From: Candidatus Woesearchaeota archaeon
Lineage (GTDB): Archaea; Nanobdellota; Nanobdellia; Woesearchaeales; JABGUJ01
Direction: 5' to 3'
Length of the DNA: 64,000 nt
NCBI GenBank assembly: GCA_018646625.1
Contig: JABGUJ010000001.1
Span: 193,534 to 257,533 of the forward strand
Positions 1-64,000 of the stretch are shown piece by piece. Under the pieces are notes generated by a model that worked only from the letters and a program-made list of their open reading frames with translations, ran no database searches and was not told the origin of the DNA. The position numbers and the translations under genes were made by a program. Each line of letters begins with the position of its first letter. Within the stretch, counting starts at the first letter, position 1.

Positions 1-1788
1 GATATTAAGTTTGTAGTTGTTTCAACAACTCCTGCAAAATGCCCTACAATCATAACAGACGCTACTGAAGTTGAATTTAATCCTCAAGCTGCAGCATTAG
101 AGGAAGAAGAAAAAGTTCCTGAAGTTTCATACGAAGACGTCGGCGGATTAAAAGAAGAAATCAAGAAAGTTAGAGAAATGGTAGAACTACCATTAAAACA
201 TCCTGAAATCTTCGAACATCTCGGAATAGAACCACCAAAAGGTGTATTGTTACACGGCCCTCCGGGTACTGGTAAAACATTGCTTGCAAAAGCTGTTGCC
301 AGCGAAACCAATTCAAACTTTTTCGTAATTAATGGTCCAGAAATAATGAGTAAATATTATGGACAATCAGAAGAGAACTTAAGGAAAAAATTCGAAGAAG
401 CAGAAAAAGAATCACCATCAATCATATTTATTGATGAAATTGACGCCATCGCACCTAAGCGAGAGGAAAGTAAAGGTGAAGTAGAACGAAGAGTTGTTGC
501 TCAACTTCTCTCACTAATGGATGGTTTAGTATCCAGAGGAAAAGTTGTTGTGATTGCTGCAACTAACATCCCTAACGCTATCGATCCAGCGCTAAGAAGA
601 CCTGGAAGATTTGATAGAGAAATTGTAATTGGCGTTCCTAACAGAGACGGTAGAGTTAACATTCTGAAAATCCATACTAGAAACATGCCATTATCAAAAG
701 ATGTAGATCTTGAAGCGATCGCAGACATCACTCATGGTTTTGTTGGTGCAGATTTAGAATCAGTTGCTAAGGAAGCCGCAATGATTGTATTAAGAAAAAT
801 ATTTCCAGACTTAAAACTTAATGAAGAAGAAGCAATTTCAGAAGAAACGCTAAAGAAACTTCAAATAACTCAAGCAGATCTCTTTGACGCTTTGAAAACA
901 GTTAAACCATCCGCACTAAGAGAAGTTCTAATAGAAATTCCAAACGTTTCATGGAGTGATGTTGGCGGACTAGATGATGTTAAACAAGAACTTCAAGAAG
1001 CTGTTGATTGGCCATTAAAAAATCCTGAAGCATTCAAACGTTTAGGAATTGCTCCGCCGAAAGGAGTTCTACTGTACGGCGCACCAGGAACTGGTAAAAC
1101 TATGCTTGCAAAAGCTGTCGCACATGAATCTAAAGCAAACTTCATACTTGTAAAAGGCCCAGAACTATTGTCAAAATGGGTAGGAGAATCAGAAGCAGGA
1201 GTGCGAAAAGTTTTTGAAAAAGCAAGACAGACCGCACCGTGTATCATTTTCTTTGATGAAATTGACGCTCTAGCTCCAAGAAGAGGATTATCATCCGACT
1301 CTCATGCAACTGAACGAGTTGTTAATCAACTATTGACAGAAATAGACGGCCTAGAGGAAATGCACGGCGTTGTTATTATTGGTGCAACCAACCGTCCCGA
1401 TATTGTTGATACGGCAATGCTAAGACCTGGAAGATTCGACAGAATCATACTGACTCCTGTTCCAGAAAAAGCAACTCGAAAAAAAGTATTCCAAATACAC
1501 ACTAAGAACATGCCATTAAAAGGCGTATCTCTTGATAGTCTTGCAGAAAAGACAGACGGCTATGTTGGCGCAGACATACAATCGGTATGTAGAGAAGCAG
1601 CAATATTGGCACTAAGAAAAAACATGAAAGCCAAAGAAGTTACGTCAAAGAACTTTACAGACGCATTGAAAAAAGTAAGACCTTCAGCAAATCAAGAAAT
1701 TCAAAAAGAATACGAAGAGCTACAAGATCATTTCACTGCAGCCAAAGCTAGAGAGATGTTAAAATCCAAGCCTAATTATTTCGGATAA
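1..1788 (+). CDS. cdc48: Cdc48/VCP-type AAA+ ATPase, 5' truncated by window edge
   Basis: The frame is open from base 1, so the start and most of the N-terminal substrate/cofactor domain lie outside the window; 595 codons remain of a family usually 730-800 residues long. Two AAA modules are visible. D1 has Walker A GPPGTGKT (nt 256-279), Walker B IIFIDEID (421-444) and RRPGRFDR (about 595-618). D2 has Walker A GAPGTGKT (1078-1101) and Walker B IIFFDEID (1243-1266). The DVGGL motif precedes each module, as is typical of Cdc48. The family forms hexamers that unfold or extract ubiquitin-like-tagged or damaged proteins, often feeding the proteasome. A Nudix gene starts one base after the stop, so the two are probably cotranscribed. 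Confidence 0.96.
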
Positions 1789-1789
1789 G

Positions 1790-2215
1790 ATGGTTGACAA
1801 ATTATTTGCCGCGACGAAAGCATTCATTGTTCACGACGGCAAGATTCTCCTTCTTAAAGAATCAACCAACTATAAAGATGGCGCCAATGCAGGAAGATAT
1901 GATGTAGTGGGTGGCAGAGTTGAACCAGGACAACGTTTTGATGACAGCCTAATAAGAGAAATAAAAGAAGAAACCGGATTAACTGTGAAAATTGGACGAC
2001 CTTTCTTTGTAAACGAATGGCGACCGGAAGTAAGGAGAGAAAAATGGCAAATCATAGGAACGTTCTTTGAATGTCTCTCAGATAGCAACCAAGTTACTCT
2101 AAGCGAAGACCATGAAGAATATGTCTGGATCTCGCCAGAAGAATACAAAAACTACAATATAATCCCTAATCTAACGAAAGCATTTGAAAACTATATCGAG
2201 TTAAAATCACAATGA
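1790..2215 (+). CDS. Nudix hydrolase (141 aa)
   Basis: Single-domain Nudix protein. The Nudix box reads GGRVEPGQ followed by REIKEETGL at about residues 41-64; the usual first Glu of the box is Gln here, while the metal-binding REIKEE core is intact. Family members hydrolyse nucleoside diphosphates linked to another moiety, such as oxidised NTPs, sugar nucleotides or ADP-ribose; the substrate cannot be told from sequence. The ATG lies one base after the cdc48 stop, and the 3' end overlaps the next gene by ATGA, so a translationally coupled operon is likely. Confidence 0.88.
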   Translation: MVDKLFAATKAFIVHDGKILLLKESTNYKDGANAGRYDVVGGRVEPGQRFDDSLIREIKEETGLTVKIGRPFFVNEWRPEVRREKWQIIGTFFECLSDSNQVTLSEDHEEYVWISPEEYKNYNIIPNLTKAFENYIELKSQ

Positions 2216-2901
2216 TCAATTTCATACACACAGCCGGCAGAGCATTAAGAAATCGTAAGAAGTTCTACGGGAAAAAAGAGAACTTTAAAGTTACTCACTG
2301 GTTTGATGATATAAATGACATAACTAAAGTAGAGAAACAATACCAACTCATCCTTCTTGACAGAGATTGCACCTTACAAAAAGATCACGCTTATGAAAGA
2401 GCTTCAAAATTCGAAAAAACACTACAACAAATATCAAAAAAAAGCGAAATAGTATCAAATTCATCATTCAAAGAATTCTTACGCATTGGTTTAGTATACG
2501 GAGATCTATTCCCCGCCAATAAACTAGTAAGATTGAAAGGAGAAAAAAGATTAACTTTGCTAAGAGTACAAAATGACAATTTGGCGGCCTACCACTATGA
2601 TCCTAAAACAAACAAGACCACTCAAGTATTATTAGAAAATCCTAACTTGGAACCACTTATTGCAGAAGAATTCAAGAAACCAGAACCAATCATTCTAAAA
2701 GCAATACTAGCACTACACAAGAACCCAAAAACTCTCGTGGTTGGAGACTACTACCATACGGACATTGTTTGCGGGAACCTGGCAGGCACAGATACCGCTT
2801 ACGTCACACCCTACAAACCATTATCCCAGAACATCCCTCTTATATTGTTCAGATATCTCTTTGACACGCCGCTTGGCAAACTAAAAAGTAAAAACTTATA
2901 A
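2212..2901 (+). CDS. HAD-superfamily phosphatase, YqeG/GEP4-like
   Basis: 229 aa. HAD motif I is LILLDRDCTL (nucleophile D50, acid/base D52), motif II is SNSS (about 82-85), a KP pair stands at 156-157, and motif IV is GDYYHTD (178-184) followed by a GN. The GD-x4-TD-x3-GN arrangement resembles the YqeG/GEP4 type IIIA phosphatases, some of which dephosphorylate phosphatidylglycerophosphate, so an archaeal lipid-phosphate role is possible but unproven. The N-terminal 45 residues are basic and aromatic and could touch the membrane. It overlaps the preceding Nudix gene by ATGA. The HAD assignment is firm; the subfamily is less sure. Confidence 0.72.
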   Translation: MINFIHTAGRALRNRKKFYGKKENFKVTHWFDDINDITKVEKQYQLILLDRDCTLQKDHAYERASKFEKTLQQISKKSEIVSNSSFKEFLRIGLVYGDLFPANKLVRLKGEKRLTLLRVQNDNLAAYHYDPKTNKTTQVLLENPNLEPLIAEEFKKPEPIILKAILALHKNPKTLVVGDYYHTDIVCGNLAGTDTAYVTPYKPLSQNIPLILFRYLFDTPLGKLKSKNL

Positions 2902-2924
2902 ATTACCCATAGAAACAATTCAGA

Positions 2925-3677
2925 ATGATAAAACTACAAAACTTAAACGAATTCTTAACCAAATACATGAGACTTGATGAATGCGATCCAAAAGATGACG
3001 GATTTGTAAACGGATTACAAATTGAAGGTAAAGAAGACATCCAAAGAATTGCGTTTGCTGTTGATGCTTGCGTAGACACCATCCTTAGAGCCAAAGAAGC
3101 TAACTGTGATGCGCTAATTGTCCATCATGGAGTTGGCTACGGTGGAATAAAATCCATAACAGGATTTGAAAAACCAAGAATTAAAGCCGCTCTTATACAT
3201 GACGTATCATTATTCTGCTATCATTTATCATTAGATAAACATCCAGAGATTGGAAACAACATACAACTGTGCAAAATTCTTGGAATTAAACACGCAGTGC
3301 CATTTACTGATGTTGGCTACGCAGGAGAACTAGAATTCCACGAAAGTCTCGAATCTTTTTCACAGAAAGTAAAACAAAAACTAGATACTAATCTAACAGT
3401 CCTACCTTTTGGCCCTAAAGATATCAAAAGAGTGGCGATAATCTCAGGAAAACCAGGCGCTAGCAGAATATCAGAAGCCGCAGAACAAGGTTACGACGTA
3501 ATTCTCGTTGGCGAAGCAGGACATGATACTTATCACGTTGCGAAAGAAAGCAACCTAAACGTCATCGCAGGCGGTCATTATGCTACTGAAACTGTTGGAG
3601 TACAAGCCTTGGCCAACGTCATTAAACAAGAGTTCAACATTGAAGTTGGCTTCATTGACAGTCCAACAGGTTTGTAA
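2925..3677 (+). CDS. Nif3-like dinuclear metal-center protein (DUF34 family)
   Basis: 250 aa, the short single-domain form of the Nif3 family. Metal-ligand positions are visible: HHG at 67-69, H100 and D104 in the YHLSLDKH stretch, and the C-terminal GHYATETVG motif with His and Glu. Family members form toroidal hexamers with two metals per subunit; the molecular role is still debated, with GTP cyclohydrolase-like and metal-insertion roles proposed. The gene starts 24 nt after the HAD gene on the same strand, so it may be the last gene of the cdc48 transcript. Confidence 0.93.
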   Translation: MIKLQNLNEFLTKYMRLDECDPKDDGFVNGLQIEGKEDIQRIAFAVDACVDTILRAKEANCDALIVHHGVGYGGIKSITGFEKPRIKAALIHDVSLFCYHLSLDKHPEIGNNIQLCKILGIKHAVPFTDVGYAGELEFHESLESFSQKVKQKLDTNLTVLPFGPKDIKRVAIISGKPGASRISEAAEQGYDVILVGEAGHDTYHVAKESNLNVIAGGHYATETVGVQALANVIKQEFNIEVGFIDSPTGL

Positions 3678-3698
3678 AACAAACGAATTCATGTCAGA

Positions 3699-3908
3699 TT
3701 AACGTAATTTCTTAAACCACTTTATTTGTCTATGTTCAAACAACCATCTTTCTCGTCCAGGCTGTGCCTCGGACATCATACAACCGGTTCTTTGCAAAAC
3801 TGTCTGCTCTTTTGCCCATTGATACTTATCATTTGTATAATGTAAATTAACAAGGCACCAGTGAGGATCCATCTCATTCATCTCTTGTTCTGATAAAGTT
3901 AGAGCCAT
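3699..3908 (-). CDS. Small Trp/Cys-containing protein of unknown function (69 aa)
   Basis: Starting at ATG 3908, one base after the stop of the upstream membrane-protein gene (TAA-G-ATG), it encodes 69 residues. A longer in-frame start at 3956 would overlap the upstream gene by 47 bases and is less likely. The protein is soluble-looking, with four Trp, two Cys and an ERWLFEHRQIKWFKKLR end that would make a basic amphipathic helix. I do not recognise the family. The tight coupling suggests that it works with, or is balanced against, the membrane protein before it. Confidence 0.6.
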   Translation of the reverse strand: MALTLSEQEMNEMDPHWCLVNLHYTNDKYQWAKEQTVLQRTGCMMSEAQPGRERWLFEHRQIKWFKKLR

Positions 3909-3909
3909 C

Positions 3910-4638
3910 TTACAAATTAACTCCCCAAGATAATTCTTCTTGAATACACTTATCACTAACTGAATCGGATTTGGTATACTTCTCTAACCACTTTCCAAAC
4001 TTACCAATAGAAAGACACACAGCAATTATTACTAAAGTTACTGCGAATAAGCCAAAGCTAAAATGTACGCCCCCTTCGAAAACCTTTGCTAAAGGAACCT
4101 CAAATGTTTTTGCGATAAAAGTATTGTAAACATATGATTTTAAGATACCGATGCTACAAAGACTTAATTCTAAACCCATTGCCTCAGGTTCTAAAACAAT
4201 AGTAAGAAGTAAGAAAAGTATCCATCTCAACATTGTAAATATGTAAAAAGTATAAAGAACTGAACCAGTCATTGCATAAAACCAAGGTGTTAAGAATCCA
4301 CAAATCATAATACTTATTCCGTCTTTTATTGTATACAAGTACCATTCATTAGGACCAAAGATTCTTGAGAATAACATAATAAAGATTCCAAACACACCAC
4401 CACAAACTCCACCAACATTAATTGCTAACATAACTACAAAGAAATCAACAACATCAAGATCTTTAGTAAACATAGAAAGCAAACAAGGAACTCTACTCCA
4501 CAAACAGATAATAGCAAACAGCATCATCACTGCCCAAAATCCGCTAAAAGGTAACAAAATCACTACAAAAACCAACATCACAATAGTAGTGATTTTCAAC
4601 GGCTTCCATAAGACAAGTTCATTGATATAGTCTGACAT
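3910..4638 (-). CDS. Polytopic membrane protein of unknown function
   Basis: 242 aa with about six hydrophobic segments, roughly at residues 15-48, 64-90, 100-122, 125-150 and 190-212, and a short charged C-terminal tail. An AGGTG-type Shine-Dalgarno sequence lies just before the ATG (plus-strand tgcacctctt). The overall look, with a soluble N-terminus and a compact helix bundle, recalls Yip1-like archaeal membrane proteins, but no diagnostic motif is visible. It diverges from a double Lrp-like regulator across a 117-bp region with two dyads, so that regulator may control it. The 69-aa gene follows after one base. Confidence 0.75.
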   Translation of the reverse strand: MSDYINELVLWKPLKITTIVMLVFVVILLPFSGFWAVMMLFAIICLWSRVPCLLSMFTKDLDVVDFFVVMLAINVGGVCGGVFGIFIMLFSRIFGPNEWYLYTIKDGISIMICGFLTPWFYAMTGSVLYTFYIFTMLRWILFLLLTIVLEPEAMGLELSLCSIGILKSYVYNTFIAKTFEVPLAKVFEGGVHFSFGLFAVTLVIIAVCLSIGKFGKWLEKYTKSDSVSDKCIQEELSWGVNL

Positions 4639-4661
4639 GTTGCACCTCTTAAGTTATTACC

Positions 4662-4682
4662 ACTTAGTAGATGTAACTAAGT
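4662..4682. promoter_or_regulatory. Perfect 7-bp inverted repeat in divergent promoter region
   Basis: ACTTAGT, a 7-nt spacer, then ACTAAGT. It lies just upstream of the membrane-protein gene (ATG at 4638), between it and the Lrp-like gene. It is a plausible operator half-site pair for the neighbouring regulator; the assignment is inferred from position. Confidence 0.45.
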
Positions 4683-4693
4683 ATATCAAAGTT

Positions 4694-4734
4694 ATCTCAG
4701 AAAAGTTGAGATTAACAGGAAAACTATTATAAAG
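4694..4734 (+). promoter_or_regulatory. Dyad plus TATA box of Lrp-like gene
   Basis: ATCTCA, 7 nt, TGAGAT (4694-4712), extendable to GTTATCTCA and TGAGATTAAC with one bulge. A TATA element TTATAAAG follows at 4727-4734, centred about 26 nt before the ATG at 4756, so the mRNA is probably leaderless. A dyad directly upstream of TATA fits autoregulation by the encoded protein. Confidence 0.5.
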
Positions 4735-4755
4735 AAGGCCCCAATATAACAAATT

Positions 4756-5739
4756 ATGCTCAAAATAGACACCAAAGATAGAAAACTGCTATATTACCTA
4801 TCACACAACGCAAGAGAGTCCCATACACAATTATCAAAGAAAATCGGCCTTAGCAAAAACTCAGTCAAGTATAGAATAGAAAGACTGAGGAGACTAGGCG
4901 TTATTGAACATTTCGCAACTACAGTAAACCTGGGAGCAATAGATCAAAACACATTCACCATCCTTTTAAAATTCAACGAAGACATTTACGAAAACAAAGC
5001 AATTGTAAAATTCTTTGAACTACACCCCTATAGCGATTGGGTTATAACACTTTCAGGACAATGGGACTTATTCGTAGAAATGATAGCAGACACAATAAAT
5101 GATGTACATGACAGAGTACATGAAATAGTTAGCAACTTCCAACATTCCCTAAACACATACCAAATCTACTTTTCATCAGACGTACTTAGAGTTGAACATC
5201 TCATAGAAGATATATACAAAGGACTAGACCTACCAGAAATCACACGCGCACCGAGAGCAAAACCAGGTCACAAAGTAGACAATACAGATAGAAAGATACT
5301 ATACGAACTAAACAAAGACTCATCAGCATCATACTTACACATATCACAAAAACTAGGACTAACCATAGACATAGTAAGATACAGAATCAAGAACCTAATA
5401 GAAAAAGGAATTATCGTAAAATTCTTCCCAGAAATAAACCTTCAGAAGCTAGGATACTCAAAATACATATACATCATCAAACTAAAAAACACTTCTGCAG
5501 AAAAGATGCAAAAACTAAGAAACAGCATTTCAAATAATCACAAAGTAACCTACGCATTCATAGATTTATTATCATACAATCTTATATTTTCTTGCGCATT
5601 CAAGAATACAGAAGAAATTGATGCACTATCAAGGAGTTTAAGGAAGAACTTTGACGATATCATAAGAAGTCAAGAATACTTAATCGTCAAAGAACAAGTT
5701 TTATTCAATCTATTCCCAAAGGGTTTATTAACTGAATAG
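4756..5739 (+). CDS. Lrp/AsnC-family regulator with two HTH-ligand units in one chain
   Basis: 327 aa, about twice the usual 150 aa of Lrp/AsnC proteins. The first AsnC-type winged helix covers residues 4-50 (KDRKLLYYL...GLSKNSVKYRIERL) and is followed by a ligand/oligomer (RAM-like) domain to about 145. A second winged helix covers 175-221 (TDRKILYEL...GLTIDIVRYRIKNL), with a more diverged RAM-like region to the end. The single chain therefore mimics the normal dimer. Family members sense amino acids or related metabolites and bind dyad DNA near promoters. It diverges from the membrane protein at 3910-4638. A second gene of the same architecture lies at 14106. Confidence 0.88.
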   Translation: MLKIDTKDRKLLYYLSHNARESHTQLSKKIGLSKNSVKYRIERLRRLGVIEHFATTVNLGAIDQNTFTILLKFNEDIYENKAIVKFFELHPYSDWVITLSGQWDLFVEMIADTINDVHDRVHEIVSNFQHSLNTYQIYFSSDVLRVEHLIEDIYKGLDLPEITRAPRAKPGHKVDNTDRKILYELNKDSSASYLHISQKLGLTIDIVRYRIKNLIEKGIIVKFFPEINLQKLGYSKYIYIIKLKNTSAEKMQKLRNSISNNHKVTYAFIDLLSYNLIFSCAFKNTEEIDALSRSLRKNFDDIIRSQEYLIVKEQVLFNLFPKGLLTE

Positions 5740-5746
5740 AGCAATC

Positions 5747-5772
5747 TTTATAAATAACAAACCAAGTGGTGA
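5747..5772 (+). promoter_or_regulatory. TATA box and SD-like site of gatD
   Basis: TTTATAAA at 5747-5754, centred 26-27 nt before the gatD ATG, which predicts a near-leaderless transcript. A GGTGA element at 5768-5772 would serve as a ribosome site if transcription starts further upstream. Confidence 0.5.
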
Positions 5773-5776
5773 AAGT

Positions 5777-7075
5777 ATGGCAAAACCAAAAGAAGGTGAC
5801 ATGGTACGAGTCACAACCGAAGAAGAAACCATTGAAGGTATGCTTCTACCAAGACCAGATATTCTTGAAGATGATGTTACAGTTATCAAATTACATCATG
5901 GCTACAACATCGGAATAGACAATAGCAGAATAAAGAAAGTAGAAGTTCTAGAAGAACGTAAAGAGAAAAAAGAGAAACCAATCAAGATAACTCACAATCC
6001 TAAACTACCAAAAGTTTCAATTCTAAGCACTGGCGGAACAATCGCATCAAGAATTGATTATACAACTGGCGGAGTAAAGAGCACAGGATTTTGTGCAGAA
6101 GATTTTCTAAGAACATATCCAGAACTAGCAAATGTTGCCAACATAGAAGCTAGAAGCATTATGAACATCATGAGTGAAGATATGTATTGGGAACATTGGA
6201 CTACTATGGCCAAAGAGATCAAAAAAGAAGTGGACAAAGGCGCTGACGGAATTGTCATAACACAAGGCACAGACACACTACATTTCACATCCGCCGCACT
6301 ATCATTCATGTTAAAAGATTTAAGCGTTCCAGTAATAATCACAGCAGCACAAAGAAGCATTGATAGAGGCTCAAGTGACGCGTTCATGAACTTAGTTTGT
6401 GCAGTAAAAGCCGCAGGAAGTTTCGAAGGTGCAGAAGTATTCACTTGCCTACACGGAACCAGCTCAGATAATTATTGTATACTTATCAGAGGTCCAAAAG
6501 CAAGAAAAATGCACACATCCCGAAGAGATGCATTTAGACCAATCAATGAATTACCCATCGCTAAAGTTCACAAAGACGGTAACATTGAAATTACCAACAA
6601 CAAATTCAAAAAACGAAGCAAAACAAAAACTCAAGCAGACATTAAACACGAAGAAAAAACTGCTTTAATACAAATCTACCCTGGAATGAACCCAGAAATA
6701 ATAGATTTCTACTTAGATAAAGGATACAAAGGACTCGTACTTGCAGCAACTGCTCTCGGCCATGTCCCCACAGATAATCCCAACCATTCTTTACTCCCAT
6801 ACTTAGAGAAAGCAATGAAAAATAACATTCCAGTAATCATTGCAACTCAAACTCTATATGGGCGAGTTAATCCTTATGTTTATACAAACTTAAGAAAACT
6901 ATCCATACAAAGTAAATGCATATTCGCAGAAGACATGACTCCTGAAACTGCCTACGTCAAACTTGGATGGATTTTAGGTCACACAACAAAAGTTGACGAA
7001 GTAAAAAAGATGATGCAAACAAACGTCGCAGGAGAAATTAACCCAATAATAGACGAAAAATCCTATTTAGTATAA
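5777..7075 (+). CDS. gatD: Glu-tRNA(Gln) amidotransferase subunit D
   Basis: 432 aa, normal length. GatD is the ammonia-releasing asparaginase-like subunit of the archaeal GatDE complex, which converts Glu-tRNA(Gln) to Gln-tRNA(Gln). A small N-terminal barrel (about 1-70) precedes the type I asparaginase fold. Catalytic motifs are STGGTIAS (84-91, nucleophile T88) and ITQGTDTLHF (161-170, with the TDT motif). gatE follows after 9 bases. Their presence implies that glutamine is charged indirectly, with a non-discriminating GluRS elsewhere in the genome. Confidence 0.97.
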   Translation: MAKPKEGDMVRVTTEEETIEGMLLPRPDILEDDVTVIKLHHGYNIGIDNSRIKKVEVLEERKEKKEKPIKITHNPKLPKVSILSTGGTIASRIDYTTGGVKSTGFCAEDFLRTYPELANVANIEARSIMNIMSEDMYWEHWTTMAKEIKKEVDKGADGIVITQGTDTLHFTSAALSFMLKDLSVPVIITAAQRSIDRGSSDAFMNLVCAVKAAGSFEGAEVFTCLHGTSSDNYCILIRGPKARKMHTSRRDAFRPINELPIAKVHKDGNIEITNNKFKKRSKTKTQADIKHEEKTALIQIYPGMNPEIIDFYLDKGYKGLVLAATALGHVPTDNPNHSLLPYLEKAMKNNIPVIIATQTLYGRVNPYVYTNLRKLSIQSKCIFAEDMTPETAYVKLGWILGHTTKVDEVKKMMQTNVAGEINPIIDEKSYLV

Positions 7076-7084
7076 TTCTTAAAA

Positions 7085-8902
7085 ATGGACTACAAGAAGC
7101 TTGGACTAAAATGCGGTATTGAAATACACCAACAACTAGACACACATAAATTATTCTGTCAGTGTCCATCCTTAATTAGAGAAGACGAACCTGATATTGA
7201 AGTTTCTAGGAATCTTAAAGCAGTTATTGGAGAAACTGGAGAGATTGACCAAGCAGCAGCGCACGAGATGCAAAAGGAAAAAACATACACCTATCAAGCA
7301 TATTCTGATACTACTTGCTTAGTTGAACTTGATGAAGAACCTCCCCATCCAATGAATCAAGACGCAATTAATATTGTTCTTCAGGTTTCTAAGATGCTTA
7401 ACGCAAAAGTTGTAGATGAAATTCAAGTTATGAGAAAGACCGTAGTAGACGGTTCAAACACTTCAGGTTTTCAGAGAACTTCATTAGTATCACAAGACGG
7501 CCTTGTAGAAACAGAATCAGGAACAGTAAGAATTCCAACCATCTGCCTAGAAGAAGACGCAGCTAAGATTATTGAACGAGGTTCTGACAGAGACATTTAC
7601 AATTTATGCAAATTAGGAATTCCTCTTATCGAACTAGCAACAGAACCCGACATGTTCACACCTGAACACGCTCAAGAAGTCGCAGGCCACATAGGTATGA
7701 TTCTTAGAAGCACAAGTAAAGTGAAAAGAGGCATCGGAACAATACGACAAGATGTTAACGTCTCAATCAAAGGCGGAGATCGAATAGAAATCAAAGGCGC
7801 TCAAGATCTAAAACTAATTCCACTTTGGGTTGAAAACGAAGCAAAAAGACAAATCTGTTTATTAGAAATAAAAGAACTAGTAAAAGGAATAAAAATACCG
7901 GAAGAGATACATGACATCACATCACTATTCAAAAAATCCGAATCAAAAGTAATTAAAAGTGCCTTAACCAAAAAAGGCGTCATAAAAGCAATCAAGTTAC
8001 CAAGTTTTGCAACTCTGCTTGGCAAGGAAACAATGCCAGGAAGAAGAGTGGGAAGCGAACTATCAGATTATGGTAAACAAGCAGGAGGCGTCGGAGGATT
8101 ATTTCACTCAGACGAACTACCTAAGTATGGAATCACAGAAGAAGATATCGAGAACATAAGATCTTTACTAAAATGCCACGACAAAGATGCATTTATCATT
8201 ATTGCAGATAAAGAAGATAAAGTCGATAAAGCTCTCAGAGCAGTGATAAAAAGAGCAAAACATTTTGAGATTGGAATCATAAAAGAAGTACGAAAACCAA
8301 ATGACAACGGAACTAGTTCATTCATGCGTCCTATGCCTGGAGCTGCAAGAATGTATCCAGAAACAGACATAATTCCTGTTAAAATCTCTACGTCACACTT
8401 AGACAAGATCAAATTACCAGAACTTCTAACAGAAAGAGCTACAAGAATCGTAGAAAACTACAAACTAGGTCAAGATCTTGCGGATGTTATCACAAAATCA
8501 GGGCTTGCAGACTTATTTGAGGAATTTGTTACTAAATTCAAAAAAGTCAAACCGGCATTTATCGCAGAAACATTAATCGCAACACCAAAAGAAGTAAAAA
8601 AGAAAATAAACAAAGAATTTACCATTACAGATTCACAGTTTAAAGAAATATTTTCAGCACTACACAATTCTAAGATCGCCAAGAGTGCAATCTTCGACAT
8701 TATTACAGATATTGCAAACAACAAATATGATCTTTCTAAATACAGCTTAATGGATGAAAAAGAACTAGAAAAAGAACTAAAGAAATTAATCACAGAAAAC
8801 AAAGATGCAGATGAAAGACGTTTAATGGGCATAGTAATGGGTAAGCTAAAAGGAAAGGCAGACCCAAAGAAAATCATGGAATTCTTAAAGAAGAAAAGCT
8901 AA
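7085..8902 (+). CDS. gatE: Glu-tRNA(Gln) amidotransferase subunit E
   Basis: 605 aa, near the usual 620-630. The N-terminus (LKCGIEIHQQLDTHKLFCQC) is the GatB/GatE cradle domain that phosphorylates and amidates the tRNA-bound Glu. The central part (about 270-400) carries the AspRS-like insertion specific to archaeal GatE, including MPGRRVGSELSDYGKQAG. The C-terminus is the helical plus YqeY-like tail that grips the tRNA(Gln) D-loop, ending in MGIVMGKLKGKADPKKIMEF. It is cotranscribed with gatD and ends 4 bp into the convergent glycosyltransferase gene. Confidence 0.97.
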   Translation: MDYKKLGLKCGIEIHQQLDTHKLFCQCPSLIREDEPDIEVSRNLKAVIGETGEIDQAAAHEMQKEKTYTYQAYSDTTCLVELDEEPPHPMNQDAINIVLQVSKMLNAKVVDEIQVMRKTVVDGSNTSGFQRTSLVSQDGLVETESGTVRIPTICLEEDAAKIIERGSDRDIYNLCKLGIPLIELATEPDMFTPEHAQEVAGHIGMILRSTSKVKRGIGTIRQDVNVSIKGGDRIEIKGAQDLKLIPLWVENEAKRQICLLEIKELVKGIKIPEEIHDITSLFKKSESKVIKSALTKKGVIKAIKLPSFATLLGKETMPGRRVGSELSDYGKQAGGVGGLFHSDELPKYGITEEDIENIRSLLKCHDKDAFIIIADKEDKVDKALRAVIKRAKHFEIGIIKEVRKPNDNGTSSFMRPMPGAARMYPETDIIPVKISTSHLDKIKLPELLTERATRIVENYKLGQDLADVITKSGLADLFEEFVTKFKKVKPAFIAETLIATPKEVKKKINKEFTITDSQFKEIFSALHNSKIAKSAIFDIITDIANNKYDLSKYSLMDEKELEKELKKLITENKDADERRLMGIVMGKLKGKADPKKIMEFLKKKS

Positions 8903-9975
8903 TCACTCAACTTAATCTTTCGACCACCAACGATCTTAGAAATCATTTCATCCAACAAGCCCTCAAAGAAAGCGTTTCCGTCTTGTTTATGCTGTTTAAG
9001 ATTTTCTCTATAAAAATCCAACCCCGATAAAAACTTCTTTATCCCGACATAATCAAAACTTTTAAGATACTTACCATAATTTTGCTTATCTAAATAGTGC
9101 GCATTCATCATTTGTTCAAATTGTTTCTGCGCGGGAATAGACAAGATAGGTTTCCCCAAATATATTGCTTCACCCATCAAAGTAAATCCACCATTCATAA
9201 TAACTGCCTTCGAAGTTCTCAAATCTTCAAGAAAACCATCTTCTGAGAAATCTTTAAACACAATATTATCTATTGACTTGCTTTTTTTCCAACCATATAC
9301 AACAAACTTTTGATCTTTTATAGTTCTGAGAGTATTAACAGCATCTTCAGTTATTGCTGCAGTTTGATAAACTAAAACATGATCTCGCACAATTGGCTTT
9401 AATTTCAAGATCCTTCGTCTAAGAAGTGGTGGAACTAAATAAACATTCTTACCTCGCACAGGAACAAAAAAGAATGAAGGAATTATATGATTTTTCGCCA
9501 TAAAAATAAAAGTACGAGTAACCAACCTATTAATCACATACCACCACAACCCCCGAAAAGGAACATCTATTTTTCCTTTAATTAACATGTTAATGTTATC
9601 AATCGCAATAACAGGCGTATTAAACCACTTTGCAACTAGATCGGAGAAAGGCTCATGATCAGTAATAAGCAACTCAGGCTGAAATGCTCTAAATAACTTT
9701 CTTAATTTCTTAAGACTGCTCCAAGAACCCTTAGGTAATGTCTTAGTATTTCTATACGTAGTCTTCAGATTTTGAACTTTATTCTTTGAATAAGAAATCT
9801 GCGGATAATGAATGTCTTCAACCAAAGGATAACATGAAGACAGAAAATGAAAAGCCCCGCCACTAGCAACAACTTTAATTTCGTGCTTCTGGCTTAGCAA
9901 ATAATCTATTACAACCTTACTTCTAAAGGCATGACCCATTCCTTCGCCGTATACAGCATACAAAATCCTCGCCAT
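8899..9975 (-). CDS. GT-B fold glycosyltransferase, MurG/GT28-like
   Basis: 358 aa. The N-terminus ARILYAVYGEGMGHAFRS is the glycine-rich loop typical of GT-B transferases of the GT1/GT28/MurG group. The C-terminal half has MNGGFTLMGEAIYLGKPILS (about 265-285), matching the nucleotide-sugar-binding segment in which a Gly-Gly-x-x-T-x-x-E pattern contacts the donor. A UDP-sugar donor and a lipid or protein acceptor are likely but not determined. The ATG directly follows the TGA of the upstream gene, so the two are coupled. A role in the cell-surface glycan is the simplest reading. Confidence 0.8.
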   Translation of the reverse strand: MARILYAVYGEGMGHAFRSKVVIDYLLSQKHEIKVVASGGAFHFLSSCYPLVEDIHYPQISYSKNKVQNLKTTYRNTKTLPKGSWSSLKKLRKLFRAFQPELLITDHEPFSDLVAKWFNTPVIAIDNINMLIKGKIDVPFRGLWWYVINRLVTRTFIFMAKNHIIPSFFFVPVRGKNVYLVPPLLRRRILKLKPIVRDHVLVYQTAAITEDAVNTLRTIKDQKFVVYGWKKSKSIDNIVFKDFSEDGFLEDLRTSKAVIMNGGFTLMGEAIYLGKPILSIPAQKQFEQMMNAHYLDKQNYGKYLKSFDYVGIKKFLSGLDFYRENLKQHKQDGNAFFEGLLDEMISKIVGGRKIKLSD

Positions 9976-11064
9976 TCATATCACTAAAAACTTACTTGCC
10001 CAAAGCATACTGTCATCTGTAAAATAGAAAGGAGTATTAAATGGTTTTCCAAAAGAGTTAAAAACCTCTAAAAAATTACCATACTTCTCAATCGTCTTCA
10101 AGTATTTCGATTTATAAATCTTAAAAGAAGGATGTTTGTACTTTTTACATACATCCAAATAGCACAAACCGAGATGCATCCAAACACTATCTCGCTCATA
10201 ATCTCCTGAAAATAATTCTGGAAGTTTAAGGTGCTTAACTTCGGCACCTTTCTGCATATACTTTAATGGAAATGGCATATCTAACTTAAGCTTCTTGATC
10301 TGTTTCGCACAACTCAGAAACATCTTTTTATCATCAAATGCCCCACACCAAAAAGGAAATACATTCGCATCGGAGCTAAACACAGAAGTTTTCTGAATAT
10401 CATCATAGAAGAACTCCCCACTCCATAGCTCATCCATCATATTCTGTCTAATATTATATTTTCTGAATGGATTAAACAACTTCAAAGCACCCAAGTCATC
10501 TTTCAACATAACCAACATAGAATTACCGTAAGTTGATGACCTTCGTTTAGCATAATCTTTTATTGAGGAGAAACTTCTATCAGATCGAATTAGACCTAAT
10601 TTACTATCAAAAATCGTACCATAGTAATATTCAATCTCTCGTTTCAAAAAAGAATTATACTTTTTTATCAGAGTTTTAGCTTTTGCAGTTCTCAAGGACC
10701 TTATTAACAAAGGTAACGAGTCTTCAGCATAATTTGGAAAATCAAAACATTTTCCTTTAGGTGATATAGACGTTGTAACTCTACCATGTTTAGAAAATTT
10801 TTCAAGAGCATAATTCAAAGTTTTCAAAACTTCATCTTGATATCCTAACTTCAATAAAGCCTCAATACAAAACGCAAAATCTCGCATATAAAACTCACAG
10901 AAATGTCCTGCACTGGTTTGAAAATAATCTCCATTCCAACAATTAGTAACTATCTGCTTACAGATCTTATTAGCCTTACCATCATACTTTCTAAATCCAT
11001 GATCATGAACATAAAGAGCTCTTTTAAACATCCGAACTCCTTCCGATATGTGTATTAGTTTCAT
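9976..11064 (-). CDS. Six-hairpin (alpha/alpha)6 glycosidase-like protein
   Basis: 362 aa. The pattern of helices and motifs such as FYMRDFAFCIEALLKLGY, SFSSIKDYAKRRSSTYGNSM and DYERDSVWMHLGLCYLD is like the six-hairpin glycoside hydrolase/debranching-enzyme fold (GH15/GH133-like). The MRD and ERDSVW motifs supply acidic residues in the expected places, but I cannot confirm a full catalytic pair. Starts at M1 or M12 (MFKRAL) are both possible. It is directly coupled to the glycosyltransferase, so it probably trims or reads the same glycan. tRNA-Arg lies just upstream on the same strand. Confidence 0.5.
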   Translation of the reverse strand: MKLIHISEGVRMFKRALYVHDHGFRKYDGKANKICKQIVTNCWNGDYFQTSAGHFCEFYMRDFAFCIEALLKLGYQDEVLKTLNYALEKFSKHGRVTTSISPKGKCFDFPNYAEDSLPLLIRSLRTAKAKTLIKKYNSFLKREIEYYYGTIFDSKLGLIRSDRSFSSIKDYAKRRSSTYGNSMLVMLKDDLGALKLFNPFRKYNIRQNMMDELWSGEFFYDDIQKTSVFSSDANVFPFWCGAFDDKKMFLSCAKQIKKLKLDMPFPLKYMQKGAEVKHLKLPELFSGDYERDSVWMHLGLCYLDVCKKYKHPSFKIYKSKYLKTIEKYGNFLEVFNSFGKPFNTPFYFTDDSMLWASKFLVI

Positions 11065-11077
11065 TCAATCACCAAAA

Positions 11078-11152
11078 CGGACCTGAGGGGATTCGAACCC
11101 CCGGTCTACAGCTTAGGAGGCTGTCGCCCTATCCAGACTAGGCTACAGGTCC
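11078..11152 (-). tRNA. tRNA-Arg (anticodon CCU)
   Basis: On the minus strand the acceptor stem GGACCTG pairs with CAGGTCC, followed by discriminator G. The D arm starts at GCCTAG. The anticodon arm ACAGC-CTCCTAA-GCTGT gives anticodon CCU, which reads AGG. The T arm carries GGTTCGAATCC. CCA is not encoded. No intron is seen. A TTTT tract follows the 3' end and may terminate transcription. Confidence 0.96.
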
Positions 11153-11210
11153 ATCTATTCATAAGGATTAGCAAACATTTTTAAGGGTTTGCCTTTTTAA
11201 ATAGAAAGAT

Positions 11211-12140
11211 ATGTATCAGATAAAGGCTAAACCGGAAGAATTCGTAGTAATTGAAAAAAGCACTCTTGAACCAAAAAAAGATGGAGAGTATGCCTGCTAC
11301 AGACTTGAAAAATTAAACAAGACAACATTAGAATCCATAATACAAATTGCAAAATTTCTACACATTCCATTGAAACACATAGGATTCGCAGGCACCAAAG
11401 ACAAAGCCGCAAAAACATCTCAACTAATATCCATTAAGGGTCATCCAGAAAAAAGACTTGAAAGTTTCAAAAGCAAAGAAATAACACTAACAGCTCTAGG
11501 AAGATTAGATAATCCTATCAGCCTAGGAAAACTTGAAGGTAATTTCTTCGAAATTGTTGTAAGAAACATCGACAATGCACCTAAAGAACTCAAACAATTC
11601 AAGAATTATTTTGGAGAACAAAGATTTAGCACCAACAACACAGAAGTTGGAAGAGCACTAATAAAACAAGACTTCAAAACTGCTTGTGAACTTATTGATC
11701 ATAAAGAGATTGCAGAATCTCTATCAACACAACCAACAAATTTCAATGCAGCAATAAGAAAGTTACCTAAAAAAATAATCATGCTATATCTGCACGCGTA
11801 TCAATCATTTTTATGGAACACCATTGCAGAGAAAATAAACAAAGATACTATCCTGCCAATAATTGGATTTGGAACAGAGTTCGAAGACGAAGAAATAGAA
11901 CAAGCCTACAAAGAACTTATGAAAAAAGAAAACATAACTTTACGAGACTTCATAATAAAACCCCTGCCTAACCACAGTTTAGAAGGAGATTCAAGACAAG
12001 TATACACAAAAATCAAAGAATTGATCATAGGCAACTTAGAAGAAGACGAACTAAATAAAGGCAAGAAGAAATGCACAGTCAAATTCTTTCTAGAAAAAGG
12101 GTGTTACGCTACTGAAGCTGTTAAAGCAATAATGACTTAG
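11211..12140 (+). CDS. truD: tRNA pseudouridine(13) synthase TruD
   Basis: 309 aa, shorter than most archaeal TruD/Pus7 proteins (about 390-430). The catalytic motif GFAGTKDKAAKTSQ (58-71) holds the nucleophile D64. Other family motifs are NYFGEQRFS and LYLHAYQSFLWN. It makes pseudouridine in tRNA, usually at position 13. The shortness comes from a reduced insert region in the middle of the chain, a trend common in small-genome archaea. It diverges from tRNA-Arg. Confidence 0.95.
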   Translation: MYQIKAKPEEFVVIEKSTLEPKKDGEYACYRLEKLNKTTLESIIQIAKFLHIPLKHIGFAGTKDKAAKTSQLISIKGHPEKRLESFKSKEITLTALGRLDNPISLGKLEGNFFEIVVRNIDNAPKELKQFKNYFGEQRFSTNNTEVGRALIKQDFKTACELIDHKEIAESLSTQPTNFNAAIRKLPKKIIMLYLHAYQSFLWNTIAEKINKDTILPIIGFGTEFEDEEIEQAYKELMKKENITLRDFIIKPLPNHSLEGDSRQVYTKIKELIIGNLEEDELNKGKKKCTVKFFLEKGCYATEAVKAIMT

Positions 12141-12170
12141 TTTTAATAGCAAAGTTATGTACAATTAGTT

Positions 12171-12500
12171 CTATTTTTTTAGTTGATTCACTAAACCTTG
12201 TAAAATTAATATAATTGATAATACAATTAATACCAAAGCACAAGTACCATACAAGAACATAGTAGTTTTAATAACTTGAGCTTGTAACATGAGATTTGAT
12301 ACTAAATGACCAGATATTCCAATGAGTGTCCCGTTAGTTCCTTGACTAACCTCCCCCCATACACCAGTTATACCAGCGCCAGTAATTACAGCCCCAATAT
12401 AAACATATTTTATGATAAATATAGAACCAATAATGGTCGCAACAAGAAGCAAAATACCAAAATAAAATTGAATTTTCCCAATTCTTTCTTTAGTAATCAT
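12171..12500 (-). CDS. Small two-helix membrane protein, unknown
   Basis: 109 aa with two long hydrophobic segments (about 11-33 and 81-103) joined by a Gly/Thr-rich loop (GAVITGAGITGVWGEVSQGT) that probably lies outside the cell. Short basic ends suggest both termini are cytoplasmic. No family is recognised. It is convergent with truD. Confidence 0.55.
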   Translation of the reverse strand: MITKERIGKIQFYFGILLLVATIIGSIFIIKYVYIGAVITGAGITGVWGEVSQGTNGTLIGISGHLVSNLMLQAQVIKTTMFLYGTCALVLIVLSIILILQGLVNQLKK

Positions 12501-12540
12501 ATTATAAACTAATGTACTCTTTTCAATATATAAATCTGTC

Positions 12541-12954
12541 TTATTTAATCTTACGTCTATATGAAAGATTCAATAAATCTAATTCTTCAACCAAATTCAA
12601 CATATTAGGAGATAATTTATTACTCTTCAACTCAAAAATAGGAACCCAAGCAAAATGATCAAACTTGTCTGGCTCCCCTACCAATAACTGACTTTCATTT
12701 TTCAATCTCGATAAAAACCAGACATAAGTCATAACATAGCCATTTTCTTCAAAATCCTTAACACCTAATTGTTTAACGATTTCAACATCACAGCACAACT
12801 CTTCCTTCAACTCACGAATTGCCGCATCCTCGCTACCCTCGCCTTCATCAACCTTTCCACCAGGCAACTCATACCATCCGGTCTTAGAACGATTAAGAAG
12901 CAAAATAGCATTATTCTTTAGAATTACACATCCAGCTAAAGTTATCTTATCCAT
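12541..12954 (-). CDS. Nudix hydrolase, MutT-like (137 aa)
   Basis: Nudix box GGKVDEGE plus RELKEEL at about residues 31-54. All metal-binding Glu are present; the terminal Gly of the box is replaced by Cys (EELCCD). It could sanitise oxidised NTPs or cleave a nucleotide sugar; the substrate is undetermined. It lies downstream of the radical SAM gene on the same strand with a short gap, but the pair need not be functionally linked. Confidence 0.85.
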   Translation of the reverse strand: MDKITLAGCVILKNNAILLLNRSKTGWYELPGGKVDEGEGSEDAAIRELKEELCCDVEIVKQLGVKDFEENGYVMTYVWFLSRLKNESQLLVGEPDKFDHFAWVPIFELKSNKLSPNMLNLVEELDLLNLSYRRKIK

Positions 12955-12985
12955 AGAAGAAATAATCTAAGATAATATAAAAGCA

Positions 12986-14011
12986 TTATGGAACCGACTT
13001 AGGAAACTCAACATAACTATCAAGATCTCTTAAAAAACAGATTCTGCTATCAGGAAACATCGCAGAGTGTGCAACAACTGCCCGCCTTACTCTTCTAAAC
13101 GCATCATCTAAACTTCTATAATCATTCACATTACCAAACAACTGCCCTGTAGAAGGATCATATGCACACAACAAAATATTGCCGTTCGAATCCACACCAA
13201 AACCATTATGGATAAAACCACATTTTCTTTCTAAGGTCGTTCCACTCATACCCCCGTTATCCGATACACTTAACGCAATATTCTTAATTCGTTCATACTC
13301 TTCGTCAGAGTTACACAGCCCGCTAGATGAAAAACATCCCATCTTAATAGGATAATTACAAATAAACATCACATCATCTCCACAGTACTCTTTCATCTCA
13401 TCAACGTCATGTAGATTAGCACCACTTAATGCCATATTCACCGCCAACTTGTAAACAGAATAACCTTCGACATTATCAACAGAGAATTGCTCTCTAGCAT
13501 ACTGCAAATTTGCCATCACCCTCTCAAAAGAATTGGAAGGACCCCTTTTCAAAGCATGATACTTTCCCTCATCTAGAGTATCAACACTCACAACTAAAGA
13601 GACATCTTTATCTTTCAAAAAGTCAACCATATTTTTATCTAGATAATAGCCATTTGTAAACTGAAGAACATGAACTCCCATACTATTAGTGCACTCAATC
13701 AGCCTTCGATAATTATCAAGTAAGTCTTCCTCAGTCTCGCCACGTCCTGCAAGAAAAGTTTCCCCCTTCCCTGCAACAAACAAGGCTTTTATTCCCAACT
13801 GAAGCCTTGCACTTTCAACAATTTCTATAAAAGAATCAATAGACAGCTCCGTCCCAGTTCTATCTGGCACACCTTGCACACACTTCAAACAATTATAATT
13901 GCACCTATCAGACTCATTAAGTCCTAAATAGGTTGCATCTTCCAAACCACCACCCAAACGTTCATAATATTTAGGTGTAAACGCAAGTAACTTCTCAATC
14001 ATGTTTATCAC
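12986..14011 (-). CDS. Radical SAM protein with SPASM-like Cys tail
   Basis: 341 aa. The radical SAM motif is CNYNCLKC (C37, C41, C44; CX3CX2C), which binds the [4Fe-4S] cluster that cleaves SAM. The body looks like the MoaA/SkfB group (FTNGYYLDKNMVDFL, VSVDTLDEGKY). The C-terminal third has Cys at about 265 and 283 in a G-V-D-S-N-G-N-I-L-L-C context and another near 327, like a twitch/SPASM region that holds auxiliary clusters. Such enzymes often modify peptides or proteins. No precursor peptide is evident nearby. It diverges from a double Lrp-like regulator. Confidence 0.8.
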   Translation of the reverse strand: MINMIEKLLAFTPKYYERLGGGLEDATYLGLNESDRCNYNCLKCVQGVPDRTGTELSIDSFIEIVESARLQLGIKALFVAGKGETFLAGRGETEEDLLDNYRRLIECTNSMGVHVLQFTNGYYLDKNMVDFLKDKDVSLVVSVDTLDEGKYHALKRGPSNSFERVMANLQYAREQFSVDNVEGYSVYKLAVNMALSGANLHDVDEMKEYCGDDVMFICNYPIKMGCFSSSGLCNSDEEYERIKNIALSVSDNGGMSGTTLERKCGFIHNGFGVDSNGNILLCAYDPSTGQLFGNVNDYRSLDDAFRRVRRAVVAHSAMFPDSRICFLRDLDSYVEFPKSVP

Positions 14012-14037
14012 TCATAGGTAGTTCAGATACAGTTTAA

Positions 14038-14083
14038 TAAAATGTTTTCCAGAAATATTTTACACTATCGCTAAATTAATATA
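14038..14083 (+). promoter_or_regulatory. 25-bp imperfect dyad and TATA box of second Lrp-like gene
   Basis: TAAAAT at 14038-14043 and ATTTTA at 14057-14062 flank an inner TTT/AAA symmetry, giving a 25-bp imperfect palindrome. A TATA-like TTAATATA (14076-14083) is centred about 26 nt before the ATG at 14106. The dyad lies between the radical SAM gene and the regulator gene and could serve both. Confidence 0.45.
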
Positions 14084-14105
14084 ACATAAGAGATTTTGTA
14101 ATAGA

Positions 14106-15083
14106 ATGGACCTAAAAGACAGAAAGATTCTATACCAACTTGATGTAAACTCAAGACAGACAAACTCGGAGATTGCAAAGAAAGTAGGCCTATCAAAACA
14201 AGTAGTAGGATTCAGAATTAAAAAATTAATTGAAGAAAAAGTCATTTCATTCTTTTACTCAGTTATAGACATTTCAAAACTGGGCTTCACAGTTCACAAA
14301 GCCTTTCTCAGATTACAAAATATCGATAGAGAAAAAGAAAAAGAACTAATAGAATTTTTAGTACTACACCCAAATGTTGTGTGGATTGCAAGCTGCGATG
14401 GTAGATTCGACTTAGCATTCGGCACATGGGCAAAAGACATGGATTTCTTAGACAAAACTCTAACAGAACTAAATACCAAATTCGGGGAATACATCGCAGA
14501 AAGACAAATTTCATCCATAATCAGAGGAGATTATTTCGTTAGAGACTATTTGATAAGTAGAAAAGAACCAAGCGACTACAGAGAATCATTCTTCGGAGCA
14601 GTACCTGCCGCAGTAAAAATGGATAGTAACGATTGGAGCATTCTAGTAGCGCTCGGAAGAAACTCAAGAACCACCGCAGTAGATATCTCAAAGGAAATGT
14701 CATTAAGCACAGACGCAATCATAGATAGAATAAAAAAACTAGAAAAATCTGGCGTAATAAGGCACTACAACTTCGTACCAAATGAATCTCAATATCCTTA
14801 CCTACATTATAAAGTTCTAATAGGATTCAAAAATATTTCAGAAGAGCGAGAAAGAACACTCAGAGAATATTGCAGAATCAACCCAAACATCGTCTACATC
14901 GTGAAGTCGCTAGGACCATGGGAGTTTGAGATTGATCTAGAAATTAAAAACGCAGAAAAATTCAGAGAAATAATGATGGATATTAAAACAAAGTTCAACG
15001 ATATATTGAAAGACTATTCCGCCCTACACATTTATCAGATTCATAAATACAACTTTTGCCCAAGTACACAAAACAAAAACTAA
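14106..15083 (+). CDS. Lrp/AsnC-family regulator with two HTH-ligand units (second copy)
   Basis: 325 aa with the same layout as the gene at 4756: HTH 1 at about 2-46 (LKDRKILYQL...GLSKQVVGFRIKKL), a RAM-like domain, HTH 2 at about 177-220 (NDWSILVALGR...SLSTDAIIDRIKKL) and a second RAM-like half. The paralogs are diverged in sequence, so they probably answer different signals. It is leaderless by TATA spacing. The stop overlaps the convergent 172-aa gene by 4 bp. Targets are unknown; the radical SAM gene across the shared dyad is the nearest candidate. Confidence 0.87.
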   Translation: MDLKDRKILYQLDVNSRQTNSEIAKKVGLSKQVVGFRIKKLIEEKVISFFYSVIDISKLGFTVHKAFLRLQNIDREKEKELIEFLVLHPNVVWIASCDGRFDLAFGTWAKDMDFLDKTLTELNTKFGEYIAERQISSIIRGDYFVRDYLISRKEPSDYRESFFGAVPAAVKMDSNDWSILVALGRNSRTTAVDISKEMSLSTDAIIDRIKKLEKSGVIRHYNFVPNESQYPYLHYKVLIGFKNISEERERTLREYCRINPNIVYIVKSLGPWEFEIDLEIKNAEKFREIMMDIKTKFNDILKDYSALHIYQIHKYNFCPSTQNKN

Positions 15084-15598
15084 AACCTATCTAATTGCGT
15101 TCTTAATTGTTCAAGTTCATAACCAACAGTATAAGAATATAACTCACCAACTTCTGGAACCAATAAACTAAAAATAGGATCTCGTTCACCAGTTCTATAA
15201 TCAATATCACTATCAGAAACAAGAAGAATTGATTTAGCAGAGTTAGGAGTATGACTTCCAGGATTACATACACACAACAGCAACCCAGAATAGTTACCAT
15301 CTACTTCATTCACCCATGACTGAACAGAATGTTCCCTTCCCTCATCAAAATAAACCCATTCACCATTTGTATCAGCATGTGCTGCCAACAAGGCATATTT
15401 TTCTAAACCATGAACTAGGCCATAAAGATCGATATACTCTCTATACTCTGGCGTGTTTCCAAAAAATTGATTTAATTTTTCATCCAAGAATGTCTGTGCA
15501 TCGGCAATAGATTCAAGACTACCACATCTTTCATGATCTCCAAGATACAAATCTGCTTGTCCGAGTTCAAATGTTCTCATACAAGATGAATTACACAC
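15080..15598 (-). CDS. Unknown soluble protein (172 aa)
   Basis: Acidic protein without signal peptide or membrane segment. The central part has LLAAHADTNGEWVYF (H74) followed about 30 residues later by a hydrophobic strand ending in Cys (LLLCVCNPGSH, C109/C111). A strand-His-x3-Gly then strand-Cys order resembles caspase/CHAT-type clan CD peptidases, but the evidence is only this pattern. In-frame ATGs at residues 1 and 7 are both possible starts. Convergent with the second Lrp-like gene (4-bp overlap). Confidence 0.55.
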   Translation of the reverse strand: MCNSSCMRTFELGQADLYLGDHERCGSLESIADAQTFLDEKLNQFFGNTPEYREYIDLYGLVHGLEKYALLAAHADTNGEWVYFDEGREHSVQSWVNEVDGNYSGLLLCVCNPGSHTPNSAKSILLVSDSDIDYRTGERDPIFSLLVPEVGELYSYTVGYELEQLRTQLDRF

Positions 15599-15644
15599 TA
15601 ACGAGAATAATCTAAGCTATATACAATATATACATTCTAAGAAA

Positions 15645-16412
15645 TCAGTGCACATGCACAGGACCATAAACAGTAATTAAAGCAACAAGAGCAACACCCA
15701 AAACAATTGCAAAAATATGGAGTATCGTATCTTTTAATTTACAATGTCGATGTAATTGGGGAACTAAATTTGACGCTGCAATATAAATAAAGTTACCAGC
15801 AGCAAAAGGAATTATAAAGTCTATAAAGCCATGTAATTTATCAATCAAAAGAATTCCAATCACCGTACCAATTATCGCAGTGACTGCAGACATAACATTA
15901 AACAGCAATGCTTTTTTTCTAGACATGCCCGAATAAATCAATACACCAAAATCTGCAATCTCTTGAGGAATTTCATGAAAGATAATAGAGATAGTAGCTG
16001 CAACACCTAAAGTAACATTAACAGCATACGCACCAGCAATAACCAAACCATCAATAAAATTATGAACAGCATCTCCAATCAAATTAATTGGCGCTAAATG
16101 ATAAGCATGGCTATGACCACACCCGTTCTTTTCACATTTCTTCTGATGATGAGAATGAATAAATTTCTCTAGAATAAACATAACTAAAAACCCCGACAAA
16201 ATAAATAATGAAGCCCCAATACCATGGCTATGCTCCATGACTTCTGGTAAAAAATTCATAAAAACAGTACTCAACAACACACCCACTGAAAAGCTAAGTA
16301 AAAACAATAACACCTTACTAGATATCTTCTTCTTCAACAAGAAAGGTATCGCAAATACAATCGATACCAAAGACACTACAAGGACACTAATCAGCGCATA
16401 CATCACATTCAT
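15645..16412 (-). CDS. ZIP-family divalent metal transporter
   Basis: 255 aa, about eight membrane helices. Diagnostic metal-site motifs are HNFIDG (117-122, TM4) and HEIPQE (146-151, TM5). A His-rich cytoplasmic loop (86-105, including HSHH and CGHSHAYH) lies between TM3 and TM4, as in ZupT/ZIP proteins. Family members import Zn2+, Fe2+ or Mn2+. A TATA-like tatata element sits upstream. It lies downstream of the UDP-GlcNAc operon on the same strand but with its own gap. Confidence 0.94.
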   Translation of the reverse strand: MNVMYALISVLVVSLVSIVFAIPFLLKKKISSKVLLFLLSFSVGVLLSTVFMNFLPEVMEHSHGIGASLFILSGFLVMFILEKFIHSHHQKKCEKNGCGHSHAYHLAPINLIGDAVHNFIDGLVIAGAYAVNVTLGVAATISIIFHEIPQEIADFGVLIYSGMSRKKALLFNVMSAVTAIIGTVIGILLIDKLHGFIDFIIPFAAGNFIYIAASNLVPQLHRHCKLKDTILHIFAIVLGVALVALITVYGPVHVH

Positions 16413-16454
16413 ACTACGAAAAGTACGGTGATCATATATAAAGATTACCAGTCA

Positions 16455-17810
16455 TCAAGCTCCAATATCCTTCTCAATAACATCAACAATCTCTTTAGCA
16501 AAACCTTCAATCTGTGTCTGATCTGGCCCTTCAATCATAATTCTACACTTCGCACCCGTACCAGAATATCTAACATAAACCCTACCTGACGAACCTAATT
16601 CGGCCTCAATCTCTTTAATTTTCTCAGAATAACCAGGAATCAATTCAAGATCTTTTTTCTCTTTAACCTTTACTCCTGACAATACCTGAGGATAAAGCTT
16701 CATCTCTGAACCCAACTCAGACATTTTTCTACTTGAAGACTTCATAACACTCAAAAGATTAAGTGCAGTAATTATACCATCGCCAGTCGTAACGTGATCT
16801 AAGAAGATAACATGTCCCGATTTTTCCCCACCAAGATTATAATCATTTTTTCTCATTTCTTCAAGAACATATCTATCACCACAATCTGCTCTAACCAAAG
16901 AACCACCGATAGATTCCATTGCTTTTGCCAAACCTAAATTACTATAATGAGTTGCAACAATAGAATTCTTCTTCAATTTGCCTTTAGACATAAGATACTT
17001 AGCAAGGATAAACATTACTTTATCTCCATCAACAATAGCACCCGTCTCATCTATAACAATTAATCTATCCGCATCACCATCTAAAGCAATACCAACATCA
17101 GCTTTTTCCGATAAAACCTTTTCACGCAACTGCTCAACATGCAAAGCACCACAATTATCATTAATGTTCAACCCGTTAGGACGACTATTAATCACTTTAA
17201 TCGTAGCACCAAGCTCAACAAAAACATAAGGCGCAGAAGCATACGCTGCCCCGTTTGCACAATCGATAACCAACTTCAACCCTTCTAAACGTTCATAATT
17301 AATTGAAGCTTTAGCAAATTCAATATACCTACCTTTACCTTCTTCAACCTTATACGCTTTACCTAACGCATCTCCACTGATATGTTCAGAATTAATATCC
17401 TTATTAAGAATCCAATCTTCGATCTCATTCTCCATTTCATCAGGAAGTTTAAAACCGTCATGAGTAAATATCTTAATACCATTATCGTGCGCAGCATTAT
17501 GAGACGCTGTCAACATAATCCCAAAATCACAATTCATAGACTTTGTCAAATGTGCAATACCTGGAGTCGGAATTGGACCAATCAATAAAACATTAGCACC
17601 CATAGACAACAAACCAGAAGCTAAAGCATATTCTAACATATAGCCACTAAGCCGAGTATCTTTACCTATCACTACCTTTGGCTTTCTACCTGGAACCTTA
17701 CCAGACAAAACCTTTGCAACCGCCTTACCAACCTTCATAGCTAGCTCCGGCGTCATTGGATAAACATTAGCCATTCCTCTTATTCCATCAGTACCAAATA
17801 ATTTTCCCAT
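16455..17810 (-). CDS. glmM: Phosphoglucosamine mutase (GlmM-type phosphohexomutase)
   Basis: 451 aa, standard length. Active-site serine S103 lies in TASHNAAHDNG; the metal loop DGDADR is at about 245; the phosphate-binding loop RYSGTGAKCR is near 421, with Gly where many homologs have Glu. It interconverts GlcN-6-P and GlcN-1-P, possibly also mannose or glucose phosphates. As the last gene of the glmU-like/glmS/HAD/glmM run, abutting the HAD gene with a one-base overlap, a role in UDP-GlcNAc synthesis is well supported. Confidence 0.92.
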   Translation of the reverse strand: MGKLFGTDGIRGMANVYPMTPELAMKVGKAVAKVLSGKVPGRKPKVVIGKDTRLSGYMLEYALASGLLSMGANVLLIGPIPTPGIAHLTKSMNCDFGIMLTASHNAAHDNGIKIFTHDGFKLPDEMENEIEDWILNKDINSEHISGDALGKAYKVEEGKGRYIEFAKASINYERLEGLKLVIDCANGAAYASAPYVFVELGATIKVINSRPNGLNINDNCGALHVEQLREKVLSEKADVGIALDGDADRLIVIDETGAIVDGDKVMFILAKYLMSKGKLKKNSIVATHYSNLGLAKAMESIGGSLVRADCGDRYVLEEMRKNDYNLGGEKSGHVIFLDHVTTGDGIITALNLLSVMKSSSRKMSELGSEMKLYPQVLSGVKVKEKKDLELIPGYSEKIKEIEAELGSSGRVYVRYSGTGAKCRIMIEGPDQTQIEGFAKEIVDVIEKDIGA

Positions 17811-18460
17811 TATAGACCACCTAATTTCTTAATAAAATCTAGACTCACACTTCCAAGAGACTTGATAACTTGATCAGCCTCGGTAAAATCTTGATCTTTT
17901 GTATATTCATTTGGAACAGCTACACAAACCATCCCCGCAGCTTTAGCCGCTTTTACTCCAATCGCAGTATCTTCAACTACTAAACATTCAGATGCCTCCA
18001 ACTCTAATCGTTTTCTAACAATATCATAAACCAAAGGCTCTGGTTTTCTCACATCACAATCATCGAATGTAATCACAACATCAAAAACACTTCCAAAATC
18101 GTATTTCTTAAGAAACAATTCTTCTACAAAATCCGCAGGAGAAGATGTAGCCAAAGCAATCTTAATATTATAGTGTTTTAATAATTTAAATACTTCTTTA
18201 ACAAACGGAAACAATTTTGCTTCCGCCACCAAATCTAAAAAATGTCTTCGCACATCGTGATTGAACTTCTCAACATCAACAGGATACTTCTTTACCAACT
18301 CAACCAAATAATCAGCAGGATGTCTGCCCGTAACAAAAGCATTGTCTTCTGCAGTCAAATTAAATCCTTGATTTTGAAATGATAGCGCCGCAGCACCTAA
18401 ATTAGAACCCTCAGAATCTCTCAATACTCCATCCAAATCAAATATAACTGCCTTAATCAT
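17810..18460 (-). CDS. HAD hydrolase, beta-phosphoglucomutase/phosphatase-like
   Basis: 216 aa. Motif I VIFDLDGVLRDSE (D8, D10), motif II LATSSP (about 107-112), and KPEP plus VVEDTAIGV (about 152-173) define a subfamily I HAD with helical cap. Relatives hydrolyse or isomerise sugar phosphates. It lies between glmS and glmM, overlapping both (4 bp and 1 bp), so it probably acts on an amino-sugar or hexose phosphate in this route, for example as a repair phosphatase; the exact substrate is not known. Confidence 0.88.
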   Translation of the reverse strand: MIKAVIFDLDGVLRDSEGSNLGAAALSFQNQGFNLTAEDNAFVTGRHPADYLVELVKKYPVDVEKFNHDVRRHFLDLVAEAKLFPFVKEVFKLLKHYNIKIALATSSPADFVEELFLKKYDFGSVFDVVITFDDCDVRKPEPLVYDIVRKRLELEASECLVVEDTAIGVKAAKAAGMVCVAVPNEYTKDQDFTEADQVIKSLGSVSLDFIKKLGGL

Positions 18461-20220
18461 TTTACTGTCACACTCTTTGCCAAGTTTCTGGGCATGTCAA
18501 CATCACAACCCTTTTCCACAGCTAAATAATATGCCAACAATTGTATCGGCACAATATTAACAATTGGAGATGCATCTCCTACATCCGGTACCTTGATCCA
18601 AAAATCAAATATACTATTATCCTCTGGAGATACCCCAATAATATACCCGCCGCGCGCTTTAACTTCCATCGCGTTACCTAATATTTCTTCTTTAACATCA
18701 TCATTCGCAACAAAAACAATACATGGTGTGCCCTTATCTATCAAAGCAATCGGACCGTGCTTCAATTCACCACCTGCAAAACCTTCTGCATGAATATAAC
18801 TTACTTCTTGAATCTTAATCGAAGCCTCTAGAGCTATAGAGTAGTTTAACCCTCTACCTAAAACATACATACTCTCCCAATCAACAATCTTACATGCTAA
18901 TTTTTTAATACTATTACAAAACTGATCATTTAACATCAAATTTAATTTGTTTGACGCATCCTTCAACAAATTCATACCTTCATCATACTTATCAGCCGCC
19001 GCATAAGCCAACAAAATACACTGTGCAAGCTGCGCAGTCGTTGCCTTAGTCGAACAAACCGATTTCTCAGGACCAACATTATTCAACAACGCATAATCGG
19101 ACTGTCTCATGATAGAACTACCCATAACATTCACCAAAGAAACAACCTTACCGTTTCGTTTCTTCATAACTTCAATCGCTTCTAACGTATCCGCAGTCTC
19201 ACCACTTTGAGAAACAACCAACAACAATGATTTATCTGTTAAGAAATGATGATAACTAGGAAACTCAGAACCTAATGAAAAATTAATATGTTTATGGGTT
19301 ATGCTGGAAAAGGCATACGTCGCAGCCAAACAAACCTTAGCCGCAGTCCCACACCCAACAGCATAAGTACCAAACGCACCATTAAGTGCATTTGCAATCT
19401 CCATAACCGCATCTTTCTCTTGCGCAATAGAATCGGCAACAGTAGTTCTCTGCTCCATAATCTCTTTAATCATAAAGTGAGGATAATCTCCCTTTTGCGC
19501 TTGCTTAATATCCCAACTCACATGAGACACTTCTCTATCAATCTCTTCCCCAGTCACAGAATTAATAATATGATAACTATCGTTCAACACAACAACATCA
19601 TTATCTTGCATAAACACAACATCTTTAGTATACTTTACAATTGGAGACGCATCGGACGCTAAAATATACTCGCCATCGCCAACCCCCAATATTAATGGAG
19701 AACCATTTCTCGCACCAATTATCTTACCACTAACAGAATCAATAAGTACAACAGCATTCCTACCCTTTAATCGAGAAAATGCACTTCTAAATCCCTCTAT
19801 CAACTCTTTATCTTTCAGTTCTTCTTGAATAATATAAGCAATAACTTCCGTGTCAGTCTCAGACTTAAAATTATAACCTTTCTGCACCAATTCTTTCTTC
19901 AAGTCTTGATAATTTTCCACAATACCGTTCTGCACAATAGCAAAACGTTTATCCAAAGAATAATGAGGATGCGCATTCTCCGTAGTAACGCCACCATGAG
20001 TCGCCCATCGTGTATGACCAATAGCCAAACTACTTTTTGACAAATCTATATCTTCAATCATCCACTTACCAATCTTACCAATATCTTTTACAACATCCAA
20101 CTCAGAACTTAACGAGGCAATACCCCAACTATCATACCCTCTATACTCTAATGCTTTGAGACCATTCAAAACTACTTCGGATGCGTTCCGCTGTCCTTTA
20201 TATCCAATTATGCCACACAT
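18457..20220 (-). CDS. glmS: Glutamine-fructose-6-phosphate aminotransferase
   Basis: 587 aa. N-terminal class II glutamine amidotransferase domain starts MCGIIGYKG, with Cys2 as the nucleophile once Met is removed. Two SIS domains follow (about 275-405 and 440-575), with LVVSQSGETADT as the sugar-phosphate-binding loop, and the C-terminus DMPRNLAKSVTVK is the family signature. It makes GlcN-6-P, the committed step to UDP-GlcNAc. The gene starts 9 bases after the glmU-like stop and overlaps the HAD gene. Confidence 0.97.
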   Translation of the reverse strand: MCGIIGYKGQRNASEVVLNGLKALEYRGYDSWGIASLSSELDVVKDIGKIGKWMIEDIDLSKSSLAIGHTRWATHGGVTTENAHPHYSLDKRFAIVQNGIVENYQDLKKELVQKGYNFKSETDTEVIAYIIQEELKDKELIEGFRSAFSRLKGRNAVVLIDSVSGKIIGARNGSPLILGVGDGEYILASDASPIVKYTKDVVFMQDNDVVVLNDSYHIINSVTGEEIDREVSHVSWDIKQAQKGDYPHFMIKEIMEQRTTVADSIAQEKDAVMEIANALNGAFGTYAVGCGTAAKVCLAATYAFSSITHKHINFSLGSEFPSYHHFLTDKSLLLVVSQSGETADTLEAIEVMKKRNGKVVSLVNVMGSSIMRQSDYALLNNVGPEKSVCSTKATTAQLAQCILLAYAAADKYDEGMNLLKDASNKLNLMLNDQFCNSIKKLACKIVDWESMYVLGRGLNYSIALEASIKIQEVSYIHAEGFAGGELKHGPIALIDKGTPCIVFVANDDVKEEILGNAMEVKARGGYIIGVSPEDNSIFDFWIKVPDVGDASPIVNIVPIQLLAYYLAVEKGCDVDMPRNLAKSVTVK

Positions 20221-20229
20221 AGAATCAAC

Positions 20230-21417
20230 CTACTTTAGTTTATCCTCTTTTACAGTTTCGCCAGGAAGAGTTGTCGTACCAGGCCAAAGTTTTCTACCCG
20301 GATACATCATGGTATTAATACCTGTTTTAACGTCATCTCCAATAAACGCACCTAATTTCTTTGTTCCTGTATCAACTTTTTTACCATTCAATACAGTTTT
20401 ATGCACACCAGCATCATGCCTATAATCGGCAGTTACTAAAAATGCACCAACATTAATATTGGCCCCTAAAACTGAATGAGCTATGTAAGCAGTATGTTTG
20501 CATTTCGTATTCTCCAAAATAACAGCGTCGAACAATTCAACATTATTCCCCATAAAACAACCACTAGCAATACTAGTATTAGGTCTAATGTATGCCTTAG
20601 GACCAATAGTACAATTCTCACCAATATATGCCGGACCTTCAATATACGTGCCTGACTTAATCACAGTACCTTTACCAACACAAACATTACCTTTGATCAC
20701 AACGCCTTCTTCAATTTCACCCTCGATCTTACTCTCAGTAAACCTATTCAAGAAAAAGACATTAGCCTTCAAAATATCCCAAGGATAACCAACCGTGATC
20801 CAATAATCTTGAATAATCTCACATTCCATCTTACCTGAAGAGATTAAATGCTTAACATAATCAGTAACTTCATACTCTCCTCGCTCTGTCTCCTTCAACT
20901 CATGCTCAAAAATAGATGCATCAAAAACAAAACTCCCAACATTAGCTAAGTTTGTCTTAGGAACAGAAGGCTTTTCTTCTAAACCAATAACCTTCTTACC
21001 ATCAACTTCTACTATTCCAAACCTTTCAGGATGTTCAACTTCTTTAACCAACATACAATAGTCATGCTGTAATGCTTTTTCAATATCAGTTCGCGAAAGA
21101 ATATCATCCCCATAAAGAACTAAGAATCTATCATCTAAATGAGATCGCGCCTGCAACAAAGCATGACCTGTGCCTTTTGCTTCGCCTTGATCTACATACT
21201 TCAAAGGAACATCTCTATAAGAATCTCCAAAATACTCTTCGATCATTTCTTTCTTATATTCAACTACAAGAACAATTTCATCCACCAATCCAATAATTGA
21301 ATCCATAATTCTCTCTAGAACGTTCTTACCACCAAATTCAATCAAAGACTTGGGTCTTGTCAATGTTAATGGATAAGTCCTGGTTGACTTTCCTGCCGCT
21401 AAAATTACCGCTTTCAT
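20230..21417 (-). CDS. glmU: GlmU-like bifunctional nucleotidyltransferase/acyltransferase
   Basis: 395 aa. The N-terminal nucleotidyltransferase begins MKAVILAAGKSTRTYPLTLT and continues RPKSLIEFGGK, and it has GDDILS. The C-terminal part (about 240-390) is a left-handed beta-helix of hexapeptides (IGENCTIGPKAYIRPNTSI). In archaea such proteins join UTP to GlcNAc-1-P and can acetylate GlcN-1-P, so with glmS and glmM the route from fructose-6-P to UDP-GlcNAc would be complete. It is the first gene of the operon, with TATA at 21441-21448 and no SD, hence probably leaderless. Confidence 0.88.
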   Translation of the reverse strand: MKAVILAAGKSTRTYPLTLTRPKSLIEFGGKNVLERIMDSIIGLVDEIVLVVEYKKEMIEEYFGDSYRDVPLKYVDQGEAKGTGHALLQARSHLDDRFLVLYGDDILSRTDIEKALQHDYCMLVKEVEHPERFGIVEVDGKKVIGLEEKPSVPKTNLANVGSFVFDASIFEHELKETERGEYEVTDYVKHLISSGKMECEIIQDYWITVGYPWDILKANVFFLNRFTESKIEGEIEEGVVIKGNVCVGKGTVIKSGTYIEGPAYIGENCTIGPKAYIRPNTSIASGCFMGNNVELFDAVILENTKCKHTAYIAHSVLGANINVGAFLVTADYRHDAGVHKTVLNGKKVDTGTKKLGAFIGDDVKTGINTMMYPGRKLWPGTTTLPGETVKEDKLK

Positions 21418-21440
21418 CTAATAAAGAACTAACCACCAAC

Positions 21441-21448
21441 TTATATAG
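21441..21448 (-). promoter_or_regulatory. TATA box of the UDP-GlcNAc operon
   Basis: TTATATAG on the plus strand, centred 27 nt upstream of the glmU-like ATG (21417); this spacing predicts a leaderless transcript. Confidence 0.5.
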
Positions 21449-21600
21449 TTAATTAAAAAAACATTTATAATATTAACACATAAATAGTAGAAAAACAAGG
21501 AGAAAAGCAGTAAAAAGGCACAAAAACACCAAAAAAAGCAAAATATACTAAAAATAGACTAGTAATAATTAAACAACAAAGATAATAATAATAAACAAAG

Positions 21601-21650
21601 ACAATTAATAAAGAAAAACAACAATTAATAGGAAAGAATAACAATTAATA
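21601..21650 (+). repeat. Three 10-bp direct repeats at exact 20-bp spacing, upstream of a TATA box
   Basis: ACAATTAATA occurs at 21601-21610, 21621-21630 and 21641-21650, separated by two different 10-bp spacers. The array ends 6 bp before TATA box TTTATAAA (21657-21664), itself about 27 nt from the ATG at 21688. Spacing of two helical turns puts all copies on one DNA face, as expected for cooperative regulator binding. The whole 21418-21687 gap is extremely A-rich on the plus strand and otherwise shows no gene. Confidence 0.7.
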
Positions 21651-21687
21651 ACAACATTTATAAAATATTATAACCAAATAAGTAACA

Positions 21688-22635
21688 ATGCCAAAGAGCG
21701 CAGTTGTAAAAGAGATTGATGGCAAACTCTTCCATAGCGATGTCCTTCTTCTACACAATCCAAAAGATCTGGCAGTAATAAATGACAACACCAGAATCAA
21801 AATCCTCAGACTTCTGAATAAAGAACCTATGTACCCTGCAGAGATTGCAAAGAAACTAAAGTTACACGAACAGAGAATATACTATCACATCAAATTACTA
21901 CTCAATGCGGGAATTATAGAAGTAACAGAAAGAAAAGAAATTAGAGGGACTGTTGCAAAAAAGCTAGCCCCAAAGAATCTCAACTTCGCGGTTTGCTTAG
22001 ATGATAAATGGAAACCAGCAAAAAGCTTATTCAGCGAAGAAGCAGACACAAAATTAAATTCATTCTTACACCCATTCATAGAAGATAACAAACTTAATGC
22101 CACAACAATTGTAGGTAGTCCAGATCCTCACGGCCCACACAAAGCCAGAGCTCGAGATGGACACTATGCAATAGATTTAGCATTATTTTTAGGAGCATTC
22201 TGCAACACACCTAAAGAGTTTTCAACGAAATTAGATGTTGATGTAAAAAGCGACAAAGCAGAAAAGAACAATATGATAATAGTTGGCGGCCCAGTAACAA
22301 ACATATTGACAGAAGAGATGAATAAACACCTTCCAATCAAATTCAACGAGAAAAAGAATTGGGCAATAGAATCAGTTAGAACAAAAAAAGTTTATACTGA
22401 TGATAATTGCGGAATCATTGCCAAAATAAGAAACCCGAATGATAAAGATAAATCAATTTTATTGATCGCAGGAATCAGATTCTCAGGAACAAAATCTGCA
22501 GTAATTGGACTAACAAGATTCCACAAACAAATACTAGAAAAATACAAAAAAGATGAAGAATTTGCATGCATCGTACAAGGATTTGACCTAGACGGTGATG
22601 GCAAAATTGATAGTATAGAGGTGCTCGAGTCATGA
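21688..22635 (+). CDS. Winged-HTH protein with S-layer-like C-terminal domain
   Basis: 315 aa. An ArsR-type winged helix (about 24-85: NDNTRIKILRLL, YPAEIAKKL, QRIYYHIKLLLNAGII) is followed by a domain (about 135-310) resembling the C-terminal domain of archaeal S-layer proteins, including MIIVGGPVTNILTEEM and an EF-hand-like DLDGDGKIDS at 302-311 that could bind Ca2+. There is no signal peptide, so it is cytoplasmic. Homologous HTH/S-layer-domain chimeras may sense surface-layer state or autoregulate; this is inferred. The phased repeats upstream are candidate operators. The stop overlaps the next gene by ATGA. Confidence 0.7.
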   Translation: MPKSAVVKEIDGKLFHSDVLLLHNPKDLAVINDNTRIKILRLLNKEPMYPAEIAKKLKLHEQRIYYHIKLLLNAGIIEVTERKEIRGTVAKKLAPKNLNFAVCLDDKWKPAKSLFSEEADTKLNSFLHPFIEDNKLNATTIVGSPDPHGPHKARARDGHYAIDLALFLGAFCNTPKEFSTKLDVDVKSDKAEKNNMIIVGGPVTNILTEEMNKHLPIKFNEKKNWAIESVRTKKVYTDDNCGIIAKIRNPNDKDKSILLIAGIRFSGTKSAVIGLTRFHKQILEKYKKDEEFACIVQGFDLDGDGKIDSIEVLES

Positions 22636-23819
22636 AAGAACTCTTAGACTATATCGAGCTCGAGATGAGCAAAGGATATTCTAAAGAACAAGTTAGAGCC
22701 AAACTTCTAAAAAACGGATACGGCCTAAAAAGCATAGATGAAGCACTCCAAGAACATGATAACCGACAAAACATAAATCTCGACATAAACAACGCACCAA
22801 AATTCACAAAACCAGACTTAAAAGGATTCTCAGACGTAGGCACACAAATCAAAGAGAACATAAACACAACTAAAGATATTCTAACCACCCAGCCAGACTC
22901 AAACATTTTTAGAAAAGAAACCCCTAAAGAAAAATCATCAAAGATATTACACATTGTAAAAAATCAGATTAAACAAACGTTCAACCAAGAACCCAAACTT
23001 AAACTTCCAAGAGATGCCAGACCAAATAAAAAAGTTCTGGAATACATAGAAAAAGAACACAAGAAAGGTTTTGAGTTAAGCTTAATACAAAGAAAACTAA
23101 TAGACTCAGGATACAATAAAGAAAAAGCTTGCGAGTGCATAGAACAATATCGAAGCACCCATGAAAAACATCTTGTAAAGTTCATCAAACGACAAAGAAG
23201 TAAAAGCATACCTCTCCCAGATATTAAGAACAAACTAGAGAGTGCAGGATATTCTAACGAAGCCATAAGAAACAGCATGGATCTATACAAAGAAGAACTT
23301 TCATCCTTAATACCAAAACAAAGCCAAAATGTAGGAATCATTATTGCAGTCAGTTTAATTTTATTATTTGGAGGCTTAGTATACGTACAACAATTATTTG
23401 ATCCTCCAGTACCAACTCAAAGCATCATAGTAGAAAATCCTAATCCTTCAGCAATGAGTGATGAAGACGTATCTACCATAGTAGATGATTTCAAAAACAG
23501 AGCCAAAGATGAATCTCCCACCGATATAGATGTTGGGAAAAAGCTAGAAGAAATAGGTCAGAAAGCCAAAGAAGATCCTACTAAACAACCAACTACCGCC
23601 GAAAGGCTAAAACAAGAAGAAAGAATGCAGGAATTGATTAATGCAGAATTAGGGGACGACCCTTGTGAACTTGCAGCAAATAAGAACGAAAAAGATCAGT
23701 GCTTCCTAAGACTCGCACAGAAAAATATTGACGAAACTTACTGTCACAAAATTAATCAAGAAGAAATAAAAAGATCTTGTATTAACACAATAAACAAAGT
23801 AAAAGTATTTATGAAATAA
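22632..23819 (+). CDS. Single-pass membrane protein with three cytoplasmic GY motifs
   Basis: 395 aa. Three copies of a helical unit of about 40 residues, with pattern hydrophobic-x2-I-x3-K-L-x3-G-Y-x4-I, lie at about 3-41, 134-173 and 181-222. One transmembrane helix (234-253, VGIIIAVSLILLFGGLVYVQ) follows, then an outside tail with four Cys near 348-383 (DPCEL, DQCFL, TYCHK, RSCIN). The same GY unit is found as the cytoplasmic tail of proteins in the 51-57 kb cluster and at the N-terminus of the gene at 28981. It is coupled by ATGA to the HTH/S-layer-like regulator. No enzymatic function is suggested. Confidence 0.7.
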   Translation: MKELLDYIELEMSKGYSKEQVRAKLLKNGYGLKSIDEALQEHDNRQNINLDINNAPKFTKPDLKGFSDVGTQIKENINTTKDILTTQPDSNIFRKETPKEKSSKILHIVKNQIKQTFNQEPKLKLPRDARPNKKVLEYIEKEHKKGFELSLIQRKLIDSGYNKEKACECIEQYRSTHEKHLVKFIKRQRSKSIPLPDIKNKLESAGYSNEAIRNSMDLYKEELSSLIPKQSQNVGIIIAVSLILLFGGLVYVQQLFDPPVPTQSIIVENPNPSAMSDEDVSTIVDDFKNRAKDESPTDIDVGKKLEEIGQKAKEDPTKQPTTAERLKQEERMQELINAELGDDPCELAANKNEKDQCFLRLAQKNIDETYCHKINQEEIKRSCINTINKVKVFMK

Positions 23820-23843
23820 AAAAAGAAATAGAAAAAAGAAAAA

Positions 23844-24521
23844 TTAAGCTTTTTCTTCTTCAGTTGGTGGTGGAGGAACGTCCATATCATCATCTGGTTC
23901 CTTTTCTTCAACTGGTTTTTCTTCAGGCTCTGGAGCTTCTTCAACTAACTCAGCAGGAGCATCACCACAACAACCACAACCTTCTGGCTTTGGTTCTTCT
24001 ACAGGTGGTTCTTCAGCAACAGGTTCTTCTGCTGGTGCAGCTTCTTCTACAGGTGCTTCTTCAGCAACAGGTTCTTCAGGTGCATCTTCAACCGGTGCAG
24101 CCTCTTCTACTGGTGCTTCTTCCGCAGCCTCTTCAGGCGCTTCCTCTGCTGGAGTGTCTTCAGAATCTTCTTCAAGTTCTGCTCCAAAATCTTCAGAATC
24201 TTCGTAATGCTCATCTGGTTCAGGCTGCATAACAGGCGCCTGCTCAGGAGTCGTAGTAACTTCATCTGCTGAAATCTCTTGAACAACCTCTCCGAATCCT
24301 ACCTTCGTTAAGGTTTTCGTAATCTTTACTTTGTAACTTTTTCCCTCTTTAGTGTTAGGGACAAAGATAACAAATCCTTTAACTTTTGCAATACCGTCGC
24401 CTTTCTCTCCGACTGCCTCAACAGTAATGCTTACTTCTTCACCTTCCGTTACAGGAGGAGTGAAACTTCCGCCCCCTCTTGGAGAACCTCTATTAAATCT
24501 ACCATTCATATTCATATACAC
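23844..24521 (-). CDS. TRAM-domain RNA-binding protein with long acidic Pro/Ala/Glu tail
   Basis: 225 aa. Residues about 25-82 form a TRAM beta-barrel (GEEVSITVEAVGEKGDGIAK, GFVIFVPNTKEGK), preceded by an RG-rich N-terminus (RFNRGSPRGGGSF). TRAM proteins bind RNA and act as archaeal RNA chaperones. The remaining 140 residues are a low-complexity tail of PVEEAAP/APEEP units with a CGCCGD cluster. A strongly acidic tail on a small RNA chaperone is unusual; it could tune RNA affinity or bind basic partners. Starts at M1, M3 or M5 are all close together. Confidence 0.82.
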   Translation of the reverse strand: MYMNMNGRFNRGSPRGGGSFTPPVTEGEEVSITVEAVGEKGDGIAKVKGFVIFVPNTKEGKSYKVKITKTLTKVGFGEVVQEISADEVTTTPEQAPVMQPEPDEHYEDSEDFGAELEEDSEDTPAEEAPEEAAEEAPVEEAAPVEDAPEEPVAEEAPVEEAAPAEEPVAEEPPVEEPKPEGCGCCGDAPAELVEEAPEPEEKPVEEKEPDDDMDVPPPPTEEEKA

Positions 24522-24688
24522 CTATATTTCATTGGTTATCTGTACCGAAGCACATACCGGGGTTTAAGGCCATTCTCTTTATAAAATTACTGGTACTTAC
24601 ACTCTAAAGCCAAAAAACATATTTAAATACGAATATTTATTAAAACTAAGAATAGGTAAACTATTTGTAAAAAAGAGATGATTAATAG

Positions 24689-25996
24689 ATGGTAAAAATC
24701 ACATATTCATTGAAAGAATTTCTGAGTCAAGAATTTGAGACTATAGCTTTAGGTCTAACTCCTAGCGGAGACATCCACCTTGGAACTTTATTTACACTCT
24801 GCCTAGGATTATTTTATATCAAAGAACACAAAAGATCAAAATTAATAGTTACAACAGTAGAAAATTCCACAGATAGCAGAAAATCAAAATACAATTATTT
24901 ACCTTTAAAAGTTCAATATCTAGAAGATGGACAATTAACACACGAACCAACAAATAAAGGGAAAGTCACCATCACAGACAGAGTCCACAGAGATGTAAAA
25001 TCATTAATGTGGCAGCTCACTAAAGTCTTCGACAAAAAAACAAAAGCAGAAAAACAGTCTGCAAAAAAAAGAATTGTCTTCTTAAGAGATCATTTTTTCA
25101 GAGAAGTGAAAAAAGTACGAGATTTTGATGTAGACATATTACAAGAAAAAGAAAATGCAGTCTTTACAATGTTTTCGGCACCCAGGATTAGAGTACTAAG
25201 TTTTTTACACACAGCACCAAATCACACTAGATTTGTAAATGCCACGAAAAAGATGTTAAGATCAAGACAACTTATGAGACAAATAAGTCGCGAAATTTTA
25301 GGTGCAGGATCATATGTAGAAAGAAAAGAAAAAATCGAAACACAAACAGGGAGAGATAAACAAGAAACAGAAGTTATAGTACATTCCGTACCAATTTATT
25401 TATATTGTCCTGACTGCAATCGGCTAACATCGCAAGGTGCACTATATTACCCTCTCTATTCAAAAAGAGGGGGTCCTTACAAAACAGAAATAGAAATAAT
25501 AAAAGACTGTCTAGTATCCCATTGTAAAAATCAAGAATGTCTTTCTAAGAGAAGTAGATTCAAAACACTTGTCACTAAGCTCCACGAGATTGATAAAATG
25601 GAGTTTCATTATTTATTCGATCCATATAGAGATTTTTTCGCACCATTTAAAGCAGACGCACATATTTTCGGAGGAGATTATGGAGACTCATTCATACACG
25701 TAAGATCCGGAAAAAAGAGCACACCTCCTGTTCAGAAAGTCGCCAAGATATTTGAAATACTAGAACAAGCTACAGGAGAAAAAGAAAAAACAATTTATGT
25801 AGGAGGGATGATTACAAGAGATGGACAAAAACTATCAAAATCCGATCCAAATGTAACATTTAGAATTAGAGATCTGAAAAAGATTAAAAAGATATTTGCA
25901 AACATAATAAAACAGATAGAAGCATTAAGAGAAGTAGAAATTGAAGATGACATTCTAAGAATCGAGTATGAAAAGATTATAAGAAACGCAGTTTAA
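24689..25996 (+). CDS. Class I aminoacyl-tRNA synthetase-like protein, possibly LysRS-I-related
   Basis: 435 aa. The HIGH-type motif is GLTPSGDIHLGTL (22-34), and the KMSKS-type loop is KLSKS (381-385), so a class I catalytic core is clear. TPSGDIHLGT recalls class I LysRS, but the chain lacks that family's C-terminal anticodon-binding length (500 aa or more). A Cys-rich insertion (CPDC, CLVSHCKNQEC) likely binds zinc, and IFGGDYGDSF stands where LysRS has its substrate loop. It may be a minimal LysRS or a paralog with another job. It has its own promoter and diverges from the TRAM gene. Confidence 0.6.
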   Translation: MVKITYSLKEFLSQEFETIALGLTPSGDIHLGTLFTLCLGLFYIKEHKRSKLIVTTVENSTDSRKSKYNYLPLKVQYLEDGQLTHEPTNKGKVTITDRVHRDVKSLMWQLTKVFDKKTKAEKQSAKKRIVFLRDHFFREVKKVRDFDVDILQEKENAVFTMFSAPRIRVLSFLHTAPNHTRFVNATKKMLRSRQLMRQISREILGAGSYVERKEKIETQTGRDKQETEVIVHSVPIYLYCPDCNRLTSQGALYYPLYSKRGGPYKTEIEIIKDCLVSHCKNQECLSKRSRFKTLVTKLHEIDKMEFHYLFDPYRDFFAPFKADAHIFGGDYGDSFIHVRSGKKSTPPVQKVAKIFEILEQATGEKEKTIYVGGMITRDGQKLSKSDPNVTFRIRDLKKIKKIFANIIKQIEALREVEIEDDILRIEYEKIIRNAV

Positions 25997-26901
25997 TACA
26001 ACAACCGGTCCTTAGGCATTTGATCAGGATAAAACTCAGCATTAAGTATAGCTCTGTAACAATTCGCTTCATGTAAAGATAAGACCGAAGCATACATGGC
26101 TTGAAAAACATCTGCGGCTTTCTGAGGATGAAATGAGGTGAGTTGAACTTTCATTTCTTCAAGATAATGATCTAAAGTATTCAAAGGTGCAGCCCTTATT
26201 TTATCATGTGCCCCGTCAGAGGGTCCAACAACCCTCGAAGCATCTTCATCAGCCTTACCTTCCAAATCAATCGTTCCTAACGCATCAGAATATCTTTCGT
26301 TGATCTCATTAACAGCCCCAATAAAATCTGAAGATGACAAATCTTGAGATAAGTAATGTTCATACAAACAATCAATCGTTACATCATCAGGTCTAAAATC
26401 TCTTTGCGCAGCAGAAGGCGATTGAGTTAAAGTCTCTAGTTCATCGTTTGCTTCAAACATCGCATCAAGCGTAGTTGAAAGAACTCTTCTAATATCAGTA
26501 ACTTTTGGACTTGTACTAATAACTGTTTTTCCAACAGTTGTTCCAGAAAAAACCTCATATAATGCAGAATTATTATCACCAACATATCTAAGCTCAAATA
26601 AACGAACACCTTTACTTTGCTGTTTTTCAATTGGATAAATTATCTCATAAGCAGCTAATGCCTCATCAATAGAACTTGCGGATGAAACTGCAAAAGAATA
26701 ATTACTTGTATCAAGAACATCAGCAAAAGTTGCACCATCATGAATCTGTCTAACTTTGAAAGGCCTATTACAATTAAAAACAATGAAATCTCCTTGTTGA
26801 ACATCTCGAGTTTGAGGATTAACAGTTCTACCTTCAAAAACGTTTTCACCGAACTCCAACCGCTCCACAAGATGTGTGCTTAATCCTAGACCTACAAACA
26901 T
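25993..26901 (-). CDS. ASCH/PUA-like domain protein with unknown C-terminal half
   Basis: 302 aa. Residues 1-95 fit the ASCH fold: HLVERLEFGENVFEGRTV matches the G-x3-hydrophobic-E-G-R signature, and QQGDFIVF and FADVL correspond to the later strands. ASCH domains bind RNA or modified nucleosides. Residues 120-302 are helical and acidic and match nothing I recognise. The stop overlaps the convergent synthetase-like gene by 4 bp. The upstream TTTATAAA (26949-26956) gives a leader of about 25 nt. Confidence 0.55.
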   Translation of the reverse strand: MFVGLGLSTHLVERLEFGENVFEGRTVNPQTRDVQQGDFIVFNCNRPFKVRQIHDGATFADVLDTSNYSFAVSSASSIDEALAAYEIIYPIEKQQSKGVRLFELRYVGDNNSALYEVFSGTTVGKTVISTSPKVTDIRRVLSTTLDAMFEANDELETLTQSPSAAQRDFRPDDVTIDCLYEHYLSQDLSSSDFIGAVNEINERYSDALGTIDLEGKADEDASRVVGPSDGAHDKIRAAPLNTLDHYLEEMKVQLTSFHPQKAADVFQAMYASVLSLHEANCYRAILNAEFYPDQMPKDRLLY

Positions 26902-26940
26902 TTTAGTACCATCTTTTTAAACTCGGAATAATAAGTAAAG

Positions 26941-26984
26941 AACGATCGTTTATAAATCTTTCCAAAAAGTGTCACTTATAAGTG
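26941..26984. promoter_or_regulatory. Two perfect palindromes near the ASCH-gene promoter
   Basis: AACGATCGTT (26941-26950) abuts the TATA element of the ASCH gene, and CACTTATAAGTG (26973-26984) is a 12-bp perfect palindrome between that promoter and the radA 3' end. Both could be operators; no protein is assigned. Confidence 0.35.
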
Positions 26985-27034
26985 GTTACGACAACTGGGC
27001 CGAAGAAGCTCTATAAATAAAGAAAAAGAGGATC

Positions 27035-28000
27035 TTAAAGATCCTTAAATCCTCCAGATTCAACCATAAAGTTACATTCACCATCGGCCAAATTTGGAGC
27101 ATCAATCAGCTTAGCAACCCTACTTCCTTTCTTTCCTTTCCTAAGATAAAGTCTAAAAGTAGATGCGTGTGCAACAATGTGTCCACCAATCGGTTTAGTA
27201 GGATCACCAAAAAATGCGGCAGGATCCGAACTCACCTGGTTAGTTACATAAACACAAATGTTATAGTTTCCAGCCAACTTCAGCAAAGCATGCATATGCT
27301 TGTTTAACTTTTGTTGTCTTTCCGCTAATGTTCCTCTACCAACAAACTCAGCTCTAAAGTGAGCAGTTAGAGAATCAACAATAACTAATCTAACATCAAA
27401 TCCTTTTTTGTTTATCAGCTCTTCAACTGATTCAGTTAAAAGAACTTGGTGATCGGAGTTGTAAGCTCTTGCAACTCTTATCTTTCTTAAAGTCTCTTCA
27501 GGATCTAATTGAATACCTTCCGCAAGTTGAACAATTCGCTCAGGTCTAAAAGTATTCTCTGTATCGATATATACAACGGTCGCATCAGGGTTTTGTTTAA
27601 TCATATTCACTGCAAGAATATGCCCAACCTGAGTTTTACCAGATCCAAACTCTCCAAAACATTCTGTTATGGCACCAGTTTCAAATCCTCCACCCATCAA
27701 AGTGTCAAACGCAACAGAACCTGTGGAAACTTTTTGCACCAATTCTCTTTTCTTCAACAAAGATTCACCATCTTCGAATCCCATCTCTAGTGCATCTCTT
27801 GCAAACTTAATCATCTTTCTTGCAGCAGATTCACCAACACCTGTCGCATCAACCAACTGCCCTGGTGACGCAACTGCAATACTCATCACAGTATCATAAC
27901 CCGAATCAACCAACTTTTCCATAGTTGCTGCCCCCACACCAGGCAGGTCATTTAATGTACAATCTCTATTTTCAGCTTCAGTAGACATCTTCATATTCAC
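27035..28000 (-). CDS. radA: DNA repair and recombination protein RadA
   Basis: 321 aa, standard. Helix-hairpin-helix N-domain at about 15-65 (LNDLPGVGAATMEKLV, ATGVGESAARKMI), Walker A GEFGSGKT (116-123), Walker B LVIVDSL, an L2-region motif NQVSSDPAAFFGDP, and the archaeal C-terminus LADGECNFMVESGGFKDL. It is the archaeal Rad51/RecA recombinase, forming filaments on ssDNA for strand exchange. Starts at M1, M3 or M5 are clustered. An 89-aa gene lies 32 bases upstream on the same strand, possibly cotranscribed. Confidence 0.98.
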   Translation of the reverse strand: MNMKMSTEAENRDCTLNDLPGVGAATMEKLVDSGYDTVMSIAVASPGQLVDATGVGESAARKMIKFARDALEMGFEDGESLLKKRELVQKVSTGSVAFDTLMGGGFETGAITECFGEFGSGKTQVGHILAVNMIKQNPDATVVYIDTENTFRPERIVQLAEGIQLDPEETLRKIRVARAYNSDHQVLLTESVEELINKKGFDVRLVIVDSLTAHFRAEFVGRGTLAERQQKLNKHMHALLKLAGNYNICVYVTNQVSSDPAAFFGDPTKPIGGHIVAHASTFRLYLRKGKKGSRVAKLIDAPNLADGECNFMVESGGFKDL

Positions 28001-28032
28001 CTCATAATGAACTATTATTTATTAATCTTAGC

Positions 28033-28302
28033 TTACCTGGCGCATTCACCAGCTACAGCTTCATCACTCATTGTTAGGTACTCAAACGCTTTGCTCAGTA
28101 CCATTGTAGCCTTTGGTAGATCACTTGCCCTCAAAGAACTAGTAGACTTCCACTCACCGCTTGGATCTTGATAACCTCTCTCCATAGAAACGGTCTTATA
28201 CTCTCGCACCTGCCCATCTTTTGTTACAGTTTGATTTTTCCATACCGCAACATTGATAGCACCTGCACGAAAACTTTTTTCAGGTAATTTCGTATTCGAC
28301 AT
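28033..28302 (-). CDS. Small conserved-looking protein upstream of radA (89 aa)
   Basis: Basic 89-residue protein: FRAGAINVAVWKN strand pair, VSMERGYQDPSGEWK, a TSSLRASDLPKA stretch and a C-terminal amphipathic helix (MVLSKAFEYL). The beta-hairpins-then-helix layout, with many aromatic and basic residues, is like small ssDNA-binding or transcription-cofactor folds, but the family name is uncertain. A perfect AGGAGGT ribosome site (28311-28317) 8 nt before the ATG is stronger than any other in the window, so high expression is likely. The context with radA supports a DNA-related role. Confidence 0.72.
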   Translation of the reverse strand: MSNTKLPEKSFRAGAINVAVWKNQTVTKDGQVREYKTVSMERGYQDPSGEWKSTSSLRASDLPKATMVLSKAFEYLTMSDEAVAGECAR

Positions 28303-28531
28303 TTTGCAAACCTCCTTGCTTATCGCATTTTATTTCACACACGCGCTAACGTGTGGGAGATGGCATTGCGCTAAAACACCACAATAGTATCAACTACAAT
28401 ACCGTTTAAATATCTCACACCAGCACATGTCTAGTGTCCAGTGAGACGGAATAATCCAGAATTAACGCCCTTAAGCTCTCACCCCGCAGTATTCACAAAC
28501 ATTTATTAACCAAACAAAAAATCAGAGAAAC
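28303..28531. other. Intergenic stretch with hairpin-forming repeats
   Basis: Gap of 229 bp without a credible gene. CACACG-6 nt-CGTGTG (28338-28355) is a perfect stem; GCGCTAA occurs twice (28343 and 28368); GTGAGA (28441) and TCTCAC (28477) could pair across 30 nt. GC content looks higher than in nearby gaps. It may carry a small RNA or promoters for the divergent genes; I cannot assign it. Confidence 0.3.
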
Positions 28532-28789
28532 ATGAATAGGAGATTACTAAACTATATCATTGATGTTGTAATGGGCATCGCATTTCTGGTTTGCTTTTTT
28601 ACGGGTGTATTCAAAATGCCTAAGCTAATGTCCAGTATTCTCACAAACTATCCCAGTTTCCCGCTAAAAACATTTAGCTTTATTCACGACTGGAGTGGTA
28701 TCATAATGGGCGTCCTAGTTTTAGCACACTTAGCGTTACATTGGAAATGGATGGTAGCAATGACAAAAAGTTTAATCAAGAAAAAATGA
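28532..28789 (+). CDS. DUF4405-like small membrane protein
   Basis: 85 aa with two or three membrane helices: MNRRLLNYIIDVVMGIAFLV, FIHDWSGIIMGVLVLAHL. His residues in IHDWSG and AHLALHW lie in the places where DUF4405 and cytochrome b-like proteins hold heme or cofactors, so electron transfer at the membrane is likely but unproven. It overlaps the following lipoprotein gene by ATGA, so the two probably form a unit. Confidence 0.75.
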   Translation: MNRRLLNYIIDVVMGIAFLVCFFTGVFKMPKLMSSILTNYPSFPLKTFSFIHDWSGIIMGVLVLAHLALHWKWMVAMTKSLIKKK

Positions 28790-28980
28790 AAATAATCATC
28801 CCAATACTAATTCTGCTACTGGTTTTCACAGCGTGCACACAACCTGTTGAAGAAACACTGCCGGCACCAGAAGAAAAAAGCATTGCATGCCCTTACGGTA
28901 TTGAACAAGATCCTCAACCTGGACAATGTGGATTATATGTCGACAAAGACAAAGACACAGTCTGTGATTATAGTGAATAA
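28786..28980 (+). CDS. Small lipoprotein with CPYG...CGLYVD...CDYS motif
   Basis: 64 aa from ATG 28786, which overlaps the stop of the DUF4405 gene (ATGA). Signal sequence MKIIIPILILLLVFTAC with lipobox Cys17. The mature part has three spaced Cys: CPYGIEQDP, QCGLYVDKDKD, CDYSE. This short motif accompanies DUF4405/redox membrane proteins in other prokaryotes, suggesting a metal or redox role outside the membrane; the details are inference. Confidence 0.7.
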   Translation: MKIIIPILILLLVFTACTQPVEETLPAPEEKSIACPYGIEQDPQPGQCGLYVDKDKDTVCDYSE

Positions 28981-29793
28981 CTAAGTAAAACCGCCAACAC
29001 CTGAAAGAATAGCCATAACTAAAAATCTAGAAACAATTATTGCACCAAAAATAACAATCGGCGATGCAGCATAAAGAACTAACCCCATCTTATCTTTCTG
29101 TCTTAAGATATGAACAATAAACGGAATCATCATAAAAACGAAATATACTATAATCAACATAGTCGGATCAGAAATACTAACTTCCAACAAACCACCCAAA
29201 CTTGATGTAGCACCTTCTCCCAATTCACCAATTGCATTAACTAGTTCTCCAACTACAAAAATTAGAAAATAAGTTACACACATAGGTCCAAAAGCACACA
29301 ATAGTGAAGCAACTGCGTCAGAATAAGAACTTGTAGAATTCTTCTTAATCACATGCAAACCAATCATACCAAAAATAACCGCTTGAATCACATAAAGTAA
29401 GTAAAATAAACTGCTTGGAAACAACATAAAAGAACCTAAGAAGAAAACCAATCCAGAAACAATAGAAGCCAACACCGCAACAGCAATTGAAGAAATCACC
29501 AACTGCACCCATTTCACTTCTGAACTCATTACAGGTTGCGCGATCTGTGATGTAGCCAATGAAGATTCGGTTTGTACCTTATTTACATTAGTTGCTTGTT
29601 CCTTCTGTTCTTGCAAGTTTTTCTCAACATGTTCAGGAACTTTATCTTCTTCAGCATGTTGTATAGAATTAAACACTGCGGTGATCTCAGCAGCAGCTAA
29701 ACCATGATCAATAAGAATCTGTTTAATCTGAGTAAATGGCACTCCTTGCGCCACAGCCTCATTCACCTCTTTAATGATGTTCGCATCCACCAT
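28981..29793 (-). CDS. Multipass membrane protein with N-terminal GY-like motif (Yip1-like)
   Basis: 270 aa. The N-terminal 45 residues (IIKEVNEAVAQGVPFTQIKQ, then ILIDHGLAAAEITAVF) match the helical unit seen in the gene at 22632, with Gly but no Tyr. A charged linker follows, then five membrane helices between about 98 and 265. The layout resembles archaeal Yip1-domain proteins. No function is assigned. It is convergent with the DUF4405/lipoprotein pair. Confidence 0.65.
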   Translation of the reverse strand: MVDANIIKEVNEAVAQGVPFTQIKQILIDHGLAAAEITAVFNSIQHAEEDKVPEHVEKNLQEQKEQATNVNKVQTESSLATSQIAQPVMSSEVKWVQLVISSIAVAVLASIVSGLVFFLGSFMLFPSSLFYLLYVIQAVIFGMIGLHVIKKNSTSSYSDAVASLLCAFGPMCVTYFLIFVVGELVNAIGELGEGATSSLGGLLEVSISDPTMLIIVYFVFMMIPFIVHILRQKDKMGLVLYAASPIVIFGAIIVSRFLVMAILSGVGGFT

Positions 29794-29806
29794 ACTCTAA
29801 ACCTAA

Positions 29807-30061
29807 CTAATCTCTTTTATAAACATTTCTTCTGTGACCCACCAAAGTGACTTGAATTTTCCTGTTTCTGGAATCAATATCAGCAATCGCCCTATAATTC
29901 CCAATTCTTAATTTATAATACCCCTTAGAAGATAATTTCTCAAAAAAACGATAAGGGTTTTCTTTAGAAAGAAGAAGTTTAGTAAATATCCGAGACTTAA
30001 TAGATTTAGGCAGCTTGTTCATAAAATCAATGACCTTATCATCAAAAACCAAATCATACAT
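29807..30061 (-). CDS. RelE/ParE-family toxin
   Basis: 84 aa, the usual size. MYDLVFDDKVIDFMNKLPKS begins the RelE/ParE fold, and GYYKLRIGNYRAIADID plus VTLVGHRRNVYK carry the core Arg, His and Tyr typical of ribosome-dependent mRNA interferases of the RelE type. It starts in the stop overlap of the antitoxin gene. Toxicity would be through mRNA cleavage at the ribosome if it is a RelE. Confidence 0.88.
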   Translation of the reverse strand: MYDLVFDDKVIDFMNKLPKSIKSRIFTKLLLSKENPYRFFEKLSSKGYYKLRIGNYRAIADIDSRNRKIQVTLVGHRRNVYKRD

Positions 30062-30297
30062 TAAAGACCTAACCTCTTCCTTGCTTCATGCTCGGTTAGG
30101 AATTTGCCTTGCTTAATTCGTTTTCTCGCAGCCTCAATGGCATCTACCGTTTCTTTTGCCAGCTTAGGTTTAGTCTTAACGGTTTTAGCTATATATACTA
30201 CCTTCTTAATTACTTCATCATAACTTTCATTCTTGTATTCTCTGAACGAATCCAATTCTTGCTTAGTTTCAGTATGAAGTTTAATTGTAGTCACCAT
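30061..30297 (-). CDS. Antitoxin paired with RelE-type toxin
   Basis: 78 aa. The N-terminus MVTTIKLHTETKQELDSFRE looks like a ribbon-helix-helix DNA-binding unit, and the charged helical C-terminus (AIEAARKRIKQGKFLTEHEA) would wrap the toxin. It is first in the pair, overlapping the toxin start by one base. Its promoter contains two palindromes (next entry), in keeping with autorepression. Confidence 0.82.
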   Translation of the reverse strand: MVTTIKLHTETKQELDSFREYKNESYDEVIKKVVYIAKTVKTKPKLAKETVDAIEAARKRIKQGKFLTEHEARKRLGL

Positions 30298-30301
30298 TTT
30301 A

Positions 30302-30334
30302 GGTATACTAAAGTATACCAGAGTATATAATACT
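30302..30334. promoter_or_regulatory. Operator palindromes of the toxin-antitoxin pair
   Basis: GGTATACT-AA-AGTATACC (30302-30319), a perfect 8-bp inverted repeat, is followed by AGTAT-ATA-ATACT (30322-30334). The minus-strand TATA (TTATATAC, 30323-30330) lies inside the second, centred about 30 nt from the antitoxin ATG. Both share the half-site AGTAT, so repressor binding would block TBP. Confidence 0.65.
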
Positions 30335-30430
30335 TTCGAAATGCAAATTCCAGAAAAGATTACAGAAATATTCTTTAAGAATCTTTCTCAACAAAAACCG
30401 AAAGAAGAAACAACAGAATCGAAAGAAACT

Positions 30431-30880
30431 CTACAAATTAACCAACTTATACACACTAAACACACTAACAACTAAAAAAACAATCAATTCTCCCAAAGTG
30501 CCAGTTCTAATAAATCCTCTAATGGCGTATTTAGAAAATGGATGAAACACTTTAATCCCTTCTTTGGTCATTGCATCCGCCAACAAATGACTTATGTATC
30601 CAATTAGTGCAGCAAACACATATACCTTACCCAAAGTTAAAGAAAACAAAAAGAACACCAACAACAAAGCCCAAATACTATGGAAAAAACCTCGATGCTC
30701 AAACAAAAACGCAATGATCTTAACATTTTTACCAATTTTAGAGTCAGGATGATCAATATCAGGTAAAGCACTACAAAACATTGCAATAATAATAAACAGC
30801 ACTTGATTTGAAGGATGCAAATACTGTATACCAAATAACCCTAACAGAAAACCAAACATTAAGTGAGTCTTAAACATCAT
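30431..30880 (-). CDS. Membrane-bound metal-dependent hydrolase-like (YdjM/DUF457)
   Basis: 149 aa with four membrane helices and the conserved His/Asp set of the YdjM/DUF457 family: FKTHLMFG at the start, ALPDIDHPDSKIG, HRGFFHS, GYISHLLAD and FHPFSKY. The family is predicted to be an integral-membrane, zinc-dependent hydrolase; the substrate is unknown. The 5' end overlaps the SLT lipoprotein gene by 4 bp. Confidence 0.9.
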   Translation of the reverse strand: MMFKTHLMFGFLLGLFGIQYLHPSNQVLFIIIAMFCSALPDIDHPDSKIGKNVKIIAFLFEHRGFFHSIWALLLVFFLFSLTLGKVYVFAALIGYISHLLADAMTKEGIKVFHPFSKYAIRGFIRTGTLGELIVFLVVSVFSVYKLVNL

Positions 30881-31695
30881 TTTTCAAATTCACCAATTGA
30901 AAGAATCATATCATGAATCTTGAATATATCTTCAGGATAATTTAATCCATATCCTGGACCAATACAATAATCTCCTTGAGAATTACTCATAAAACCAAAC
31001 TTCATTCTACAAGCAGCCAACAAAGCCATCGTCAAATCATCATCAGAATAACTAGAATTAATTTCAATATACTCTAAATCATTAGTACATAACTCTTTCT
31101 CGCTGCAATTAATCAAAACTGTAGAAGGAACATCCCCATAAATATCTAAAGCAGCTTCAACTACATTATATCCTCGATTATAAGCAATCAACAACAACCT
31201 AATCAAATCTTTACTATCAAACACTAAACCCTTCATATCAACTAAATCAACAATCCTAACAAATGCACTATTCAAAACTCTCATTCCATGCATTATTTGT
31301 AAATTTACAGTAGAACAATCTGAACAATGCTCATCACATCTCCAACAAGAATCAACCTGCATCAGCCCGCCTTTCCAAGTTTCTCGAGTATCATTATTGC
31401 GTTTAAAAATCTCACCGAACTCTTGACGAGTTTTACATCCGCTCTCTTGATAAATCAAAGCATAAAGCATTGGAAAAGAAAGACTCTCCTTTAATAAAGG
31501 ATATTTTTCAAATTCCTTAAGAAAAATAGGTCTAAATCTATCACAATCATAAATCGCTTCTTGAAACCACATACTAACTTCAGGTAAATCTTCAGAATCA
31601 TTAACCACAATATCCTCGACAGGATCATCTCCACAACCCACAACAAAAAGTAACAGAACGAACAATCCAATAATCAAACATCTCTTAAACATCAT
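30877..31695 (-). CDS. Lipoprotein with lysozyme-like SLT domain
   Basis: 272 aa from ATG 31695, one base after the Nudix stop (a longer start at 31710 would overlap it). Signal with lipobox Cys21 (LLLLFVVGC). The catalytic Glu of goose-lysozyme/SLT folds is E84 in ALIYQESGCK; GGLMQVD and LIAYNRGYNVVEA supply the other two SLT signatures. Lytic transglycosylases cleave peptidoglycan, which archaea lack, so the substrate is puzzling. An insertion with CWRCDEHCSDC may bind metal or form disulfides. It sits between Nudix and YdjM-like genes. Confidence 0.8.
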   Translation of the reverse strand: MMFKRCLIIGLFVLLLFVVGCGDDPVEDIVVNDSEDLPEVSMWFQEAIYDCDRFRPIFLKEFEKYPLLKESLSFPMLYALIYQESGCKTRQEFGEIFKRNNDTRETWKGGLMQVDSCWRCDEHCSDCSTVNLQIMHGMRVLNSAFVRIVDLVDMKGLVFDSKDLIRLLLIAYNRGYNVVEAALDIYGDVPSTVLINCSEKELCTNDLEYIEINSSYSDDDLTMALLAACRMKFGFMSNSQGDYCIGPGYGLNYPEDIFKIHDMILSIGEFEK

Positions 31696-31696
31696 C

Positions 31697-32275
31697 TTAC
31701 CAAAACCCATTTACAATTAAATATTTACTCAAAACTCCAATAGTTCGGTCTTCTTTCATTTTACCATCGATAATTAATTTTTTAATATCTTTAATAGAAA
31801 CCCATTCTGGATGAATAACTTCACCAACTTCTAAATTCTGAGAGTCTAATTCTTCAAACTCTTCTACAACAAAATAAAACAAATCCCATTTAACTGTCGC
31901 ACCAGCCACAGCAGTCTTAAAGTGAGTTAATGAATTAACAGAAATCCCAACTTCCTCTTTCCCCTCTGCAATCGCCGCCTTCTTAGCATAAGGCATTATA
32001 TCTTCATCTTTAGAAAGAAACTCTCTATACATTTCTAAAGTATTAAACACCTTACCGCCTGGCAACCTGTAATCATAATCATCCAACTCTGTTCTAAATT
32101 CTTTTACAAGAAGTAGTTTATCATCCTTAACAACTATCAACCTAGTGCCTGGAGATCTCCTTGCAATCTCAAACATTACTTCTTTATCTCCGGCTTTGAA
32201 CGGTTTTTTCACAACCTCAAAGATCTTACCTTCATAAACAACTTGCTCAGGTCCGTTCGGAACTAGTTTATCCAT
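31697..32275 (-). CDS. Nudix hydrolase with inserted Nudix box (192 aa)
   Basis: Similar to ADP-ribose pyrophosphatases in the N-terminal strands (VYEGKIFEVVKKPFK, LIVVKDDKLLLVKEFR, YDYRLPGGKV). After GGKV the loop is enlarged by about 15 residues (NTLEMYREFLSKDEDIM) before the helix AAIAEGKEEVGI, where the usual Arg of REUXEE is Ala. Metal binding may still occur through the EE pair. The promoter lies in a 22-bp dyad shared with the MTAP-like gene. Confidence 0.72.
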   Translation of the reverse strand: MDKLVPNGPEQVVYEGKIFEVVKKPFKAGDKEVMFEIARRSPGTRLIVVKDDKLLLVKEFRTELDDYDYRLPGGKVFNTLEMYREFLSKDEDIMPYAKKAAIAEGKEEVGISVNSLTHFKTAVAGATVKWDLFYFVVEEFEELDSQNLEVGEVIHPEWVSIKDIKKLIIDGKMKEDRTIGVLSKYLIVNGFW

Positions 32276-32289
32276 AGAATAAATAATCT

Positions 32290-32352
32290 ATAGTCACTAT
32301 TTAAAGACTATGCAAATTTTAAATATACTAACCCACAACACCGCAAGCGGTG
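32290..32352. promoter_or_regulatory. Divergent promoter with two perfect dyads
   Basis: ATAGTC-10 nt-GACTAT (32290-32311) has TTTAAA in its loop. CACCGC-AA-GCGGTG (32339-32352) overlaps the SD-like GGTGAT before the TTG start at 32359. A TATA-like TTAAATATAC at about 32319-32328 would start transcription near 32348, in the second dyad, so that dyad is more likely a DNA operator than an mRNA hairpin. Confidence 0.45.
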
Positions 32353-32358
32353 ATGTAA

Positions 32359-33267
32359 TTGAATAAAGGTAAAGTAGTATTAATTGGCGGATCAGGTGTA
32401 ACAGACAGCCCAGGGTTCAAAGACTTAGAATGGAAAGTTCAAGAAACAGACATACCCACAATACATCCAGTAACAAGACAAGTTGTTGGAACGGGAAGAG
32501 TATCATATCAAGAAAGAGAAGATGGAGTTATATTCATAAAACGTCATGGCAGAAGTGACAGTAAATTAGGTACTAAAGGATACGGACCCAGTGTAACTGA
32601 ATACGCAGCAAATTTAGTCGCAGCAAGAATTCTAGGAGCATCTGTAGTAATCGCATCCAGTGCCGTTGGCAGCCTACAAGAAGAAATTCCGGTTGGAAGT
32701 TTAGTTGTTCCGGATGACTATGTAGATGAATCGTTGAGAAATGATAATTTATTTGGCTTAGAAATTAGAACCCATACAAATAGAAGGCCCGCATTTTCTA
32801 AAAAAGTTAGAAGAATATTAATTAATGTTGGAGAAGATGGATTTGGAAAGTTCGATAAAGTAGTAAAAAGTGCAACATACGTGTGTATCCCTGGAGACAG
32901 TTTTGGAACTGCAGCAGAAGGAATAAAACGCGCACAATACGCAGATATTGTTGGCATGACTGCGTGTCCGGAAGCATCAATGGCGCAACAACTCGGATTA
33001 CATTATGCAATCGCGGCATTTCCTGTTGATCACGACGCTGATGCAAATCATGAAGGCGGAACATTAGCAGTTATGAAAGAATTATCAAAACACGACAGAG
33101 TTCCAGAATACATTAATGAAGTATTAGAAGCAGCTAAAAGAATTGCAGTTCGCGCACCAAGATTAGATCAATTGGTGGGGAATGTAATTCCTGGAGACGC
33201 ATCAGCGATAGAAAATATATATTTAAGAGCAATCGCAGAAGACATCATGCAAAAATATTGTTCTTAA
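32359..33267 (+). CDS. MTA/purine nucleoside phosphorylase family protein
   Basis: 302 aa from TTG; the nearby ATG at 32353 runs into TAA at once. Motifs are VVLIGGSGVTD (phosphate site), IFIKRHGRS, ASSAVGSLQEEIPVGSLVVPDDY, GMTACPEASMAQQLGLHYA (purine/ribose site) and VDHDAD (base recognition). These fit 5'-methylthioadenosine/purine nucleoside phosphorylases, which split a nucleoside with phosphate. Specificity is not certain. SD-like GGTGAT lies upstream, within a palindrome. Confidence 0.88.
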   Translation: MNKGKVVLIGGSGVTDSPGFKDLEWKVQETDIPTIHPVTRQVVGTGRVSYQEREDGVIFIKRHGRSDSKLGTKGYGPSVTEYAANLVAARILGASVVIASSAVGSLQEEIPVGSLVVPDDYVDESLRNDNLFGLEIRTHTNRRPAFSKKVRRILINVGEDGFGKFDKVVKSATYVCIPGDSFGTAAEGIKRAQYADIVGMTACPEASMAQQLGLHYAIAAFPVDHDADANHEGGTLAVMKELSKHDRVPEYINEVLEAAKRIAVRAPRLDQLVGNVIPGDASAIENIYLRAIAEDIMQKYCS

Positions 33268-33280
33268 TTTTTTATTTTTC

Positions 33281-34057
33281 TTATTTACAACAAACCTGAG
33301 AGTTCAAAATCTCCACAACAAATCCAATCTTCTCCTTACCAGGCAAACATTCTCTCGCCTCTAACTTACCTTCAGCAGCTAAACAATCTTCTTCAGTCAT
33401 TCTAGGAATTCCATCATCAATATAATTTATCTCACTCGCAGCCCAACTGAGAATGTCAACTCGCGCAACATACAATTTATCATCAGCCGAAAAATAACGC
33501 ACATCCGCACCCCAGCAACCTTCACACTTTTTTTGCATCAAAAGTAATCTTACAGGATTTCTACCATTTAATGATTTATACTTATCAGAACTCACAACAG
33601 CATCAACCGCCAACTTGCTAGCTCTATCTTCGTTCTCCGCTCTAACTTCATCAAACTCATCTTGTTCCACAATTGGAGAACAAACATTCTCAGATCTACA
33701 TTCTAACTTTTGTGATAGAAAAATACATTCTTCTGTTTCCAACTCACTACAATCAACCTTAAAACCATCTGCTCTATAATATTCAAACTTTTCTTCTTCT
33801 AGAACAATAAAATAATCAGCACATTCTCTAACTTCGTTATTACCATTACAATAATCTTGAGAGTTCACAAAAGAAATTTCTTCAGTAAAAGTATCATCAC
33901 CATGCCTACACTGCCTAGGATAACTCTCCATTACAGGATTGCCTGCCTCAACACATTCTTCAAAATTAGTTACAGAAATATCTTCAACAGGAACACAACC
34001 AACTAAAAACAAGGACAAAACAATCATCACACAAAGCAGCTTATTCATAACATACAC
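33281..34057 (-). CDS. Lipoprotein with FEECVEAGNPVMESYPRQC motif
   Basis: 258 aa; lipobox in LSLFLVGC (M1 or M4 start). The first module, NFEECVEAGNPVMESYPRQCR with GDDTF, is a short Cys motif found in many prokaryotic surface lipoproteins. A second part (about 140-255) has a cystatin/PepSY-like look (VRLLLMQKKCEGCWGADVRY). It is probably exported and membrane-anchored; its role is unknown. Confidence 0.65.
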   Translation of the reverse strand: MYVMNKLLCVMIVLSLFLVGCVPVEDISVTNFEECVEAGNPVMESYPRQCRHGDDTFTEEISFVNSQDYCNGNNEVRECADYFIVLEEEKFEYYRADGFKVDCSELETEECIFLSQKLECRSENVCSPIVEQDEFDEVRAENEDRASKLAVDAVVSSDKYKSLNGRNPVRLLLMQKKCEGCWGADVRYFSADDKLYVARVDILSWAASEINYIDDGIPRMTEEDCLAAEGKLEARECLPGKEKIGFVVEILNSQVCCK

Positions 34058-34110
34058 CTCTTATAACACATAAAAACACAAAACCCATATTTAAATCCCC
34101 ACTAAAGAAA

Positions 34111-34118
34111 TATAAATA
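34111..34118 (+). promoter_or_regulatory. TATA box of HMG-CoA reductase gene
   Basis: TATAAATA, centred about 27-28 nt before ATG 34142. This supports that ATG, rather than the in-frame TTG at 34124, as the start of a leaderless message. Confidence 0.5.
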
Positions 34119-34141
34119 ACCCCTTGACAAAGCAAATTTCA

Positions 34142-35203
34142 ATGGAGGAACGAAACGGCGTTAGGGCATTATTTCATAGTGATTCACCTATTCCAACATA
34201 CGGAATTGGGCCTGCTCTGATAAACGGAGAATACGCTCAAGGAGAAATCCCAATTGTAGTTGCAACTAACGAAACTGCAATGATCCCATCCATAGCAAGA
34301 GGATTAAAAGTTACAAAACTTGCAGGTGGAATCGAAACTCACGTTCTAAAAGATGAAATGACTCGCGCCCCTCTTGTGGTTGCAAGAACTTCAGCAGATG
34401 CTGAAGAAATTAAAGCATACTTAGACACACATTACGATAGAGTAGCCGCAGCAGTAAATGCAACAACAAGATATGGACATACAGAAAGCATAGAGACTAT
34501 AACCGATAACGAAGAAAGAAGAGGATTATATATACGCCTAGGAATGTTTTGCGGTGACGCGGCAGGACACAACATGACAACAATTGGTGGCAATGCGCTG
34601 ATCAATCATTTACTAGAAAGATTTGGAGAGAAGATTGAGTTAACAGACTCTAGCAGCAACCGTTGTACCGACAAAAAACCCGCCTTAGTAAACAAACAAA
34701 ATGGAAGAGGTAAGTGGGTAAAAGCGGAAACAGTCATCCCGCAAGAAATTGTCGAAAGAAATCTACGAACGTCTGCAGAAGAAGTTGAAAAACACTATCT
34801 ATGGAAAATAATAAGAGGATCAGAACTCGCGGGCTCATTAGGCAGAAATGCACATCACGCTAACCTAGTAAATGCAGTCTATAACGCCACTGGACAAGAC
34901 ACCGCAAACACTGTAGACTCATCTTACGGCGATACAATTATTGAAGCAAGAGGCGGAGACCTATACTTTGCTGTTGACATGCCGGTAATAATAGTTGGCA
35001 CAGTGGGCGGTGGAACAAAACAACATTACGCCCAAAGACATCTTGAAATGATGGGTTGCTTTGGCCCAGGAGAACCTTCAGGCTCGCACGCAAGAAAATT
35101 AGCAGAGATTGTAGCTGCAACGACACTGGCGGGAGAATTATCGCTAATTGCTTCATTGACAAAAGGAGACCATATGAAAGCTCACACCCAATTCGAACGT
35201 TAA
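34142..35203 (+). CDS. hmgA: HMG-CoA reductase
   Basis: 353 aa from ATG 34142 (a TTG at 34124 would add six residues). Signature motifs of class I reductase: TRAPLVV, GMFCGDAAGHNMTTIGGNAL, NRCTDKKPALVN, HANLVNAVYNATGQDTANTV, GTVGGGTK, and the catalytic His end SLTKGDHMKAH. It reduces HMG-CoA to mevalonate for isoprenoid lipids. It heads the mevalonate cluster; the mevalonate kinase TATA overlaps its stop. Confidence 0.97.
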   Translation: MEERNGVRALFHSDSPIPTYGIGPALINGEYAQGEIPIVVATNETAMIPSIARGLKVTKLAGGIETHVLKDEMTRAPLVVARTSADAEEIKAYLDTHYDRVAAAVNATTRYGHTESIETITDNEERRGLYIRLGMFCGDAAGHNMTTIGGNALINHLLERFGEKIELTDSSSNRCTDKKPALVNKQNGRGKWVKAETVIPQEIVERNLRTSAEEVEKHYLWKIIRGSELAGSLGRNAHHANLVNAVYNATGQDTANTVDSSYGDTIIEARGGDLYFAVDMPVIIVGTVGGGTKQHYAQRHLEMMGCFGPGEPSGSHARKLAEIVAATTLAGELSLIASLTKGDHMKAHTQFER

Positions 35204-35205
35204 AA

Positions 35206-35213
35206 TTTATAAA
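35206..35213 (+). promoter_or_regulatory. TATA box of mevalonate kinase gene
   Basis: TTTATAAA, directly after the HMG-CoA reductase stop and centred 25-26 nt before ATG 35235; it predicts separate, leaderless transcription of the kinase and following genes. Confidence 0.5.
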
Positions 35214-35234
35214 AACATCAGATAATCTAGTTCT

Positions 35235-36209
35235 ATGAACGCATCAGCACCAGGAAAAATTATTCTATTTGGCGAACACGCAGTAGTATATGATAAATTA
35301 GGAATTTCTTGCGCAGTCAACCTAAGAACACAAGTAAAAGTAAAAGAATCAGATAAAGGATTCATAACTTGCGACAAATTTCCAGAAATTGAATACAATC
35401 AAGAAATTCTAAAAGAAATAGAAGAGAAATACAATCCAATAATTCAAAATAAAGAATTCTCAAAACTAATACAAGCACCCCCTCACCATTCTGGACTGTA
35501 CTTACTATCAAAAATTTTCAAAGAAACCGGCTACAAAGATCTACACATAGACATAACATCAAACGTACTCAAAAACATGGGGTCAAGCAGCGCGTTATTC
35601 TCAGCCTTAACGGCAGCATTAACCACCAAATCAAAAGACGAAATCGCAACACTAGCTAATCAAGGAGACATTCTTGCTCATGGTGGGACGCCGTCAGGTA
35701 TTGATGCAGCCACATGCACGCACGGCGGATTCTTAACATTCAAAAAGAGCAAAGGAATAACAAAACTAAACCTAAAGTCACACTTACCCTTAATTATAAT
35801 TGATACAGAAACTCCTTCACAAACATCTACCACAGTAAACAGAGTTAAAACACTAAGAGACAAAAACAAAATTAAGATAGACTTAATATTAGAAGAAATA
35901 AATCAAATAAGCACCGAAGCCATCGACACCATTAAAGAAGAAAACTATGCGCATGTTGGACAACTAATGAACGAGAACCAAGAACTTCTTCGACAACTCC
36001 AAGTTTCTTCAGAAAAGATCGACACCATCATAAATACACTATCAAAAAATCCTAACATATTTGGAGCTAAATTAACAGGTGGGGGCGGTGGTGGTTGCAT
36101 CATCGCTCTAACAAAAAACCAAGAAGAAGTAATTCAAAATCTCAAGAACAAAGGCATAAAAAGCTATAAAGTTAACATAGATACTGAAGGAGTAAAAAGA
36201 AATGACTGA
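35235..36209 (+). CDS. mvk: Mevalonate kinase
   Basis: 324 aa GHMP kinase. APGKIILFGEHAVVYD at the N-terminus, ATP loop KNMGSSSALFSAL (about 115-127), catalytic-region GTPSGIDAATC (about 155-165) and the C-terminal LTGGGGGGCIIAL define mevalonate kinase. It phosphorylates mevalonate to 5-phosphomevalonate. The stop overlaps the idi start by 8 bp. Confidence 0.96.
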   Translation: MNASAPGKIILFGEHAVVYDKLGISCAVNLRTQVKVKESDKGFITCDKFPEIEYNQEILKEIEEKYNPIIQNKEFSKLIQAPPHHSGLYLLSKIFKETGYKDLHIDITSNVLKNMGSSSALFSALTAALTTKSKDEIATLANQGDILAHGGTPSGIDAATCTHGGFLTFKKSKGITKLNLKSHLPLIIIDTETPSQTSTTVNRVKTLRDKNKIKIDLILEEINQISTEAIDTIKEENYAHVGQLMNENQELLRQLQVSSEKIDTIINTLSKNPNIFGAKLTGGGGGGCIIALTKNQEEVIQNLKNKGIKSYKVNIDTEGVKRND

Positions 36210-36732
36210 AGTAATTCTAGTAAATGAAAAAGATCAAGCAACTGGTACCAAAGAAAAGTTAAAAGCCCATCAAGAAGGCCTTCTCCACAGAGCATTTTCA
36301 ATCTTCACATTCAACAATAAAGGCGAACTTCTAATCCAACAAAGAGCAAGCCACAAATATCACTCAAGAAATAAATGGGCAAACACTTGTTGCAGTCACC
36401 CTGTTACGAATTCTGACTTTAACACAGAAGCCAGAAAAAGATTACAAGAAGAAATGGGTTTTGAATGTGAACTAAAAGAAATATTCTCATTCATTTACAA
36501 AGCTAAACTAGAAGAACTCACCGAACATGAATTAGATCATGTGTTCATAGGAGAATACAACAACGACCCAAATCCAAATCCTGAAGAAGTTCAAGATTTC
36601 AAATGGATCACATTAGAAAATCTAAAAGAAGACATGGAAAAAGAACCTGATAAATACGCATACTGGTTTAAGCACATAATTCTCAGTCCAAAACACTTCA
36701 ATAGACTAAAACAAGAACAAGAAGCCCTATAA
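36202..36732 (+). CDS. idi: Isopentenyl-diphosphate delta-isomerase, type 1
   Basis: 176 aa Nudix-fold isomerase. The catalytic Cys lies in WANTCCSHP (C64), the Nudix-like helix is ARKRLQEEMGF, and the catalytic Glu region is EHELDHVF. Type 1 enzymes interconvert IPP and DMAPP with a metal. Many archaea use the unrelated FMN-dependent type 2 enzyme, so a type 1 copy here fits the bacterial/eukaryotic flavour of this pathway. It overlaps the mevalonate kinase gene. Confidence 0.96.
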   Translation: MTEVILVNEKDQATGTKEKLKAHQEGLLHRAFSIFTFNNKGELLIQQRASHKYHSRNKWANTCCSHPVTNSDFNTEARKRLQEEMGFECELKEIFSFIYKAKLEELTEHELDHVFIGEYNNDPNPNPEEVQDFKWITLENLKEDMEKEPDKYAYWFKHIILSPKHFNRLKQEQEAL

Positions 36733-36755
36733 CGTAACAATTCTGCGCAAATAGC

Positions 36756-36763
36756 TTTATAAA
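36756..36763 (+). promoter_or_regulatory. TATA box of thiI
   Basis: TTTATAAA centred 26-27 nt before the thiI ATG (36786), so thiI and the genes after it can be transcribed apart from mvk-idi and would be leaderless. Confidence 0.5.
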
Positions 36764-36785
36764 TGATTTAAAATTCTACTAATCT

Positions 36786-37934
36786 ATGATAGATCACTTT
36801 ATTGTACACTATGACGAAATCGGACTTAAAGGTGCTAATAGATCTTACTTCGAGCAAATGCTCATGAACAACATAAAAGCCAAACTAGGTTCAAAAGTAA
36901 AAAGAATAAAACGTGAATCAGGACAAATAACTGTCGTAGCAAATAATTCAGAAGATTCTAAAGAAATAAAACAAGGATTAACAGAAGTATCAGGCATCGC
37001 TTACTTTTCTCCAGCAATCATTTGCAAATTAGATATGGATGATATCAAGAAACAATCTATAGAGTTCATAAAAAACGAAGAGTTCACAACATTCAAGATT
37101 GATGCAAAACGTCATGACAAACATAACGATTTAGATTCTAGACAAATAAACAACGAACTTGGAGACCATGTAAGAACCACTTTAGACAAAACTGCCAAGA
37201 TGAAAGATCCAGATTTGGCATTAAAAGTTGAAATTACTAGGAGCAACGCATACTTATCATATGAAAACATCCAAGGTGTTGGTGGAATCCCCATTCGAAG
37301 AAAACAAAAGGTTGTTACTCTCCTTTCAGGAGGATTCGACAGTCCGGTCGCAGCACAATTAATGATGAAAAGAGGATGCGAAGTCATTTTCGTGCATTTT
37401 CAAAATGATAACTTAGTAAAAAAATCAGTAGAAAACAAGATTCTAAAGTTAACAGAGCAATTATCAAAATACCAACTTCAAACTAAACTATACATAGTCC
37501 CTTTCGAAGAACTTCAAAAAGAAATCATCATGAAAGTTCCTCCAAAAATAAGAATGTTGATCTACAGACGATTCATGATTAAGATATCTGAAGATATCGC
37601 AAAACAAAACAGAGCATTTTTCCTAGTAACAGGAGATAGCTTATCTCAAGTCGCATCTCAAACCATTGAAAATCTCAGAGCAACATATGCAAAGTCAGAT
37701 ATGCAGATTCTCTCCCCATTAATTGGAATGGATAAAAAAGAAATCATAGCAATCTCAAGAAAAATAGGCACACATGATATTTCAAAACTAGCCTATTGCG
37801 ATGTATGTAGCTACTTCCTTCCTAAAGGTCCCGAGCTAAAAGCATCAACCAAACTGCTAGATGATTTACAAGCCACGGTAGACCCGGAGATAGTCGCAAG
37901 AACAACAGAGAGTGCAATAATAAAAGAATTTTAA
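36786..37934 (+). CDS. thiI: tRNA 4-thiouridine synthase ThiI, without rhodanese domain
   Basis: 382 aa: NFLD/THUMP part (about 1-165), then the PP-loop SGGFDSPVA (181-189) that adenylates tRNA U8, and LVTGDSLSQVASQTIENL. A C-terminal CDVCSYFLPKGPE has two Cys, but the rhodanese domain of bacterial ThiI is missing, as in many archaea, where sulfide can be the sulfur donor. It has no metabolic tie to the mevalonate genes around it; the following gene starts 1 base after its stop, so it is probably cotranscribed. Confidence 0.95.
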   Translation: MIDHFIVHYDEIGLKGANRSYFEQMLMNNIKAKLGSKVKRIKRESGQITVVANNSEDSKEIKQGLTEVSGIAYFSPAIICKLDMDDIKKQSIEFIKNEEFTTFKIDAKRHDKHNDLDSRQINNELGDHVRTTLDKTAKMKDPDLALKVEITRSNAYLSYENIQGVGGIPIRRKQKVVTLLSGGFDSPVAAQLMMKRGCEVIFVHFQNDNLVKKSVENKILKLTEQLSKYQLQTKLYIVPFEELQKEIIMKVPPKIRMLIYRRFMIKISEDIAKQNRAFFLVTGDSLSQVASQTIENLRATYAKSDMQILSPLIGMDKKEIIAISRKIGTHDISKLAYCDVCSYFLPKGPELKASTKLLDDLQATVDPEIVARTTESAIIKEF

Positions 37935-37935
37935 A

Positions 37936-38916
37936 ATGAAATCTTCCGCAATCGCCAACTCAAACATTGCTTTGGTTAAATATTGGGGAAAACAAGACAA
38001 AGAACTAATTCTTCCTTACAACAACAGTATTAGTCTCACAATCAGTGATTTGCACACACATACAACTGTCGAGTTCAACGAAGAACTAAAGGAAGATCAA
38101 ATAACACTTAACGATTCACAAATTGATGAAACATCTAGAAAACAAATAATCAAATTCTTAGATATAATAAGGAAAGACTCAGATCTAAAGGCCAAAATCG
38201 TAAGCAAAAACAACTTTCCAACAGCATCAGGATTAGCGTCTTCCGCATCAGGCTACGCCGCATTAACCTTAGCAGCCACTAAAGCACTCAATCTAAACCT
38301 AACTAAAGAAGAACTCAGCAAACTTGCGAGAAGAGGTTCAGGATCGGCGTGCAGATCAATATATGGAGGGTTGTCTGAATGGCAAAAAGGAACAAACAAC
38401 GATGACAGCTTTGCCAAACAAATAGAGAAAAAAGACTACTGGCCAGATTTGAGAATGCTCATCTGCACCACAACTACAGAAGAAAAGAAAACCAAGTCCA
38501 GAGCTGGAATGGCGCAAACTGTCGCTACATCTCCAATGTACAAATCATGGTTAGACACAATCGAAAATGATCTAACTAATGTTCGAACCGCAATAAAGAA
38601 CAAAGACTTCACCCTTCTAGGAAAAACCGCAGAAAGTAACTGTCTTAAAATGCACGCAACCATGATTACTACCGAGCCCCCGATCATATATTGGAATCCA
38701 ACCACAATAAAGATAATGAAACAAGTAGAACTATTGAGAGAACAAGGAATTGAATGCTATTACACTATGGATGCGGGACCTCAAGTTAAAATATTGTGTT
38801 TAAAAAATAATCAAGAGACAATATTAGAAAAAATAAAACAAATAGATGGAGTAATAAACACAATAACAACCAAACCAGGAGAACCTGCAAAAACAACAGA
38901 ACAACACCTTTTCTAA
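37936..38916 (+). CDS. mvaD: Diphosphomevalonate decarboxylase
   Basis: 326 aa GHMP-fold enzyme. IANSNIALVKYWGKQD (N-terminal), PTASGLASSASGYAALTLAA (ATP loop), GSGSACRSIYGGLSEW and MDAGPQVKIL are signatures of the decarboxylase that converts diphosphomevalonate to IPP. In some archaea related proteins act on the monophosphate, but a phosphomevalonate kinase gene starts directly after this one, supporting the diphosphate substrate. Confidence 0.95.
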   Translation: MKSSAIANSNIALVKYWGKQDKELILPYNNSISLTISDLHTHTTVEFNEELKEDQITLNDSQIDETSRKQIIKFLDIIRKDSDLKAKIVSKNNFPTASGLASSASGYAALTLAATKALNLNLTKEELSKLARRGSGSACRSIYGGLSEWQKGTNNDDSFAKQIEKKDYWPDLRMLICTTTTEEKKTKSRAGMAQTVATSPMYKSWLDTIENDLTNVRTAIKNKDFTLLGKTAESNCLKMHATMITTEPPIIYWNPTTIKIMKQVELLREQGIECYYTMDAGPQVKILCLKNNQETILEKIKQIDGVINTITTKPGEPAKTTEQHLF

Positions 38917-38917
38917 A

Positions 38918-39937
38918 ATGATAAAATGCTCGGCGCCAGGAAAAATAATGATCTCAGGAGAGTGGTCAGTACTAGAAGGACACTCCTGCATCGTCGCCGC
39001 AGTCAACAAAAGATCTGAGTGCACCATCGAAGAATCAGACAAACTTCTACTAACAATTCCTGAATTCAACATAGAAAAACAAGAAATAAACTTAGACCAA
39101 TCAAAATCAGCAACAAGATTCATAGTAGCATCACTAAACACGTGCAAAGAATATTTAAATGAACTAAAACCAATGCACATAACAACAGAAAGCAATTCAA
39201 CAAAAATAAACAATAAAAAAATTGGCCTGGGTTCTTCAGCAGCAATAACAGTAGCAACCATTGCAGCAATTCTAAAATACCATGATGAAGAAATAAACAA
39301 AGATTTAATCTTCAAACTCGCATCCATCTCACACTACAAAGCTCAAGGAAAACTGGGTTCTTGTTTTGACATTGCCGCCTCAACTTATGGGAATGTAATA
39401 TCATACACCCCATTCAACAGCGAATGGTTACTAGAACAAGTCAACTCAAAGACAATAAAAGAAATAGTACAACTAGGCTGGCCAAACCTAAACATCACAC
39501 CATTAAACAACATAGATTTAGATCTAAAAATTGGCTGGACAGGAGACTCAGCATCAACTAGTGAAATGATCAAACAAATGAATGAATGGCCAGACAAAGA
39601 AGAACACAAAAGAATCATTCAAAACATATCAGATATTACTCAAGACTTAATCAAAGAGTGGCAAGCAAACAATACAGACAAAATACTAACATTAATCAAA
39701 GCAAATGAAGAACTATTGAGAGAACTAACTAAACAATCAAAAGTTAACATAGAGACACCAGAACTAAAACTTCTCTCAGACCTTGCCAATAAACATGGAG
39801 CAGGCAAACTCTCAGGTGCCGGTGGTGGAGATTGCGGTATCGCACTAACAAAAGAAAACCAAGATTTAGAAAAAGACTGGATTTCTAAAGGCATAACCCC
39901 TCTAACCGCAAAAATAGACCCTAATGGCGTACTATAA
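38918..39937 (+). CDS. mvaK2: Phosphomevalonate kinase (ERG8-type GHMP)
   Basis: 339 aa. APGKIMISGEWSVLEG, IGLGSSAAITVATIAAIL (ATP loop), GSCFDIAASTYGNVISY, IGWTGDSASTSEMI and GKLSGAGGGDCGIAL are the full set of motifs of the bacterial/fungal-type enzyme that makes diphosphomevalonate. This enzyme is absent from most archaea, which use a phosphomevalonate dehydratase or decarboxylase route. It starts one base after the decarboxylase stop. Confidence 0.95.
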   Translation: MIKCSAPGKIMISGEWSVLEGHSCIVAAVNKRSECTIEESDKLLLTIPEFNIEKQEINLDQSKSATRFIVASLNTCKEYLNELKPMHITTESNSTKINNKKIGLGSSAAITVATIAAILKYHDEEINKDLIFKLASISHYKAQGKLGSCFDIAASTYGNVISYTPFNSEWLLEQVNSKTIKEIVQLGWPNLNITPLNNIDLDLKIGWTGDSASTSEMIKQMNEWPDKEEHKRIIQNISDITQDLIKEWQANNTDKILTLIKANEELLRELTKQSKVNIETPELKLLSDLANKHGAGKLSGAGGGDCGIALTKENQDLEKDWISKGITPLTAKIDPNGVL

Positions 39938-39983
39938 TTGAGAGAAAGATTTATAGATAATAACCTAAAATTCTAGCATAAAA

Positions 39984-41204
39984 ATGAACCAAAGAGGCAT
40001 AAGCGGCATTGGAATTGCAGTACCAAGAAACATTCTGCGACTCGAAGATCTAGCCAGAGCCAGAGGAATCCCTCCCGGAAAATTCATAAACGGACTAGGA
40101 CAAGAAAGCTTTGCAGTCCCATGTACTAATCAAGATTCTGTAACATTAGCGGCAGACGCACTAGATGACCTAATAAGAAGAACAGGTATAGACCCTGGAG
40201 ACATAGGGAGACTAGTTGTAGGCACAGAAACAGAAGTAGATCACGCCAAAAGCATTAGCAGCTACTTAATGGACTTATTCCCCTTACCCAGAACTTGCGA
40301 AACTTTCGAAGTTAAACAAGCCTGCATTGGAGGCACATACGCATTAAATGATGCAATGGACTGGAGCTCACTAAGAGGAAAAATCGCAGTTGTCATAAAC
40401 TCCGACATATCAAGATACGAAATTGGTGGGGCTGGAGAACCAACTCAAGGCGCGGGAGCAGTCGCCCTTTTAGTAACACCACAACCTTCACTATTAACAT
40501 TCGATCTACCAACAGGAACATCCAGTGGAAACGAGAACACATTCTACAGACCACTAGGCTCAGAACATGCAATAGTTGATGGTAAAGAAAGTGTTAAACA
40601 TTACCTTGCCGGATTAGTAAGATGTTATGATGATTTCTTAAAAAACGACGGCAATCCAGAACACGACTTATTTGTATCACACTTACCATATACAGCAATA
40701 GCAAAGAAAGCATTTGCAGTATTCACTTTAGTTCAGAAAATAAGAGAAGCATCTCCTGATGCAACAGAAGATGGATTTGCAGAACTAGTAGAAAGAATAT
40801 TCGCAGGAGAACTAAAAGAAATAATAGAAGAAGCAAAAGCAACACCTGACTTTGAAGACAGATTCCAAACACAAACTGCACCATCGTTACCGTTCAGCAG
40901 AAGAGTTGGGAACATATACACAGGTTCAATGTATCTCGGGTTATCAAGCGTACTAACAGAATTAGGCGAACAAGCCAATGGACAATCCATATTATTCTAT
41001 TCATTTGGCTCAGGATCATCAGCAAAAATGATGAGAGCAACGGTACAAGACAACAGAGTCGACGTTAGATTACCGACACCAATACCATTAACAGTTCAAG
41101 ACTATGAACATGTGAGAAGAGGCGGAATAATCTTAGAAGATCGAGGAGTTGTAATCAAAAGCATTGATGGTCTAACAGGCATAAGACAGTACAAAAGAAC
41201 CTAA
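39984..41204 (+). CDS. mvaS: HMG-CoA synthase
   Basis: 406 aa thiolase-fold enzyme. Catalytic Cys114 in VKQACIGGTYALNDAMDW, acidic residue in GTETEVDHAKS, and His in LFVSHLPYT complete the Cys/Glu/His set. It condenses acetoacetyl-CoA and acetyl-CoA. A TATA-like TTTATAGA (about 39949-39956) lies upstream of the ATG. It completes a pathway of six enzymes from acetoacetyl-CoA to DMAPP; a thiolase is not in the window. Confidence 0.96.
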   Translation: MNQRGISGIGIAVPRNILRLEDLARARGIPPGKFINGLGQESFAVPCTNQDSVTLAADALDDLIRRTGIDPGDIGRLVVGTETEVDHAKSISSYLMDLFPLPRTCETFEVKQACIGGTYALNDAMDWSSLRGKIAVVINSDISRYEIGGAGEPTQGAGAVALLVTPQPSLLTFDLPTGTSSGNENTFYRPLGSEHAIVDGKESVKHYLAGLVRCYDDFLKNDGNPEHDLFVSHLPYTAIAKKAFAVFTLVQKIREASPDATEDGFAELVERIFAGELKEIIEEAKATPDFEDRFQTQTAPSLPFSRRVGNIYTGSMYLGLSSVLTELGEQANGQSILFYSFGSGSSAKMMRATVQDNRVDVRLPTPIPLTVQDYEHVRRGGIILEDRGVVIKSIDGLTGIRQYKRT

Positions 41205-41251
41205 TCTCTAGAACGCGATTAAAAAAAAGATAAAAAAAGAAAAAGAAACTC

Positions 41252-41737
41252 TTACTTTCGCCTTTTAGCAGCTTTTCTCTTAACTGGCTTCTTCTTAGCC
41301 ACTTTTCTCTTAGCTACCTTTTTCTTTGCAGGCTTCTTCTTAGCAGCTTTTCTCTTAACTGGCTTCTTCTTAGCCACTTTTTTCTTAGCTACTTTTTTCT
41401 TTTTAGCAGGTTTCTTTTTAGCAGCTTTTCTTTTAACAACTTTTTTCTTAGCTACTCTTCTCTTAGCAGGTTTCTTTTTAGCTGCTTTTTTCTTAGCTGT
41501 CTTTTTCTTTTTGCCGCCACGTGACATTTTAGCTTTAGCTACGTTTCCTTTCTTATCAATAAAGTATAAGAAACCAGCTTCTCTCTTAACGCCGCACTTT
41601 GCAACAGTTTCCTGTTTTTTACTAGTCCTTTGACCAGCTCTAGCCATCTTAACTCTTGAGACATTACCTTTTTTGTCCAAGAAATAAAGATAACCGGGCT
41701 CTCTCTTAATTCCACATTTTGCTACTACAGTTGCCAT
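41252..41737 (-). CDS. Histone-H1-like Lys/Ala-rich protein with duplicated N-terminal unit
   Basis: 161 aa. Residues 3-34 and 44-75 are near-identical copies (VVAKCGIKREPGYLYFLDKK and TVAKCGVKREAGFLYFIDKK, each continuing with GNV and a basic end). Residues 76-161 are almost only Lys, Ala, Pro, Arg and Val in KKKPAKK/KRKAAKK units, like the tail of histone H1 and bacterial Hc1/AlgP proteins. Such tails coat and condense DNA without sequence preference. The paired unit, with one Cys each, is a possible small beta fold or zinc site. It was likely built by repeat expansion. I do not know a named family for the N-terminal unit. Confidence 0.8.
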   Translation of the reverse strand: MATVVAKCGIKREPGYLYFLDKKGNVSRVKMARAGQRTSKKQETVAKCGVKREAGFLYFIDKKGNVAKAKMSRGGKKKKTAKKKAAKKKPAKRRVAKKKVVKRKAAKKKPAKKKKVAKKKVAKKKPVKRKAAKKKPAKKKVAKRKVAKKKPVKRKAAKRRK

Positions 41738-41823
41738 AATTTAACACCTCGATTTATGACCTCGATTTAGACTATTGAGTATTTAAAACTTTGCAAAAAA
41801 TAGCCTTTTTCTCGAGGAGAGAA

Positions 41824-43098
41824 CTAGAATAAGCACTTAATCTTCCAAGGCAATAGCACTTTTTTTAGAACTTCGGACCCTTGAATATAGGACAAAAACA
41901 ACCCATAATTAGTCACAGGCACATCAACATTTGAAAGATCCCGCAGTCGAGCCATCAGCTTCTGAGATGAAATCATGCACCCCCCGCAATGGATAATTAA
42001 ACTGTAATCCGCCAGGTGATCATTGTCTTGAAACTCCCTTCCAAAGTTATGTTCTATCACAACCCCGGGAAATTTTTCCTCAATATAATTAGGAATTTGC
42101 ACAGTTCCAATATCTTCTTCAATTCTGGAATGATTACACGCCTCAACAATTAAAACCTTATCTCCACTTCGTAAAGAAGATAACACCTTTAACCCATCGA
42201 CAAATGTTGATAATCTCCCTCCACTCATATGATTTATCATCACTATAGAAAACGTCGTCACACCGACCTCATCAGGAGTCCACGGAGCTACTAGATCAAT
42301 CGCCTGAGAATCAGTAATAATCATCTTGGGCTTGCGCTTAAACTCTGACAAAAACGAAAGATACCTTTCTTTCTCCTTCTGAAAATCCGGACCCCTGCCA
42401 GCACTAAGATCCATTCTAAAAGAAACCGGATGCCCCCAGTTTCGCGTAATATGTTCCTCAACCATCGACTGAGGACGTAAATATCTACCAGCAGGCGTCT
42501 CTGCATCCATAGGAATTATCAAAACATAATATTCACCCTTCTCGATAAAAGGCAATAAACTTCTTGGCTTAGACTTAGGAACATAAGTAGAAAGAATAAA
42601 ATCCAACAACTCAGCTCTCCGCTCAGCATCAATAACACTAAGATGGATAGACTTGTAAAATCGCAAAAGGGACAAATCACCCTCCAGACGTTTAATATTC
42701 TCAGCTAAAACAGTAGAATCCATCTCACCAAATACATTATACACAACAAATAATTCCTTATTCAATTCCCTAGAACGAGCGATTATCTCAGACTCTTGCG
42801 AGAGATCATCAGTCTCTGGATTAATTACCAAAAGCACCAAATCACATTCTTTAAGATTGGAAAATACCTTCTCTCTCTTCTTCTCGCCCAGCTCTCCACC
42901 TTCATCCACTCCAGCAGTATCAAATAACCTGACCGGACCCAAACCGTGTATTTCAATAAGAGATACTTTAGTATCCGCAGTCGTACCGGGAGTAGAATCA
43001 ACAATAGATGCTTCTTGCTGTAGAAAAAGGTTCATCAAACTACTTTTCCCAGAGTTCACTTTTCCAAAGATCCCTATGTTTTCCTTTTGAACATTCAT
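41824..43098 (-). CDS. hydF: [FeFe]-hydrogenase maturation GTPase HydF
   Basis: 424 aa. P-loop GKVNSGKSS (12-20), DTAGVDEGGELG switch region, a dimerisation domain and a C-terminal metal-site region with EACNHSRIEEDIG and, about 50 residues on, HCGGC, which are the ligands of the HydF [4Fe-4S] cluster. HydF is the scaffold on which the di-iron subcluster is assembled before transfer to HydA. It overlaps hydE by 4 bp and is the last gene of hydG-hydE-hydF. Confidence 0.95.
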   Translation of the reverse strand: MNVQKENIGIFGKVNSGKSSLMNLFLQQEASIVDSTPGTTADTKVSLIEIHGLGPVRLFDTAGVDEGGELGEKKREKVFSNLKECDLVLLVINPETDDLSQESEIIARSRELNKELFVVYNVFGEMDSTVLAENIKRLEGDLSLLRFYKSIHLSVIDAERRAELLDFILSTYVPKSKPRSLLPFIEKGEYYVLIIPMDAETPAGRYLRPQSMVEEHITRNWGHPVSFRMDLSAGRGPDFQKEKERYLSFLSEFKRKPKMIITDSQAIDLVAPWTPDEVGVTTFSIVMINHMSGGRLSTFVDGLKVLSSLRSGDKVLIVEACNHSRIEEDIGTVQIPNYIEEKFPGVVIEHNFGREFQDNDHLADYSLIIHCGGCMISSQKLMARLRDLSNVDVPVTNYGLFLSYIQGSEVLKKVLLPWKIKCLF

Positions 43099-44147
43099 AG
43101 TATTGGATCCCCGTATCCCTCACCAAGCGTCAGCCCCACACTAGACACCACACCTCTCACACACCCAGCGCAATCATCAGCACTTTCATGTATACACACC
43201 TTATCAGGATAAAGTAAATATTTTTGCCTATATTTTTGAGGTGTAACATTAGGCATTAGTAAATTAGCTCCAGCTTTAAGAGCAATTTGACGTCCATCAA
43301 CGGGCCTTATAGTTTGCAAAGCAGTTGTAGAAGGAATAAACATTTCTGGACAGACTAACCTGACAATCGCTATAACCTTAATCATTTTCCAGAATTCCCC
43401 TCCAGAATTCCCCGCCATGGGCGTATCAGGATGTGAAATGAAAGGACCCATGCCGGCCATGCTAACGCCATTATCCCTCATAAAGAAAATATCATCTACC
43501 AAATCTTCATCTGTTTGACCTGGCAAACCAACCATCATGCCAGATCCAATCTTGTACCCAATATCATGAAGAGCATTCAACAATGCCACTCGTTCATCAA
43601 ACAGATTTTTTGCCAAAGGATTGCCAGAATGTAGACCGGCATACAACTCAGGATTGCTTGTCTCAAATCTAATCAAAACACGCCTCGCCCCCACCTCATA
43701 AAAACGCTTATAAGAATCAACGGGCCTTTCACCAATACTCAAAGCAATACGACAATCTGCTTTAGAAAGAACTCCTTCAACAATTTTAACAATAATCTCG
43801 TCTGTATAATAATCATCTTCGCCGCTCTGCAACAATATAGTCTTATATCCAAATTTTGCTACAGCGCTAACAGCAATATCAATTATTTGCTCAGGATCCA
43901 TCCTATAACGTCCCACTTTACTATTGCTTTTACGAATACCACAATAATTACAGTCATTTCTACAATAATTAGAAAACTCTATTATCCCTCTAATAAAGAC
44001 CTCATCACCTAAAACCGAACTTCTTACCGCATCAGCTTTCTTCATCAACACATCAACATCACATTCAGAACTTAGCAAAAAAAGTACATCCTCCTTACAC
44101 AACTTATCCTTGTTAACCAATTCAGAAGTATATGTCCCGTTCACCAT
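43095..44147 (-). CDS. hydE: [FeFe]-hydrogenase maturase HydE (radical SAM)
   Basis: 350 aa. The radical SAM motif is CRNDCNYC (C62, C66, C69), and the C-terminal CIHESADDCAGC matches the CX7CX2C site of the auxiliary cluster known in HydE. A TIM-barrel core (MVGLPGQTDEDLVDDI, GPFISHPDTP) fits the HydE/BioB group. HydE makes a precursor of the di-iron subcluster from an iron-cysteine complex. The ATG overlaps hydG by 26 bp. Confidence 0.95.
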   Translation of the reverse strand: MVNGTYTSELVNKDKLCKEDVLFLLSSECDVDVLMKKADAVRSSVLGDEVFIRGIIEFSNYCRNDCNYCGIRKSNSKVGRYRMDPEQIIDIAVSAVAKFGYKTILLQSGEDDYYTDEIIVKIVEGVLSKADCRIALSIGERPVDSYKRFYEVGARRVLIRFETSNPELYAGLHSGNPLAKNLFDERVALLNALHDIGYKIGSGMMVGLPGQTDEDLVDDIFFMRDNGVSMAGMGPFISHPDTPMAGNSGGEFWKMIKVIAIVRLVCPEMFIPSTTALQTIRPVDGRQIALKAGANLLMPNVTPQKYRQKYLLYPDKVCIHESADDCAGCVRGVVSSVGLTLGEGYGDPIL

Positions 44148-45504
44148 TTTTTATCCTATTGATTCGCTCCAACGTCTCCTCGCGCCTTTTTTCAGTAGAA
44201 ATATCTGATAAAGATTCATTAATTAAATCCTCACCAACTTTAACCAAATCATTCTCTCCATAATCTGTTAAATATTCTTGAAATGTCAATATGGCATTAG
44301 GTTGACAAAAATCTTGTATCAATCCGGGCTTTGCCAAATCCATAAAATCTTTACCAACTCTACCTTTACGATAACAAGCAGTACAAAACGAAGGTAAATT
44401 ACCTTGCTTTACAACCTCGCTCATAACTTGATCACAATTTCTGAAATCATTCAAAGTAAACTGACCCATCTTCGGATTAGAATCACTATATCCTCCAACT
44501 TCAGTATGCGAACCAGCACTTATCTGAGAAACTCCTAAAGAAAAGAGTTCATTACGCAACGCAACACTCTCCCTTGTCGACAAAATTAAACCTGTATAAG
44601 GCACTGCCAATCTCAATATCGCAACGATTTTCTTAAAATCTTCATCAGATACAGCATAAGGGGGATTTTTAGTATAAGGCACATTAGCTACAGGCTCAAT
44701 TCTTGGAACTGAAATTGTATGAGGACCAACACCATAAGTTGAATCTAAGTGCTCGGCATGCATCAACAAAGAAAGCACCTCGAACTTAAAATCGTACAAC
44801 CCAAACAAAACTCCAATGCCAACATCATTCATACCGTTCTTCAATGCACGATCCATCACATTTAGTCTCCAAGAATAATCTGCCTTCTCCCCAGATGGAT
44901 GAACTTGATTGTAAGTTTCCTTATGATACGTTTCCTGAAAAACCGTATAAGTACCTATTTCACATTTTGCTAAACGAGAAAACTGGGCTTCGTCCAAAGA
45001 AGGAATCTCTACATTTATTCTCCTAACCGAACTACCTTTATCATCAGTAACAGAATAAACTATCTTCAAATACTCCATAAACTTATCAAAACTAAACTTA
45101 GAGAAATCCTCCCCCATCAACATCAAAACCCTTTTGTGCCCTTGAACCAGTATTTGTTTAACTTCTTGTACGAGCGATGTCTCAGAAAGCACTCCCCGAT
45201 CTAGAGCAAGATTATCTTTTCTAAAACCACAATACAAACAATTATTAGAACAGAAATTTGATACATAAAGCGGAGCAAACAAAACAAGACGACTACCATA
45301 TATTGCCCTTTTCACAATCTTAGCGGTAGAAAGAACTTTCTCAATTTTAGAAGAATCCGATAAATTAAGCAACACTCCAACTTCCCACAGAGATAATCCC
45401 TTGAAATCTTTTGCTTTGGATATAATCCGTTCAAACTCAGAATCCGAAACAGTATTCGTATTGTCAATTATTTCTTGAATCTTCTGGCCGTCTATAAAAC
45501 TCAT
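44122..45504 (-). CDS. hydG: [FeFe]-hydrogenase maturase HydG (radical SAM tyrosine lyase)
   Basis: 460 aa. Radical SAM motif CSNNCLYC (C85, C89, C92), then a barrel and a C-terminal CX2CX22C site (CTAC, then Cys after 22 residues), which is diagnostic for HydG and absent from ThiH. It splits tyrosine to give the CO and CN ligands on a dangler Fe. A TATA-like ATATATTTA near 45547-45556 and a GAGAGGTGG ribosome site before the ATG mark the operon start. Confidence 0.96.
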   Translation of the reverse strand: MSFIDGQKIQEIIDNTNTVSDSEFERIISKAKDFKGLSLWEVGVLLNLSDSSKIEKVLSTAKIVKRAIYGSRLVLFAPLYVSNFCSNNCLYCGFRKDNLALDRGVLSETSLVQEVKQILVQGHKRVLMLMGEDFSKFSFDKFMEYLKIVYSVTDDKGSSVRRINVEIPSLDEAQFSRLAKCEIGTYTVFQETYHKETYNQVHPSGEKADYSWRLNVMDRALKNGMNDVGIGVLFGLYDFKFEVLSLLMHAEHLDSTYGVGPHTISVPRIEPVANVPYTKNPPYAVSDEDFKKIVAILRLAVPYTGLILSTRESVALRNELFSLGVSQISAGSHTEVGGYSDSNPKMGQFTLNDFRNCDQVMSEVVKQGNLPSFCTACYRKGRVGKDFMDLAKPGLIQDFCQPNAILTFQEYLTDYGENDLVKVGEDLINESLSDISTEKRREETLERINRIKNGERDIYF

Positions 45505-45591
45505 ATGAGAAAACCACCTCTCAAAAACATCAATAGTAAATTCGTTTAAATATATTTCCTAGTTATTTATAACAAGAACAACAAAACGGCG

Positions 45592-46230
45592 TTATTCTCG
45601 CCTATAATATCCATAAAGCAGAAAACAAACAATACCCACCAAAGCGCCTAACAAATTAACTACCGAATCATGCATAGTATCAATCCACACTCCCGCTAAA
45701 TACCCCTCACCGAACGCATCACCAACAACGTCACCAAAATCTCCATCTCCGATCATGAAAACCCCTTCTCCAGTACCAAACATCTCATATCCAGAATACT
45801 CTAACAATTCTACAAAACTTCCCACACCCATAGATGCCAAAATAACTAAAACCACCATCATTCCTTTAGTAGCCCCTCTACCTCTCACCAATTCACACAG
45901 CAGAAAAGACACCGCAAACAACCCAAAAAAGTGAGTGAACACATCATACTCCACAGACACGGGGGAGATAGAATAAAACCCAAACGTACCTGCAGAATGA
46001 AATATAAGAGCTAAACAAACCAGACTAGTAGTAAGAGGATTTAACCTTAATTTCTTACGAAATAAAAACAATAAAATAATAATAAAGATAGACAAAATAT
46101 TATCCCAAAACCAAGAACCTCCATTAACATAATGAGCATAAAAAGCAAACAACCCTAAAATCAAACAAGAAACAACAAAAATGCTCTCTATAACCGGTTT
46201 GCGCACGTCTAAACCTATTTTAGTTTTCAT
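45592..46230 (-). CDS. DUF2238/YjdF-like membrane protein
   Basis: 212 aa from ATG 46230, two bases after the upstream stop (an upstream ATG at 46266 would overlap it). Six membrane segments; conserved features are YDVFTHFFGLFAVSFLL, SFVELLEYSGYEMFG and WIDTMHDSVVNLLGALVG, as in the DUF2238/YjdF family. The Asp/His/Glu residues at the helix ends could bind metal, but no function is known. Confidence 0.82.
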   Translation of the reverse strand: MKTKIGLDVRKPVIESIFVVSCLILGLFAFYAHYVNGGSWFWDNILSIFIIILLFLFRKKLRLNPLTTSLVCLALIFHSAGTFGFYSISPVSVEYDVFTHFFGLFAVSFLLCELVRGRGATKGMMVVLVILASMGVGSFVELLEYSGYEMFGTGEGVFMIGDGDFGDVVGDAFGEGYLAGVWIDTMHDSVVNLLGALVGIVCFLLYGYYRRE

Positions 46231-46231
46231 C

Positions 46232-47269
46232 TTAGTTTCCAATAATAAAGATATTATTTCTACCAACCATCAAAGCACTCTCAGGAATCCTCAACTCATT
46301 ATCTCCTTCATCTATTGCGCCCTGATACACGATTTTATTGTTAACTTCAAGAATGATCTCACCTTTCGCCTCTTCAGCTTCAAATGTCATAAGCAAATCT
46401 CTCATATCGGCCTTACCTAAAACAACATCAAACCCTTTCCTTCTTTGAATCTGAATATCTCCCGCATCATCTATCTTAATTTTTTTAGTAAAAGCATTCA
46501 ACAAAACTCTATTAATGTTCTGCCTTAGTTCATCAACATCATCAACATTAGTTACAACATATATACTATCTACAAAATACTGTTTATCTATTGTATCAAA
46601 TACTAAAGTATTAACCCCTGTTTTAAGATAGGTTTTCGTCAAGTATACAGCATTCTTTTCTTGACATTTAGGAATAAACCCATTCTCTCTTCTACCATTA
46701 ACAATCAAGAACAAAGGATTCACATCAGATTGAGAACACTCAGGTAAAAACTCAACCAACACATTATCGCCACTACTAATATCTGGAGTAGTCAAATAAA
46801 AATCATTATGCTTAACTTGTCCTTCCAGATCACCAATAGCTTTAGAAATCTCAATTTCTCTTAAATCAAACTCAAAATTCTTAGGAGCTGGAACTTGATC
46901 CACAACCACAACATTATTCTCAACAACTTCTTCCTCTTCAACCTCTTCAGAAACAGGCACTGGAGGAATCTCTGGTTCAACAATTGGATCTTCATGTAAA
47001 ACTTCTTCATACACTACAACTTCATTCTCCTTTACCAACTCAGGTTCAGAAATCGCTTCAACATCATCTTCAACTATTTCTATTGCAACTTCATCTTGAA
47101 AATCGCAGAAACCATTAACATCTTCATCTAAACAACATTCATCATCAGTATAATCAATATATGGTGCTTCGCACCCAATATCTGTTGTACAAGATGTTAA
47201 TAAAATAACCAAAGCAAAAAGAGCCATCAAACTAACAAGGCCTTTACAAAAACCGCAAGAACTACTCAT
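46232..47269 (-). CDS. Lipoprotein with acidic linker and beta-rich C-terminal part
   Basis: 345 aa. Signal with lipobox LVILLTSC (Cys27); the mature start has a DECCLDEDVNGFCDFQDE motif, then an E/V/P-rich linker (about 60-125), and a beta-rich ectodomain to the end (VEFLPECSQSDVNPLFLIVN, and GEIILEVNNKIVYQGAIDEG). It overlaps the RPA gene by 8 bp, so the two are coupled, but a functional link is not apparent. Confidence 0.7.
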   Translation of the reverse strand: MSSSCGFCKGLVSLMALFALVILLTSCTTDIGCEAPYIDYTDDECCLDEDVNGFCDFQDEVAIEIVEDDVEAISEPELVKENEVVVYEEVLHEDPIVEPEIPPVPVSEEVEEEEVVENNVVVVDQVPAPKNFEFDLREIEISKAIGDLEGQVKHNDFYLTTPDISSGDNVLVEFLPECSQSDVNPLFLIVNGRRENGFIPKCQEKNAVYLTKTYLKTGVNTLVFDTIDKQYFVDSIYVVTNVDDVDELRQNINRVLLNAFTKKIKIDDAGDIQIQRRKGFDVVLGKADMRDLLMTFEAEEAKGEIILEVNNKIVYQGAIDEGDNELRIPESALMVGRNNIFIIGN

Positions 47270-48314
47270 TACTCTCCCCCTCTAACTCCATAATACTTGG
47301 AACTTCTTGCTTAGAAACTCCCATCGCCTCCATCTCCTTAATTGGATCAGGATTTGCATCAATCTCAAAAACATTAAACTCTAACCTGTCAAACATTTGG
47401 TTCTTCTTAACAGCGCCACCTACTTTGACAATTTTACCCAGCACAGACTGTTTCAACTCTTCCAATTTCTCAGAATCTTCTCTCATGCCCTGCACTGCCT
47501 CATCCTCTTTGCCCAACAAACTTTGCACTTGATTTGCCCAGAAAACAGCCCTAATAGCATCAGAACCATCATCTAAAAAAGCATTCAACACATAAGAATA
47601 ATATGGCTTAACAGTTCCATGCTCATCACAAACAAAACTATCCTCTCCTCTTTGCCTAACTCTCTTTTTACAATCAGGACACATCTCAAAGAATCTAACG
47701 TCAAATGTTTGTACAATAGTCGCCAGTAACTCAACTCTAGACATTCCTTCAGAAAGATCAACAATCTTTGTTCTAGTAACTGCGGCTTTAACTGCTTGAG
47801 TCTTAACCTCTCCGACTTCTTCCCCTTCTGGATTAACTATTAACTCAGATTTATCATTCAAATGCAGTTCAGCACGACCATTATTATCTTTAACATAAGC
47901 ACCTACGACTTTAACCGTATCGCCTTCTTTAACAGATGAAACATTATCAGTCTGATCACCCCAAAGAGTAACTCTCATAGAAGCAGTATCATCTGCAACC
48001 CATAGTGAAGCAACCTTACCAGTCGCACCATCTTTTCTAGTAAATTCTTTAACAGGATATATAGTTTGAACCTTACCAACCATCTCAACGGCTCTCATCC
48101 CTGCTAGAATATTTGTAATCTTTAATCTGCCAGTGGTTTGATCAAATAGTTTAATGCCTAAATCATTAGCAATTATATGTGCAGCACCTTCCTCAGAAAT
48201 CAATCCAGCCAACTCATCAAGTTTGGCTCTTATTCTTCCCCTAATTTCTTCTTCTGAAACACCAGAAGCATCTTTTAACTTTTCAATTATTTTCTCAACA
48301 GGCATGCGTATCAT
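47262..48314 (-). CDS. RPA-like single-stranded DNA-binding protein
   Basis: 350 aa. OB folds at about 78-165 (KVASLWVADDTASMRVTLWG) and 190-300, the second with a zinc finger CPDCKK...CDEH; a helical N-terminal part (MPVEKIIEKLKDASG) precedes them. It resembles archaeal RPA/RpaA proteins that coat ssDNA during replication and repair. A GGGGGG run 8 nt upstream of M1 is the ribosome site; M4 is an alternative start. Confidence 0.92.
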   Translation of the reverse strand: MIRMPVEKIIEKLKDASGVSEEEIRGRIRAKLDELAGLISEEGAAHIIANDLGIKLFDQTTGRLKITNILAGMRAVEMVGKVQTIYPVKEFTRKDGATGKVASLWVADDTASMRVTLWGDQTDNVSSVKEGDTVKVVGAYVKDNNGRAELHLNDKSELIVNPEGEEVGEVKTQAVKAAVTRTKIVDLSEGMSRVELLATIVQTFDVRFFEMCPDCKKRVRQRGEDSFVCDEHGTVKPYYSYVLNAFLDDGSDAIRAVFWANQVQSLLGKEDEAVQGMREDSEKLEELKQSVLGKIVKVGGAVKKNQMFDRLEFNVFEIDANPDPIKEMEAMGVSKQEVPSIMELEGESNE

Positions 48315-48394
48315 ACATCAACCCCCCTGATCACAACCAATTTAACGCAGTTTATAAACTTTTTGGACTTAAAAATAACAAGAAATAAGGAGCT

Positions 48395-51184
48395 CTACTC
48401 CATGTATTCGCTTGATTCAATATTTTCCAGAATATAATGGTCGCCTTGCTTAACTAAATCTCCCCGAATAGTGAGATGATTATTTTCTATAACTGGTTGC
48501 GGATTGTAATATGGATCAACTGCCAAATCATCAGATGTTTTATCTGTCAAAACAAACATGAATGGGACAGAATCATACCTAGGAAGCCATTGCCCAGTAT
48601 CGGGATGCTGTAAATACAAATCAGGAAGTCTTGCTTTTAGATCAAACTCAGGAGTTTTAACTTCTCTTCCCGAAACAGAAGAAGTAACATCCATAGAACC
48701 AAACGCAATTCCCGCTTTATTCAAATCACCATAATCATTAGCAAAAACCGAAGAGACTTCTTTATCCAAATAATACATCCTCAAAACTAAAGGCTCTTGG
48801 ATATCAGCAGGCAAACCATCTTCATTCTCATACACACCATCACTACCTTTTTCTCTCTTACCACCCAAAGAAGTATAATTATCCTGCAAATCAAATTCAA
48901 TAGTATACTTTCCACCAGAATAACTTAAATTAAACTTACTCATCTTTCCAGGAGACAACAAATCTCTAACCGGATAATTATCTAGCATTGACTCATTAAC
49001 TTCATACAATGTTTGATCCTTGACGTAATCTCCATCCTCGCTCACTGCAACCACGTAGAAATCATAAATACTGCCCGGATTTAATCCACTCAAGTATAAA
49101 TACATTTTATCATCACCAAAAGATCTTATAGTCAAATTATGTTTTAATTCAAAGAAAGGTGTGGCGGAAGTACCACCCACAAAAACTAAATTAGCGAGAG
49201 CATCTAAACCGTTGATATCAAAACCATAAGTTACATTGTCAGGATCATACTCAATATCCTCGCGAGAAAAATGCGTCATCAACATAGAATCATCAATTTT
49301 AACAGTAAAATAAGGTGCCTGGTTTAAGTCCACAGAACCACCAAACGCATACACATAATAATATTTAACTTTCTCCTCTTTTGATTGATTCCAATATAAC
49401 AAAACTTCCGAATCTGTATGATTAAACTGCACAACATTTAGTTCCTTAATTGGTGCAGGAGGCTTACCTTTCAAAGCAATAGCAAAATTATATGTTACAG
49501 ATAACTCTTCAACAACCCCGCCAATAAAATAAGGTAGTTTTTTCTCTTTATTCCAAACACAAATCCCATATGTTCTATCAGGATCAAAACCTCTCACCAA
49601 ATCAGATGCAGTTTTATCTCTACATTCGCCTTTCTCCCAATAACACTCTAAACCGCAATTAGAATTACAAGCAATATCAGTAGGATTATCAGAACATTTA
49701 GGGTTAGGAGGACACGTACCACATCTAGAAAAAGACTTCCTGTCTGTAAAGAATGCGACCGTATAATAGGGAGTACAGCCCAGCTTACAAGGATCCATTG
49801 CACAATATCTCTCATTCACATAATTCGAACAATCTTTGGGAAGCGAAGAACATTTTTTACATTCTCCATACTCGCCAGAAACAAAATAAGAAACATGCAG
49901 TTCTTCGCCAGCTTTTGTATTCTTCTTCAAACATTCTTTCTCAGAAATTCCATTTTTAGGAACATCTCCCAAAGCAGGAGTACACTTTGAACCAAACCAC
50001 TCGCAATTGAGACTTCCTCCGCACTTATCATTTGCATAATAACAAGTCTGTCTAGTTCTCAAATCACTACAAGACAAAACATCACACGAACCACAATCGT
50101 CATATACTAAATCCAGCGTATAGGTAGGCACCATGCGCCTCGCCAGAACACACATACGCTCACTTTCAGTAAAAACATCACAATAATTAAGATTTGCTTC
50201 AAAAGGATCTTCAAAAAATTCAGTCAGCGCCTTTTTCACACAATCAGAATCCGCGTTTGTCGGATCTTCGCATTTTTGAATAACCTTTAGAACATATTCA
50301 GATATCTTTTTGTAGTCATCTAAAGAATAATTAACTCTAGTAACGAAAGAAGGCATAAATCTATACTTGCCTAGAAGTTTATTAATATAGCCTGCTTGTG
50401 CTTGCGAACCTGCTGAATCACCAAACTCATAACGTTGCTTGCACGCACCATAAACACCACAAATTTTGGATACATATCTATACAGAGAATCCTTTTCAGG
50501 ATTTGCAGGATCAAAATCCTTATGACCTGGAATTTTTTTTATGCAAGAAAGTAATGGCTGAGCAACACCATTAACAACACAATGCTTTTTTATTCTTCCG
50601 CCACCCTGATTATAGGCTGCAATCGCCAACTCAGGGTAACCATCAAATGATATAAGTAAAGATGAAATAAACTGAGCAGAAGCATCAAATGCTTTCTCAG
50701 GATTAAAACGATCATCCACCGCCATTGCTTCTTGCAAAGTCATATCTTTAACTTTAGCTACCAAACGATCTGCATACTCTTTATTGCAACCAAAACAGTT
50801 TTTTTTATAATCCGGATTTGAATTAAGAAAAGCATGATCTTGGCACTTAGCATAATTTTTATCTTCAAAAACCTTAAGACCATATTGTTTTGCAGTTCCC
50901 GGCATGAATTGTACTATTCCAGCAGCACCACAACCTTCGGAAACGGCAACTGCATGAAAATTAGATTCAGTAAATGCAAACCCCTCAATTAATTTAGGAG
51001 GAATACTGTGCTTTAATGCGGAAACCGCGATCATATTATCAACCTGCACCTTAGAAATTGGATGAATAACTAAATGACCTGTAACTTTATTAGTAGAAAC
51101 ATCTAGACCAACCGCCAGACTAGAAAATATAAGAATTAGAACAGTTAACAAATATATCATATTCATTAGGTGTTTTTTCTCCAT
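48395..51184 (-). CDS. Large surface protein with SLT (lytic transglycosylase) domain
   Basis: 929 aa. Signal/anchor helix at 8-26; SLT domain at about 45-220 with catalytic Glu73 (FAFTESNFHAV), GIVQFMPGTAKQYG (89-102) and AYNQG (190-194). A Cys-rich region follows (about 300-540, many CxxC/CC pairs), then a fibronectin-III-like part (about 580-720, EVLLYWNQSKEEKVKYYYVY). The family cleaves peptidoglycan glycan strands, which archaea lack. It is the last gene of the surface cluster, two bases after the preceding gene. Confidence 0.8.
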   Translation of the reverse strand: MEKKHLMNMIYLLTVLILIFSSLAVGLDVSTNKVTGHLVIHPISKVQVDNMIAVSALKHSIPPKLIEGFAFTESNFHAVAVSEGCGAAGIVQFMPGTAKQYGLKVFEDKNYAKCQDHAFLNSNPDYKKNCFGCNKEYADRLVAKVKDMTLQEAMAVDDRFNPEKAFDASAQFISSLLISFDGYPELAIAAYNQGGGRIKKHCVVNGVAQPLLSCIKKIPGHKDFDPANPEKDSLYRYVSKICGVYGACKQRYEFGDSAGSQAQAGYINKLLGKYRFMPSFVTRVNYSLDDYKKISEYVLKVIQKCEDPTNADSDCVKKALTEFFEDPFEANLNYCDVFTESERMCVLARRMVPTYTLDLVYDDCGSCDVLSCSDLRTRQTCYYANDKCGGSLNCEWFGSKCTPALGDVPKNGISEKECLKKNTKAGEELHVSYFVSGEYGECKKCSSLPKDCSNYVNERYCAMDPCKLGCTPYYTVAFFTDRKSFSRCGTCPPNPKCSDNPTDIACNSNCGLECYWEKGECRDKTASDLVRGFDPDRTYGICVWNKEKKLPYFIGGVVEELSVTYNFAIALKGKPPAPIKELNVVQFNHTDSEVLLYWNQSKEEKVKYYYVYAFGGSVDLNQAPYFTVKIDDSMLMTHFSREDIEYDPDNVTYGFDINGLDALANLVFVGGTSATPFFELKHNLTIRSFGDDKMYLYLSGLNPGSIYDFYVVAVSEDGDYVKDQTLYEVNESMLDNYPVRDLLSPGKMSKFNLSYSGGKYTIEFDLQDNYTSLGGKREKGSDGVYENEDGLPADIQEPLVLRMYYLDKEVSSVFANDYGDLNKAGIAFGSMDVTSSVSGREVKTPEFDLKARLPDLYLQHPDTGQWLPRYDSVPFMFVLTDKTSDDLAVDPYYNPQPVIENNHLTIRGDLVKQGDHYILENIESSEYME

Positions 51185-51185
51185 T

Positions 51186-51989
51186 CTACTTCTTTATCCT
51201 CTTCAAAACATATCTTATATCTGAGGGTTTATAACCTTTTTTAACCAGATATTGTAAAATTCGATCATTATCGTACCTATATCGCTTAAGATTCGCAACC
51301 TCTTTTCTGATTAAATTAAGCATACCTTCATCCTTAGATGATGTAAAATGAACCACTAAAATAACAAAGATAATTACAAACACAAATATTATAGGAAACA
51401 ACGCAACATCTAATAACTCAAGTATCTCATCATCAGAACTATCGTCCAAACTATAATCTGAAGGATAATAAGAGTAGTTCTCACCAACCACATCATCACT
51501 TACTGTTTTCTCCAAATCAGGCATAACTTTCTCAATTTCATCTCTTCTTTTTTCTTGAAGATCCGCCTCAACAGGTTGCACAACACAGCTACCGTTCATA
51601 CAACAATAACTACTCGCATCATCAGTATAAATCCACTTACCCGTACAATGTTGAAAAATGTCACAAATCTCCCCACCCAATTCTCTACAAAACGTATTGA
51701 AAGTTATATTGATCAAAGGTTCTTCACCCTCCAATAAAGTGCCATTGTAAAAAGTTTCATAATCTGCCTCATACATACATCCAAGAACATCAACGCAACA
51801 ATAACCACCATCAAATTCCACTTCGAGCCCATCACATACGGAAACCTCATCACAGATCTCGCCATAAACTTCATCATTAGCAATAAAGACCGGACCACAA
51901 GGAACGTTCTCTGCAAATACAAATAAAGATAAAACTAAAGAAAACAAACAACCACAAACCAAAATAATGTACCATTTCATATTAATCAA
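51186..51989 (-). CDS. Cys-rich single-pass partner protein, module 3
   Basis: 267 aa (M1 or M4 start). Signal peptide, two Cys-rich ectodomain repeats (CGPVFIANDEVYGEICD...YCC...GCM; FCRELGGEICDIFQHC...YCC...GSC), one transmembrane helix (about 193-215), then a cytoplasmic tail with the GY-motif (ILQYLVKKGYKPSDIRYVLK). It is a paralog of the 259-aa protein at 53750 and lies just downstream of the 593-aa papain-fold-like protein, as that one does with its own enzyme. Confidence 0.72.
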   Translation of the reverse strand: MINMKWYIILVCGCLFSLVLSLFVFAENVPCGPVFIANDEVYGEICDEVSVCDGLEVEFDGGYCCVDVLGCMYEADYETFYNGTLLEGEEPLINITFNTFCRELGGEICDIFQHCTGKWIYTDDASSYCCMNGSCVVQPVEADLQEKRRDEIEKVMPDLEKTVSDDVVGENYSYYPSDYSLDDSSDDEILELLDVALFPIIFVFVIIFVILVVHFTSSKDEGMLNLIRKEVANLKRYRYDNDRILQYLVKKGYKPSDIRYVLKRIKK

Positions 51990-53763
51990 ATAAACTCATC
52001 CGACAGTCTTCACTGGTAGGATCATCTAAACACACACATTCCGGCTCATAAGGATAGTCATTGCAAAACTCATAAAGACCAATATCGTCGGAGTCATCAA
52101 ATTCCTCAAATAACGATTTATAAGACACGCCAGAGTTTCTGGTATTCATAGAATCACCTCTTGCCTCTCCCGCGGCAACACATGCAGGTATAACTCTATA
52201 AACATATTTCCAAGAATCTCCTTTAACTAGTTTTGCACGCCCAGATTGACTACAATAATACCTAGTATCAATATATTTTGGAAAAGTCCCTTTACAAATA
52301 GCGTCTTCCTTATTCATACACCCATAATCTAACGCACGAAATGATGTATTCTTTTTATTTACGGGAGTGCCAACAATATTGATGTGAGATGTACCCCCAT
52401 AACAAGGCCCGGCCTTACCACTATAACACTTCCCAAAACATCTCTTTTTAACACATTGCTTTCCTTTACAAACAGGATTATCGGCAGGCATCGCTCTACA
52501 CTTCGCCCTACAAGCATAACAAGCAGATGACTCGGTGCATTTTCCTTTAGCATTTGAATTTGTCCCAGCAACATCATTTGGACCGCTAAACTTCACACCA
52601 GGTGCCACATAATAAACAATATCGCCTGGCAACAAATTATTGGTTTTAAACTGAGCATTCTTATAACTTAATGAAGGATGATTCCAAGAATTAAGCTTGA
52701 TCCAGCGATATTCTGTAGCTAATGAATTAGGATCTCGAGTATACATCTGCGACACAACTTTGCCTCTTCTTTTTTTCTCCTTAAGGCCAAGAGGCCAATT
52801 AACTCTCAACCCATATTTTTTTTCAGCTACAAAGAAAACATTCCAAACATATGTACCGCAACACATTCCTCCCCCTTTGGTTTTGGGATCTGTGAAAGAA
52901 TTGGCCGCAATACCCAAAGTACAACCCGCATAATCGATCCCACAACAAGAGGTTTTACTACAAGATCCAAACGAAGAAATGCCATCATCCAGATTGTGTT
53001 TTAATTTAAGATCATCAGGAATCGCATCAAATTGATCATAACCCTCACAATCAGGATCACAAATATCTGGCCAATAATTATCTTTAGCATACCAATCATA
53101 ATTCCATCCTGCACGAGCAATATCGGCTGCAGCAATCTCAAGCTTCTTTACTTCCTTAATACATTCCTCAAGATAAGCAGGATACAACTCAGCATCACCA
53201 ACTCCACCGTCGCCAGTACCCAACACAACATCAAAAGGCATATCTGCACTCATCACATCTAATTCAATTGAATCTTTCGCATTACCTTTAATAGATAAAA
53301 TCTCAGACGTCTCTTGCTGAACTCCAATATAATAATTATTTTGCTGAAAAACCGCTGCAGGATAACTCTCAAGATATTGATTCAGATGTAAATTTACAAA
53401 AGGAGTTAACTCAGAATCCAATGCAACCGGAAATGCATGCTCCCCCGCATCATACCACACCGGCAAACCCGAATAAAGGCCTAATGGAGATCCCTCGACA
53501 TATCCTCCGTTTTCTGCTAAATCAGATAAGGCATTATATGCCGCAAACTCTGCAGCCAGATCAAGATAAAATAAATGTGTATCTGCCCTCACAGCACCAA
53601 CTTGAGCTCGCAAAGCATCACTACCAATAATATAATCTTCACCCTGTATGGTACTTATCTTTGACGCTTTCATCAACAAAACATAAGCAGTAGACAAAGC
53701 TAAGATTGTTAGCACCACTACCGCCAACATAAAATATATTGTTCCTTTCTTATTTCTTAACAT
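51982..53763 (-). CDS. Signal-anchored papain-fold-like protein, module 3
   Basis: 593 aa from ATG 53763 (longer starts overlap the upstream gene too far). N-terminal RNKKGTIYFMLAVVVL followed by TILALSTAYVLL is a pilin-like anchor. The outside part has GMCCGTYVWNVF (Cys301/302), LLPGDIVYYV (PGD at 379), TSHINIVG (His460) and a later Asp (about 479), the order and spacing of an NlpC/P60 or CHAP papain fold. Cys-rich insertions lie between. Family enzymes cut peptide or amide bonds in cell-wall peptides. It is a paralog of the 522-aa protein at 54530. Confidence 0.65.
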   Translation of the reverse strand: MLRNKKGTIYFMLAVVVLTILALSTAYVLLMKASKISTIQGEDYIIGSDALRAQVGAVRADTHLFYLDLAAEFAAYNALSDLAENGGYVEGSPLGLYSGLPVWYDAGEHAFPVALDSELTPFVNLHLNQYLESYPAAVFQQNNYYIGVQQETSEILSIKGNAKDSIELDVMSADMPFDVVLGTGDGGVGDAELYPAYLEECIKEVKKLEIAAADIARAGWNYDWYAKDNYWPDICDPDCEGYDQFDAIPDDLKLKHNLDDGISSFGSCSKTSCCGIDYAGCTLGIAANSFTDPKTKGGGMCCGTYVWNVFFVAEKKYGLRVNWPLGLKEKKRRGKVVSQMYTRDPNSLATEYRWIKLNSWNHPSLSYKNAQFKTNNLLPGDIVYYVAPGVKFSGPNDVAGTNSNAKGKCTESSACYACRAKCRAMPADNPVCKGKQCVKKRCFGKCYSGKAGPCYGGTSHINIVGTPVNKKNTSFRALDYGCMNKEDAICKGTFPKYIDTRYYCSQSGRAKLVKGDSWKYVYRVIPACVAAGEARGDSMNTRNSGVSYKSLFEEFDDSDDIGLYEFCNDYPYEPECVCLDDPTSEDCRMSLFD

Positions 53764-54529
53764 CTTTACCAAGCACCTTATCAACATGTTTAGGATGATG
53801 ACCTTCTTTAAGTAAATAATATCTAACATGATGATGAGGATAACCTAATTTTTTCAAATGATGCGCGCGTTCTCGAACAATGTTTAATTTTCTAGAATCA
53901 CCATTAAAAAATAAAAATAGAGCTAACAAAATAAAAACTGTCAAGAACAAAAACACAACTGGATAAACTAAAATCTGCCAAACAGTATCAAATCTGGATT
54001 TAGAAACATCCGAATCATTTATAGAAACTCTAAAATCAAAATACTCTTTTTCAGAGTCTTCTTCGAGATCAACAGTTTCCTCTTTATCCAGATCATACAT
54101 AACTGCATCAAACTCATCAGAATAAGTATCAATGCAACTACCATTCAGACAACATAATCCTCCCGAATCATCAGTATAAATCCACTCACCACTACACTCT
54201 TGAAACACGGTACAAATCTCACCACCCTCCTCTCTACAAAAAGAATCATATAATTGAATTTCTTCATCAACACCATCATTAATGAACCTAACATTAAGGT
54301 AATTATCAAAATCTAATTCAGTCATACATCCAGGGGGGGAGAAACAACAATAATCTTCACCAATCCACGCACCGTCTCCAACACAAACCTCACTATCATC
54401 ACACAGTTCACCAAACTCATCAGCACCATCAATAATTATAGGACCGCATTGAAGAGTGTCTGCAATAACTTGCAAAGACAAAAGTAATAAAATAACAGAA
54501 CAGAACAAAAAAAAAGTTGATCTTTTCAT
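53750..54529 (-). CDS. Cys-rich single-pass partner protein, module 2
   Basis: 259 aa. Signal peptide, two ectodomain repeats (CGPIIIDGADEFGELCD...YCC...GCM and FCREEGGEICTVFQEC...LCC...GSC), one membrane helix (about 190-213), and a basic tail with the GY-type unit (LKKLGYPHHHVRYYLLKEGH). The ectodomain is clearly a paralog of the 267-aa protein. The start is adjacent to the upstream enzyme's stop. Confidence 0.72.
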   Translation of the reverse strand: MKRSTFFLFCSVILLLLSLQVIADTLQCGPIIIDGADEFGELCDDSEVCVGDGAWIGEDYCCFSPPGCMTELDFDNYLNVRFINDGVDEEIQLYDSFCREEGGEICTVFQECSGEWIYTDDSGGLCCLNGSCIDTYSDEFDAVMYDLDKEETVDLEEDSEKEYFDFRVSINDSDVSKSRFDTVWQILVYPVVFLFLTVFILLALFLFFNGDSRKLNIVRERAHHLKKLGYPHHHVRYYLLKEGHHPKHVDKVLGKDVKK

Positions 54530-56098
54530 TTATGCCAAAGTCACCCCTTTGTTATATACTCTGTCACCCTCAAGATCCGCCAAACCAGCTTTAGTAGCAG
54601 AAATACATTCTGGAATGTTCCTTACAGTGTAAATCCAAGTTTCACCCGCTTTAATTGGGGGGGCAGGATTCTCAAAAATCAAAGGATCTTCTCTACCCTT
54701 ACAATACTCATGCTCCTCGAGAAATTTAGGATAATGCCACTTACCCCACTTACAATAACCGTTTGGATGATTCTTACAAGAAATATCTAAAATATGAAAT
54801 GAATCGCCTTTAGCTGTTGGCAGACCAACAATATTAATATGAGAAGAACCACCTAAACACATCTTAGTCTTATCGGGAAGTTTTTTATTCTGACATTTTT
54901 TATAACAAGAGGCCCTCTTTTTTTTCTGGGCCTTCCTCTGTTTCTCAGTTCCCTCATCTGGAAAACTATTCCAACAATCATCATAACAAGCAATACAAAC
55001 TTTTTTCTCAGGACATTTTCCTTTTGGATTCATATTCATCCGCTTTTCTGGTTTATAACCATGAAACTTGAAGTATATTAAATCGCCAGGCATTATCTGA
55101 TCTGGTTTGAAATTTCCAACAGTATAATATGCATCTCTTTGATTCCAGTGATCCATGTTTATCTTCAAAAACTCAGTTTTAACATTTTTTGCAAAAGGAT
55201 CATATGTTCTCCTGTGTTTACCATCCCTAGATGGAGCATCTGCAGTCCAGTCAACCTTCAGACCATATTTATTAATTGCAACATCGAAAACAGTCCAAAC
55301 ATAAGCACCACAACAACCACCAGGACAAGGAGATCCTGGAATACCAACACAGCAATGAGAATCATCAATTGAACAACAAGTATTAGCAGAAGTAGGATTA
55401 CAAACATCATTGACAGGGGGAGCTTTCTTACAATCACCTATTTTATTCAAATCCAACGCTGCCTGCTCTAACTTCGCCACCTCTCGTAAACAAGGTTGCA
55501 ATTCAGGAGGAACTTTACTCCAATCCACTTCTATGTTAACAAGAGGACCTGTACCAAATATAGCATTACCAGGTACGTCAGAACTCATAACCTGTATCTC
55601 AACAGGCTCCTTTGCGTTACCTTTAACAGAAACAAAACCACCCTCATCCTGTTCAACACCCATATTGTAATTATCTAACTTAAATTCCATTGCCGGATAA
55701 TTTTTCAAATATTTATCTAAATGTAAATTCATAAAAGGCCCTAACTCGGCATCAACCGCAGTTGGAAAACCGGTTTCTCCTTTGTAATACCAAAGAGGTA
55801 AACCATTTACAAAACCCAACGGAGCAGAAGTAATAAATCCCCCATTTTTTGCCAGATCAGATAAAGCATTATGTGCAGCAAACTTAGCAGCCAGATCAAG
55901 ATAAAACAAATGAGAATCTGCTTTAACGGCGCCAGTCTGTATTCTCAATGCATCACTTCCAATCACATAATCTTGACCTTGAATATCATATATCTGAATA
56001 GAATTTTTCAATAAAACATAAGCAGTCGACAGAGCTAAGATTGTTAACACTACTACCGCCAACATAAAATATATTGTTCCCTTCTTACCCCTAATCAT
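54530..56098 (-). CDS. Signal-anchored papain-fold-like protein, module 2
   Basis: 522 aa. Anchor IRGKKGTIYFMLAVVVLTIL, then an ectodomain with GCCGAYVWTVF (Cys262/263), IMPGDLIYFKF (337-339), SSHINIVG (His420) and LDIS (Asp438), matching its 593-aa paralog at each catalytic-like position. A basic Cys-rich insertion (about 360-415) separates the PGD and His motifs. The enzyme could cleave peptides or amides on the cell surface. The ATG overlaps the upstream 278-aa gene by 4 bp. Confidence 0.65.
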   Translation of the reverse strand: MIRGKKGTIYFMLAVVVLTILALSTAYVLLKNSIQIYDIQGQDYVIGSDALRIQTGAVKADSHLFYLDLAAKFAAHNALSDLAKNGGFITSAPLGFVNGLPLWYYKGETGFPTAVDAELGPFMNLHLDKYLKNYPAMEFKLDNYNMGVEQDEGGFVSVKGNAKEPVEIQVMSSDVPGNAIFGTGPLVNIEVDWSKVPPELQPCLREVAKLEQAALDLNKIGDCKKAPPVNDVCNPTSANTCCSIDDSHCCVGIPGSPCPGGCCGAYVWTVFDVAINKYGLKVDWTADAPSRDGKHRRTYDPFAKNVKTEFLKINMDHWNQRDAYYTVGNFKPDQIMPGDLIYFKFHGYKPEKRMNMNPKGKCPEKKVCIACYDDCWNSFPDEGTEKQRKAQKKKRASCYKKCQNKKLPDKTKMCLGGSSHINIVGLPTAKGDSFHILDISCKNHPNGYCKWGKWHYPKFLEEHEYCKGREDPLIFENPAPPIKAGETWIYTVRNIPECISATKAGLADLEGDRVYNKGVTLA

Positions 56099-56931
56099 TT
56101 GTTCAAACGAGATAACGCACCGTCTATATACCTATTTTTGAATCCTTCTTTACGCAGATAATCTTTAATCTGCGAATCAGTATACTTGTACTTTCTAAGA
56201 TACTCGGCTCTTTGAGTAACAATAACTAATTCATGAGTATCTAAATGAACATATTCGTAGATTAATACCGCAATAAAAATACAAACTACAAAAGTCATCA
56301 AAAATATTTTCCAATCTACTTCTGGTTCAGAATCTCGCAAATAAACGGGATCAATACCAAGATCATATTCTATATCTAATGGATCAACATTTTGAACAAA
56401 CTTCTCTTCAACAAAACAATCCTCATCACCATATTTACAGTTAGGATCGCACACGCCATCTTTAGCTAAATCACAAAAACCATCATCTGTGCCTGATTTA
56501 CAGTCCTCGCAAACAAGATAAGTCTCGGCATTCTCACACATAAGATCAAAACAACCCTCACAAACTCCGTTATGATTACAGAAAGAAAGATCATGTTCAA
56601 ACTGCGGATTGGTATCTTTAAAAACTCTCATCTTAACAGAATCTTGAGGTAATCTATCAAAACGAAAAAAGGTTTTTGTCTTACTCATTGGAACAGAATA
56701 TAGCTCGGTGTTGTTATTATCAAAAAAAGACAAAGTCAAGTTATCCGAGGATTCCATATCCTCTAAAAGAAAACTAAGATAATCCTCAGTATCTGGGACG
56801 ACATAAACTTCCTCCAACACCAAGCCAAACTCATCATTAAAAAAGAATACAGAGTAAAGCTCTCCCGAGAAAGCAAAAGCTGATGAAATCAAAAGCAAAA
56901 ACAAAATCACCCATAATAATACTCTTTTCAT
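56095..56931 (-). CDS. Cys-rich single-pass partner protein, module 1
   Basis: 278 aa from ATG 56931, overlapping the upstream stop by one base; a longer frame reaches into that gene and is not credible. Signal peptide (MKRVLLWVILFLLLISSAFA), a beta-rich part, then a Cys region (CNHNGVCEGCFDLMCENAET and further pairs, DPNCKYGDEDC), one membrane helix (about 218-238) and a cytoplasmic GY-type unit (YLRKYKYTDSQIKDYLRKEG). It has the same layout as partners 2 and 3 but a different ectodomain. Confidence 0.72.
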   Translation of the reverse strand: MKRVLLWVILFLLLISSAFAFSGELYSVFFFNDEFGLVLEEVYVVPDTEDYLSFLLEDMESSDNLTLSFFDNNNTELYSVPMSKTKTFFRFDRLPQDSVKMRVFKDTNPQFEHDLSFCNHNGVCEGCFDLMCENAETYLVCEDCKSGTDDGFCDLAKDGVCDPNCKYGDEDCFVEEKFVQNVDPLDIEYDLGIDPVYLRDSEPEVDWKIFLMTFVVCIFIAVLIYEYVHLDTHELVIVTQRAEYLRKYKYTDSQIKDYLRKEGFKNRYIDGALSRLNK

Positions 56932-58316
56932 CAAACCACCACATACTCCGAAACCGCAGTACCAATATAATTTGGAGATAAAACGGTCCTTATTCCCTGC
57001 ACACGACAACCAACACCTGGATCATGCACTAGAATATACCCTTCTGTACTCACTCCAGTAACAATCATAAAATGACCTGGAGTACGCTTACTAGAATACC
57101 GCTCTAACGGAAAAGTCTTCCCCTCTTCCCTTATCAGAACTATAACAGACCTACCGTCTGCAAACGAACTTACAATATCTGCATGAGAAATAACCGAACT
57201 TACCTTTGAATCAGCGATTCCAAAACTATTTGCAACATTTTTTATTCTACTGGACGATCCTCCTCCCCGCCCACTACCATCAATAGTATAAACTCTTTGA
57301 TCATTAGATCCACAAAACAACTGTTCAGATAAAGAAACACTATCCTTCTCAAAATTAGACAATGCCATCCTCATGGCCGCAACAGCACACGCAGATTTAC
57401 AATAACTCTCACCTACAGAAGAACCAGAAGGCCTTTCAGGATTTGGAACTTGATCGTGCCAACAGTCATCTCCGGCCGGACCCATATCAGCCGCACAACA
57501 TTGCCTAACCACGCCAATCTTCTCATTATACTTTGTCCCAATAGGACATTTAGCTTGACAGCACCGTGTACCAGAATTCACACACACATCATACTCACCA
57601 GGATATATGGTTGCTAAATATTGCTTATTCTCGCGACAATAACTACACATAACAGTATCGGGAACATCTTTGATACTCGCAGCTAAATTCAGACTTTCCA
57701 AATCAATGGTAATCCCCCCACTCGAATCTATGCCTCCCGCGCCAGTTGACTGGGGCTTGTCCTTAAAATCAATCCAAGAAAAACGAAAAGTCACATGAAC
57801 GGGCGTAGTAGGATCCATCTGAGGAAGATAATACTCATAATCAAAACTTTTTCTTGGAAGATTTGTAATTATAGCACGAAAATGAGCAGGAGATATTGTT
57901 TTTCCACTAGCAATATTTTCCTCATTCTTATACTCCAAGACTTCTCGATCATCAATAGCGATTGTAAAAGTAGCCAAAGCATGACGACGATCCGGAGACA
58001 ATCCAAAGAAATTATTGGCAAGATACTCATACTCCTTTACTACATCACCATCGACTCTTAACTTAACATCAGCCATTGCTTCAGCAACAGTTATGTAGCC
58101 TTTTTGCGTTGTGAAAATGGGAGACTTAAGAAATGAAGCAGTAGACATGTAGGAATAAGAATCAACAAAAGACTGTGATGCTGCGTTACTCGGATCATCT
58201 GGACCACTATATTTGAATATTAACATAAACACAACGATAACCATCACAAATAAGATAACGGCAAATATATCTAATGCGGCTGCAGAAATCGCACCGGCCC
58301 TACCTAACCTATTCAT
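56931..58316 (-). CDS. Signal-anchored C39/papain-fold-like protein, module 1
   Basis: 461 aa. Anchor at about 12-35 (AAALDIFAVILFVMVIVVFM), an ectodomain with CC pairs (CVNSGTRCCQAKC, RQCCAAD), then a C39-like peptidase domain (about 295-461): CKSACAVAAMRMAL (likely nucleophile Cys310), GHFMIVTG (His415) and ILVHDPG (Asp432). C39 enzymes cut after double-Gly leaders or act as cysteine proteases. The stop overlaps the partner start by one base. Confidence 0.7.
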   Translation of the reverse strand: MNRLGRAGAISAAALDIFAVILFVMVIVVFMLIFKYSGPDDPSNAASQSFVDSYSYMSTASFLKSPIFTTQKGYITVAEAMADVKLRVDGDVVKEYEYLANNFFGLSPDRRHALATFTIAIDDREVLEYKNEENIASGKTISPAHFRAIITNLPRKSFDYEYYLPQMDPTTPVHVTFRFSWIDFKDKPQSTGAGGIDSSGGITIDLESLNLAASIKDVPDTVMCSYCRENKQYLATIYPGEYDVCVNSGTRCCQAKCPIGTKYNEKIGVVRQCCAADMGPAGDDCWHDQVPNPERPSGSSVGESYCKSACAVAAMRMALSNFEKDSVSLSEQLFCGSNDQRVYTIDGSGRGGGSSSRIKNVANSFGIADSKVSSVISHADIVSSFADGRSVIVLIREEGKTFPLERYSSKRTPGHFMIVTGVSTEGYILVHDPGVGCRVQGIRTVLSPNYIGTAVSEYVVV

Positions 58317-58836
58317 TAGGCAACACCACCGTTATATTTAATTTGGCAGGAATATCTACACCCTGTTCTCTATAAATCACATTAAAAAATCGTTCAATCT
58401 TTGCAGCACCACCCTCTTTCTTAGCACCCGTATCGGCTCTAAAAGCCCAACGATCATACCACACAGGATTATACATCAAAGTTTTAACAGCACCAGGAGC
58501 ATATGGTTTCTTCATTGGCGCAATAACAAACTTTGCAGCAATATATTTATTCTCGTCACCATAATTCATCCCTCTATTAAGATGAGAAACACTAAATCTA
58601 TTAGCATCTATCACTCCAGTCACAACTCGATTAAGAGTAGAATCATAATAACACAAACCACCTGGCGATTGCAAAACTCGATTAATGAAAAGAGTTGCTT
58701 CCAGCTCTTGCGTTTTAACATCTTTAATCGCATAAACTTTTATTAAAAGGACAATAGATGTAACTACGAGTATAAGGTAGATAATTCTCAATATCCACAT
58801 CATGTAGACAAACGTTTGACCTTTTTTACCTAGCAT
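58309..58836 (-). CDS. Signal-anchored protein of unknown function (175 aa)
   Basis: N-terminal MLGKKGQTFVYMMWILRIIY and a hydrophobic stretch to residue 35, then a mixed alpha/beta ectodomain without Cys clusters (one Cys, in GLCYYDSTL). The anchor is like those of the neighbouring pilin-like proteins. It overlaps the start of the 461-aa gene by 8 bp. No family is recognised. Confidence 0.6.
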   Translation of the reverse strand: MLGKKGQTFVYMMWILRIIYLILVVTSIVLLIKVYAIKDVKTQELEATLFINRVLQSPGGLCYYDSTLNRVVTGVIDANRFSVSHLNRGMNYGDENKYIAAKFVIAPMKKPYAPGAVKTLMYNPVWYDRWAFRADTGAKKEGGAAKIERFFNVIYREQGVDIPAKLNITVVLPNE

Positions 58837-58842
58837 TTAGTC

Positions 58843-60240
58843 TCACTTACCTTTACAACAAATATTATCTCCAACACACATTATTTTACTCTTAAGTTGA
58901 TCTTGTAAATCATCAGAACATTCTGTTTCAACACGACAAAAGAAGTTATCAGATTCAGAACCATCGTTGCCGTTGTTTTCAGATTCACAAAGAGTGACCT
59001 TTTGCAAACAGCAGAAAGAATTCTCATCTGCGCATTTAAAATTGGGATCTAATCCACCAAATGCATCACATCCTAACAACGGAGGTGTAGGTGCAACACC
59101 TCGACCTAAAGACAAAGATTTACACCTTTCAACTTCACAAACAGGTTTAGGCAATTCTGCAGTTCCCTCTGTAAAGAACTTTTCTATGCCCCCATAAATC
59201 GCTGGAGCTAACTTATTTACATTAATAGTAATACTATTAGTCTCATCATAATAAACAACAATCGCAACACTCACTGCCTCGGCCCTATCCCAAATAGAAA
59301 TTAATTTATCTGACGTCTCTTGAGTTGCAAAACCTAAAGGAGGCTTTGCATGTATAGGATGTACCTTAAAATCAAAACCAACATCGAGAAAGTTTACAGA
59401 TTCTTCCAGTAAATTATTAGATAGAGATTTTGCAAGCCTGCTAGCCATCAATGTAATTTTAGGAGTTTTACCAGAATGATAAATCTCAATTCTGGGATCG
59501 GCACTTGTCTCAACAAAGGATAATCCAATATAAGGAGCATTAATACTTATTTGCTGAGCACAATCTTTTGAACAATCATAAAAAAAGATGTTGCTTGTTG
59601 CACTCTTGGACTGAAACTGTGAATATAAATCTAAGAAAAGCAAATACTCCTTACTGATCTGCACATTTGGCGAAGTACTTTTCAAAAATAAAGGAGTTAA
59701 CATCATATTATACATCGCAAGCAACGAGATCTCGGGATCTTGCTCATCAGTGGGTGTTAGATAAGGAACATACTGTATCGATTTCTGAATTTCCATTAAA
59801 GGTGCCAGCACCCCAACAGTAACTTGATTGCCTTGTTTAGAAAAAGAAATTGGTTGTTTAAAATCCCTATCAACTAAAGACAATGGATTAATAGAAAGGT
59901 CGTGAGGATATCTATAAACATACTTATAATCATCTAAATCCTTGTACATCATAACTTTAGGAGAGAAAATACTAAGCGTTAATGGAATTTCTTTTCCGGC
60001 AGGAGAATAATAAAAATCAATATCGCCAGGCAATCCTTCTACCGCTTCTAAAGTATAAGCCAAATCCCTTGCAAAAAATCTTTTATGATAAGCTAAATCA
60101 CTTGACTCATAAACAACATAATTAAAAATAGCCGAACCTACCGCAACAACAAGAAAAAGCTCCATAATTACTAACCATAATTCATCAGTAACTCCAGCTT
60201 TCTTACTAGAGAAAATCATCAGTCTACCCCTTTTTCCCAT
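58843..60240 (-). CDS. Signal-anchored protein with Cys-rich tail (465 aa)
   Basis: Anchor MIFSSKKAGVTDELWLVIME and on (from M8, or M1 at 60240), a beta-rich body of about 330 residues, and a C-terminal Cys region with CVGDNICCKGK and FCCLQKVTLC pairs like those of the small pilin-like proteins. Twin TATA boxes upstream fit either ATG. No enzyme motif is found. It may be a structural or scaffold part of the surface complex. Confidence 0.6.
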   Translation of the reverse strand: MGKRGRLMIFSSKKAGVTDELWLVIMELFLVVAVGSAIFNYVVYESSDLAYHKRFFARDLAYTLEAVEGLPGDIDFYYSPAGKEIPLTLSIFSPKVMMYKDLDDYKYVYRYPHDLSINPLSLVDRDFKQPISFSKQGNQVTVGVLAPLMEIQKSIQYVPYLTPTDEQDPEISLLAMYNMMLTPLFLKSTSPNVQISKEYLLFLDLYSQFQSKSATSNIFFYDCSKDCAQQISINAPYIGLSFVETSADPRIEIYHSGKTPKITLMASRLAKSLSNNLLEESVNFLDVGFDFKVHPIHAKPPLGFATQETSDKLISIWDRAEAVSVAIVVYYDETNSITINVNKLAPAIYGGIEKFFTEGTAELPKPVCEVERCKSLSLGRGVAPTPPLLGCDAFGGLDPNFKCADENSFCCLQKVTLCESENNGNDGSESDNFFCRVETECSDDLQDQLKSKIMCVGDNICCKGK

Positions 60241-60246
60241 AGTCTA

Positions 60247-60270
60247 TTTATAAACAAGTCCATTTATAAA
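60247..60270 (-). promoter_or_regulatory. Twin TATA boxes upstream of the 465-aa gene
   Basis: TTTATAAA at 60247-60254 and again at 60263-60270. Their offset is close to that between the two in-frame ATGs (60219 and 60240), so each could drive a near-leaderless start. This is an internal promoter of the surface cluster. Confidence 0.45.
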
Positions 60271-60290
60271 TCTTTTCTGTGAAAAGCAGT

Positions 60291-62420
60291 CTAAGAAGCC
60301 GCAGGCGCCAATCCTTCACAACCTAACAAATCATAAAGCTTTTTTGTATCCTCAAAATGATCAGGATCTAAAGCTAATTTCTGAAGATAACTACAACCAT
60401 TATTGTACCAACTTAAATCAGAATAAGAAACAAGTCCTGGCTTAAGAAGAAAATTAATAAAAGCTAGCTGCTGCAGAGCATAACTCTTGTAATCAGATGC
60501 TCCATAAGGCACCTCTAAAAGAAAATCATTCAATTCGGATATTGATTTATCAACAATTTCGAGAGATGGTAAATTTCCTGGAGTCTTGGGACCCCACTGA
60601 AGCAACTCAAAATAAAGAAAAGTTCTAGCATACTTTTGCCACCCAATAATATAATTAGGATCACCCGAAGGAGGAATCAGCATTTTGTTTAGACTATCTA
60701 AAGTTGTTCCCTGACTAAATGAGTGTATCTCATCTACGGAAGGAATGTACAAATTAGAATAAACCAAGCCAACATCTCCAACTAATTTGACGCATTCTGG
60801 CACTGGCTCATTATTATTTCGAGGAACAGAATGTCTCATAGCATGGATCATAATCTCATAGTTAATGGGATTATTAGTTTCAGGATCAACAAACCCTACG
60901 GAACTCTGGACAAGTTTTGCATACTCATTACACCTAATCTTTGGCCATTCATATGCAATGGCACCTTGAGATAACACCAGAAGTTGTACTTTCTTAAAGC
61001 TTAACAGTACAGAAAGCTCATCTAACCCCAGTTTTTGTGCTTTATCAATTCCTTTCGTAATAGGTGCCAAGAAACCAGTTGCATCTTCAGATACAAAATA
61101 AGAGCTATATATGCCGGTAATATTTCCATAAATAGATCTCTTATATTTTAATTTCATCGCATCACTACCAAATGCGTCATCTATTAATTTAACAAAGACA
61201 GGATCACTAAGTAGTTTAAAATACTCATCAACCGCCTTTTCGCGATCATTTAACAGTTTATAGTGTGCTCTTGCAATTGCTTCTTGTGCACGAAGTGCAT
61301 CTCTATCATACAAGATATCGCCTTTGAATTTCTCAGGATTATCAATAAACTCCCTTAATTTTTCGATCGCATCTAAACGCTCCTGAGTAGTATAACTTAT
61401 TTGATTTAGAACATCCTTATACTTAAGAACAGGATTATCAAAAGCAACTTGCAACACAATCTCTGCACGTCTCAACCAATACCAAGGATACATCTGGTCT
61501 TCTAAAATGGAAGTCTTCCCCTGAGCCTTCTGCTCCTCATAAGTTTCAAGATATAAGTTAACTATATTCAATATTCTATCCAACAATTCTTTCTTTTTAG
61601 ACTCTAAAACTGCCCCAGCCAACTCAGCTTTTAACTCGACGAATTTACCATTAAGTGACTCTAAGTTAGGATTATCGATTTCTTTTATTCTCTTTTGTAT
61701 GTGAGGTAATCCCGCCCTTTCAATTAAAACAAGAGTATTACCATCAGGATGTCTGTAAGTTTCCACGTAAAGATCTCTGGCCTCAAAATTATTACCATTA
61801 ATGAAAAGACGCTCATAATAGTTGTCCGGCAACTGATCAATTTCAACATCTGTAACATAGCCCAACATAATCTTTTCATCTCCCGCAAGAACCTCTGAAG
61901 CACTCTTTGAAAAAGACCTCACAAATGTTTTTTCACCAAGTTTATGGCATTCATAAACATCTTGATCGAGTTTCTTTTTATCATACTTAACAGCCTTTAT
62001 ACCAGGATTAGCCCATTTAATTAAACAAACACAGGCCTGCCCTCCAATACAAGAAGTAGGTCGAGGCATATGGAGAAATCCTGTCGTATCATAAGCGGAG
62101 CCAATTTCAATCTTGACAAAAGAAATAGAAATTTCATCATCGAAAGGATCAAAACCAACCAAAGCCATTCCTTTACCAACAAAAAAAGGAATCTCGGTGT
62201 ATTCAAAGCCACCTTCATTTTTTGAATATAGGTTTTCAATAGTTCCTGTAAGACGCTGATAAGAATTAACAGTTCCTTGATCAACATCACTTGACGAGAA
62301 CAAACTACCAAACAAGTTATAACCAACATAAATAGCCAAGCCTAGAATGAACCCGAAAATCATCAAGTAAGCTAATTCGGTCCAGAGCTTACTAACACCT
62401 CTTTTTTTTGAAAAAAACAC
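60291..62420 (-). CDS. Large signal-anchored helical protein (709 aa)
   Basis: Anchor FSKKRGVSKLWTELAYLMIF then FGFILGLAIYVGYNLFG, followed by a long, mostly helical ectodomain with TPR-like stretches (LRAQEAIARAHYKLLNDREK, AVDEYFKLL). An early Cys pair GGQACVC is present. No catalytic motif was seen. Size and helix repeats suggest a scaffold for other surface proteins. The 5' neighbour is the run of five small pilin-like genes; a short gap with a promoter separates it from the 465-aa gene. Confidence 0.6.
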   Translation of the reverse strand: MFFSKKRGVSKLWTELAYLMIFGFILGLAIYVGYNLFGSLFSSSDVDQGTVNSYQRLTGTIENLYSKNEGGFEYTEIPFFVGKGMALVGFDPFDDEISISFVKIEIGSAYDTTGFLHMPRPTSCIGGQACVCLIKWANPGIKAVKYDKKKLDQDVYECHKLGEKTFVRSFSKSASEVLAGDEKIMLGYVTDVEIDQLPDNYYERLFINGNNFEARDLYVETYRHPDGNTLVLIERAGLPHIQKRIKEIDNPNLESLNGKFVELKAELAGAVLESKKKELLDRILNIVNLYLETYEEQKAQGKTSILEDQMYPWYWLRRAEIVLQVAFDNPVLKYKDVLNQISYTTQERLDAIEKLREFIDNPEKFKGDILYDRDALRAQEAIARAHYKLLNDREKAVDEYFKLLSDPVFVKLIDDAFGSDAMKLKYKRSIYGNITGIYSSYFVSEDATGFLAPITKGIDKAQKLGLDELSVLLSFKKVQLLVLSQGAIAYEWPKIRCNEYAKLVQSSVGFVDPETNNPINYEIMIHAMRHSVPRNNNEPVPECVKLVGDVGLVYSNLYIPSVDEIHSFSQGTTLDSLNKMLIPPSGDPNYIIGWQKYARTFLYFELLQWGPKTPGNLPSLEIVDKSISELNDFLLEVPYGASDYKSYALQQLAFINFLLKPGLVSYSDLSWYNNGCSYLQKLALDPDHFEDTKKLYDLLGCEGLAPAAS

Positions 62421-62432
62421 TTTGAAAATAAG

Positions 62433-62711
62433 TTATGCACAAGGCGTATCTTGCACACCATCCTTTAATTTACCAACACAGCAATAAGCTGATCCGCCCT
62501 CTATTTTATTACAACTACCCATACATTGACCCTTCGTATCACAAACAGACTTGGACACACAGTGACCCACACAAGTAAATTTGCTACCAAAACTTTTATC
62601 CGCTCTTTCACTTGCATTAAAAAAGAAGAAAGCAATTATACCTAATGCTAGTAAACCTATTATAATCATCACCACGTAACTTGTTTCTACAGCACCTTTC
62701 TTAAACATCAT
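62433..62711 (-). CDS. Small Cys-rich pilin-like protein 5 (92 aa)
   Basis: From ATG 62711 (62708 is an alternative; an upstream frame overlaps the preceding gene). MFKKGAVETSYVVMIIIGLL then a hydrophobic helix, then eight Cys in the pattern CVGHC...CDTKGQC...SCNK...YCCVGK...C. The ribosome site AGGTG is in a leader repeated before the next-upstream gene. The KKG-AxE start resembles type IV prepilin signals. Confidence 0.65.
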   Translation of the reverse strand: MMFKKGAVETSYVVMIIIGLLALGIIAFFFFNASERADKSFGSKFTCVGHCVSKSVCDTKGQCMGSCNKIEGGSAYCCVGKLKDGVQDTPCA

Positions 62712-62721
62712 AAAACACCTC

Positions 62722-63057
62722 TTAACTACATGGGGATGGAATTCCAACCACTTTACCTGTACAACAATAAATTATCTTACCACTTGTCGTAGACGCCTTT
62801 CCTACAAACAAAGATTTGAATGAACCCCAAAGTCCGGATGATTCTTCAGGAGAAGGAAGCTGAATAGCATTACAGGTCCCCATACAATTAGCACAGTCAG
62901 AAATACACGAACCAGGACAATCTACTTTCGCACCTAGCTTGGCATTTGAGCCAGCACCCATATTAAATATAAAATAACCAACCAAAGCCAGCACCAACAA
63001 AGCAAGAATTACCATGACAACATAGTTCACTTCCATTGCTGCTTTCTTTGAATTCAT
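62722..63057 (-). CDS. Small Cys-rich pilin-like protein 4 (111 aa)
   Basis: MNSKKAAMEVNYVVMVILAL starts a signal-anchor helix; the ectodomain has eight Cys (CPGSC-x3-CxxC-x3-C ... YCCTGK ... C), the same spacing as protein 3 in the first five. The leader TAAAACACCTCTTAACTAC (plus strand) is identical before this gene and protein 5. Prepilin-like but not proven to be cleaved. Confidence 0.68.
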   Translation of the reverse strand: MNSKKAAMEVNYVVMVILALLVLALVGYFIFNMGAGSNAKLGAKVDCPGSCISDCANCMGTCNAIQLPSPEESSGLWGSFKSLFVGKASTTSGKIIYCCTGKVVGIPSPCS

Positions 63058-63077
63058 AATAAAACACCTCTTAACTA

Positions 63078-63368
63078 CTATGCCGACTTAGATTTACACT
63101 CTATTGGTTTCGCTTCACTGGCTGTTTTATCTATTATACCAACACAACAATATGTATTATCGGCCGCATTTTTTGGAGAAGTACATGCTCCTTGACACTG
63201 ATCACAATCAGAAACACAGAACCCCGTACAGGTCAATTTGTTACCTATCCTATCATTCGCATCTCCGCCCATTTTAAACACAAAATACAAAATAACTGCT
63301 AAAACTAATAAAGCAATAATTATCATAATAATATAATTGATCTCAAGCGCTCCTTTTTTAAATTTCAT
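63078..63368 (-). CDS. Small Cys-rich pilin-like protein 3 (96 aa)
   Basis: MKFKKGALEINYIIMIIIAL, helix to about residue 33, then CTGFC-x3-CDQC-x3-C ... YCCVG ... C, eight Cys. A GAGGT ribosome site precedes the ATG. Sequence and Cys spacing make it a paralog of proteins 4 and 5. Confidence 0.68.
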   Translation of the reverse strand: MKFKKGALEINYIIMIIIALLVLAVILYFVFKMGGDANDRIGNKLTCTGFCVSDCDQCQGACTSPKNAADNTYCCVGIIDKTASEAKPIECKSKSA

Positions 63369-63380
63369 AAAATCATACCT

Positions 63381-63677
63381 CTACGACGCACTAGTCTCAA
63401 AAAACTGACACTGCATCGTTAACAACGTATTTGACTTATTCTCCTGGAAACAAAAACAACCCTCCCGCCTACATTGGGCTCTACAGTTAGCAAGATCATT
63501 ACCTTCATGCTCAATACAGCCTTGCCTAAGCGCACCATCCTCAAGTTTATCTATTTTATCGGGAGCCTTTTCAAATAAGTAAGAATAAATAAACCAAATC
63601 ATTAAACCTAAGAACAAAAGACCTATGAGCCAACGAATAACCTGATCTCTGGTAACTGTTCCCTTCTTGCCTCTCAT
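63381..63677 (-). CDS. Small Cys-containing signal-anchored protein 2 (98 aa)
   Basis: MRGKKGTVTRDQVIRWLIGL, a membrane helix to about 32, then a helical ectodomain with GCIEHEGNDLANCRAQCRRE and CFCF (six Cys). The first residues (RGKKGT) equal those of the 522-aa enzyme's anchor. No CC motif. Role unknown; position fits a minor subunit. Confidence 0.62.
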   Translation of the reverse strand: MRGKKGTVTRDQVIRWLIGLLFLGLMIWFIYSYLFEKAPDKIDKLEDGALRQGCIEHEGNDLANCRAQCRREGCFCFQENKSNTLLTMQCQFFETSAS

Positions 63678-63679
63678 TT

Positions 63680-63958
63680 TTATTTATTACAACAAACAGT
63701 TGCAGTGCCTCCGCTTTTTGAACAAGTAAACTGTCCGGATTTAGGATTGCCGCCAATACATAAAGTCGATGCAGCAACACAAACATTATTTGTACCTGGC
63801 AACTCACATTCGTTAGTAAAAGATTTTTCAGTTGCGTCTGCACCTTCTCTCCAAGTAGTGAACTTACCAGCAAAGATTGCAACTATAACAACCAAAACAA
63901 TTAGTCCAATAACCGCAACTATAATCATGTTTAAACTTAATTCAGCATCTTTATTCAT
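63680..63958 (-). CDS. Small Cys-containing pilin-like protein 1 (92 aa)
   Basis: MNKDAELSLNMIIVAVIGLI, a hydrophobic helix to about 28, then CELPGTNNVCVAASTLCIGG and FTCSKSGGTATVCCNK (six Cys, ending in the CC motif). A GGTGATTAAG element precedes the ATG. It is the first complete gene of the visible cluster; the cluster may extend past the window edge. Confidence 0.65.
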   Translation of the reverse strand: MNKDAELSLNMIIVAVIGLIVLVVIVAIFAGKFTTWREGADATEKSFTNECELPGTNNVCVAASTLCIGGNPKSGQFTCSKSGGTATVCCNK

Positions 63959-63968
63959 TCTTAATCAC

Positions 63969-64000
63969 CTAGTCAGCGGAATCATCATCTGCATTATCGT
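63969..64000 (-). CDS. Possible 3' end of a further upstream gene (truncated)
   Basis: In one minus-strand frame the window edge reads DNADDDSAD then TAG at 63969, ten bases before the next ATG. An acidic C-terminus ending just ahead of the cluster fits operon spacing, but nine residues cannot prove a gene. Confidence 0.25.
   Translation of the reverse strand, partial: DNADDDSAD

Follow-up and report, generated by a model that had tools for sequence, protein, structure and literature searches.

Polymorphic toxin systems combine a constant carrier with a swappable enzymatic domain. Among the Woesearchaeota and Pacearchaeota, fam00969 comprises large extracellular murein-like lytic transglycosylases, for which action on bacterial walls was proposed (Castelle et al. 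2021, PMC8204110). GH23 transglycosylases of Woesearchaeota have been read as signs of a vampiristic predation on bacteria (Vigneron et al. 2022, PMC9723730). Archaeal peptidoglycan hydrolases kill bacteria, and Nanoarchaeota are rich in them; the survey concerned required a wall-binding domain and found such hydrolases in about 5% of archaeal genomes, often patchily distributed and enriched on plasmids (Strock et al. 2025, PMC12352652). Two further reports deal with archaeal type IV pili and describe DPANN dark-matter islands of divergent pilin-like proteins, with an N-terminal basic-Gly/Ala signature before a hydrophobic helix (Makarova 2016, PMC4858521; 2019, PMC6393860).

The window, the whole stretch of 64,000 nucleotides that was analysed, belongs to the 1.57-Mb genome of a Woesearchaeales-type archaeon. 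A sequence-only reading of it had proposed three tandem pairs, each a signal-anchored, papain-fold-like enzyme directly followed by a single-pass, Cys-rich partner with a cytoplasmic tail. The pairs are real once three start codons are corrected: the six genes all lie on the minus strand (51186 to 58316) and are translationally coupled. Enzyme 1 (56931 to 58316, 461 amino acids [aa]) precedes partner 1 (56095 to 56931, 278 aa), whose corrected ATG at 56931 shares its A with the final base of the TGA that stops enzyme 1. Enzyme 2 (54530 to 56098, 522 aa) precedes partner 2 (53750 to 54529, 259 aa). Enzyme 3 (51982 to 53763), corrected to the ATG at 53763 (MLRNKKGT..., 593 aa) and overlapping partner 2 by 14 bp, precedes partner 3 (51186 to 51980, 264 aa), which now starts with the ATG at 51980. 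As had been described, each enzyme has a single N-terminal hydrophobic helix, and the partners each combine a signal peptide and a Cys-rich ectodomain with one membrane helix (residues 204 to 232 in partner 1) and a basic tail of about 45 aa.

Further genes surround the pairs on the same strand. Upstream lie the conserved pilin-like core genes pil58 (58309 to 58836), with homologues at the same place in relatives, and pil59 (58843 to 60240), the pilin-like core gene pil60 (60291 to 62420), and five small pilin-like genes (62433 to 63958); the cluster then runs on in one direction beyond the window end into L004. Downstream of partner 3, the next gene encodes a 929-aa protein with an SLT lytic transglycosylase domain and a C-domain (48395 to 51184), followed by an RPA-like gene (47262 to 48314), with which the conserved cluster ends on its 3′ side in most of the relatives sampled. 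The relatives share this order, an anchor cluster and then RPA. The three pairs are additions to a conserved pilin-like core operon ending at RPA rather than self-standing modules. The PADLOC defence-system models gave no match.

Enzyme 1 consists of a pilin-like N-part, a Cys-rich stretch, and a module that had been called C39-like, in agreement with its Pfam match to C39_2 (PF13529; E = 1.2e-8, 36 bits against a cutoff of 24). The catalytic Cys, His, and Asp of this domain (residues 306 to 433; 57018 to 57401) lie in the motifs SAC, GHF, and HDP, which align with L100a/b and are also found in L103 and L104. These motifs mark enzyme 1 as a C39 peptidase whose triad is intact. Its N-part is orthologous to the conserved pilin-like gene that immediately precedes the anchor in relatives, an assignment made from first-round profile matches only, as four iterations pulled in unrelated pilin-like helices. 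The Cys-rich stretch (CSYC...CCxxKCPxGT) and the peptidase are a C-terminal addition to it. The succession of a C39 enzyme and a partner recurs in L100 (twice), L103, and L104. The C39 domain comes after a membrane helix at the N-terminus and a Cys-rich domain of secreted type; it is therefore predicted to be extracellular, and on this topology a role in processing bacteriocin leaders was rejected.

Pairwise alignment upheld the proposed paralogy of modules 2 and 3 in both members. Enzymes 2 and 3 are 48% identical overall, their C-terminal parts score 431 (40.5 ± 6.4 for shuffled sequences), and the ectodomains of partners 2 and 3 score 302 (40.8 ± 7.2 for shuffles). About 170 N-terminal residues of both enzymes (56098 to 55583 in enzyme 2) are the conserved anchor domain. 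The C-terminal domain of enzyme 2 is a Cys-rich orphan with NlpC/P60-like C, PGD, and H motifs. Neither enzyme matched Pfam, PHROGs, or PDB sequences; the NLPC_P60 profile gave no match above its cutoff for them or elsewhere in the genome, and a contig scan with enzyme 2 as the query found no relative. The comparison of enzymes 2 and 3 with NlpC/P60 relatives by hhalign returned a probability of 2%, the best segment being the Cys motif, and because this is not significant the two were not filed under NlpC/P60. The AlphaFold model of the enzyme 2 C-terminal domain, built from a two-sequence alignment, has a mean pLDDT of 34, and enzyme 3 shows a weak transglutaminase-like match (E = 0.18). For enzymes 2 and 3, a papain fold is only suggested, by a C-H-type order of motifs.

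A whole-genome search detected the anchor N-domain in 258 of 292 genomes of the order. Pfam analysis of the C-terminal parts of 59 anchor proteins identified SLT (12), M23 (12), M15 (5), VanY (5), M15_4 (2), and 3D (2), together with one each of M74, NLPC_P60, Amidase_2, and CHAP; M74 and Amidase_3 were found in further anchor loci. Within 5 kb of an anchor lie 28 of 100 SLT genes and 33 of 99 M23 genes, in each case against about 0.8 expected under uniform placement, making them some 40 times commoner there than such placement predicts. Some anchors bear enzymes of non-murein type (esterase-like, metallophosphatase, TPM), and many have no enzyme at all. The anchor carries at least eight interchangeable enzyme families, most of them peptidoglycan-cutting. 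In the pattern scan, alignment A1 was too diverse, and a closer set, A6, led to five named loci.

The protein encoded at 48395 to 51184 matches Pfam SLT (E = 4.9e-17, 62 bits against a cutoff of 21.3); the catalytic motifs TESNF, GAAGIVQFMPGTA, and AYNQG can be read in it, aligned with the gp16 transglycosylase, and its C-domain occupies residues 272 to 388 and 410 to 572. The phage tail and transglycosylase families of PHROGs matched this protein only. It is read as the C half of an ancestral protein in which a hydrolase lay between N- and C-domains. The order of anchor-enzyme, partner, C-protein, and RPA is repeated in L083, L095, L098, and L099, and in L068 with no RPA in view.

A class III-type signal (a basic residue and Gly, Ala, or Ser before the hydrophobic helix), which is a pattern and not proof of cleavage, occurs in 60 of 73 anchors, 3 of 31 partners, and 3 of 24 C-proteins. 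The putative pilin identity of the anchor rests on this N-terminal signature. An AlphaFold model of the anchor N-domain, made from a shallow seven-sequence alignment (pLDDT 63), had no PDB match with E ≤ 0.001. No pilus ATPase gene is found within the cluster; T2SSE and T2SSF genes, which make an assembly ATPase and a platform protein available, lie away from it in the same genome (C2, 437 to 440 kb; C1, 478 to 480 kb).

By direct comparison, the ectodomain of partner 1 is unrelated to those of partners 2 and 3 (36 versus 41.6 ± 7.6 for shuffles). Its tail is homologous to theirs (75 versus 22.6 ± 4.3). Because L068 and L083 each carry both ectodomain types, P1 (partner 1) and P2 (partners 2 and 3), within a single protein, the partners are two halves of one family with a Cys-rich ectodomain, one membrane helix, and a cytoplasmic tail that some members lack. 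All 32 partner-family genes found, in a sample that is not unbiased since L095 to L114 were selected for containing partners, sit directly behind a co-directional gene, usually with an overlap of a few bases, mostly 4 bp. The gene ahead encodes a large secreted or anchored protein in nearly all of the 32 cases, and in L110, L112, and L113 it is a large surface protein not known as an enzyme. Four loci (L071, L074, L105, and L106) encode a fusion of the partner ectodomain with the secreted protein downstream of it.

The sequence-only reading took the repeated pairing to imply a physical complex in which the partner links the outside enzyme to the cytoplasm. The first part gains strength because of the coupling of all 32 genes and the fusions in four genomes: the association is real, and a physical complex would account for it. 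The second part is weakened, because 12 of the 32 partners have no recognisable tail (20 keep one) and because the partner is absent from 53 of 60 loci, which were picked by their anchor. The tail motif also occurs in unrelated proteins of the same genome, at 22632 and 28981. Most of the 53 loci carry hydrolases; this largely amounts to homologous enzymes being regularly found without partners, an outcome that the earlier reading had itself named as speaking against it.

Taken as a whole, the locus is probably a conserved surface apparatus of the Woesearchaeales, expanded in this lineage, that presents wall-cutting enzymes to bacteria, with the partners holding the enzymes. The core is the operon of single-pass, pilin-like proteins up to RPA. 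Its anchor, made of an N-domain and a C-domain, offers a slot that has taken up different hydrolases, mostly peptidoglycan-cutting, by insertion or fusion. Here the anchor has probably been split and duplicated, leaving the N-domain with the orphan NlpC/P60-like domain in enzymes 2 and 3 and the C-domain in the SLT protein, while a neighbouring core protein has gained a C39 domain and become enzyme 1. Behind each enzyme stands one member of the partner family, often with a helical cytoplasmic tail, that most likely binds the preceding enzyme, or the junction of the N and C halves, outside the cell and would hold the enzyme at the membrane as part of a pilus-like assembly. An array of wall-cutting enzymes would in this way be turned towards a neighbouring bacterium, allowing the archaeon to attach to it, penetrate it, or feed on it. 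The only Mur_ligase_M match in the genome is FolC by sequence; the archaeon presumably does not build a bacterial-type cell wall itself, and bacterial peptidoglycan would be the substrate of the surface enzymes.

A wider proposal is more tentative: an ancestral pilus-like machine in most Woesearchaeales, whose anchor displays interchangeable bacterial-wall hydrolases held by dedicated membrane partners, may serve contact-dependent breaching of bacterial walls, by which these wall-less archaea could attach to bacteria, feed on them, or kill them. Several observations count against the main view. The orphan domain of enzymes 2 and 3 was not linked by homology to any hydrolase, many anchors are bare and some carry non-murein enzymes, and the partner is missing at most anchor loci. 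The anchor N-domain model matches no known fold, the cluster holds no pilus ATPase, and no wall-binding domain was recognised.

The partner might instead be a transmembrane sensor, as first suggested, its ectodomain reading the state or product of the enzyme and its helical tail signalling to a cytoplasmic factor. Homologous tails on all three window partners and on 20 of 32 family members fit such a role, which we nevertheless hold to be unlikely: of the 12 members with no recognisable tail, four are fused to a second extracellular protein, the tail motif recurs on the unrelated proteins noted above, and no dedicated cytoplasmic partner gene was seen. Even less probable is that the partner acts as an immunity-like inhibitor or chaperone that keeps the enzyme inactive until it is deployed. 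There is one partner per enzyme, and partner diversification parallels enzyme diversification; however, a producer with no murein-ligase gene besides FolC would not have to be immune to murein hydrolysis, a partner is missing for most anchored murein hydrolases, and the family also follows large surface proteins not known as enzymes. The immunity reading was rejected as the main view on these grounds.

Alternatively, the substrates could be Cys-rich surface proteins and pilins of the archaeon itself, which the enzymes would mature or cross-link, the likeness of these enzymes to wall hydrolases being incidental. The neighbouring genes do encode Cys-rich surface proteins, proteases and transpeptidases occur among C39 and papain-like folds, and enzyme 3 has its transglutaminase-like match, yet the slot has been filled repeatedly by folds with peptidoglycan substrates (SLT, M23, M15/VanY, M74, and Amidase_2/3), and lysozyme-fold enzymes are not what such maturation predicts; we regard it as improbable. 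That the pairing is operon hitch-hiking, with surface genes gathering in one transcription unit and forming no complexes, would suit a large cluster continuing in one direction into L004, but is very improbable, given that partners across many families immediately follow a co-directional gene, mostly overlapping it by 4 bp, and that four loci show the fusion.

Under the favoured reading, an apparatus presenting wall-cutting enzymes to bacteria, the locus shares features with each of the described systems. Like fam00969 (PMC8204110), it occurs in the same archaeal groups and places extracellular SLT-type domains on large proteins; fam00969 is one transglycosylase family, which may overlap with the present family, whereas here a pilin-like anchor at a fixed locus is combined with at least eight enzyme families and a dedicated membrane partner family. 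The gene cluster, anchor, and partner are not described by Vigneron et al. (PMC9723730). Strock et al. (PMC12352652) define their hydrolases by a catalytic plus a cell-wall-binding domain; the proteins studied here are membrane-anchored and chromosomal with conserved synteny, and neither the window proteins nor the scanned relatives showed a wall-binding Pfam domain. The divergent pilin-like proteins and the type of N-terminal signature are those of the DPANN pilin islands, whose accessible descriptions (PMC4858521, PMC6393860) include no hydrolase-carrying pilin-like subunit; in the present genome, moreover, the ATPase and platform genes are located apart from the cluster. The combinatorial pairing of an anchor with exchangeable enzymes resembles polymorphic toxin systems; here, in contrast, the domain lies between constant N and C halves and is not always C-terminal, and an immunity gene is neither needed nor seen. 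No cognate immunity gene was found beside the enzyme domain: most anchor loci are partnerless, and the partners belong to a conserved family that does not follow the enzyme type.

In the literature searched, we found no description of a carrier-plus-warhead logic built on an archaeal pilin-like scaffold. What uncultured Woesearchaeales feed on, and whether their hosts are archaeal or bacterial, are long-standing open questions. A conserved surface locus whose carrier has been refitted repeatedly with bacterial-wall enzymes points to bacteria. The locus may also serve, genome by genome, as a predictor of the wall type attacked, and its soluble domains are testable on purified peptidoglycan without culturing the archaeon.

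All six genes are on the minus strand of a 1.57-Mb genome, arranged head to tail and overlapping or separated by just a few bases: enzymes 1 to 3 at 56931-58316, 54530-56098, and 51982-53763, and partners 1 to 3 at 56095-56931, 53750-54529, and 51186-51980. The three enzyme-then-partner pairs of the sequence-only reading are thus present, with revised starts for partner 1 (56931), enzyme 3 (53763), and partner 3 (51980). Each enzyme has a single N-terminal hydrophobic helix, and each partner has a Cys-rich ectodomain behind a signal peptide, then a single membrane helix and a basic tail. Modules 2 and 3 had been proposed to be paralogous in both members, and they are (enzymes, 48% identity; partners, 34%; both far above shuffled controls). 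The distinct character ascribed to module 1 was also confirmed: enzyme 1 contains a C39-like peptidase domain (PF13529, E = 1.2e-8), and direct comparison of the partner 1 and partner 2 ectodomains gave no alignment. The tails of all three partners are mutually homologous.

A conserved pilin-like domain (the anchor) makes up the N-terminal ~170 residues of enzymes 2 and 3. It recurred in 58 of 117 relatives in a single-sequence search; a profile found it in 258 of 292 genomes from the order and in 211 of 279 genomes of a phylum sample. The relatives, ranked by kinship, form a single order, probably Woesearchaeales, as the named loci found with this domain belong to Candidatus Woesearchaeota or Nanoarchaeota; outside the order, the anchors in the loci read are bare proteins of ~240 to 300 aa. 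Within the order, the conserved gene arrangement starts with a giant surface protein and consecutive pilin-like proteins, followed by a short ortholog of the N-terminal part of enzyme 1, the anchor, and an RPA-like gene (47262-48314, minus strand, in the window). A basic residue plus Gly, Ala, or Ser directly precedes the hydrophobic helix in 60 of 73 anchors, the class III, pilin-type signature, compared to 3 of 31 partners and 3 of 24 proteins carrying the C-domain, the second conserved half of the same carrier protein. Pilus ATPase and platform genes occur as two sets in the same genome, away from the cluster. The operon extends upstream of 62433-63958 to ~275 to 295 kb on the contig, with co-directional genes for pilin-like and giant Cys-rich surface proteins (1,362 aa, 1,904 aa, and larger).

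The C-domain (YxVxPSF...) adjoins the anchor, is separated from it by an inserted enzyme, or is encoded by the following gene, and the inserted or attached enzymes vary. Pfam matches in 59 C-terminal parts of anchor proteins were SLT (12), M23 (12), M15 (5), VanY (5), M15_4 (2), 3D (2), and Phage_lysozyme2 (2), with one each of M74, NLPC_P60, Amidase_2, CHAP, Metallophos, and TPM; additional loci carry M74, Amidase_3, GDSL, PGA_cap, and phosphodiester glycosidase domains. Up to five enzymes share one polypeptide (Metallophos, GDSL, M15, NlpC/P60, and M23 in locus L082). Of the SLT and M23 matches in genomes that have a listed anchor, 28 of 100 and 33 of 99, respectively, lie within 5 kb of it, versus ~0.8 each expected under uniform placement. 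What carries the argument for wall hydrolysis is that unrelated folds sharing one known substrate were recruited repeatedly; a match to any single fold would be weak by itself. Murein, if it is the substrate, must come from other organisms, because the only Mur_ligase_M match in the genome is FolC by sequence. Multi-enzyme surface proteins adjoining the anchor (L102, 8829-12791; L082, 8769-13202; L088, 8691-11660) combine GDSL esterase, metallophosphatase, M15, M23, NlpC/P60, Amidase_2, and FGE-sulfatase-like domains, a mix that suggests targets beyond murein, such as esterified or phosphorylated wall polymers.

In the window, the 929-aa protein downstream of partner 3 (48395-51184, minus strand) has an SLT lytic transglycosylase domain (E = 4.9e-17). 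Of the three enzymes read as papain-fold-like, enzyme 1 has the C39-like match given above; the catalytic portions of both enzyme 2 and enzyme 3 had no match in Pfam, PHROGs, or PDB, and their sole match among the 292 genomes was an 88-residue stretch in one genome. They do contain motifs in NlpC/P60 order (a CCG(A/T)YVW helix start, an (M/L)PGD(L/I) turn, and SHINIVG), and the Cys motif is their best profile-profile segment against NlpC/P60. Because that score is not significant, papain-like is a suggestion at the level of motifs. Elsewhere in the window, a predicted secreted lipoprotein-like gene (30877-31710) has a lysozyme-like pattern (YQESGC...TWKGGLMQVD...AYNRGYN) resembling segments of the L086 and L100 hydrolase arrays, making it a second putative wall hydrolase outside the cluster. 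At 41824-45504, consecutive genes for a GTPase and two radical-SAM proteins may encode the hydrogenase maturation factors HydF, HydE, and HydG, which they resemble. A small protein (41252-41737) has two near-identical copies of AKCG(I/V)KREPGYLYFLDKKGNV, then a Lys/Ala-rich tail resembling histone H1.

The pairing of enzyme and partner extends further than first seen. Full partner homologues lie immediately behind M74- and M15-bearing anchors in L083 and L068 (family f38), with P1 (partner 1-type) and P2 (partner 2/3-type) Cys-rich modules in one ectodomain, followed by a membrane helix and tail; the window partners therefore represent two halves of a single family. An arrangement of anchor-enzyme, partner, C-domain protein, and RPA recurs in f38 and other families (L083, L095, L098, and L099), as in the window (enzyme 3, partner 3, SLT protein, and RPA-like gene). 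A co-directional gene directly precedes the partner gene in 32 of 32 family members, mostly with overlap; in two (L102 and L105) it is a short ORF, that of L102 sitting just after a 1,320-aa multi-hydrolase gene. Four loci (L071, L074, L105, and L106) encode fusions of the partner ectodomain with the C-domain or another downstream secreted protein, Rosetta-stone evidence that partner and fused protein work together. This coupling and these fusions make the proposed physical association likely.

Such pairing is not obligate: among 60 loci chosen by anchor alone, 7 have a partner. Partners were more common at loci with split N and C halves (4 of 14) than at those with both halves in one protein (1 of 37; Fisher P = 0.017, uncorrected for relatedness). 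Enzymes of the enzyme 1 type (CSYC plus C39) precede five partners (two in L100, and one each in L103, L104, and the window), which is no proof that every such enzyme has one, since L095 to L114 were picked for containing partners. In L109 to L114, partner-type proteins (P1 ectodomain, some tailed) immediately follow large surface proteins encoded away from the anchor cluster; the family thus also serves surface proteins of other kinds. The proposal that the partner links the outside enzyme to the cytoplasm is weakened because 12 of 32 partners have no recognizable tail and the two-helix tail motif (GYSKEQVRAKLLKNGYGLKSIDEAL) is also N-terminal in two unrelated window proteins (22632-23819 and 28981-29793); it appears to be a recurring cytoplasmic module of this genome.

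Extracellular transglycosylases of Woesearchaeota and Pacearchaeota are already known, and bacterial walls were taken to be their target (PMC8204110; PMC9723730). Bacteria-killing archaeal peptidoglycan hydrolases have been demonstrated, in work whose survey would miss most anchor-borne hydrolases because it required wall-binding domains (PMC12352652). Islands of divergent pilins are known in DPANN (PMC6393860). In the literature searched, neither the anchor slot nor the partner family was described. Observed here are homology, synteny, enzyme swapping, partner coupling, and fusions. Most economically, a pilin-like, perhaps pilus-like, surface assembly would display interchangeable enzymes that cut walls, and the partner would keep a given enzyme, or split N and C halves, together in a complex at the membrane. 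The target would be bacterial peptidoglycan, and the system may act in attachment, feeding, or killing.
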